Source: a virus. Taken from it: a stretch of 30,477 nt of DNA. The position numbers and the translations under genes are program-made. The notes under the pieces are model-generated. The model saw only the letters and a program-made list of their open reading frames with translations, was not told where the DNA came from and searched no databases. Below are positions 1-30,477 of the stretch, in pieces. Position 1 is the stretch's first letter; each line of letters starts with the position of its first letter. Where the stretch lies: the IMG/VR virus record IMGVR_UViG_3300038825_000241, positions 813 to 31,289 of that record. One strand, given 5' to 3'.

Positions 1-11
1 TTCCATAGGTG

Positions 12-37
12 TAAAAATGGGGGTGGGTTAAGCCCCC
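12..37 (-). terminator. Candidate terminator after left RusA-like gene
   Basis: On the minus strand a GGGGG/CCCCC stem (33-37 with 19-23) is followed by a short T run (13-17). The hairpin loop contains the RusA stop codon. The stem is only five G-C pairs, so this is moderate evidence. Confidence 0.4.
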
Positions 38-411
38 GCATTCGTTAACACACAATCTACGAGGGTAACCCTAACCTCGCAATAATTCTTTTCAACTGTT
101 GGGTCAAATACGATAGTAAGTTTGTGGTAGTATTTAGGACTATCGTCTGGAATCCATCCATTAGCAACGAGAGTATCAGCAACAAACTTTGAAACAAGTA
201 CATTATTGTCCACATCGGCACGAGTATTGTACCTAATATAGATAGTGCAGCTCTTTGCACTATAGTGGTCATAATCAGCCAACGCAGCCTCAACGATTTC
301 TTTATAGCCATCTTTAATTTTTTTACGATATGTCCAATGTTTACCTGCATACAAACTATTTAGACTTATAGTTTTCGGCAATTTCAGCAGAAGTTCTACG
401 GTATTCGTCAT
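28..411 (-). CDS. RusA-like Holliday junction resolvase, left copy
   Basis: This 127-residue protein has the RusA pattern: an N-terminal strand, a K/R-rich stretch with HWTYRKK near residue 25, and the acidic site D66-V-D68-N69 followed by D79 and D89-D90. RusA-family dimers resolve four-way DNA junctions and clear branches before packaging. The length fits the family (about 120 residues). The start gives MTNTVELLLKLP directly before the conserved strand, although it overlaps the DUF3310 gene upstream by 56 bases. A second RusA-like gene lies at 29264-29629, at the same place in a duplicated cassette. The fold and catalytic residues are seen; activity is inferred. Confidence 0.82.
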   Translation of the reverse strand: MTNTVELLLKLPKTISLNSLYAGKHWTYRKKIKDGYKEIVEAALADYDHYSAKSCTIYIRYNTRADVDNNVLVSKFVADTLVANGWIPDDSPKYYHKLTIVFDPTVEKNYCEVRVTLVDCVLTNAGA

Positions 412-730
412 ATGCCAAGTATTCTAATTCTTTTTCTAAATGGTCAATAGCCTTTTGGATGTCTTGTTCCATAGGGTTACCTTCTTTCTTACCTGCTCTT
501 AACAGGTATGCGATAGCCACACCCAAGTTGTAATTATCTCTTTGAAAGTCCATACACACATCAAAGGCTTCTATCTGCTTGAACTTACCTAAATAGTAAC
601 TTGGTGTCAACTTCCGTTTGGTGGTATTTGGCGAGTTGGGAGGAGTTCCCTCTGTATTGTAGTCTCCTATCGTCATAGAATCCGAAGTGGAGGTAAAAGT
701 GGTCTCGTAAGGTGATTTCGTTGATTTCAT
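356..730 (-). CDS. DUF3310-like phage protein
   Basis: Residues from about 43 to 110 match the DUF3310 pattern: SYYLGKFKQIEAFDV, then a hydrophobic LGVAIAYLLRAGKK segment, then a helix with DIQKAIDHLEKEL. This small family is common in phages and is often annotated as nucleotide-kinase-like, but its biochemical role is not established. The first 40 residues are Ser/Thr-rich, lie outside the domain, and overlap the upstream 61-residue ORF in another frame, so the real start may be the internal Met codon at 676 or lower. It is followed by the left RusA-like gene. Confidence 0.7.
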   Translation of the reverse strand: MKSTKSPYETTFTSTSDSMTIGDYNTEGTPPNSPNTTKRKLTPSYYLGKFKQIEAFDVCMDFQRDNYNLGVAIAYLLRAGKKEGNPMEQDIQKAIDHLEKELEYLAYDEYRRTSAEIAENYKSK

Positions 731-770
731 ATTCTTCTGGGTATTCGGAGATATTATATTTTGGTTTCAT
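585..770 (-). CDS. Small HFGFYD-motif protein
   Basis: This 61-residue ORF contains HFGFYDDRRL in its middle. The same motif, HFGFYDENKL, forms the C-terminus of the zinc-finger protein at 29912-30172, and both genes sit between a u-spanin and a RusA-like gene. The copy here lacks the N-terminal CxxC pairs. Its 3' part overlaps the DUF3310 frame by up to 146 bases, so its true end or the start of the next gene may differ. Function unknown; the shared motif is the main support for it being real. Confidence 0.55.
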   Translation of the reverse strand: MKPKYNISEYPEEYEINEITLRDHFYLHFGFYDDRRLQYRGNSSQLAKYHQTEVDTKLLFR

Positions 771-927
771 CGTCTTTGAACGCTTTAAACAAATCTAATG
801 CTGCTTGAGCAGAAAGTCCGTTAAGGTTTGCTTGTCTAATGAGGTACTCATTATGCAATCTAATCTCGTTGAGTAGAGCCTCTACACGAGCCTCACATAG
901 ATCAATGTACTGGTCTTTAACTGACAT
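754..927 (-). CDS. Small hypothetical early protein (57 aa)
   Basis: This ORF starts MSVKDQYIDLCEARVEALLN and ends before the HFGFYD gene, which it overlaps by 17 bases. It also overlaps the 3' end of the upstream 61-residue gene by 11 bases. The product is predicted to be mostly helical and acidic. The tight overlaps on both sides match the packing used throughout the window. I recognise no family. Confidence 0.55.
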   Translation of the reverse strand: MSVKDQYIDLCEARVEALLNEIRLHNEYLIRQANLNGLSAQAALDLFKAFKDDETKI

Positions 928-1102
928 AGTTGTTAAGGTTTTGGATTAGTAAAGGTAGTTCCTCATCTCTTACTGCTATCACATAGCACTCTGTGTACTG
1001 AGGCATATCCTTTAGGTAGATGTTAAGGGCTTCAACATCGGAGTTGGCATTTACAATGCCGTGTCTTATCCCTAAGTTGTCAATGATAAAATACTTCTTC
1101 AT
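917..1102 (-). CDS. Small hypothetical early protein (61 aa), first gene after the left junction
   Basis: The protein begins MKKYFIIDNLGIRHGIVNA and looks like a small alpha/beta protein. It is the first gene of the leftmost operon: a terminator (1160-1182) and a promoter candidate (1121-1152) lie just upstream, and its leader shares TAAATCAAAACA with the leader of the gene at 18059-18271. No family recognised. Confidence 0.6.
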   Translation of the reverse strand: MKKYFIIDNLGIRHGIVNANSDVEALNIYLKDMPQYTECYVIAVRDEELPLLIQNLNNYVS

Positions 1103-1105
1103 AGT

Positions 1106-1152
1106 TGTTTTGATTTAATACGAATGTAAACAAAAATCTTAACATACAACAA
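1106..1152 (-). promoter_or_regulatory. Candidate Bacteroidota-type promoter for the left early operon
   Basis: On the minus strand TTGTTG (1147-1152) is followed after 18 bases by TACATTCG (1121-1128), one mismatch from the -7 consensus TAnnTTTG. The leader then contains TAAATCAAAACA (1106-1117) and ATG at 1102. The same 12-base leader element follows the -7 candidate at 18294-18301. Confidence 0.5.
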
Positions 1153-1159
1153 AGAGAAG

Positions 1160-1182
1160 AAAAAAAAGAGGCGGATGCCTCT
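1160..1182 (-). terminator. Rho-independent terminator in the left spanin/early junction
   Basis: On the minus strand AGAGGC/GCCTCT (1177-1182 with 1167-1172) closes a four-base loop and is followed by a run of seven to eight T. It insulates the early promoter at 1121-1152 from late transcription. Confidence 0.75.
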
Positions 1183-1208
1183 CTCTATATATTTATATAT
1201 ATAAGATA

Positions 1209-1226
1209 AGAGACCTATAGGTCTCT
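1209..1226. repeat. Perfect 18-base palindrome in the A/T-rich junction
   Basis: AGAGACCTATAGGTCTCT is fully self-complementary and sits between two terminators in a tract of repeated TATA (about 1185-1280). It could be an operator or cruciform-forming site. The rest of 1103-1333 is A/T-rich and holds no ORF that I can support. Confidence 0.6.
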
Positions 1227-1278
1227 ATATATAACTCTATATATACTAAATACTATATCTATTTATATATATAGATAT

Positions 1279-1305
1279 AAAAAAAGAAAGGTGGGTTACC
1301 CCACC
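1279..1305 (-). terminator. Rho-independent terminator of the lysis operon
   Basis: On the minus strand GGTGGG/CCCACC (1300-1305 with 1290-1295) has a four-base loop and is followed by TTTCTTTTTTT. It lies about 30 bases past the u-spanin stop codon and marks the end of late transcription. Confidence 0.8.
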
Positions 1306-1333
1306 AAACTAAAACACAATGTGTTATCAACGA

Positions 1334-1732
1334 CTACTTAACAATCTTAATAGCCATTATAATCCCAATAACAAATGCTACAAGAGGGAACAACCAACGG
1401 TTGCCCTTATCCTCCTTATACACCACTTGAGGGACTTCTACGACCTTTTGGATGCGTATCGTGTCTGGCAGACACTCGGCATCTACTACGATAGTATCGT
1501 TAATGCGCTTTATCTGCACTCTAACGGCATTTCTCTCAATAGTAATGGTATCGTGTCGTTCAAGCACCAAAGTGTCTCTAATCGTCTTATTTTCGGTTAT
1601 AATGGTCGTGTCCACCTTTACCGCAACCGACTTTAGAATTTCGGGGTCTTTGGCAATCGCACGGCTTAGGTGATACTTCGCACCACACGATTGGAGTAGG
1701 AACACTACGCCTACGATCCACAAGCCTCGCAT
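1334..1732 (-). CDS. Unimolecular spanin (u-spanin)
   Basis: This 132-residue protein has an N-terminal lipoprotein signal with lipobox LQSC (Cys16), a periplasmic region rich in beta-prone DTI repeats, and a C-terminal transmembrane segment at about residues 113-130. A lipid-anchored N-terminus with a C-terminal membrane helix is the topology of u-spanins such as T1 gp11, which join the inner and outer membranes and fuse them in the last step of lysis of Gram-negative hosts. It is the last gene of the lysis cassette. A diverged partial copy is at 30237-30477. The role is inferred from topology and position; no experimental homologue is claimed. Confidence 0.75.
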   Translation of the reverse strand: MRGLWIVGVVFLLQSCGAKYHLSRAIAKDPEILKSVAVKVDTTIITENKTIRDTLVLERHDTITIERNAVRVQIKRINDTIVVDAECLPDTIRIQKVVEVPQVVYKEDKGNRWLFPLVAFVIGIIMAIKIVK

Positions 1733-1833
1733 TCCTCTGGGTTTTCAAGATTACAAGTAGGTTGCTCCTTGTTCTCTAATTCATCAATAAAGTCTTCAAA
1801 GCCATCGGCAAAGCCGAAATCAGTATCATTCAT
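1711..1833 (-). CDS. Tiny acidic Cys-containing protein (40 aa) in lysis cassette
   Basis: This ORF starts at ATG 1831-1833, overlaps the end of the thioredoxin-like gene and runs 22 bases into the u-spanin gene. The product is very acidic and ends with a cluster of three Cys (C-N-L then EECEACGS). Its overlaps on both sides suggest translational coupling from the thioredoxin-like gene to the spanin. No family recognised; it could mainly serve to carry ribosomes to the spanin start. Confidence 0.5.
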   Translation of the reverse strand: MNDTDFGFADGFEDFIDELENKEQPTCNLENPEECEACGS

Positions 1834-2128
1834 CTATCTTGTCTTGTACTTCATTTAACTTGGCGTGGATTTTTAAATCCAACGCACCTTCCCATCTGTA
1901 CACTTCCACCCCATCCTTGTATAAGATAAGTGTAGGCACTTTAGTAATGTTGTAACGCTCTTTGATACCATCGTTGGACTCCAAGTACCCATTGTATACC
2001 TTAACGCCCTCAACGGCTTCTAAACCATACCAATCATTGCTCTTGTTGAACTCAGCATTGATATGCACCAAAGCGTTCTGCGAATACGCATTGAACGATA
2101 GAAGCAAGGCTACAAATAATGTTCTCAT
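1826..2128 (-). CDS. Secreted thioredoxin-fold protein lacking the CxxC motif
   Basis: The N-terminus (MRTLFVALLLSFNAYSQ) is a signal peptide, so the mature protein should be periplasmic. The rest reads as a short thioredoxin fold: a beta strand ALVHINAEFN, and the cis-proline element YNITKVPTLILYKDGVE. At the position where thioredoxins have WCxxC there is FNKSNDW, with no cysteine, so redox activity is not expected. It overlaps the preceding membrane protein gene by four bases and lies inside the lysis cassette, so an envelope or chaperone role is possible. Confidence 0.65.
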   Translation of the reverse strand: MRTLFVALLLSFNAYSQNALVHINAEFNKSNDWYGLEAVEGVKVYNGYLESNDGIKERYNITKVPTLILYKDGVEVYRWEGALDLKIHAKLNEVQDKIDE

Positions 2129-2403
2129 CGGTTTTGGATTTCGTAGAGTCGCTCATCTATTACTTTAACATCCTTGCCTATCTCCTCAACTTGCTCTTGG
2201 GTTCTCATAATCGCATCTCTTACCATTTGGTCTTTGAGGTCGTACTCGGTACGAGAGATGTTAGGCTCTGGCAGTTCCTTTGCCATCTCTATGTCCTTCT
2301 GCAAGGTAAACCACATCCCAATAATAGTTCCCAAAAAGGTAACTATAATAACAATGGTCTTAAGGTCTAATGTGATTTCGGTATTCTCACTTACTTTCGG
2401 CAT
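2125..2403 (-). CDS. Membrane-anchored coiled-coil protein, lysis cassette
   Basis: The 92-residue product has one strong membrane helix at about residues 15-33 (TIVIIVTFLGTIIGMWFTL) followed by a charged helical region (about 55-90) that should form a coiled coil. This is the layout of small membrane lysis accessories such as Rz-like or class III holin-like proteins. It overlaps the thioredoxin-like gene by four bases (ATGA). Position and topology support a lysis role; specific function unknown. Confidence 0.6.
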   Translation of the reverse strand: MPKVSENTEITLDLKTIVIIVTFLGTIIGMWFTLQKDIEMAKELPEPNISRTEYDLKDQMVRDAIMRTQEQVEEIGKDVKVIDERLYEIQNR

Positions 2404-2554
2404 TGCTCTTGTGCATTAGATACCACTTCTGTGCGGTGTAACCAATAGAGATTGCTAACAAGGCAATCTTCAATACCATTTCTATTTGAGCGAAAGACAA
2501 AACGAATGTACTTGCGTTCAGTAGTATTACTTTGATGTCGGTGCTATTTATCAT
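2387..2554 (-). CDS. Small membrane protein (55 aa), lysis cassette
   Basis: The ORF starts MINSTDIKVILLNASTFVLS and has one or two hydrophobic stretches (about residues 8-20 and 25-40). Its ATG overlaps the stop of the upstream holin-like gene as ATGA, and its end overlaps the next gene by 17 bases. Its size and neighbours suggest a holin or antiholin component. No family recognised. Confidence 0.6.
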   Translation of the reverse strand: MINSTDIKVILLNASTFVLSFAQIEMVLKIALLAISIGYTAQKWYLMHKSNAESK

Positions 2555-2772
2555 TTTTGGGCAAATTTTTCAAGGCCAGCAATACCGAAGCTGCCCAATG
2601 TTACAAACACAAATGAGTTGTAGATGAAATCGTTTACGGGCAAGTCCTTGCCTACCCATCCCGTTACTACATCGGCAACCATTACTGCTACCATTACTGC
2701 AAACGACATAAAGCCGATAATCGTCTTCTCGTTCCAGTCGTTGCTATCCTTAAATATCTCAGTAAATTTCAT
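2551..2772 (-). CDS. Putative holin (two membrane helices)
   Basis: This 73-residue protein has two hydrophobic segments, at about residues 18-38 (TIIGFMSFAVMVAVMVADVV) and 48-66 (NSFVFVTLGSFGIAGL), and a short charged tail. It overlaps the end of the endolysin gene by 14 bases, a typical holin position. Phage holins form the membrane lesions that let endolysin or signals reach the cell wall. Assignment is by topology and neighbours only. Confidence 0.6.
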   Translation of the reverse strand: MKFTEIFKDSNDWNEKTIIGFMSFAVMVAVMVADVVTGWVGKDLPVNDFIYNSFVFVTLGSFGIAGLEKFAQK

Positions 2773-3211
2773 ATCGTGTCTTTCCGTTTTTGCGGACTGC
2801 TCTTAGCACTTGTCCTCTGTTCTTGCCTCGTGTGTACGAACAATGCACCCAATCGGGTTGCTTTTCGTCACCGTACTCCCATATGAGTTGGTCAAAGTCG
2901 GTGTGGTCTTTAAGATAACTGAATACATCAGCATTCGTAAGGTTTCCATATACATCTATGTCTATCGCTTCCCCCTTACAATGTTGAGAGGTACTGCTAC
3001 CACCAATAGCTTTGTTAAGCTCAACAGAGCGATAGCCAGAACTAACCGTAATAGGGACTCCAAAATAATCACGCAAAGGCTGAAAGATATTCTCAGCAAG
3101 AGCTTTGAGATTCTCCAAATGCTCGATAGTCGGTTCATTGGAGATTCCTTTTCGTTTAGCCGTTGCTGACTTCGTTACCTCAGCCAATGTTAGATTCTTA
3201 CTCAGCCTCAT
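2759..3211 (-). CDS. Endolysin, M15-family peptidase (L,D-/D,D-peptidase)
   Basis: This 150-residue protein has the M15_3 metallopeptidase signature: SSGYRS at residues 57-62, then SQHCKGEAIDID with zinc ligands H77 and D84, and WVH with H123. It would cut peptidoglycan cross-bridge or stem peptides. There is no signal peptide, so it depends on the downstream holin. The length is usual for a single-domain M15 endolysin. It overlaps the small Cys protein upstream by 14 bases. Confidence 0.9.
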   Translation of the reverse strand: MRLSKNLTLAEVTKSATAKRKGISNEPTIEHLENLKALAENIFQPLRDYFGVPITVSSGYRSVELNKAIGGSSTSQHCKGEAIDIDVYGNLTNADVFSYLKDHTDFDQLIWEYGDEKQPDWVHCSYTRGKNRGQVLRAVRKNGKTRYEIY

Positions 3212-3359
3212 CTAAATACACACTACCTACGCCTTGCGCTCGGACAGATCCATCACAACACTCTATAGAGTAGGTTGAGGTCTCCCAACACAAACAACCT
3301 CTGCGACCTCCTTTTGGGGAGGTGCGAGAGGGGATATAGTTTTTGTTATTATAGTTCAT
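3198..3359 (-). CDS. Small Cys-rich protein (53 aa) upstream of endolysin
   Basis: The ORF starts at ATG 3357-3359, overlapping the stop of the upstream gene by 11 bases, and ends 14 bases inside the endolysin. The C-terminal half contains GCLCWETSTYSIECCDGSV followed by RAQGVGSV. I recognise the CxC...CCDGS-xxQGxG pattern as recurring in small proteins of Bacteroidota phages, but its role is unknown. A CC pair and a spaced CxC could bind metal or form disulphides. A hairpin within it (near 3301-3329) is coding, not a terminator. Confidence 0.65.
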   Translation of the reverse strand: MNYNNKNYIPSRTSPKGGRRGCLCWETSTYSIECCDGSVRAQGVGSVYLDEAE

Positions 3360-3723
3360 CTAAAGTAGGTTCTGGAAACAACTCTGGTCTCGCCACCTTA
3401 CAAGCCTCAAGCCATTCTCTACGCACCTCACTTGCACCCATTACGAGCAGACCGAAAGGCGCACACCATACTACTTGGTTATTCCACGACGCATCAGCCT
3501 CACCATCCCAAAGGACATCTACTAAATACGCATCACCATATACGGCTTCCGTGAGTAGTTCCCCTTCTTCATCGTAGGTTGCTGGGGTTGTTACCTCGTG
3601 TCCTAATTCTACGATGAGGTGAGGGTGTGTTGCGTTTCCTTCTTCATCAACGCCTAAAGCATTGATTTTTGTCGTTGCCGCTCCTTTACTACCAAAGCGG
3701 TATTTTCTAAATACTTTGTTCAT
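3349..3723 (-). CDS. Hypothetical virion-associated protein (124 aa)
   Basis: The protein starts MNKVFRKYRFGSKGAATTKI and is predicted to be beta-rich with two conserved Trp patches (VLWDGEADASW, VVWCAPFG). It directly follows the fibre gene with a one-base gap and precedes the lysis genes. Short genes in this position often encode fibre accessory proteins, but I recognise no family. Confidence 0.6.
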   Translation of the reverse strand: MNKVFRKYRFGSKGAATTKINALGVDEEGNATHPHLIVELGHEVTTPATYDEEGELLTEAVYGDAYLVDVLWDGEADASWNNQVVWCAPFGLLVMGASEVRREWLEACKVARPELFPEPTLDEL

Positions 3724-3724
3724 C

Positions 3725-5479
3725 TTATAGTGTTGTTAAGGCGGCTAATTCGGCGTCGGTTAATGCGGTAGGGAAAACAATAACTTGCTTTACAGAACCA
3801 CCAAAACCACCAGTCAAACCAGCATCAAAACCTATTTTATTTAATGTGTTTGCACTAAATGTTGAACCACTTGTGTCGGTGTTGCGCTCTGTTCCATTCA
3901 CCCAAATTGCAAAATCGTTTGCTTTGTATTTAGCCGCAATCTTTACATATTCATTTGTGTCTTCAGTAACAATAAATGATGCTTGTGAAACTCCACCGAC
4001 TTGAACCAACATACGAACATTATTTGTAGCAGTACGATATATTACAACTCTGTTGTTGTTACTTCCATCACTTAAAGAAAAATAAATCAATGTGGCTATT
4101 TCAGTCCATTTCAATTCAGCATATAAAACACCTTCGGAAGAATTTATTGCATCACCAAGTCCCGATGCGCTTGATATATCTTGCGCCCTCGTACTCGCCG
4201 AACCATAGGTAGGGATGTAGCTGGTGGGATAAGATGCACCTTGCTCAAGCTGGGCGCCCCAAACATAAAGACCATCGGTTCCGTTACCCGTAAAGTTTAC
4301 TTGGCCGTCTCCATCGGAAAGCATTATTTTCCATTGCCCACTAAAGGCAGCGGATGTATAGATAACTTTGATTCTATACCACCCATTTCCAACATCGGTC
4401 ATTGATGAAGTGAAGGCCGCGTTCTGCGTACCAAGCGCTCCAGTAGATAGATTAAAGTACCCGAATTTGTTTGAGCCGTCATAGATGATTATTTGCGCCC
4501 AAGTAGCTTCACCCGCTTTTGCGTAAAAGCTAAACGCATTTGATTCTGCGGCATAAGTTGGAAAAACACGAATAAACTTATCACTTGTACCAACACTGCC
4601 TACAATCTTACCAGCATTTTGAGTGCCGTCTGGTGATGTTGTAGCGTTTGCGGTGATGGTACAATTCCCTAAGTTCCAAGCGCCAAGATGCTCACTATAT
4701 ACTGCGCTATTCACCCTACTCGGCTCAAGCAACAAACTCGGACAAGTCGCACCGCCAGAATAGTCTAATCTCGGCATATCTCCCAACAATCCAGCAGATA
4801 CTGGGGCGGTGGTGGTCTCAATTACATCGGTTGCTACTAAACCGCTTTCCAATTGTGCATCTTGGATGTAGATAGAACCCGCCGTTGTACCAATAGTATT
4901 ACCATCATCGCAAATAAAAACCCTAACTTGGGTAATTGCGCTATCATTTACCGACACAGAACAACGATACCAACCGCCTCCTATATCTTCAATTTTAGCA
5001 TCTATGTTATTTGCCGTAGTACCAAGAATACCCGTTGATAAATCAAATTGCGCGGATTTGGTTGACACGCCCCTTGTTTGAATTAAAACACCATCAAGGG
5101 TATCAGATTTTGCGTAAAGACTAAAAGTGTGAACACCGCTTGAAGATATATTTTGTCTCAAATAACCATTAGCAGAGGCGGATTTTTCAACTAACCAAGC
5201 ATCGCTTGTACCATCGTAACCGCTTTGTCCGCTCGTTAAAGTTGCTATATCCGATTGTGTCCAAGTAGTATTAAATGTGTTGCTCTGCAATAGGATATTC
5301 TCTCTACCCTTCTCAATAAGCCCACTCGCATTCACACGAGTCGCTGGACTCGCTCCAGCACCATCTCTTGAGAAAGTGAAATCACCACTACCATCGGTAG
5401 GCTTGACACTATATAGTTTATCATCCTTGTATCCGCTAGGTAACATTACCAGCGAGGCTTTGTCGTAAGTTGTAGCCAT
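3725..5479 (-). CDS. Tail fibre/spike with repeated lectin-like domains
   Basis: The 584-residue protein begins with a conserved head region containing SVKPTDGSGDFTFSRDG, followed by two copies of a beta-sandwich unit: one with FSLYAKS, FDLSTGILGT and GWYR (about 118-172), the other with FSFYAKA, FNLSTGALGT and GWYR (about 316-369). A third LamG-like domain occupies about 450-584. Such ConA-like domains bind glycans, so this is the likely receptor-binding protein. The internal duplication is clear by eye. It lies with other adhesin genes just before lysis. Confidence 0.75.
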   Translation of the reverse strand: MATTYDKASLVMLPSGYKDDKLYSVKPTDGSGDFTFSRDGAGASPATRVNASGLIEKGRENILLQSNTFNTTWTQSDIATLTSGQSGYDGTSDAWLVEKSASANGYLRQNISSSGVHTFSLYAKSDTLDGVLIQTRGVSTKSAQFDLSTGILGTTANNIDAKIEDIGGGWYRCSVSVNDSAITQVRVFICDDGNTIGTTAGSIYIQDAQLESGLVATDVIETTTAPVSAGLLGDMPRLDYSGGATCPSLLLEPSRVNSAVYSEHLGAWNLGNCTITANATTSPDGTQNAGKIVGSVGTSDKFIRVFPTYAAESNAFSFYAKAGEATWAQIIIYDGSNKFGYFNLSTGALGTQNAAFTSSMTDVGNGWYRIKVIYTSAAFSGQWKIMLSDGDGQVNFTGNGTDGLYVWGAQLEQGASYPTSYIPTYGSASTRAQDISSASGLGDAINSSEGVLYAELKWTEIATLIYFSLSDGSNNNRVVIYRTATNNVRMLVQVGGVSQASFIVTEDTNEYVKIAAKYKANDFAIWVNGTERNTDTSGSTFSANTLNKIGFDAGLTGGFGGSVKQVIVFPTALTDAELAALTTL

Positions 5480-5482
5480 ATC

Positions 5483-5782
5483 TTAATTTAATTCAAATAA
5501 TTTATCTGTTAAGCAGCCCTCTACAACTGCACCATCTTCTACCATTCTGTCCGAGTAAGAGGCGAATACATCATAGTAATTCAACATACCAAGACCTTGT
5601 AAGCCCTTAACGGCACATCCCTCTACTTGTCCACCATCTCCTTCTACTCTCGTAGTGAACTGCGCTACATAATCCTTCGCAGGTGCAAAACAAGCAATAG
5701 CAGCCTCATTCTGTATTGAGATTGTAGTCCTTGAGGTCTTACCCCAATAAGTCTCGCAGTATATCTTTCCCCAATTACTCAT
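5483..5782 (-). CDS. Hypothetical protein (99 aa) upstream of fibre
   Basis: The product starts MSNWGKIYCETYWGKTSRTT and contains two similar VEGC segments (QVEGCAVKGL and VVEGCLTDKL) suggesting an internal repeat. It ends three bases before the fibre start and overlaps the 29-residue ORF upstream as ATGA. The location suggests a small tail-tip or fibre-attachment protein. No family recognised. Confidence 0.6.
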   Translation of the reverse strand: MSNWGKIYCETYWGKTSRTTISIQNEAAIACFAPAKDYVAQFTTRVEGDGGQVEGCAVKGLQGLGMLNYYDVFASYSDRMVEDGAVVEGCLTDKLFELN

Positions 5783-5868
5783 TTCTTGCTCTGTTTACTC
5801 AAGTACAGCTTTAGCTTCTTGATGTTCGTTTCCTTTGGTTTGTAGATCTTCTTAATTATAAAACCCAT
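5779..5868 (-). CDS. Tiny basic protein (29 aa) starting on the GGGTTTTATAATT element
   Basis: The ORF reads MGFIIKKIYKPKETNIKK and continues for 11 more lysine-rich residues; it overlaps the next gene as ATGA. Its codons 2-5 (GFII) are the recurrent 13-base element GGGTTTTATAATT. It may be a true small protein or a leader ORF for the gene below. Low certainty. Confidence 0.4.
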   Translation of the reverse strand: MGFIIKKIYKPKETNIKKLKLYLSKQSKK

Positions 5869-5882
5869 ATTCTTGACTTTGG

Positions 5883-6383
5883 TTACAGCACCCAACCATT
5901 AAAGTTTTGATTCTTACTAGGGTACATATCATCGTTACTGCTATTGTTGTACTCAGGGTATAAGCTGCTGTAAAAAGCCATATGATCAATGAACCTACGA
6001 GAGTAATGCTCTGCGATGTCTCGCTCCTTTTGTACGAGGTAGTCCAGATCCTGCTTGGTTACGCTCTCACCATTCTCTGCTCCCTTCACATAGATACCTC
6101 CGTTAGCTACCTTATAGTGGATGTAAGGCAGTATCTCGATAGCTGAGTAGTGAATGACCATATCTTGGATATAGTTCGTGAAAAGCGTTAGGTAGTTCCC
6201 TGAGAGGCTGTCTGCTGCTATGTCAGTCGCAATCTTCTCAAATAGGTTCGTACCTAGAATGTTTTGGATATGGATGTCTTGGGCAATCTTAATGAACTGA
6301 ATCATCTGGTCTCTATCGACATTGCCGTTTATCCCTGTTCTCTTTATAACATCAGCTGGGCTGACAAATAGTACCTGCGCCAT
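5883..6383 (-). CDS. Head-tail connector/adaptor, DUF6712-like
   Basis: This 166-residue helical protein starts MAQVLFVSPADVIKRTGING, has the helical segment IQNILGTNLFEKI, and a DMVIHYSAIEILPYIHYKVANGG region, which matches the DUF6712-type connectors of Bacteroidota phages that follow the portal gene. Its start touches the portal stop (one-base overlap). Adaptors bind under the portal ring and close the head for tail joining. Assigned from pattern and position. Confidence 0.7.
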   Translation of the reverse strand: MAQVLFVSPADVIKRTGINGNVDRDQMIQFIKIAQDIHIQNILGTNLFEKIATDIAADSLSGNYLTLFTNYIQDMVIHYSAIEILPYIHYKVANGGIYVKGAENGESVTKQDLDYLVQKERDIAEHYSRRFIDHMAFYSSLYPEYNNSSNDDMYPSKNQNFNGWVL

Positions 6384-8164
6384 TATAATCCTCCTTGAAT
6401 GTCCTTACTAGATGGAGGGTTTACAAAACCCTTGTTTCTCATATTGCTAGGAGTGATGCCTACCTTCGGATCGTTAGCCTCTGGTCTAAACCCCTTGCTT
6501 CGTGCTTTTGTAGTGCTGATGGTCTCAGCATTTGGACTCTTAACATCAGGTCTTACTCCGCCTCTACTCATATAGGTTTGGCGTACCCACTTGTGCTTAC
6601 ATCTCGCTCCGCCCTTGTACAACCAGATAGAGTAGGTACTAGCACCATTCACTCCGAATCCTGCGTTCACCGCTTGGTTATCCATCTGTATGATGTCCTC
6701 CTTGCGGTAGACCTTGTTGGCTGTCATCATCTTGCGACAGAACTCACGCTGTGGAGACTTGCTACCATCGTACTTATAGCGCACTAGGAATAGCGTACCC
6801 TCTGCATTCTCTCCATCTTGTTCGCTGTTAGCGTTAGGTCTAGCAGTACCTGTCGAGGCAAAGCCTATCATCTTATCTAGTGCCTCCTCTTGGTCGTAGT
6901 CTACATCACGCTCATCTACCAATTCCCAAGCCTCTAAGTCTACATCTTCGCCTAAAGCGATAAGGTCATCAATAGCCTCATCGTATTCCTTCGGCATATC
7001 CATAGAACAAGCACTCATCTTAATTCCTGTCTCCTGCTCAATGACCTCCGTAGTCTTTGCATTCTCCAAGTCTGTGAACTCGATAGGAGTAAGAGTCTTG
7101 AAGTACAAGTCTAGGGCAATGTTATTAAAGGCTAGGATCTGGTCAAGTGCTGATATGACTTGCTCCTGCTTTGGCTTGATCACGCTGTTATCGAACAGCT
7201 GGAACGCTGTCTTAATCTCATCTGCATTGTTGCCTAGTCCTGTTTGGTCTTTAACACCGAACAACATAGGGCTAGTGATTCTATGACCTACCAATACCTT
7301 CTGCTGACATTCTCTAGATAGGAACTCATACTGATTGTGAGCATCTGACAACTGCACAGGCTCAATAGTCGCTGCGCTATTAGAGTCATCGTTAAACGCT
7401 AGGATGAACTTACCAGCATTGCTAGAGCCACTCCACTTCTGCTTTATCTGTGATTCAATAATATCACGCTCCTCCTCTGGTGGTACTCCGTTGTTGAAGT
7501 TCACAATCATTGAAGGGGCTAGTCCGTTCTTGATATTGTTGATGTGATAGTTTGCTACCTCTCCTTCGAGTTCTGCGTATGGTAACGCTCCCTGATAGTC
7601 TACTGGTGAGTAGTAGTAGCTTCCTGATCGGTAAGGGCGGAAGTATAGTATCTCTACCTTCTCCTCTGCTGCACCATAACCGAAGGCAGGAATACGCTCC
7701 GCTTTCTTTTTAGACTTTACCTCTGCCCAATCGTAGGCATAGTAGTAGGCTTCAATCTCACCTTCCTCGTTACACTTCTCAGCTCGTAGGCACTCGACAG
7801 GCATATGGTACACCTCAACAATCTTGCTCTTGTCTCTGTTGTAGATGACTTGGAACGCTCCGTTCCCTAGCAAGTAGTAGTCATTGATGACCTTCTTGAG
7901 TTCGCTATCCTTGATGAGCTTACGGAGCTGTATATAGCCCTCTGTGTTCTGTGCTGAGTCCGTAGCATCCAACCCTCTACCGAAGATCATATCAATAACT
8001 CCAGAGACTACTGCGTTGTTAGTCGGTGAGCCGTTGTAGCGGTCAATAAGATACTGGAAGTAGTTGTTGTCATCACCATACTCTACCCAACCTAGTCGGC
8101 TGTTCTCTGTGATGCGTGGTGAGGTATAGCTTGACAGCTGTACGAAGTTGATGTTATTCGCCAT
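6383..8164 (-). CDS. Portal protein
   Basis: This 593-residue protein has a portal layout: an N-terminal region with VVSGVIDMIFGRGLD, a core with YYLLGNGAFQVIYNRD and VEVYHMPVECLR, a stem-like segment HINNIKNGLAPSMIVNFNNG, and the helix FLSRECQQKVLVGHRITSPMLFG. It forms the dodecameric DNA channel where terminase and connector dock. The last 130 or so residues are hydrophilic, with FRPEANDPKVG and RNKGF repeats, and are longer than in minimal portals. Here the portal follows the capsid gene instead of preceding it. Confidence 0.85.
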   Translation of the reverse strand: MANNINFVQLSSYTSPRITENSRLGWVEYGDDNNYFQYLIDRYNGSPTNNAVVSGVIDMIFGRGLDATDSAQNTEGYIQLRKLIKDSELKKVINDYYLLGNGAFQVIYNRDKSKIVEVYHMPVECLRAEKCNEEGEIEAYYYAYDWAEVKSKKKAERIPAFGYGAAEEKVEILYFRPYRSGSYYYSPVDYQGALPYAELEGEVANYHINNIKNGLAPSMIVNFNNGVPPEEERDIIESQIKQKWSGSSNAGKFILAFNDDSNSAATIEPVQLSDAHNQYEFLSRECQQKVLVGHRITSPMLFGVKDQTGLGNNADEIKTAFQLFDNSVIKPKQEQVISALDQILAFNNIALDLYFKTLTPIEFTDLENAKTTEVIEQETGIKMSACSMDMPKEYDEAIDDLIALGEDVDLEAWELVDERDVDYDQEEALDKMIGFASTGTARPNANSEQDGENAEGTLFLVRYKYDGSKSPQREFCRKMMTANKVYRKEDIIQMDNQAVNAGFGVNGASTYSIWLYKGGARCKHKWVRQTYMSRGGVRPDVKSPNAETISTTKARSKGFRPEANDPKVGITPSNMRNKGFVNPPSSKDIQGGL

Positions 8165-8510
8165 AAATCTTAAACTCGTTATCCATTGTTTTCTCTGTGG
8201 TCGCTAGTTTTGGTTGGTAGGTAGCTACATCAGATCCTGATGGTATAATATACATACGATCCTGAGAAAGTAGTTTCACCTTTGCAGCCTCCCATATCTT
8301 AACCACATAGAAGCTCTCGCATGACAGCGCAGAGACATCATAGGTAAAGGTAAGCACCTTTCTAAAGTCATCCCAAGTACCAGAGATTGCAGTATCTACT
8401 GCTACCTTTCTTTGATTTTCTGATACTATCTCCATCTCGAAGCTCTCCGTAGTAAAGTCTCGGAGGTACATCTTGATAGTTGCCGTTGTATTTTCTTCTA
8501 CAATAATCAT
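8154..8510 (-). CDS. Hypothetical beta-rich structural protein (118 aa)
   Basis: The protein begins MIIVEENTTATIKMYLRDFT and is composed of short beta strands with few charged helices, like small head-tail joining or tail proteins. It overlaps the portal start by 11 bases. A leader with hairpins, a 14-codon ORF and the GGGTTTTATAATT element precedes it. I do not recognise a family. Confidence 0.6.
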   Translation of the reverse strand: MIIVEENTTATIKMYLRDFTTESFEMEIVSENQRKVAVDTAISGTWDDFRKVLTFTYDVSALSCESFYVVKIWEAAKVKLLSQDRMYIIPSGSDVATYQPKLATTEKTMDNEFKIYGE

Positions 8511-8514
8511 CTAA

Positions 8515-8559
8515 TTATAAAACCCAAAAAGATATATGTGGTATATTTGCACCACTCAT
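8515..8559 (-). promoter_or_regulatory. Structured leader with 14-codon ORF
   Basis: After the terminator at 8582-8614 the leader has a perfect hairpin (GGTAGC/GCTACC, 8567-8581), then TAGAGAGATG opening an ORF of 14 codons that ends four bases before the start at 8510, with GTGGT/ACCAC (8538-8555) inside it and GGGTTTTATAATT (8513-8525) across its end. This may couple or regulate translation of the portal operon. The elements are seen; regulation is inferred. Confidence 0.4.
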
Positions 8560-8581
8560 CTCTCTAGGTAGCGATGCTACC

Positions 8582-8614
8582 AAAAAGAAAAGCCCTTCCT
8601 TTCGGAGGGGCTTT
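8582..8614 (-). terminator. Rho-independent terminator after tail tube gene
   Basis: On the minus strand an 11-base-pair stem with one mismatch (AAAGCCCCTCC against GGAAGGGCTTT) closes a GAAA tetraloop and is followed by TCTTTTT. It would separate the capsid/tail tube transcript from the portal operon. Confidence 0.85.
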
Positions 8615-8637
8615 CTTGATTCTAGTCTATCCAACTA

Positions 8638-9162
8638 TTAGATGTCATTGATAACTGAAGCATCAGCTGTGATAGTTGCATCTACGAAGTTCGCAGGGAT
8701 CTTCTCCTGAGCTGTGAAGGTCAAAGTGTATCCTGATAGATCACCCATTGCAGCACCAGTAGCGATAGAGCCACCGCTTACCTCAGCACCATACTCCAAG
8801 CCCATCAAGAACTTGTTTCCGTTGTTATCTTCTACAATCACATGAGGTCTAGCGTAAGCGAGTAGCTTTAGCTCATTGTGAGTCTGCTTAGAGAGTTTCT
8901 TGAAGGTCAAGTTCAAAGTCTGCTCGAAGAAGGTAGTACCATTCTCACGGCTAGAGTTTACTGCTTGTTCAAAGCTAGAGTTACCCTTTACTTCAAACTT
9001 AAACCAACTAGGAGTTCCTCCGAACGAGTCGATAACATCTGTATCTGTAATATCGTAGGTGATTGCACCTAGCGTATCGAAGTCTGCAAAGTAGACAGCC
9101 GTGATACCACCTACTACATCCTTACAGGGTTCGTTTCTTCCTTTTGTTAATGTACAAGCCAT
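8638..9162 (-). CDS. Putative major tail tube protein
   Basis: This 174-residue protein starts MACTLTKGRNEPCKDVVGGI and is mostly beta: a central LNLTFKKLSKQTHNELKLLA segment and a C-terminal region GYTLTFTAQEKIPANFVD resemble tail tube subunits, whose 'sandwich plus helix' fold includes such a loop-helix. It lies between two strong terminators downstream of the capsid gene, suggesting a separately tuned, abundant product. Assigned from composition, size and place; moderate confidence. Confidence 0.65.
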   Translation of the reverse strand: MACTLTKGRNEPCKDVVGGITAVYFADFDTLGAITYDITDTDVIDSFGGTPSWFKFEVKGNSSFEQAVNSSRENGTTFFEQTLNLTFKKLSKQTHNELKLLAYARPHVIVEDNNGNKFLMGLEYGAEVSGGSIATGAAMGDLSGYTLTFTAQEKIPANFVDATITADASVINDI

Positions 9163-9177
9163 TTGTTTCTATGTATT

Positions 9178-9212
9178 AAAAAAGGGTAGGCAGATTGAAC
9201 CCACCTACCCTT
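9178..9212 (-). terminator. Rho-independent terminator after major capsid gene
   Basis: On the minus strand AAGGGTAGG/CCTACCCTT (9204-9212 with 9182-9190) is followed by a T run. The nine-base stem is strong. It falls 25 bases past the capsid stop codon and just before the tail tube start, so read-through or a new promoter is needed for the tail tube gene. Confidence 0.85.
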
Positions 9213-9236
9213 CTATGGTTATTATCTACCTACTGA

Positions 9237-10163
9237 TTAGGTGTAGTAAACTACATCTGCACCGATACCGATTTGACAACCAGCAGCCATACGCATAATC
9301 ACGCGTACATTTTTGCTGCCGTCCAAATCGCTCATGTCAAGCAATTTTACTTCTTGCCAGTCCGCCAACAATGAAGTACCGAAGAACAAGTTAGACTTCT
9401 GAGCAGCGATCATATCGTTTGTCGGCAAACCAGAAGCTACGAACAACTTAACACCATCGAAAGCCAAATCGCCTCCGTTGTACCAAGTAGTACCAGCATT
9501 GTTCACACCATTTCCGCCCAAGCCGTTAGCACCGAAGCCACCCAAAGCACGAACATAAGAACGAGCGATGTGCTGAGATACATAGATGTATAGATCCTCT
9601 TTGCCGTACAATGCAGCAGGGATAGCATCTACTACCTTACCCAACTCTGTGATAACATTCGCAGCTGTGATAGTAGTACCTACTACATCAATTACATCAG
9701 CGTTAGCAGCAGCCAAAGTAGTGAAGCCATCGAACTCACCAACAGAAGCAGAGCTTCCTTGCCAGATGTTTGATTCGTTCTTAGCTGCTACTTTAGAAGC
9801 AACATATCCGATCAAGTAATCAGCGAATGAAGCAGGTAAGCTATCGAAGGCAGAGTAGCCCATCTCAATCGCCATCCAGTCATCTTCAAAGTCTGACTTA
9901 CACAATTCTAGGTTCACTTGTAGTTGCTTAACCTCCAATACGCTCTCTGCGAGAGTCAATGTTGAAGTGTCAGAGAAATCACAAGTAGCGTCCTTAGTGA
10001 TAGCATCAAGGTTGATAGTCTTTAGGACTTCCTTGAATTTCACATTAGGTTTGATAGTAACACCGCCACCTTCAATAGTGTCGGCACTCAACAATGCAGC
10101 AGAAACAAATTTTCCTGCATACTGACCTGCATAGGTGGTCGTTACGGAAGTGGTTGTAGCCAT
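9237..10163 (-). CDS. Major capsid protein
   Basis: This 308-residue protein follows the protease and scaffold genes, the usual head order. It has an Ala/Thr-rich N-terminus, LELCKSDFEDDWMAIEMGYS, a helix ADYLIGYVASKVAAKNESNIWQG, and DLYIYVSQHIARSYVRAL, followed by a Gly/Asn-rich loop. These fit HK97-fold capsid proteins of Bacteroidota phages. It shows a codon pattern different from its neighbours, as expected for a highly expressed gene, and is closed by a strong terminator. Confidence 0.85.
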   Translation of the reverse strand: MATTTSVTTTYAGQYAGKFVSAALLSADTIEGGGVTIKPNVKFKEVLKTINLDAITKDATCDFSDTSTLTLAESVLEVKQLQVNLELCKSDFEDDWMAIEMGYSAFDSLPASFADYLIGYVASKVAAKNESNIWQGSSASVGEFDGFTTLAAANADVIDVVGTTITAANVITELGKVVDAIPAALYGKEDLYIYVSQHIARSYVRALGGFGANGLGGNGVNNAGTTWYNGGDLAFDGVKLFVASGLPTNDMIAAQKSNLFFGTSLLADWQEVKLLDMSDLDGSKNVRVIMRMAAGCQIGIGADVVYYT

Positions 10164-10181
10164 TTTTCTTCTTTATTAAAA

Positions 10182-10787
10182 TTAGGATAATTTACTAAAT
10201 ACACGCCCCAAAGTGCTTTGAGGTGCTTTCTTTTCCAAGCGGTTAAACTCGGCTTTCTTTTCAACAGGAGCAGCAGCGACCTTCTTAGCAGCAGGAGCTT
10301 CATCAATGCTCATCTCTACTTTTTCTTCTACGCTCATTTCTTCTTGAGGCATCATACCAGCGATCATCTCTTTGATCTCACCGATAGCAGACTCAAACTC
10401 CTCTTTGGTTACATAGTTCATCTCTACTTCTTCCTCAGCCATCTCTTGCTCGACAACTTCTTCTTCAGCAGATTGCTCTACCTCTACTTCTTCTTGCGCT
10501 TCAGCTCCTGCCTCACGAATCTCAGCGATAACACCTTCTTCTACGATAACCAATACACGACCATCTTCTAGTTCGTGTTCGCCAACAGGTGCTGCTACCT
10601 TCTCCTCATCTTCCCCTACGAGGAAAACATTTTGACCAGCCTCGAAAGACTCGGCTTCCAATAGGACACCATTTGCTAGGCGCATATTCGCCATCTCAAC
10701 TTTTACTTCTTCCTGTACTTCAGGAGTAGCTTCTTCACTAGGAGTGAGAGCCATTTCAATCTTCTTGAATACTTCTTGTAGATTCAT
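10182..10787 (-). CDS. Putative scaffolding protein, acidic
   Basis: The 201-residue product is extremely rich in Glu (runs such as EEEVVEQEMAEEEVEM) and ends in a basic tail (LGRVFSKLS). Highly charged helical proteins with a basic C-terminus between protease and capsid genes are typical head scaffolds, whose C-terminus docks on the capsid protein. An alternative is a capsid decoration protein. Residues 30-85 look beta-like and may be a small domain. Assigned from context. Confidence 0.65.
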   Translation of the reverse strand: MNLQEVFKKIEMALTPSEEATPEVQEEVKVEMANMRLANGVLLEAESFEAGQNVFLVGEDEEKVAAPVGEHELEDGRVLVIVEEGVIAEIREAGAEAQEEVEVEQSAEEEVVEQEMAEEEVEMNYVTKEEFESAIGEIKEMIAGMMPQEEMSVEEKVEMSIDEAPAAKKVAAAPVEKKAEFNRLEKKAPQSTLGRVFSKLS

Positions 10788-10840
10788 TTTCTTGAACTTT
10801 GTTAATTAAACAACTATTTATTATGATTTTGGGTTATTTT

Positions 10841-11797
10841 CTAAAGCTGATCTAGTTCCTTCAACTTGCTCTCCGCCCATCTCTTAGCAGATAAACCACC
10901 CCACAGCAAATAAGAGATATAACCACAAGATGTGGTATCCCCTTCATCGTAATACTCCTGCGCTCTACTTAGGTAGCTGTACATACGCTTGATAGTATCA
11001 ACTGATACTGGTTGCTTCTGGGCTAGTTGTTGCGCTCGTATCTTACCCACTTGAGTAGCGCACTTGTTGCCTTGCTTCTCGTTAAGCTCGATGCCTCGCT
11101 TTGCATTGTTAGATACTGAATCAGGATAGTCTCGGTATGATTCCAATTCGAGCTTCTTACCATTCTTGTATCTCTTGTCGTTCTTTATTACGCCTTTGGC
11201 TAGTCCCAATAGATAAAGTGATAGGAGGTGTTCTGCTTCTGCTGATTCGATTGCTGATAGCTCTGTATTGACTTCAATAGCCGACTCTCGCTGCATAAAC
11301 CATCCCTCGATGCTGAACCCTTTGACCTTACCTTCTTTGACATAGCCTTCCCATATTTCATCGTTATTGACCTTCATACTCACCATCCAAGTACCTACTG
11401 GATGCTCTAAGCCATAGGCTCTAGACTTGTCCTTCTCTGAATCCTCAATGATCCAGCTCTCAACAAGCGACAAGCCCTCTAGCTTCACTTCGTGTTCGTA
11501 GGTAGCGTTGTTCTGCTTTCCGTTCATAAGGTACAACTCCGATGCTCTGCGGATAGTCTCCTTAGTGAAGAATACATAGTATTCCTCATCACCATCTACT
11601 CGATAGATAGGCTTGTCAGGGATCATAGCTGCGCCCATAAGGATACGCTTCTCCTTGTCCACCTCTTTGAACTCTACTCTCTGCTGTTTGCTTAAGGTGA
11701 TAAAGTCCTCCTCTATGGCTGGGTGTTCTACGATGCTGATAGCATCTATGCCGTGTAGGAGTTTCTCCTCATCTAAGACTAACTCAAAAAACTTCAT
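10841..11797 (-). CDS. Prohead protease, XkdF-like, with C-terminal domain
   Basis: The N-terminal 190 residues match the XkdF-type capsid maturation protease: EKRILMGAAMIPDKPIYR, EHEVKLEGLSLVESWIIED and GYVKEGKVKGFSIEGWF. The His in YEHEV and the Ser in GFSIEG are candidate catalytic residues. The C-terminal 110 residues (SNNAKRGIELNEKQGNKCAT, then a helical domain with RMYSYLSRAQEYYDEGDTTS) form a second domain often fused to such proteases. It sits directly upstream of the scaffold, as expected. Confidence 0.8.
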   Translation of the reverse strand: MKFFELVLDEEKLLHGIDAISIVEHPAIEEDFITLSKQQRVEFKEVDKEKRILMGAAMIPDKPIYRVDGDEEYYVFFTKETIRRASELYLMNGKQNNATYEHEVKLEGLSLVESWIIEDSEKDKSRAYGLEHPVGTWMVSMKVNNDEIWEGYVKEGKVKGFSIEGWFMQRESAIEVNTELSAIESAEAEHLLSLYLLGLAKGVIKNDKRYKNGKKLELESYRDYPDSVSNNAKRGIELNEKQGNKCATQVGKIRAQQLAQKQPVSVDTIKRMYSYLSRAQEYYDEGDTTSCGYISYLLWGGLSAKRWAESKLKELDQL

Positions 11798-11798
11798 A

Positions 11799-13421
11799 TT
11801 ATCCGAATGTTGCTGTTTCTTCTATCTTTCTATCTAGCTTCTGCGTAGACTGAATGTCTTGGTTTACCACATACGCTCTCATAGGTTGCCCTTGTAGGCT
11901 CTGTGCTATCTGGTTGCCTAAGTTAGCTCCTGATGTATCAAAGCCGATGTTAGCGTTCAAACCTTGCGGTCTAGGGATATTTGCCGTAGGGCGGCTGTAT
12001 GTAGCTCCACCACCACCTCCTACTTGTCTGCCTCCTACGCTTACGCTTGAGGTACTTGTGCTAGGAATGTCAGTAGCGTAGATCTGTCTCACACTAGCGA
12101 TACCACTAGCTACTACACCTGCTGCTGCTACCGCACCGAAGATACCCCCTTGTGCTAGGGCTTTAGTAGCCCCTGTATAAGTGTTGATAATAGCCTCTGC
12201 TGCGCTGATGGCTTTACCTGCTGCGGCACTCTCTCCTGCTAACTGACCTAGACCATTCAAAGCACCAGCAACTATCTCTAGTTCTGCTAACTTCTGGTCT
12301 CTAGTTTTCTTAGCAGAGTCCGCTTCTATCTTCTCTCTGACACTCGCATACTGCTGGTCTATTGCTGCCATATTGTTGCGGAGCATCTGGTGCATCTGCA
12401 ACTCATTGTCTACGGCTAGTTTCTTGCTGTCTACTGCTTTGGTGTTTAGCTCTATGATAGCACTCTCCTCATCACGAATGGCTTGAGCTGCATCTCGTAC
12501 TTGTTTGTTTAAGGTGTTGTAGGTAGCTACCAATTCCTTGAGGCGTGTATCACGCTGTGCTTGTAGTTCAATCACACGAGCATTCGCTTCCGCTTCTGCT
12601 TGTAGATCCTCTCTAGTAGATTCTCCTAGTGCGTTCTGCTCTTTGAGGATTCTTGCTCTCTCCTCTGCGATGGCTATTTCCTCATCTGCTAGTTGCTTCT
12701 CTAAGTCCATAGCCTCCTTCAAGACTGCTGCCCTTTGTTGTAGACTTTTAGTTTCATCTGCCGCAATTAATTTAAATGCTTCGATGTCAGCAAGTCTCTT
12801 TGCTCTAGTCTCTATCATTTGTATCTCGCGATCCTGTAAGGCTTGGAAGTCTTTTTCTAGTTGTACGGCAGCTGCTGACTCTGCTCGTATCTCCTCACCT
12901 AATCCTTTGAATGAACCCTTGAGCATATCCACTCCTTCGCTGAAGTCTCCAGATAGTATCTTCAATAGACCACCACCAAAAGTAGATAGCCTATCAACAA
13001 GAACGCTGATGGTACTGCCGATTGCTGCAAATGCTACTTTAAGTTTATCTGCACCTTTCTGACTTTGCGTGAAGTAGGTTACTAGAGAACCAAGAGCAAG
13101 TACCAATAATCCAATACCAGTAGAAGCAATAGCTACTTTAAGAGTCTTGAATGTAGCGACACTCCGTATTCTAAATGTCTTAAGATTTTTTATACCATCA
13201 ACAATACCCTTACCAATGCCTTTCAAGGCATCTGTACCTTTCTTAAGACCTGTGATAAAACCACCTGTAAATTTATCGGCTGCGCCTTCAAGGTCAGACA
13301 TTGTCTGATTGGTTTTCTTAGCTTCCTTGTTAGTGCCTTCAATAGCATCAGTCAGCTTGTCTACATTCTTAGTAGCTTGACCAGTCTTTACATTGATTTC
13401 TATTTCCCTTTGCTCAGCCAT
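11799..13421 (-). CDS. Tail tape measure protein
   Basis: This 540-residue protein has an N-terminal helix-forming region (NVKTGQATKNVDKLTDAIEG), a hydrophobic segment at about residues 90-115 (IASTGIGLLVLALGSLVTYF), and a long coiled coil (about 170-380), followed by a Gly/Ala-rich hydrophobic part and a Gly/Ser linker. This layout is typical of tape measure proteins, which fix tail length and pass through the cell envelope during DNA entry. It is short, so the tail should be short too. It precedes the head genes here. Confidence 0.85.
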   Translation of the reverse strand: MAEQREIEINVKTGQATKNVDKLTDAIEGTNKEAKKTNQTMSDLEGAADKFTGGFITGLKKGTDALKGIGKGIVDGIKNLKTFRIRSVATFKTLKVAIASTGIGLLVLALGSLVTYFTQSQKGADKLKVAFAAIGSTISVLVDRLSTFGGGLLKILSGDFSEGVDMLKGSFKGLGEEIRAESAAAVQLEKDFQALQDREIQMIETRAKRLADIEAFKLIAADETKSLQQRAAVLKEAMDLEKQLADEEIAIAEERARILKEQNALGESTREDLQAEAEANARVIELQAQRDTRLKELVATYNTLNKQVRDAAQAIRDEESAIIELNTKAVDSKKLAVDNELQMHQMLRNNMAAIDQQYASVREKIEADSAKKTRDQKLAELEIVAGALNGLGQLAGESAAAGKAISAAEAIINTYTGATKALAQGGIFGAVAAAGVVASGIASVRQIYATDIPSTSTSSVSVGGRQVGGGGGATYSRPTANIPRPQGLNANIGFDTSGANLGNQIAQSLQGQPMRAYVVNQDIQSTQKLDRKIEETATFG

Positions 13422-13543
13422 TTGATTTGCTCTTTAGCTTCCTTCCAAGTTGTTACCATCTTGTGCTTTCCCTTTGCTATCTGTACCTCCTCTGTGAGGT
13501 GGTCTGCGTATGGAAGTTGCTCAATTATAAAACCCAAGTCCAT
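13400..13543 (-). CDS. Tiny protein (47 aa) upstream of tape measure
   Basis: The ORF starts MDLGFIIEQLPYADHLTEEV and runs 22 bases into the tape measure gene; its ATG overlaps the stop of the upstream tail gene by one base. Codons 4-7 (GFII) are the recurrent GGGTTTTATAATT element. Its place directly before the tape measure gene is where tail chaperones usually sit, but it is much too short to assign. Confidence 0.5.
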   Translation of the reverse strand: MDLGFIIEQLPYADHLTEEVQIAKGKHKMVTTWKEAKEQIKWLSKGK

Positions 13544-15555
13544 TATACATCGTTTAGAAGTTCGAGTCTTGCTTCCCTCGTTCTGAGGTTCAAGTTCACC
13601 TCGTTAATGATATACCGCTTACCAGCAATCACCAACTTATCATTCATCTTCAATCGGTAGATGGTACTCATAGGAAGGATAGCCTTGTAGCTATATACCC
13701 TCCTGCTTGATGAGTATAGGTCTGTGATATAGTCCTCCCAAAACTCTCCGTAAAGCGTTTCATTGAACGCCTGTTCGTGGTACGGATCTATCTCTAGCCC
13801 GAAGGTGAGCATCTGTGTTACATTATCCGCTACTTGGTTATCTACATTGGCGATGAACATACAATCGTTCATAGGATCTGCTGGGCTAGGTGTTAGCCCT
13901 GTCTCATCTAGGAAGCCGATAGGCGTACTGCTAATGTCTAGGATGCCGTTAGAGTAGAAGATGATAGGCGCACCGATATACGGCTCTAGGTCTTTGTCTA
14001 TGGACTTGCCTACTAGGAAGTCTACGCTATTTCCTGTGTTAGCATCTACTAGCTTGTCAAAGCGTAGTAGCTCAAAGCTAGTCTGGTTGGTAAGCTCTCC
14101 TCCATCGAAGGTGAAGTCGGCTCTTAGGTCTCCATATCCTACCCCTCCGTTTTGTAGTCTATGCTGTCGCATAGCGATACTATCAGCCAACTGATGCTCT
14201 AGCTTGAGCCTTCTGTATAGCTCTGGCTTACGCACTTGATGGCTAGAGATGTCTGTGTAATCTGTGATGTCGTATGTTGATCCTGCGGCATACCAATCAT
14301 CTAGAGGCTCGATAGTGAACTGCGTAGCACTCGTAGACTCAATAGTAAGGTTGAACATCTTAACAAGCCCTGTGATGAACTCACTAACCTTCTGCTCAGG
14401 CATCTGGTCTGCTATGATAACATCGTTATCAAAAATCAAGGCAGTACCCCCTGTACTAGCCGTACCTACCACCGCAGTAGGAAAGGTCGTTCTAAAGAAC
14501 TCCACATTGGTAAGATACAAGTTGAAGGATGCACCTGCTGAACCTTGTGCTGGTCCATACTTGATAATGACACTATCGTTTAGCTTCAAGCCATTCAAGG
14601 GGATAAGTTCACCAGATACGGATGTGGTGTAGTTACGCACAGCTGCCTGTACTCCATTCACATAGACATACACCGCAGCATCTCCACCTGTTAGCGTTAC
14701 ATCATAGGTAAGGTCTACATTGAGTGTACCTGCTCCTACCTTCCATCCTGCACCATCTACTGCTAATGCCCCAGAACCTGTATGGTAATCAAACCATCTA
14801 ACATTACTAGGATTCCAGCCGTTATCCTGATCCTTGAACATATACCCCTCTCTACGATGACACCACATATAGAGGTTGGTGAACTTGCTAGAGGCAAAGA
14901 AGGTGCTGTTGAAGGTGATACCATACTTGGCTTCTATCGCATCAACAAGTGCTGCTAGTTTGATGGCTGGTTTAAGAGAGTAGTAATGAACTCCGTGATC
15001 ATCATTCGTCGTGTGGTAGGCTATATCATTATCTTGATGACTAGCACTACTGCTGTCGTAAAACCACGCCTCCTTCGGAGAGATGAGAGGGTAGATGATA
15101 TTCCCACTACTGAGTCCTGCCTCTGCTCCTGTGCGTACATTCGCTCCTGTGTAGTTGTGATCATATGCTGATAGGTCGAGGTCAGTAAGCTCATCCTCAC
15201 CGAACAAGTCCTTTAAGTTTACCCCTGCTGAGAAGAACACTATCTCGTAGCTACTCGCTATCCCATTCTTGAGGTTCACAGATAACAGCTCTATGCTCCC
15301 TTCTCTAAACGGCTCTTTATCCAATAGGATAGTAGCAGACTTTCTTAGAGAGGCATCAAAGCCTCCTGATATGTCAGCATTGTAGTAGTGCTTGAATACA
15401 GCGTTATTCGTTCTCGATGCTGGTACGCTAAAGTTTTGAGTGTAGTCTGCAAATAGCTTACTGATGTCCTTGATGTTTTGGACACTCAGCTTGATATTGA
15501 CATCCTCATCCTTGAACAAGTCAAGGCGTTCGCTACCTATGTATATCTCTATCAT
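13543..15555 (-). CDS. Tail structural protein, putative tail hub/baseplate (670 aa)
   Basis: The N-terminal 120 residues (IEIYIGSERLDLFKDEDVNI, SVQNIKDISKLFADYTQNFS) form a pattern I know from large tail proteins in Bacteroidota phages. The middle is beta-rich with Gly/Tyr segments that may be carbohydrate-binding, and the C-terminus (LNLRTREARLELLNDV) resembles the end of distal tail/hub proteins. It overlaps the 435-residue gene by four bases. A tail-tip role is inferred from size and location. Confidence 0.6.
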   Translation of the reverse strand: MIEIYIGSERLDLFKDEDVNIKLSVQNIKDISKLFADYTQNFSVPASRTNNAVFKHYYNADISGGFDASLRKSATILLDKEPFREGSIELLSVNLKNGIASSYEIVFFSAGVNLKDLFGEDELTDLDLSAYDHNYTGANVRTGAEAGLSSGNIIYPLISPKEAWFYDSSSASHQDNDIAYHTTNDDHGVHYYSLKPAIKLAALVDAIEAKYGITFNSTFFASSKFTNLYMWCHRREGYMFKDQDNGWNPSNVRWFDYHTGSGALAVDGAGWKVGAGTLNVDLTYDVTLTGGDAAVYVYVNGVQAAVRNYTTSVSGELIPLNGLKLNDSVIIKYGPAQGSAGASFNLYLTNVEFFRTTFPTAVVGTASTGGTALIFDNDVIIADQMPEQKVSEFITGLVKMFNLTIESTSATQFTIEPLDDWYAAGSTYDITDYTDISSHQVRKPELYRRLKLEHQLADSIAMRQHRLQNGGVGYGDLRADFTFDGGELTNQTSFELLRFDKLVDANTGNSVDFLVGKSIDKDLEPYIGAPIIFYSNGILDISSTPIGFLDETGLTPSPADPMNDCMFIANVDNQVADNVTQMLTFGLEIDPYHEQAFNETLYGEFWEDYITDLYSSSRRVYSYKAILPMSTIYRLKMNDKLVIAGKRYIINEVNLNLRTREARLELLNDV

Positions 15556-16859
15556 ACTACCAAGTTCTGCTCTAGGTCATTGTACTCGATGTCTAGAGTG
15601 TAGTTAATAGTCTTGTCGTTAATGTGCTTCTGCTTGGTTATGTTCGTAGTAACTACATTCACCCAGCGGTACGATTGACCTATCTCGTAGGTGCTGCCGC
15701 TTCTATTGGTGATTCTATTGATGACCATATATATAGTCTCGCTCATTAGCATCTCCTCTACTACATCACCAAATGCCTCATCTACGAAGCCCGTATTTAA
15801 GGTAACTCTGTTATCCTTAGTGTAGTTGTAGTTCTGTTTTGTAGCAGCAGCTGAACCGAAGGTGAAGCCACTAGATCCTGATGAGCCTAGCGATGGCTTG
15901 TAGCTCTCTTTCGTGATGCTCACATTCTCTGTCTGCTTCTTGAAGAAGGTGATGCTATCCCACGCTCCTAGCTTGTTCACAAAGAAGATCTGCAATGGCG
16001 TGTACTTAGGCTCACAGATGTTGTAGATTCTTCTCTCATCTATCACCTCCCCAAAGCCGTTCATCAGCTGTGCATCGTAGTATTCTGTGTTGTAAGGTGC
16101 AGTTCCTGATAGACCAGCCGATACCTTTCTATTGGTCAAGTTAGCGATACCTATTGGGAATAGGATGACTCTATCCTGTGCTAGGTCTCCACCCATAAAC
16201 GCCTCTGTAACTTCAAACTGATAGCTAGTACCATCATCGTTAAGAATCTTCAAGTAGCGTAGCCCTATGTTCGCACATTGTAGGCTCTCGATGATACCAC
16301 CATCTGCTATTACTCTGTCCTCATATCCGTAGACTATATCAAGTCCTGTTAGAGGATCAGCACCTAAGAACACAGGGAGCATCTGCGTATCGTTCTCGTG
16401 TAGGTATCTTCTATCGTTATTCCATAAGATGTTCTCTGTGATAGTAGCATTCGTACCCTCTAAGAGTGTAGAGTAAGCGTTGCTTACCATAAACCTCTCT
16501 GTCGTACCTGTGCTGTTCAGCGTACCCCCTCCGTTATTGTAGTCGATGTCATAGTCTACCTCTACCCAGAAGAAGGAATTAGGTGAATAGTCCACAGGCA
16601 AAGTCTGAGTCCACTTACCTATCAATGCTTGAAACTGATCACGCAATAGGGGTGCGATGTTAGCCGTAGGGTAGATGTCTACAAATCCTGATGTCCTTGC
16701 AATCGTATAGATAGGTGATGCAGGGCGTGTGTCCTTGTCTCCTGTCCAAGCGTAGACCTCCAATGTGAAGCTCTCTACCTCAGCAGTACCACTACCATCC
16801 CAGCTTATGTATATCGGAGACCTTGCCCCTAGTAATCCTGTTGGACTAATTACCGCCAT
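15552..16859 (-). CDS. Tail protein, beta-rich (435 aa)
   Basis: The protein starts MAVISPTGLLGARSPIYISW and is composed largely of predicted beta strands, including Ig-like stretches (AEVESFTLEVYAWTG, FWVEVDYDIDYNNGG). It lies between the tail-completion genes and the 670-residue tail protein and overlaps both neighbours. This fits a minor tail or tail-tip component. No specific family is recognised. Confidence 0.55.
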   Translation of the reverse strand: MAVISPTGLLGARSPIYISWDGSGTAEVESFTLEVYAWTGDKDTRPASPIYTIARTSGFVDIYPTANIAPLLRDQFQALIGKWTQTLPVDYSPNSFFWVEVDYDIDYNNGGGTLNSTGTTERFMVSNAYSTLLEGTNATITENILWNNDRRYLHENDTQMLPVFLGADPLTGLDIVYGYEDRVIADGGIIESLQCANIGLRYLKILNDDGTSYQFEVTEAFMGGDLAQDRVILFPIGIANLTNRKVSAGLSGTAPYNTEYYDAQLMNGFGEVIDERRIYNICEPKYTPLQIFFVNKLGAWDSITFFKKQTENVSITKESYKPSLGSSGSSGFTFGSAAATKQNYNYTKDNRVTLNTGFVDEAFGDVVEEMLMSETIYMVINRITNRSGSTYEIGQSYRWVNVVTTNITKQKHINDKTINYTLDIEYNDLEQNLVV

Positions 16860-17349
16860 TTTTGTACTTCTTGTTTAATTCGTTTATGCTGAACTCTAGG
16901 AAGTCTTGTACATCTAGAGCGTATGCTAGTGCTACCTCATCAGGGAGCTTGTCATATCCTAAGCTGAAGGGGCGTGAGTAGAAGTTACTCGCTGGTATCC
17001 CTCTCTTGCCTATGCTTTTGGTGATAGCCCAAGCCGTACTATCGTAGGTCTTGAACCTACCTCTGTTATCTCGGAACTGAATCCTGCGCTGTTCTACCCA
17101 TTTAAGGATAGCAGACTGCGGAGGGTTCTTGCCCTTCTTTCTACCCTTGTCTACCCACTCACCATATTCCTCCATAAAGAAGTCGAAGCTCATAGAGTTC
17201 TCCATCACCTTAACATCGTAGCGTAGCGAGTCGTAGAGCTTCTTAGTGTTGTTCTTCTTTAGGCGTGTTAGGTTCTTTCTGGATTCCGTTACCAGATACT
17301 TCCCGAACTTGTCTAGAGCGAGTTGTGTATTTCGGTTTCTGTTCTCCAC
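16846..17349 (-). CDS. Tail completion/neck protein, HK97 gp10-like
   Basis: The 167-residue protein has the gp10-type layout: an N-terminal helix (LALDKFGKYLVTESRKNLTR), a beta hairpin EYGEWVDKGRKKGKNPP, and a C-terminal helix preceded by KRGIPASNFYSRPFS, where the R-P-F/FYSRP element is the usual end of this domain. gp10-like proteins cap the head-to-tail joint. It overlaps the tail terminator-like gene by one base. Confidence 0.7.
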   Translation of the reverse strand: MENRNRNTQLALDKFGKYLVTESRKNLTRLKKNNTKKLYDSLRYDVKVMENSMSFDFFMEEYGEWVDKGRKKGKNPPQSAILKWVEQRRIQFRDNRGRFKTYDSTAWAITKSIGKRGIPASNFYSRPFSLGYDKLPDEVALAYALDVQDFLEFSINELNKKYKNGGN

Positions 17350-17804
17350 TAACAGATGTTATTTGGATTGATAGCCTCAATCACTAGCGTAGCCTTCCAG
17401 CCACAGATGTTAGCCTCATAGTCCTCATCAAAGGGTTCTGCTACTGGATCGTTTGCCAAACGGAAGTAGGCATCGTATTCGTTACCTCTACGGAAGGTAG
17501 CCAGTACCTCTGAGATCGTAGCAAGTGTTCTGTGGTAGATGTCTTGCTTCATCATTCCTCCCTGATACAAGTCCTTCGCATCCTTAGAGTAGTCTACTAT
17601 ATCCATCACTAGCAAGTCGAACTCGTAGGAGATGGTTCTCTCGTTTAGCGTAGCGTTGCCTGTAATGATATGAGCAAGAGGGTACATATCCATCTTACGG
17701 AAGTCGATGTCAAAGATGTTGCCCCAGCTCACTTGATTGATGTGGTCATTGGCTTCAACTGCTGATTTGATAGCCTCTGTTATTTGGTAGTATCCTTTCT
17801 TCAT
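17349..17804 (-). CDS. Putative tail terminator protein
   Basis: The 151-residue alpha/beta protein starts MKKGYYQITEAIKSAVEAND, with SWGNIFDIDFRKMDMYPLAH, a beta strand TISYEFDLLVMDIVDYSKD and a helix HRTLATISEVLATFRR. This resembles tail terminators and minor tail proteins of the gpU type, and its place before a gp10-like gene fits. A strong terminator and a variant of the GGGTTTTATAATT element lie just upstream. Confidence 0.6.
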   Translation of the reverse strand: MKKGYYQITEAIKSAVEANDHINQVSWGNIFDIDFRKMDMYPLAHIITGNATLNERTISYEFDLLVMDIVDYSKDAKDLYQGGMMKQDIYHRTLATISEVLATFRRGNEYDAYFRLANDPVAEPFDEDYEANICGWKATLVIEAINPNNIC

Positions 17805-17806
17805 AC

Positions 17807-17819
17807 AATTAAAAAACCC
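17807..17819 (-). repeat. Variant GGGTTTTTTAATT element before tail terminator gene
   Basis: On the minus strand CAAATAGGGTTTTTTAATT lies two bases upstream of ATG 17804. It differs at one position from GGGTTTTATAATT found at four other places, and shares the preceding CAAATA with the copy at 21666-21678. Confidence 0.6.
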
Positions 17820-17838
17820 TATTTGCTAAAATAAGGAT

Positions 17839-17868
17839 AAAAAAAAGAGAGAGCCGAAGCCCTCTCTC
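17839..17868 (-). terminator. Rho-independent terminator after Cys-rich ORF
   Basis: On the minus strand GAGAGAG/CTCTCTC (17862-17868 with 17847-17853) has an eight-base loop containing TTCG and is followed by eight T. It ends the terminase/chaperone transcript before the tail operon. Confidence 0.8.
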
Positions 17869-17894
17869 AACCAAACCAATCTAGCGAACCACCA

Positions 17895-18059
17895 CTAGAT
17901 GCCTAAATGTATTTCTTCTTCTTCGCATTCGCACTCGGAACACTTGCAGGTTTCACAGCAACCACAAGCCCATTCCTCATCTACATACTCACCACAGACT
18001 CCGCATTGTCTCTCCTCGTAGTCTTGGTACACCGCTAGTTCCCAATCCAAGTAGTCCAT
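17895..18059 (-). CDS. Cys-rich zinc-ribbon-like small protein (54 aa)
   Basis: The ORF starts MDYLDWELAVYQDYEERQCG and holds nine cysteines in about 26 residues: CGVCG, then CGCCETCKCSECEC, and ends in an acidic tail. Such spacing suggests binding of one or two zinc ions. Its ATG overlaps the stop of the upstream 70-residue gene, and a terminator follows. I know no function; an RNA polymerase-binding or structural metal protein are both possible. Confidence 0.6.
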   Translation of the reverse strand: MDYLDWELAVYQDYEERQCGVCGEYVDEEWACGCCETCKCSECECEEEEIHLGI

Positions 18060-18271
18060 CACGCAAATAATTTAAATAGGTTGTGTACGCTGAACGGCTC
18101 GAAGGGGTGGAAGATGCTATGCACATCCATCGCCTCTCTGATAGTCATACCCAGTACGGAGCTGTTGTGTTCTAGTGAGTACATAATCAGCTTCCCTGTG
18201 CTAGGGTACTTCTCTACCTCCTTGTCTACTTTCTCCCTGTGTGCAGGAGTCATTTGTTGATATAAGTTCAT
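18059..18271 (-). CDS. Hypothetical protein (70 aa), first gene after a promoter
   Basis: The product starts MNLYQQMTPAHREKVDKEVE and looks like a small helical protein. Upstream are TAGAGAGATG at the start, the shared leader TAAATCAAAACA, and a -7 box TATATTTG. It therefore opens a short operon with the Cys-rich gene, inserted between the chaperone and tail genes. No family recognised. Confidence 0.6.
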   Translation of the reverse strand: MNLYQQMTPAHREKVDKEVEKYPSTGKLIMYSLEHNSSVLGMTIREAMDVHSIFHPFEPFSVHNLFKLFA

Positions 18272-18279
18272 CTCTCTAA

Positions 18280-18301
18280 TGTTTTGATTTAGTCAAATAT
18301 A
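18280..18301 (-). promoter_or_regulatory. Candidate -7 promoter with shared leader
   Basis: TATATTTG (18294-18301, minus strand) matches the Bacteroidota -7 consensus TAnnTTTG exactly, followed after two bases by TAAATCAAAACA (18280-18291), as in the promoter at 1106-1152. I find no clear -33 box. Confidence 0.45.
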
Positions 18302-18321
18302 AACAGAGATTTTTTAATAAC

Positions 18322-19073
18322 CTAATAAGATTTTGTGTTCATCAAAGATTTTTCAACTTCTGCCTTGTCGAGTTGGAACTCTAGGAAGGTGAGACAGGTA
18401 CGAGCTGGTAGCTCTGTTACTTCATCAAACTTTGTGAGATCACCTCCAGCAATCGTATTGATTGCGCCATACCAACCCCACTTCCTTGAGAACTGAGTCT
18501 GCTTGTCGAAGCTGGGTTCATCTCCTCCTCCTTCTGCGAAGATCGTAGGAAAGTTATTAGTAAGCTGATCTCTAAACGATAAAAAAAAAGCAGACAACCT
18601 AAGAAGATGTCAGCACCCAAGTCCTGAAAGCCTAGCCCATTGTGCTTGTCAGGATCGTAGGTCTCTACGAGATACCTTCCGTACATCTTACTAGTGATAG
18701 GTCTATACAATATCCCTAGAACCTTCTCAGCGTTCTTGTAAGGCTCTTTCAGGTATTCATCGAGGTCTACATACTCTCCCATAGAGATGTCCTCTAATTT
18801 GGGGTGGAAGCCGTATTCTACGCCTCTGTATTTGAATGTCTGTACAAGTGCTGGTTTCTCGTTCAGCACCTCACCTATCTTCCCTCTGATGTAGTCTCTG
18901 TCCTTCTTCTTCATATTCTCCTGCTGGTCAGGAGTAAGACCACAGAAGTGATAGAGAGCTTGTTCATCTCCATTCTCCTCCGTAGCCATCATTATGAACT
19001 TCTTGTACTTCTCTACTGAGATATCGGCTAGTGCCTCTGGTATCTCTATCTTAACGGATTGCGTACCTTCCAT
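18322..19073 (-). CDS. Tail-assembly chaperone-like gene with probable -1 frameshift
   Basis: Frame 0 starts at ATG 19073 (23 bases inside the terminase gene) and runs to a stop at 18417, giving 218 residues. At residues 162-164 it crosses TTTTTTTTT (18581-18589). A -1 slip there, T-TTT-TTT followed by TTA, leads into a frame ending at 18322 and gives a 250-residue product whose tail (WGWYGAINTIAGGDLTKFDE) looks more like a real protein than the frame 0 tail, which is Ser-rich. A G/GT-type chaperone pair is the best explanation. A sequencing error in the T run or a real mutation are alternatives. Confidence 0.65.
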
Positions 19074-20205
19074 AGTTGGGTTTGCTTAGTTTGTTATATA
19101 CTCCATATCTCGCTGCATCAATCAAGTGATTCCACTTGTCCTCTGGCTTGTTCAGCAAGTTACCATTTTTATCTTCCATCCAGCGATAGTTCTCCATCTC
19201 CTTCATGAGGTTAGCCCCTACGATGTGGAGCTTGTAACGCTTCAGCATATCTATCCCTGCGTTCACACTATCTATTCCCTTAGTAGTAGGCTTGATGTTC
19301 CACCCCATACGATGTAGCTCCTCTATGCTCTTAGGCTCTGCCGAGTCTGCGAATATCTCCTCGTACCTACCTACGCCTATGTCGTAGAATCTAGTAGACA
19401 GATCCTGATTAGTCAAGTTAGTGCTGTATAGCATCTCCTCAAAGTAGAGGTTGTTCCCTTCTTGGTAACAGCGCACCAGCGCACTAGGATCATTGGTGAA
19501 CCCGAAGTCAAGACCATAGGAGAGGAACTTAGCTGTGCTAGGCACTTGCTGTATGGTTGTGAATTGGAATACCTGCGCTCTGTTAGTACCTCGCTCTCCT
19601 AGTCCATACACCCTCCAGTAGTGGTCATCTGTTTCCTTGAGTCGTTCTATCTCCTCTACTATCGTAGCATCTAGGAAGGGATTGTCTAGGTAGGTAGTCT
19701 GGTAGAAGTCTACATCATCTCTCGGTATTACCCTGTCGTATATCCAATGGTAGGTATCGGAGGGGTTGTAGTCAAGTATGATCCTGCCGTTGGTACGGAA
19801 CACGATCTGCTGCCAGTCCTCAAAGCTCAACTCGTTCGCCTCGTTCAAGAAGGCTAGGTCTCTCTTGCGCCCTCGAATCTTTTGTGGTTGGTCTAGCGAC
19901 ACGAACTCTACAAGGTTGCCGTTGAGAATGTACTCGCTGTTGGACTTGTTGTGGTTATCCTCTCGGTACAGGTCGTACTGCTTGAGGATGTCTAGGAAGT
20001 CTCTCATCACAGAGCTGCGTACCGCAGGGAAGGTCTTACGAGCTATCGTGATAGTCTTGCCTGTATTGTGGGTGCAGTAGTAGAAGATAATCCAGAGTAT
20101 GATGTTGTAGGTCTTACCACTACGAGTACCCCCTTGCTCTACTACTATCTTCTTGTCTGACCTCTTGAGATGTGTGTATACTTTATTGACTGCTATCTTC
20201 CCCAT
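19051..20205 (-). CDS. terL: Terminase large subunit
   Basis: The 384-residue protein has Walker A GGTRSGKT (25-32), Walker B DLAFLNEANE (116-125), and the RNase H-like nuclease with GLDFGF (D233), FADSAEPKS (D287) and HLIDAARY (D363). It powers DNA translocation into the prohead and cuts the concatemer. It resembles PBSX XtmB-type terminases and is at the short end for the family. It overlaps the small subunit by 23 bases. Confidence 0.95.
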   Translation of the reverse strand: MGKIAVNKVYTHLKRSDKKIVVEQGGTRSGKTYNIILWIIFYYCTHNTGKTITIARKTFPAVRSSVMRDFLDILKQYDLYREDNHNKSNSEYILNGNLVEFVSLDQPQKIRGRKRDLAFLNEANELSFEDWQQIVFRTNGRIILDYNPSDTYHWIYDRVIPRDDVDFYQTTYLDNPFLDATIVEEIERLKETDDHYWRVYGLGERGTNRAQVFQFTTIQQVPSTAKFLSYGLDFGFTNDPSALVRCYQEGNNLYFEEMLYSTNLTNQDLSTRFYDIGVGRYEEIFADSAEPKSIEELHRMGWNIKPTTKGIDSVNAGIDMLKRYKLHIVGANLMKEMENYRWMEDKNGNLLNKPEDKWNHLIDAARYGVYNKLSKPNYGRYAIR

Positions 20206-20533
20206 CTAGTTCCTCAATGGTGAATGTCTGGATGCCCTCGTGGGTTATCTCTTGGCGTTCTATGTAGCCTCGCTTCTTGCCCTTTGTCTTTAGATAGAAG
20301 ATAATAGCCGTAGCGTTCTCCTTTTTAATCTGGCTGTGTAGTTTGCTTTCAGCATAGTCGAGTGCGACATTCTGTAAGTCATCTACTGCTTTCTTATACT
20401 CTGGGTCATTCTCCATCCATAGGTAGTGTGTAGTTCTTCCTATACCCACGCTCTTACAAGCTGAGGTAACTACCCCTAGACTTGACTCTAGAGCATCGAG
20501 CATTGCCTTTTTATGCTGTTCAGTTTTGTCCAT
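20183..20533 (-). CDS. terS: Terminase small subunit
   Basis: The 116-residue protein has an N-terminal helix-turn-helix (about residues 8-40: ALESSLGVVTSACKSVGIGR) with TTHYLWMENDPEY, then a helical oligomerisation part (ALDYAESKLHSQI and TAIIFYLKTKG). This is the small-terminase pattern, which recognises the packaging site. It overlaps the methyltransferase fusion by 14 bases and the large subunit by 23. Confidence 0.85.
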   Translation of the reverse strand: MDKTEQHKKAMLDALESSLGVVTSACKSVGIGRTTHYLWMENDPEYKKAVDDLQNVALDYAESKLHSQIKKENATAIIFYLKTKGKKRGYIERQEITHEGIQTFTIEELDGEDSSQ

Positions 20534-21665
20534 ATGGTTCTCCGTTTATCTTGACTTCAAGTGCTGAATCTAGTTTCTTCATTCGGTCAATGATGACCTG
20601 ACAATACTTAGGGTCAAGTTCCATACCATAGCACTTACGCTTGAGTTGATGTGCTGCTACCATAGTAGAGCCGCTTCCGAGAAAGAGGTCGGCAACTAAA
20701 TCATTTTGCTTGCCCCAATTATTGAAAAACCAAGATGCTAACTCTATTGGCTTTTGTGTTGGGTGAACTCGTTCACCATCTTTTTCTTTATTTTTAAATC
20801 CACCCCAAGTAATCCAAGCCATTTTGTTTCTTTCTTGTTTACTCCAACAAAGTTCAAAGTCAACATAAGGCACATCTTTTTGAGATTCTGTTTTTCTATT
20901 CCAAACTATACATCCTCCCCGACCAAGATGTTGTGGGTAGTATTGCATACCCCATACAAAAATCTCTTTACAATAAGAAAAATACGATAGTAAAAATGAT
21001 GGGTTAAAATCTTCCGCATCCCCTATTATCTTTCCAAATTTTTTACTTTTGCCGCCTGTGTGTTTTTTTTGTATCTCATTCCATCTATCATCATTGTAGT
21101 CTATTCCATAAGGAGGATCTGTGAATACCATATCAGCCTTCTCTCCATTCATCAACTTAGCCACCTGATCACTATCCGTAGAGTCTCCACAGAGCAATCT
21201 ATGCTCTCCTATCTCTATTAGGTCTCCTAGTACGATGTCGGTTTGTATGTCATCTGCTGCTTCGTAGTTATCCTCCTCCGCTTCTAGTACCTCATCTACT
21301 GCCCAGTCATCAGGTATATCCATACCCCAGTCGATAAGCTGCTCAGTATCCCATTCATTAGCTAGTATATCCCAATCCCATTCACCGAAGCTAGAGTTGT
21401 CTTTGATGACAAACTCCTTCTGCTGTTCTTCCGTTAAGTTGTCAGCGTAGATGATAGGCACTTCCGTTAGCCCTGCCTCTCTACAAGCTCGTAGTCTCAT
21501 ATTGCCTCCTAAGACAATCATATCCTGATTCACTACGATAGGTCGTAGGTCTAGCATCTGTGGAAATTCCTTGATGCTCTTAACGAGCTTCTCGAACTTG
21601 TGGTCTTTGATGTATCGAGGATTCTCCTCGTTTAGCCTAACCTCTTGAATGTTTACTCTTTGCAT
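20520..21665 (-). CDS. ParB-like nuclease domain fused to DNA methyltransferase
   Basis: Residues 1-95 are ParB/sulfiredoxin-like (LNEENPRYI, PIVVNQDMIVLGGNMRLRA). Residues 145-365 are an amino-DNA methyltransferase with DPPY at 183-186 placed before FLGSGS at 328-333, a permuted beta-type order, and HPTQKP at 301-306. It would methylate adenine N6 or cytosine N4, perhaps to protect phage DNA or mark packaging sites, since it lies next to the terminase genes. Bases 20690-21080 (central part) are clearly more A/T-rich than the flanks, suggesting a recombined segment. Confidence 0.88.
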   Translation of the reverse strand: MQRVNIQEVRLNEENPRYIKDHKFEKLVKSIKEFPQMLDLRPIVVNQDMIVLGGNMRLRACREAGLTEVPIIYADNLTEEQQKEFVIKDNSSFGEWDWDILANEWDTEQLIDWGMDIPDDWAVDEVLEAEEDNYEAADDIQTDIVLGDLIEIGEHRLLCGDSTDSDQVAKLMNGEKADMVFTDPPYGIDYNDDRWNEIQKKHTGGKSKKFGKIIGDAEDFNPSFLLSYFSYCKEIFVWGMQYYPQHLGRGGCIVWNRKTESQKDVPYVDFELCWSKQERNKMAWITWGGFKNKEKDGERVHPTQKPIELASWFFNNWGKQNDLVADLFLGSGSTMVAAHQLKRKCYGMELDPKYCQVIIDRMKKLDSALEVKINGEPYGQN

Positions 21666-21678
21666 AATTATAAAACCC
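21666..21678 (-). repeat. GGGTTTTATAATT element before methyltransferase start
   Basis: The exact 13-base element lies directly upstream of ATG 21665, with CAAATA before it as in the variant at 17807-17819. Other exact copies: 5854-5866, 8513-8525 and 13523-13535. It overlaps the stop codon of the upstream gene. Confidence 0.7.
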
Positions 21679-21911
21679 TATTTGTTTAGATTGCGTTTAC
21701 GCTCCTCTCTGATGATGTCGTTTATCACCTTCTGGTTCAACCTACGCTGCGCTCTGTTGGGCTGTCTAGGTGCATCAGGTAGGTCTACAAATTTAGAGAG
21801 GAATGCTTGTTCATCTGCTGATAGCTGACCTCGTAGGTGGACTTGGGTTAGGATGTGTAGAAACATCTCTAGGTTCTTCCTATTGACTAGGATCTGTTCG
21901 CTCTTGCTCAT
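21678..21911 (-). CDS. Hypothetical helical protein (77 aa)
   Basis: The product starts MSKSEQILVNRKNLEMFLHI and ends with a basic helix (RAQRRLNQKVINDIIREERK). It overlaps the upstream 48-residue ORF as ATGA. It is one of a row of small basic helical proteins at 21678-22576. Function unknown; a small DNA-binding protein is conceivable. Confidence 0.6.
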   Translation of the reverse strand: MSKSEQILVNRKNLEMFLHILTQVHLRGQLSADEQAFLSKFVDLPDAPRQPNRAQRRLNQKVINDIIREERKRNLNK

Positions 21912-22054
21912 TTCTTTGGCTTTACTTTTTTAAGTAGTTCTGTGGTGATTTCAATACGAGAGAAGTACACCTCAGCATTTGCGCCATAGGCATACTTCTT
22001 TCTGTCCTTGCTTGTCATATTGGCTAGAGCCAGTATCTCAGTTGCTCGTCCCAT
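21908..22054 (-). CDS. Small hypothetical protein (48 aa)
   Basis: The ORF starts MGRATEILALANMTSKDRKK and is lysine-rich at its end. Its ATG overlaps the upstream stop (TAATG) and its stop overlaps the next ATG (ATGA), both typical of coupling in this genome. No family recognised. Confidence 0.55.
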   Translation of the reverse strand: MGRATEILALANMTSKDRKKYAYGANAEVYFSRIEITTELLKKVKPKK

Positions 22055-22263
22055 TACATTCTTATTAGTCTCAGTCTCCTCTGGTACTTGCGTATGAGCA
22101 GGGCTGAGTTGGTTAGCTGGTTCTGTATGTCATCACTCCATCCGAATCTACTTGCCTGTATGGATAGGTTGACATTGTCTATCATAAGCATCTCTAAGTA
22201 TGCTTGGGTAGTTTTTATGTGCCGTCTCTTGCGGAGACTGCTCTTAATCATTCTCAATACCAT
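22054..22263 (-). CDS. Small basic helical protein (69 aa)
   Basis: The product starts MVLRMIKSSLRKRRHIKTTQ and ends RKYQRRLRLIRM; it is strongly basic at both ends, with a helical middle. It is the first annotated gene below the inverted-repeat control region (22277-22440). Possibly nucleic-acid-binding. No family recognised. Confidence 0.5.
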   Translation of the reverse strand: MVLRMIKSSLRKRRHIKTTQAYLEMLMIDNVNLSIQASRFGWSDDIQNQLTNSALLIRKYQRRLRLIRM

Positions 22264-22280
22264 AATCTTCTTTGTCTCGG

Positions 22281-22352
22281 TTACACAAGTATATTATGCT
22301 TGTTGTGTATTTGTCGTACTCTTTCATTTCTCTTTGGTGTTAAAGGTTTCAT
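22281..22352 (-). other. Possible leader peptide or gene remnant (23 aa)
   Basis: A short ORF reads MKPLTPKRNERVRQIHNKH and ends four residues later. The start resembles the N-terminus of larger phage helix-turn-helix proteins, so it may be a truncated remnant, or a leader peptide between the inverted repeats and the gene at 22263. Low confidence. Confidence 0.25.
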
Positions 22353-22438
22353 TATTGCATATCGCAATACACGATATTTTACACTTTGTCACACTATTAC
22401 CTTACTTATGTGACAACATTGTAAGGTTATGACCTTAC
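22353..22438. promoter_or_regulatory. Cluster of inverted repeats, candidate operator/control region
   Basis: Three perfect inverted repeats lie in 86 bases: TATTGC/GCAATA (22353-22358, 22364-22369), TTGTCACA/TGTGACAA (22386-22393, 22409-22416) and GTAAGGT/ACCTTAC (22421-22427, 22432-22438). ACCTTAC also occurs at 22399-22405, giving three copies of one heptamer. No T run follows, so these are not typical terminators. Repressor or initiator binding sites are likely. Confidence 0.55.
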
Positions 22439-22576
22439 TTTGTGTACCACTTTGGTACATCTCTCTACCCATCTGGCGTACATCTTAGCAGCCCAAGCCC
22501 TTCTCTGTTGCTTGTTAGGGTAGATCTTTCTTAACCTCGCATTTGCTATGCGTAGGAATTGGCTCATCTCTTTCAT
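22427..22576 (-). CDS. Small basic protein (49 aa)
   Basis: The ORF starts MKEMSQFLRIANARLRKIYP and is rich in Arg, Lys and Trp. Its ATG overlaps the HNH stop as ATGA, and its 3' end enters the inverted-repeat cluster. The pattern RIANARLRKIYP...RRAWAAKMYARWV suggests a helical nucleic-acid-binding protein, but I cannot name it. Confidence 0.55.
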   Translation of the reverse strand: MKEMSQFLRIANARLRKIYPNKQQRRAWAAKMYARWVERCTKVVHKVRS

Positions 22577-22818
22577 AGTAATTTATTGTGTATGTCTTTC
22601 AACCATTGAACTCTATGAGGTACATCGCCATATACTAGATGACAAGGGCGGCATACCGCCATAAGGTTCTCTATTCTGTCTTTGTCTTTAGCACCTCCTG
22701 ATCCTCTGTTCTCTATGTGGTGTATGTCTACGGCTCTTGCTCCACAAACCTCACAAGGGATAAAGTCATCTAGCACATAGTTAAAGTGCTTCATATAGAT
22801 CTTGGTGTGCTTCTTCAT
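22573..22818 (-). CDS. HNH endonuclease
   Basis: The 81-residue protein has a zinc-knuckle CEVC at residues 22-25 and CRPC at 56-59, the HNH residues H33-H34, N51 and H60, and GSGGAKDKD between. It is of usual length for small phage HNH proteins, which nick DNA and in some phages assist terminase cleavage. It overlaps the methylase-like gene by four bases. Confidence 0.88.
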   Translation of the reverse strand: MKKHTKIYMKHFNYVLDDFIPCEVCGARAVDIHHIENRGSGGAKDKDRIENLMAVCRPCHLVYGDVPHRVQWLKDIHNKLL

Positions 22819-23462
22819 AATACCCTACTCCATTGGTCAGCAATAGCATCAGCCATTCCTTGAAAGGTTTTACTTCTTAATGTTCTTCTTTCCTCTGGAG
22901 TCTTTGCTTTTGCTAAAGCATCTAAATACCACTTCGCTTGACGCTTAGTCTTGCCGTTCTTACCTATCCATTCAACAAACTCTCCCTTATCTACGATGTT
23001 AGTAGGTTCTAGCTTGGGTAGATTCTTGAGCCATAAACAAGTAGACTTACTTGCCTTGTCTCCAAACATATAAGGATGTACGATTTGATTTGGCTTTCTA
23101 ATGTGCGATGATATAACGCTGATAGGGTTTTCTATCGCTATATGTTTAATAGGCGCATCCATCAACTGCTGAACGAAGTCTAGAGCCTCTGCTTGGTTCT
23201 TGTATCTTTCTTCGTTTCTAGAGCCATCCTTATTGTATAACCATCTAGCACCGCTTACTGCTAAGTAGGTACAAGGTGGATGGGCTATCATCATATCGTA
23301 CTTGCCGCTATATGCCTCTGCTATTGCATCGCCTTGTATATGCCAGTCTAGATGACCTCCAGAGCAAGGAAGTAAATCACAACTATATGCTTCAAATCCT
23401 AACTTTCTAAATGCCTTTGTGATTGCTTGTGATTCCTCACAGGCTACTAGTATCTTTCTCAT
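22815..23462 (-). CDS. Cytosine-C5 methyltransferase-like protein
   Basis: The 215-residue protein has a Rossmann start (KILVACEESQAITKAFRKLG), then CDLLPCSGGHLDWHI, the C5-type catalytic motif PPCT (residues 62-65) and ENP (111-113). These are motifs I, IV and VI of cytosine methylases, but the target-recognition region is very short. The family is widespread in phages and its real substrate is not known to me. The gene appears more A/T-rich than neighbours, hinting at transfer. Confidence 0.75.
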   Translation of the reverse strand: MRKILVACEESQAITKAFRKLGFEAYSCDLLPCSGGHLDWHIQGDAIAEAYSGKYDMMIAHPPCTYLAVSGARWLYNKDGSRNEERYKNQAEALDFVQQLMDAPIKHIAIENPISVISSHIRKPNQIVHPYMFGDKASKSTCLWLKNLPKLEPTNIVDKGEFVEWIGKNGKTKRQAKWYLDALAKAKTPEERRTLRSKTFQGMADAIADQWSRVL

Positions 23463-24232
23463 AGCGTGTCTCTAATGATATATGAGTCCAAGTCCTCACC
23501 TATTACGAAGAAGTCCTTATAGACTTTGATGGCTCTGTTAAACTTCGCCTCTCCTCTCTTGTAGAACTCCTCACTCACATCGTAGATACCTATGTCGCAG
23601 GATGCTTTGTCTAGGACTATGAAGTACCAATCCTTGTACGACCTCTGAAAGAGGTTGCAGTACAGGTAACATTGCATATCATATCCGTATTTATCCGCAG
23701 AGTATCTGAATGCCTTGAGGTCTGTCGTGGTCTTGATGTCAGCTAGGAAGCTGTCGTTCCAGATGTCTGCCTTTGCTCTAAAGGGAAAGCCCCCTAGCAT
23801 ATCTACCATAGGCTTCTCTGTTTGGCTCTGCTTCAAGAAGTGCTTTGCGTGTTCGTTCCTTTGGAACGCATCTACTATACGCTCTCCCTGCTCTAGATCC
23901 TTTCTAGTGATACAAGTCTTGCTCGATGATGCTTGGGCTTCCTTGTATGCTTTGGTGTTCTTAGAAGCCACATCTACCACCTCGAAGATATCATCGAATC
24001 TCTCAGGCTCTAGGATCATCGTATGGATGATACGCCCTTGTAGTAACGCTGGACTAGACTCGTTAGAGCCATAGGTCTGCACATTGTAGAAAGTCTTAGG
24101 ACTATCCAGTAGCATCTTTAGACTACTAGAGGATAGGGCTATCTTATTCAATGCTCCGTAGTAGAAGTCATCATCTCTCGCTTTGTCTATAAGCCATTGC
24201 TGATCGTAGTCAGCTCCATCTAGCATTATCAT
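23459..24232 (-). CDS. RecE-like PD-(D/E)XK exonuclease
   Basis: The 257-residue protein has the RecE/YqaJ-like layout: SSSLKMLLDSPKTFYN, LLQGRIIHTMILEPERF with H70, and the nuclease core FRAKADIW (D156), LADIKTT (D165, K167) then DMQCYLY (Q187, Y189). Such enzymes resect double-stranded ends for phage recombination. No RecT or Erf partner is seen; the SSB-like protein at 28562 could serve with it. It overlaps the membrane ORF by four bases. Confidence 0.85.
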   Translation of the reverse strand: MIMLDGADYDQQWLIDKARDDDFYYGALNKIALSSSSLKMLLDSPKTFYNVQTYGSNESSPALLQGRIIHTMILEPERFDDIFEVVDVASKNTKAYKEAQASSSKTCITRKDLEQGERIVDAFQRNEHAKHFLKQSQTEKPMVDMLGGFPFRAKADIWNDSFLADIKTTTDLKAFRYSADKYGYDMQCYLYCNLFQRSYKDWYFIVLDKASCDIGIYDVSEEFYKRGEAKFNRAIKVYKDFFVIGEDLDSYIIRDTL

Positions 24233-24357
24233 AATGAAGTGTTTAATAGGATAGCCAACAGCTTACCAACGGCAAGAACGGCAAAAGTGAATGTCATAGC
24301 TACGATACCTATGGTCGCATAGTAGGTAGCCTCCTGAAGTTTAGTGTACTTTTTCAT
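24229..24357 (-). CDS. Small single-helix membrane protein (42 aa)
   Basis: The ORF starts MKKYTKLQEATYYATIGIVA and has one long hydrophobic stretch (about residues 12-39). It starts at the conserved GAGAGAGATG site and ends with an ATGA overlap into the exonuclease gene. It could be an inhibitor or membrane anchor, unknown. Confidence 0.5.
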   Translation of the reverse strand: MKKYTKLQEATYYATIGIVAMTFTFAVLAVGKLLAILLNTSL

Positions 24358-24381
24358 CTCTCTCTTTTTAAGATTGTTGAT

Positions 24382-24408
24382 GCAATATACACAAAAAACT
24401 TTTAACAA
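24382..24408 (-). promoter_or_regulatory. Weak promoter candidate before the recombination genes
   Basis: TATATTGC (24382-24389, minus strand) resembles the -7 box, with TTG (24406-24408) 16 bases upstream, a short spacing. It precedes a start with a GAGAGAGATG leader, as at the other internal promoters. Confidence 0.3.
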
Positions 24409-24549
24409 CTATTTTTTCTCCCATTGTTTAATGCACACGGCTACACGCTGCATTGGGTTGGGGTACTCCTTAACCATAGTGTGATCGTGTACACACCTAG
24501 TTAGGAACTCATTTTTCTCCTCGTTCGGTTTCTTCTTCGGTAGTGGCAT
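24409..24549 (-). CDS. Small conserved-looking phage protein (46 aa)
   Basis: The ORF starts MPLPKKKPNEEKNEFLTRCV and ends with PNPMQRVAVCIKQWEKK. The C-H...P..QR.AVC...W pattern is one I know from short ORFs in many phages, but its role is unknown. It overlaps the upstream gene by 41 bases in another frame. Confidence 0.6.
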   Translation of the reverse strand: MPLPKKKPNEEKNEFLTRCVHDHTMVKEYPNPMQRVAVCIKQWEKK

Positions 24550-25060
24550 AGGGCAATACTTCAAAAATTAAATCTTCAACATCTTCAAACTTCAGGTAGG
24601 TGAACACATCCTGAGCGTTCCATCTACCCACCCACTTATGTAGGGCTTCCTCGTAGGGGATATAGTTTCTACGCTCTACCTTCTCCTTATTGAATGGCTC
24701 ACATAGTTCTATGGCTCGTACCCTCAAGTGCTTCTTTCTAAATACATAGAACGCATCAGGGAACTGGAAGGCGATATACTCTGCCTTGCTCTTACGGCTA
24801 CACCAGCCGTTGCCTCCCCACACATTGATAAATTCTAGGAGGATATATCCTGAGAGGTGCATCTTCTTCAAGCCCTTAACATCTACCAGCTTCTCTCCCC
24901 AGTAGAAGTCGATGTGCTTCTTGTCATCTTCAAGGTTGGATTTTAGTGCGCCTGTGATCTCCTTGAACAGAGCCTCCCCAGTCTTACCTACCTCAACACA
25001 TACCTTTGTACGAGCTTTCGTTAGCTTCCTTTTGTCCTTTAAGTAGTTATGCAGTTGCAT
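24509..25060 (-). CDS. Putative PD-(D/E)XK nuclease
   Basis: In 183 residues there is GEALFKEITGAL (Glu near 28), KKHIDFYW and LVDVKGLKK (D and K two apart), followed by GYILLEFINVWGGNGW. This E...D...DxK order fits a restriction-like nuclease fold, perhaps a structure-specific nuclease, since it neighbours RecE-like and RusA-like proteins. The assignment is from motif order alone. Confidence 0.5.
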   Translation of the reverse strand: MQLHNYLKDKRKLTKARTKVCVEVGKTGEALFKEITGALKSNLEDDKKHIDFYWGEKLVDVKGLKKMHLSGYILLEFINVWGGNGWCSRKSKAEYIAFQFPDAFYVFRKKHLRVRAIELCEPFNKEKVERRNYIPYEEALHKWVGRWNAQDVFTYLKFEDVEDLIFEVLPYATTEEETERGEK

Positions 25061-25415
25061 CTAGTAGCTCTTGCAGTTCTCTCATCCATTGCATCCAGAT
25101 CTTAGGATTGCAAGTACACGGCACATCAAACTTGTGGTTAAAGACTCTAGCGTGGATAGTCGCTATGCGCTCCCTGTCCTCATAGGCGATAACCCTCTTT
25201 TGTAGAACACCTCCTGCTAGGTAGGTGCGCTCATCATCAGTCAAGCACTCTGGCTCACGCTTGTAAGGGAACAATCTGTTCAACTTCTCCTTGCGCTCAT
25301 CACAGCCGCAATCGTCTCCTACTACTGCCTTAACAGCTGCCTTGATACCTGTTGCTGTGGTGATCTTCTCAATGGTATCTCCTAGCCCCTTAGATTTTGT
25401 CGTAGTCTCCTTCAT
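25047..25415 (-). CDS. Hypothetical protein with CGC and CTC motifs (122 aa)
   Basis: I take the start at ATG 25415 (MKETTTKSKGLGDTIEKITT) rather than the upstream TTG. Residues KGLGDTIEKITTATGIKAAV and CGCDERKEKLNRLFPY form a pattern I have seen in phages of this phylum. CTC later in the chain could pair with CGC to bind metal. It overlaps the GIY-YIG gene by 26 bases at its start. Function unknown. Confidence 0.65.
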   Translation of the reverse strand: MKETTTKSKGLGDTIEKITTATGIKAAVKAVVGDDCGCDERKEKLNRLFPYKREPECLTDDERTYLAGGVLQKRVIAYEDRERIATIHARVFNHKFDVPCTCNPKIWMQWMRELQELLDATA

Positions 25416-25929
25416 AATAATCAAATGTTCTGTTAAATGATTCTCTTCTTAATCTCTGATGTTCTGCCCTATATGGTATATCGTATTTGTCACAGGCAAA
25501 CTTTAATCCTCTAATTATTTCCTTAGTCTCTCTATGAATGACTAGTCTGGAATAAGCCTCAACTCTTGATTTAACAGATTTCTGAATCTCTTCCTTAGAT
25601 TTTTTCCTGCCTTTTTGATATTCACTAAGGAGTTTTTTAGTCTCATCAGTATGATTATATCCTAATGCTCCAGATCCTCCTGCGGTTTTGTTTTTTAATT
25701 GATCAAGACCTATTGCTTCAATTAACCTCTCTTCCATTAGTTCTGCTTCCTGTTTTGATAACCCCTCAGCAACAATTGAAACATCAAAAAAAGTTTCTTT
25801 CAAAACATTCTTCCAATCAGAACTTCTACTATGCTCATCATATGCTCTACCCCTTGTAGATCCAATTCCCACATAGAAAACCTTTCTGTTGTCTTGTCTT
25901 GTATGAATATATACTACATATCCTTTCAT
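25390..25929 (-). CDS. GIY-YIG homing-type endonuclease
   Basis: The 179-residue protein has a GIY-YIG domain: VVYIHTRQ, FYVGIGSTRGRAY (18-30), the helix ELMEERLIEAIG with the catalytic Glu, and N near 80 in LKNKTAGGSG. The C-terminal half has helical DNA-binding (NUMOD-like) repeats. Such free-standing enzymes spread between phages. Base composition (25430-25960) is much more A/T-rich than flanking genes, which supports recent insertion between the sigma-like gene and the 122-residue gene. Confidence 0.85.
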   Translation of the reverse strand: MKGYVVYIHTRQDNRKVFYVGIGSTRGRAYDEHSRSSDWKNVLKETFFDVSIVAEGLSKQEAELMEERLIEAIGLDQLKNKTAGGSGALGYNHTDETKKLLSEYQKGRKKSKEEIQKSVKSRVEAYSRLVIHRETKEIIRGLKFACDKYDIPYRAEHQRLRRESFNRTFDYYEGDYDKI

Positions 25930-26471
25930 ATTATATCATAATCGCCATTTGAAAAATCTTCCCAATCCTCTTTGACTTTTTCGTAGATCCTTGCTTTGCC
26001 ATTTTTGATAGTGTTCTTTATTGAAGTTAGACCTATATCTGATTCTCTGTGTAGCTTGTTCATAGATGTACCCTGCATATAGATACGCATAACCTTAGCA
26101 TCGTACCAATGGAAGTCCTCCATCTCCTGCTCCATTATGTCGAGGAGCTTCTCCATAGCCACCTTGTACTCTGGGTAGTCCTCATCTGGAATGGTATCGT
26201 GGGTTAAATCCTCAAGGCTTACCTTGTTGATGCGCTTCTTCGTGCGCTGGTACTTGAGTGCTGTGTTGATGCAAGACCTATACACATAGAAAAAGTTAAG
26301 GGAGTCCCCCTCGTAAAAGTTGGATCTCCCTTCTTGTTCTAATTCTAGTAGCCGCAGAAACACCATCTGCACTATGTCAGATGCTACCTCATAAGATCCA
26401 TCGGTGTATTCCTTGATGAATCCTGTAAGTCTCTTGAAGTTCTCTCTGTAAAAGTTTTCTATGTTAGCCAC
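25926..26471 (-). CDS. Sigma-70-like RNA polymerase factor
   Basis: The 181-residue protein starts at GTG 26471. The N-terminal half reads as sigma region 2 (EVASDIVQMVFLRLLELEQE; LNFFYVYRSCINTALKYQR) and the C-terminal part as region 4 with a helix-turn-helix (DIGLTSIKNTIKNGKARIYE). It likely redirects host RNA polymerase to phage middle or late promoters. ECF-like length. It overlaps the 47-residue ORF upstream. Confidence 0.7.
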   Translation of the reverse strand: MANIENFYRENFKRLTGFIKEYTDGSYEVASDIVQMVFLRLLELEQEGRSNFYEGDSLNFFYVYRSCINTALKYQRTKKRINKVSLEDLTHDTIPDEDYPEYKVAMEKLLDIMEQEMEDFHWYDAKVMRIYMQGTSMNKLHRESDIGLTSIKNTIKNGKARIYEKVKEDWEDFSNGDYDII

Positions 26472-26602
26472 GACACCTGTACCATAATCAAACCTATGCC
26501 GATTTGTACTAGGTGAAGTCCATCGAACTCATCTGTCGCTTCGTAGTAGGCGTAGTTGATACCTACCATAACTCCTGTAAGTGGACTAAACTCGATCTGC
26601 AT
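26459..26602 (-). CDS. Small membrane-associated or hydrophobic protein (47 aa)
   Basis: The ORF starts MQIEFSPLTGVMVGINYAYY and ends with IGIGLIMVQVSWLT. It overlaps the DnaA-like gene by 17 bases and the sigma-like gene by 13. The hydrophobic C-terminal segment could insert in a membrane. No family recognised. Confidence 0.5.
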   Translation of the reverse strand: MQIEFSPLTGVMVGINYAYYEATDEFDGLHLVQIGIGLIMVQVSWLT

Positions 26603-27035
26603 ACTGGCTTAGGTTTTTATTTTCCTTCTGTAATATACGACAATTTTCAAACAATTCTTTGTTATTATTTTTCAACTTATCAACCTCCGCTTCCAGCTCC
26701 TGTATTCTCATCTTATGTCTAGTAAGCGTGGCTACTAGTTTGTTACGGCTCTGGATGTCTTTCGTAGGGTTGCTGTTCCATACCTCCTTAGCCGTAGCGT
26801 AGAAGAACTGATACATCTTTGACCAGTTGTAATTATCCTCGTGATTGCGTATAGCGTGTAGAACACTTGCGTGGTTTCTATCAAATATCCTGCCTATCTG
26901 CATCAAGGTCATATAGTCTCGCATCACAACCATCATCGCTGATCGTGCGAACACCTGATCTTCTTGGCGTGTGTTGTTAGGTATTACTCCGATAGTCTCG
27001 TAGTATTCACTTAGTACAGGGCTTAAATCTTCCAT
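26586..27035 (-). CDS. DnaA domain IV-like protein with coiled coil
   Basis: Residues about 23-66 match the DNA-binding domain of DnaA: TRQEDQVFARSAMMVVMRD, then LMQIGRIFDRNHASVLHAIR, which parallels the DnaA signature (IG..F..R.H.TV..A). There is no AAA+ ATPase. A Lys/Glu-rich coiled coil follows (about 100-145). It may bind origin-like sites of phage or host and aid or block initiation. It sits beside the helicase and SSB genes. Confidence 0.7.
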   Translation of the reverse strand: MEDLSPVLSEYYETIGVIPNNTRQEDQVFARSAMMVVMRDYMTLMQIGRIFDRNHASVLHAIRNHEDNYNWSKMYQFFYATAKEVWNSNPTKDIQSRNKLVATLTRHKMRIQELEAEVDKLKNNNKELFENCRILQKENKNLSQYADRV

Positions 27036-27253
27036 TTGATGTCTTTCTCTTTTTCTATTATTCGTTTGAAGGGGATCTTGTGTAGACCTCCTGTTGAGGT
27101 GTTTCTTACTATGTAGTAGCTGCCTCCTACTTCTATATCTGGTTCTTCACCATCTACTCTAGTCTGTAATGCGATGCAAGTCTCTAGGCAGATGAACTCC
27201 ATACCATTGATCTCGAACCGCTGACCATTCAGCATCTTCCTTTTAAAGTCCAT
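27023..27253 (-). CDS. Hypothetical early protein (76 aa)
   Basis: The product starts MDFKRKMLNGQRFEINGMEF and looks like a small beta-rich protein with GGSYYIVRNTSTGG. It overlaps both neighbours by 11 and 13 bases and belongs to the replication operon. No family recognised. Confidence 0.55.
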   Translation of the reverse strand: MDFKRKMLNGQRFEINGMEFICLETCIALQTRVDGEEPDIEVGGSYYIVRNTSTGGLHKIPFKRIIEKEKDIKWKI

Positions 27254-27557
27254 CCATACACCCCTCTAGGGCTTTTTGTAGTTTCATATTTTCCTTACGG
27301 AGGTCATACACCTCCTGCTTCATCTTTCCGTTCTCTATACGAGCATCTAGGATAAGCCTGTCTAGTGTACTGAAGTAGTCGGTGATATGGCGGTAGACTG
27401 CTGCCGTATCAGAGCAGATGTTGAACACCTCCCATAGTTGCTCTTGAGTCATCGGCTCTTGGTTGCCTAGCTCTTGGCTGAGGTAGGTCAGGCACTTGTA
27501 CAGCTCGGCTTCTTTCTCTAGGTAGTATAGCCTATTACCCTCAAAATGGAGATCCAT
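27243..27557 (-). CDS. Hypothetical coiled-coil protein (104 aa)
   Basis: The product starts MDLHFEGNRLYYLEKEAELY; its last 35 residues (DARIENGKMKQEVYDLRKEN) predict a coiled coil. Located between the helicase and the DnaA-like gene, it could be a helicase loader or accessory, but there is no direct evidence. Confidence 0.55.
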   Translation of the reverse strand: MDLHFEGNRLYYLEKEAELYKCLTYLSQELGNQEPMTQEQLWEVFNICSDTAAVYRHITDYFSTLDRLILDARIENGKMKQEVYDLRKENMKLQKALEGCMDGL

Positions 27558-28464
27558 CTATTACTCTTTCTTTAGTTATCAAATCTACGCCTCTTATTTC
27601 AAAACCACAATTTCCCTGCTTAGACCTCAGCCTAATCGGTTCTTCTAGTGGGGTAGGTCTACCTCCAGACTCTAGCTCCTTAACCTTGCGGATGTGTATG
27701 TCTGTGTAGATCCAGTCTGTACTATGAGAAATCGCCCTGTGGATGACAAAGAATTCATCGCTGCGGTTCACGAACTTACCCCCTCCTTCAACATCACTAG
27801 CCATAGGAGGCATAGTATGCCCAGCCATTGGATGGCTTCCTTTATACAGCTGTCTTAAGGCTTGAGTAGCTGGGTGCGTGTTTACGATAGTCGTTACTCC
27901 GTACTCCTTGCAGAACTTTCTTATGTGGCTCGTTACCTCGTAGTGGTACTCGTGGGTGCTTACGCCCTTGAGGTATTCCTTGTCGATAGTCAGCGAGTTG
28001 TAGGGATCTATCAAGAAGCCCTCGAACTCCCACGCATCATATACCTCTTTAGCGATGTTTAAAAGCTCAAAGGCATCTACGATAAGCTCAGAATCTAGGA
28101 ACGCCCAATGTGCCTGTACAAATCCGTGATGTCTCCAGAAGGTCTGCTCATCAATCATATTGATAGGCTTACCTGCTAGGAACTCGATGAGCTTACGCTG
28201 TAATGATTGTACCTCGTTCTCGGAGGAGTATATCAACCAGCGTGTGCCGTTCTCTAAGGTGTGTAGCAGTTGTAGGTAGGTCATCGTGTGGGTCTTTCCG
28301 ACATTGGCGTGTCCTGTTACTACAATGAAGTTTCCCTTCTTAAAACGCAGGTATTCATCTATCTCTGGTACTCCAAATCTTGATGCCTCTGCGATCTTAC
28401 CCTCTCTCGCTCTCTCTAGATAGCTTAGGGTTTTGTTGGATTGAATAATGTGTTGGTGAATCAT
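27541..28464 (-). CDS. Replicative helicase-like RecA-fold ATPase
   Basis: The 307-residue protein has Walker A GHANVGKT (51-58) and Walker B FLIDP (150-154), with VTTIVNTHPATQALR and a loop near GGGKFVNRSDEFFVIHR, fitting a DnaB/Twinkle-type C-terminal ATPase. It lacks an N-terminal primase-binding domain and is shorter than DnaB (about 450). It would unwind the phage fork, with the SSB encoded just upstream. RecA-like recombinase is an alternative but the sequence favours helicase. Confidence 0.78.
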   Translation of the reverse strand: MIHQHIIQSNKTLSYLERAREGKIAEASRFGVPEIDEYLRFKKGNFIVVTGHANVGKTHTMTYLQLLHTLENGTRWLIYSSENEVQSLQRKLIEFLAGKPINMIDEQTFWRHHGFVQAHWAFLDSELIVDAFELLNIAKEVYDAWEFEGFLIDPYNSLTIDKEYLKGVSTHEYHYEVTSHIRKFCKEYGVTTIVNTHPATQALRQLYKGSHPMAGHTMPPMASDVEGGGKFVNRSDEFFVIHRAISHSTDWIYTDIHIRKVKELESGGRPTPLEEPIRLRSKQGNCGFEIRGVDLITKERVIDGSPF

Positions 28465-28508
28465 ACCTCTAAATTAACAATGTATTTTTAATATCCTACG
28501 ATAAAGAC

Positions 28509-28540
28509 AAAAAAAAGGAGAGATATTTCTACCCCTCCTT
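28509..28540 (-). terminator. Candidate terminator after SSB gene
   Basis: On the minus strand AAGGAG/CTCCTT (28535-28540 with 28515-28520) with a 14-base loop is followed by a run of eight T. It lies between SSB and helicase and may lower helicase expression. The stem is short and the loop long. Confidence 0.5.
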
Positions 28541-28561
28541 GCCTAACACACAATCAATCAA

Positions 28562-29071
28562 CTAGAATGGTAAATCATCTGTCGCTTGTCCGTTTACGAT
28601 AGCCTGAGCTGTCGCTATCTTTTCCTCTCTTGATGAGAAGTGTGTCTCGTAGGTAGTGTCCTCCTGCTTGTCAGCCTCTAGAACCCACTCCACAAAGCTG
28701 TCTGCTATCTTAAGCACATCGGTACTCTTAGCACCCTTGTCTTTTAGTAGATCAACTGCTGCTTTGAGACAGCTCTGCTTTACGATCATCTTCTGCTTAT
28801 CATCGCCACCTGCTGAATACTTAGGCGTGTAACCGCCTCCTGAGTAACCACCGCCTTGCGAGTACACAGGCTTAATCTTGTTGCCGTACTGCGTACTGCT
28901 CAACTCGTACTCTACCTCTTGACCTACCAAGAACTTATCTTGTTCTGCCTTTACTGAGGAGTATTCCCCAGAGTCTCCATTGTCCATAGACACAAAGAAC
29001 TTGTACAAGGTCTTTCCATCTCTCAGTTGGTAGTCTCCCTTCGGAGACACCGATACTACTTTTGCTTTCAT
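28562..29071 (-). CDS. ssb: Single-stranded DNA-binding protein
   Basis: The 169-residue protein has an OB-fold-like N-terminus (KAKVVSVSPKGDYQLRDGKT; LYKFFVSMDNGDSGEYSS), a Gly/Tyr linker (SQGGGYSGGGYTPKYSAGG), a helical middle, and the C-terminal acidic tip TDDLPF typical of SSBs. The last six residues usually recruit partner enzymes. It is next to the helicase gene. Confidence 0.8.
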   Translation of the reverse strand: MKAKVVSVSPKGDYQLRDGKTLYKFFVSMDNGDSGEYSSVKAEQDKFLVGQEVEYELSSTQYGNKIKPVYSQGGGYSGGGYTPKYSAGGDDKQKMIVKQSCLKAAVDLLKDKGAKSTDVLKIADSFVEWVLEADKQEDTTYETHFSSREEKIATAQAIVNGQATDDLPF

Positions 29072-29074
29072 AAA

Positions 29075-29212
29075 TTATTGATTGTTTAAAGTTTCTAGGT
29101 TTGCTACTTGAGCCTCTAGCATTGCTACACGCTCCTTCATCCATTCGCTACCGATCTGGTCTGCGAAGGTTTCTAAGTCATCTAGGACTTGGTAAATGTT
29201 TTCTGTATTCAT
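29075..29212 (-). CDS. Small helical protein (45 aa), first of SSB operon
   Basis: The ORF starts MNTENIYQVLDDLETFADQI and is predicted to form a coiled-coil helix. It starts at the conserved TAGAGAGATG site below a promoter candidate and ends three bases before SSB. No family recognised. Confidence 0.55.
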   Translation of the reverse strand: MNTENIYQVLDDLETFADQIGSEWMKERVAMLEAQVANLETLNNQ

Positions 29213-29230
29213 CTCTCTAAGAATTTAGAG

Positions 29231-29263
29231 CTAAACTATACAGAAGATTTTACTTATGCAAAA
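29231..29263 (-). promoter_or_regulatory. Candidate promoter for the SSB/replication operon
   Basis: On the minus strand TTTTG (29259-29263) is 20 bases from TAGTTTAG (29231-29238), one mismatch from TAnnTTTG. Start codon ATG 29212 follows within a TAGAGAGATG leader. The promoter begins right where the RusA-like gene ends. Confidence 0.4.
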
Positions 29264-29629
29264 TTATTTGTGAATTATTTTTCCCTCTATGATGATGTGG
29301 CTAGAGTTCTTGGGGAGGTCAGGTGCTGGTTCTATCGACACCTGCTTAACGAATCGCTTGTTGTCATCGACAACCATACCTGCATCTACCAACGCATCCT
29401 GCGTGAACTTGATAGCCATAATGCAGTTGTCTAGATCGTAGCGGTAATTTACTCTGGCTGTGATGGTACAGCTCTCGAATTGGAAATCGTAGTCTAGCTG
29501 GTCAGCTACTATCTTCTTCCACTTAGTCTTTTCCTTGCTCCTGAATGTCCAATGAGGGGAGGAGTAGAACTTGTTGAGGCTTGGTATCTTACCCAGCTCT
29601 ATGACTATCTTGGTGTAATCAGAAATCAT
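29264..29629 (-). CDS. RusA-like Holliday junction resolvase, right copy
   Basis: The 121-residue protein has HWTFR near residue 26 and the acidic site D65-L-D67-N68, D78 and D88-D89, as in RusA. It is clearly related to the left copy (28-411) with shared positions throughout, yet the DNA is well diverged. It acts in junction resolution before packaging. It overlaps a 59-residue ORF by 11 bases. Confidence 0.85.
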   Translation of the reverse strand: MISDYTKIVIELGKIPSLNKFYSSPHWTFRSKEKTKWKKIVADQLDYDFQFESCTITARVNYRYDLDNCIMAIKFTQDALVDAGMVVDDNKRFVKQVSIEPAPDLPKNSSHIIIEGKIIHK

Positions 29630-29798
29630 TACCCATCAATCTCAAACCCATCTCTGGATCTATCTTAGCTATCTCACCTATGAGTTGCAGCTCTTTCTGC
29701 TTCGCCTCTTGCTTCTCTTTCTCGGTACTATCGATACCGATGTTCGTGTAGATACTAGCCATCTGTCTTAGGATATTATCTATCTGAGGATTCTTCAT
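29619..29798 (-). CDS. Small helical early protein (59 aa)
   Basis: The ORF starts MKNPQIDNILRQMASIYTNI and contains a charged helix (EKEKQEAKQKELQLIGEIAK). It overlaps RusA by 11 bases and the 48-residue ORF by 23. Could be a small nucleic-acid-associated helix bundle. No family recognised. Confidence 0.55.
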   Translation of the reverse strand: MKNPQIDNILRQMASIYTNIGIDSTEKEKQEAKQKELQLIGEIAKIDPEMGLRLMGNDF

Positions 29799-29922
29799 AG
29801 GTCTTAATGGTGTATAGTTGATTATCCAATAATAGGTTGATGTGATAGCCTTCTACTATCCAGCAATGGTAGCCATCTTCCATAAGCATACCACACAGCT
29901 TCTGTGCTTGTTCAATACTCAT
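29776..29922 (-). CDS. Small early protein (48 aa)
   Basis: The ORF starts MSIEQAQKLCGMLMEDGYHC and overlaps the zinc-finger gene by 11 bases. It contains two Cys and a beta-like stretch (HINLLLDNQLYTIKTY). Unknown role. Confidence 0.5.
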   Translation of the reverse strand: MSIEQAQKLCGMLMEDGYHCWIVEGYHINLLLDNQLYTIKTYEESSDR

Positions 29923-30172
29923 TGACTCGTACCCAGCTTCTTAACTTGTTCTCATCGTAGAACCCGAAGTGTGAGAGTAAGTGGTTAGAGTAGTCATCTT
30001 CTATCTCTCCTGTCTCTATCTTACGATAGTGTTCTCGGTAAGATCCTGATTTCTTGTTAGAGTGCTTACGATGACATTCCTTACATCTAGGAAGTACTCC
30101 ATCGGAGTACCCTTCATTCTTGTAGAATTCAGTTTTCTCCTTCTCTATATTACACTTAATACACTTCTTCAT
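29912..30172 (-). CDS. Zinc-finger protein with HFGFYD motif (86 aa)
   Basis: The N-terminus has CIKC and CKEC pairs (residues 4-7 and 30-33), likely one zinc site, followed by basic residues and a C-terminal segment HFGFYDENKLRSW. The first part is like phage endonuclease VII/HNH-type zinc domains, but an obvious nuclease centre is absent. HFGFYD recurs at 585-770. First gene after the right junction. Confidence 0.65.
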   Translation of the reverse strand: MKKCIKCNIEKEKTEFYKNEGYSDGVLPRCKECHRKHSNKKSGSYREHYRKIETGEIEDDYSNHLLSHFGFYDENKLRSWVRVNEY

Positions 30173-30188
30173 AATAGTTATAAGTATT

Positions 30189-30205
30189 GTACTCCTACGG
30201 AGTAC
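30189..30205. repeat. Inverted repeat in the right spanin/early junction
   Basis: GTACTCC/GGAGTAC with a three-base loop is a perfect seven-base stem upstream of the zinc-finger start. No T run follows in either direction, so an operator is more likely than a terminator. Beyond it to 30236 the junction is A/T-rich, with repeated TA, as in the left junction. Confidence 0.55.
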
Positions 30206-30236
30206 TTAATTACTTAGTAAGTATAATATATATATA

Positions 30237-30477
30237 TTACTTAAGTACTTTAACTAAAGCGAAGGTATAAAGAATAAATGACATAATCAAGAGGTAGATA
30301 TGTTTCCTCTTAATTTTTTTTTCTTCGTAGACTACTTGAGGTACATTAACCACCTTCTGAATCTTGATCGTGTCTGGCAGACACTCAGCTTCTATCTGTA
30401 TCGTGTCGTGAATGCGCTTTATCTTGACTCTAACAGCGTTTCTCTCTAAAGTGATGGTATCTATCCTCTGAAGAATT
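30237..30477 (-). CDS. Unimolecular spanin, right copy, 3' part only
   Basis: The frame is open to the window edge; its N-terminus lies beyond 30477. It encodes IDTITLERNAVRVKIKRI, AECLPDTIKIQKVV and a C-terminal membrane segment (IYLLIMSFILYTFALV). By hand alignment 41 of 54 residues before the membrane helix match the complete u-spanin at 1334-1732. The lipoprotein end cannot be seen here. Confidence 0.8.
   Translation of the reverse strand, partial: ILQRIDTITLERNAVRVKIKRIHDTIQIEAECLPDTIKIQKVVNVPQVVYEEKKIKRKHIYLLIMSFILYTFALVKVLK

Follow-up and report, generated by a model that had tools for sequence, protein, structure and literature searches.

Metagenome assemblers are known to produce contigs that derive from two genomes (PMC5610896; PMC11443906), and duplicated single-copy-like genes serve as a contamination signal for mixed viral genomes (PMC11704788). 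The window that we analyzed, a stretch of 30,477 nucleotides of viral DNA, comes from a phage family for which the nearest sequenced isolates that we found are the Inhavirus, Nonlabens phages P12024S and P12024L (NC_018271, NC_018272). The MCP is 33% identical to theirs over its full length. The order of structural genes, tail fibre, endolysin, holin, early genes (DUF3310, primase), sigma-like gene and terminase is common to both, although identity is low and the genomes of the isolates are 35.7 kb as against 29-31.5 kb here.

The window corresponds to bases 813-31289 of a virus record (IMGVR_UViG_3300038825_000241) that is 31,289 bases long and classed as linear. In the record, a run of ten N at bases 803-812 marks a scaffold gap, and window position 1 lies directly after it. 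An earlier note on this DNA had reported that a cassette of spanin, A/T-rich junction, HFGFYD protein and RusA-like protein occurs at both ends of the window on the minus strand, and we found it again at the same places, 30477-29264 on the right and 1732-28 on the left, with a spacing of 28,909 bases. The match between the cassettes is far above the chance level, and their likeness at the DNA level is limited to the spanin gene (134 nt, 78%, E 5e-26). As the note had held, the DNA is too diverged for terminal redundancy, which is ruled out since the ends have only these 134 nt in common. The spanins, uSpan0 on the right and uSpan1 on the left, are related, and nearly all of their identity precedes the membrane helix; the overall figure is 46/80 residues (58%), where the note had given about three quarters for the part before the helix. 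The kinship of the RusA-like proteins holds at 36% identity (E 8e-24), and PHROGs assigns both as RusA-like. The two HFGFYD proteins do have that short motif in common, but the wider likeness claimed for them does not extend past it. Gene content also differs, with p61, p57 and DUF3310 found only in the left cassette and an HNH/zinc-ribbon domain and p59 only in the right one (Table 1).

Table 1. Features of the window at its two ends and in the zone between them, with nearest relatives among the contigs searched
Feature	Positions	Strand	Remarks
Window start, adjoins 10-N scaffold gap	1..27	-	
RusA2, RusA-like resolvase, lineage B type	28..411	-	phrog_1682
DUF3310 protein, lineage B	356..730	-	PF11753; 85-96% to lineage B
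HFGFYD ORF, lineage B form	585..770	-	frame conserved in lineage B
p57, lineage B early protein	754..927	-	21 lineage B loci, 0 lineage A loci
p61, lineage B early protein	917..1102	-	97% to L173/L210; absent from lineage A
Lineage B lysis-to-early junction	1103..1343	-	three terminator-like hairpins, 1305-1290, 1226-1209, 1186-1163
uSpan1, putative u-spanin-like gene	1334..1732	-	lipobox-like QSC, periplasmic domain, C-terminal membrane helix
p40 (MNDTDFGF...CEACGS), small protein ahead of last lysis gene	1711..1833	-	54 lineage A + 16 lineage B loci
Tail-fibre and lysis mosaic, nearest relatives in both lineages	1344..5258	-	
Stretch collinear with lineage A contigs: early, replication, terminase and structural genes to p99	5259..30477	-	
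RusA1, RusA-like resolvase, lineage A type	29264..29629	-	phrog_34/1682
p59, small early protein	29619..29798	-	45 lineage A loci, 0 lineage B loci
HNHfyd, HNH/endonuclease VII-like zinc ribbon, C-terminal HFGFYD motif	29912..30172	-	PHROG matches; lineage A only
Lineage A lysis-to-early junction, A/T-rich, CTCCGTAGGAG-type palindrome	30173..30236	-	layout as in L092, L095; unlike left junction
uSpan0, C-terminal part of u-spanin-like gene, 79 aa, cut by contig end	30237..30477	-	lineage A type

The spanin, terminase, helicase, DUF3310, p99 and endolysin served as queries against 2.9 million viral contigs. This yielded ~270 non-redundant contig groups in which one or more window proteins had a match, the reference contigs being themselves metagenomic and many of them short. 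A clear by-product is the picture of an abundant marine phage family with two sister lineages. In lineage A, the helicase and terminase are 80-97% identical to those of the window, and the early genes follow the order spanin, HFGFYD protein, p59, RusA1, ssb-A, helicase-A. In lineage B, the helicase is ~47% and the terminase ~63% identical to the window's, and the order is GTA-type holin (an assignment that rests on phrog_3427), junction, p61/p57, HFGFYD, DUF3310, RusA2, insertion slot, ssb-B, helicase-B. Both lineages retain a single lysis-to-early junction, at which the last lysis gene is exchanged between the GTA-type holin and the u-spanin-like gene.

The RusA type matches the helicase type in 83/83 clear-cut non-redundant contigs, with helicase A accompanied by RusA1 in 58/58 and a non-A helicase by the B-type RusA2 in 25/25. 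Structural genes of type A occur with RusA1 (23/23) and those of non-A type with RusA2 (6/6), and the GTA-type holin is found with RusA2 in 25/25. No contig among the non-redundant relatives has both early modules, and none has a spanin together with a type B RusA2. One contig, L300, was considered as a mixed locus and rejected; it belongs to lineage B, and just one partial structural match in it exceeds the threshold.

An intergenic motif, GGGTTTTATAATT, closely precedes several genes in the window and lies on the gene strand (5854-5866, 8513-8525, 13523-13535, 17807-17819 and 21666-21678), giving 5 matches with at most one mismatch where 0.03 are expected. It is present in every lineage A record checked and absent from the two lineage B records examined. 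A homing-endonuclease-like ORF (phrog_314) at 25390-25929, beside the sigma-like gene, is absent from lineage A relatives; the lineage B-like contig L308 has a 63% relative of it at the same place.

The two ends of the window are collinear with different known lineages, the right end with A and the left end with B. On the right, positions 28560-30477 are collinear with lineage A contig L092 (85% DNA identity over 1.9 kb), and RusA1 has its best identity in lineage A (93%, as compared with 38% in lineage B). On the left, lineage B sequence spans position 1343 to the window's end; positions 1-1144 are 92-97% identical at the DNA level to lineage B contigs L170, L172 and L173, and RusA2 is 100% identical to that of L172 but at most 42% in lineage A. 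The left junction is 82-88% identical to the junctions of L171, L172, L174 and L275, the match beginning at the final codons of the lysis gene upstream, while lineage A junctions differ. Terminator-like sites are also concentrated here, with 4 in 900-1800 versus 0.4 expected. Within the left cassette, the ORFs for HFGFYD and DUF3310 overlap, each in its own frame. Variability in the overlap is highest at third positions of the HFGFYD frame and at second positions of the DUF3310 one. The coding frame there is thus probably that of HFGFYD, and the true start of DUF3310 probably lies further downstream than 730.

Past the scaffold gap, the remaining 802 bases of the record contain dcm2 (a second dcm-like gene), p49 (a small protein) and the first part of ssb-B, and record bases 1-303 are 92-96% identical to the lineage B RusA-ssb interval. 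The order RusA2-dcm-ssbB also occurs in L318, an independent lineage B contig, and because that order is identical we regard the scaffold join as sound. If the spacing in L318 applies, the gap would hide roughly 86 missing bases instead of 10. The dcm-like genes at window positions 22815-23462 and record bases 299-802 are 86% identical in DNA and occupy two different slots, one per lineage. The dcm-like gene is probably mobile; it is rare in both lineages.

Relatives of the window have the lysis-to-early junction once. A single spanin is present in all 17 lineage A records (17/17), eight of which are 27-30 kb long; three lineage B records lack the gene, and none of the ~100 spanin-bearing loci has two spanins on one contig. 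Three contigs have matching ends. In G018, of lineage B and with a genome of 31.6 kb, the ends are 100% identical over 98 bp. The overlap is 286 bp long in G004 (97.6% identity), and in G008 it consists of one stretch of 281 bp at 81% and another of 189 bp at 98%. The end matches yield circular maps of ~29-31.5 kb, each with a single junction, so in relatives that close on themselves the locus is single-copy. G008, in which the ends fall at another place in the genome, is an example from the same family of a unit-length contig that terminates in diverged alleles. The span from spanin to spanin in the window, 28.9 kb, is one unit length, and with ends from two lineages the earlier note's description of one phage-length unit flanked by relatives is borne out.

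The explanation that we think very probable from these comparisons is that the record makes one trip round a circular map and that its ends are alleles of two co-occurring, related phages. Genomes of the family would be circularly mapping, ~29-31.5 kb long, with a single lysis-to-early junction region made up of the last lysis gene, terminators and an early module with HFGFYD, RusA, ssb and helicase genes. The last gene of the late operon is the spanin or holin gene. The terminator-like hairpins come next, and the early genes start on the same strand just past them. Judging from the gene families, the hairpins may end late transcription, and the early module may serve replication and recombination, given its RusA-like resolvase, ssb-like and DnaB-like helicase families. 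Followed along the gene strand, the record would start at a lineage A junction (uSpan0, HNHfyd, RusA1, ssb-A) and end at a lineage B-type junction (uSpan1, B junction, p61, p57, DUF3310, RusA2, dcm2, ssb-B). The apparent duplicate would then be one locus seen twice, once per co-occurring relative, and joined during metagenome assembly and scaffolding. Since linkage and single copy place the same locus in two lineages, the cassettes are not paralogues from a duplication. The lineage of each end, the single junction and circular closure of relatives and the scaffold gap can be read directly from the contigs, and the join was presumably made by the assembler. Against this explanation, the window has no N, no broken genes and a canonical gene order throughout.

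Of the three causes proposed in the earlier note, a chimeric assembly is thus the best supported. A segmental duplication or natural cointegrate would place two spanins, two RusAs and two ssb genes side by side in one genome, and it gains from the intact genes and the contig without an internal gap, from the evident mosaicism by which the lineages exchange tail and lysis modules, and from the existence of a 31.6 kb genome in the family. We nevertheless consider it improbable, as both early modules or two spanins occur in no relative, related contigs close as one-junction circular maps, and the left end continues as a second early region with dcm2 and ssb-B, so that more and more of a second genome would have to be assumed. 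The copies also come from different lineages: neither the spanins nor the RusAs are each other's closest relatives (uSpan0 is 82% identical to its counterpart in L092 versus 58% to uSpan1), so duplication by descent, which would have made them sisters, is rejected. In this improbable reading, a lineage A phage would have acquired a lineage B lysis/early module, and its circular genome would exceed 31.3 kb.

Tandem prophages, or a cointegrate or concatemer of two related phages in one DNA molecule, would account for a record with two related units head-to-tail, and some long Bacteroidales contigs do have distant terminase relatives (46-52%). Yet the lineages of the two cassettes never share a contig elsewhere, and neither junction has host DNA or an attachment site, both being ordinary lysis-to-early junctions with phage genes only. 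There is no integrase among the window proteins scanned (part of the protein set), and no lineage A or B terminase in 84,980 bacterial/archaeal species genomes, where a first scan found none and a second nothing above 62% identity, the best relatives being in Flavobacteriaceae/Winogradskyella MAG contigs. We judge this reading very unlikely, and equally so the suggestion that both ends are alleles of one population through strain variation within a species, with no second lineage involved. End overlaps of that kind do exist in G004 and G008 (97.6% and 81-98%), but here the early modules differ in gene content, and lineage helicases and terminases that are 47% and 63% identical are far beyond strain level. 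Most likely, then, the repeated cassette is an ordinary one, and the genome is neither duplicated nor tandem.

Lineage A sequence can be traced in independent contigs from the right end to ~5.26 kb (L301, L304), and the GGGTTTTATAATT copy at 5854-5866 is the lineage A intergenic motif. The p166-p99 join at 5.8 kb also occurs within L301 and L304, both independent, so a misjoin there, which we had considered, is unneeded. In the mosaic zone, the endolysin (endo) is 90% identical in DNA to lineage B contig L172, hol73 and p92 are 93% and 86% identical at the amino acid level to lineage A, and the 3' part of p125b is 92% identical in DNA to lineage A contig L157. A crossover made in assembly may lie in this zone or further right. 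At its left edge, an A-like spanin meets a B junction, the two sharing ~8 nt near 1343 (GTTAAGTA). The slot before the junction is occupied by the GTA-type holin in lineage B and by the u-spanin-like gene here, and both genes end in V-K-stop with the same 8 nt. The pattern looks as if one lysis gene had replaced the other at the gene end. An assembler misjoin exactly at 1343 is unlikely, as an overlap of ~8 nt is too short for a k-mer join, going by how k-mer assemblers work. Probably, therefore, uSpan1 was joined to the B junction by a lysis-gene replacement in the second phage, a real mosaic feature. The order uSpan1, B junction, RusA2 is found in 0/57 lineage A and 0/20 other spanin contigs. 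Lacking precedent, it may mean either that the second phage is an unsampled recombinant or that there was a further misjoin.

The product of uSpan1 can be set beside the u-spanins, of which T1 gp11 is the type. It and 17 relatives have a lipobox-like N-terminus and a C-terminal membrane helix, and like the known proteins uSpan1 has a periplasmic domain with predicted strands (PMC6139136). Unlike the T1 gp11-type proteins, it has no sequence match in Pfam or PHROGs, and a periplasmic cysteine, Cys87, is invariant in 18 aligned members, whereas none of 58 catalogued u-spanins has one (PMC6139136). The alignment of the family also shows repeated DT motifs, and no match to the spanin was found in annotated phage records. 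A structural model of uSpan1 has a helix-strands-helix layout at low confidence (mean pLDDT 59); a fold search on it was dropped, the model being too weak. We call uSpan1 a putative u-spanin-like gene.

A unit-length viral record labeled as linear may thus end in alleles of two phages, and caution is warranted since such records mimic gene duplication and inflate gene content and completeness estimates. The record resembles the two-genome contigs described by others (PMC5610896, PMC11443906, PMC11704788) in that it spans one genome length, has different alleles of one locus at its ends along with a duplicated single-copy-like gene, and shows a scaffold gap beside the odd end. Unlike the cases in those studies, its two alleles come from clearly separate lineages.
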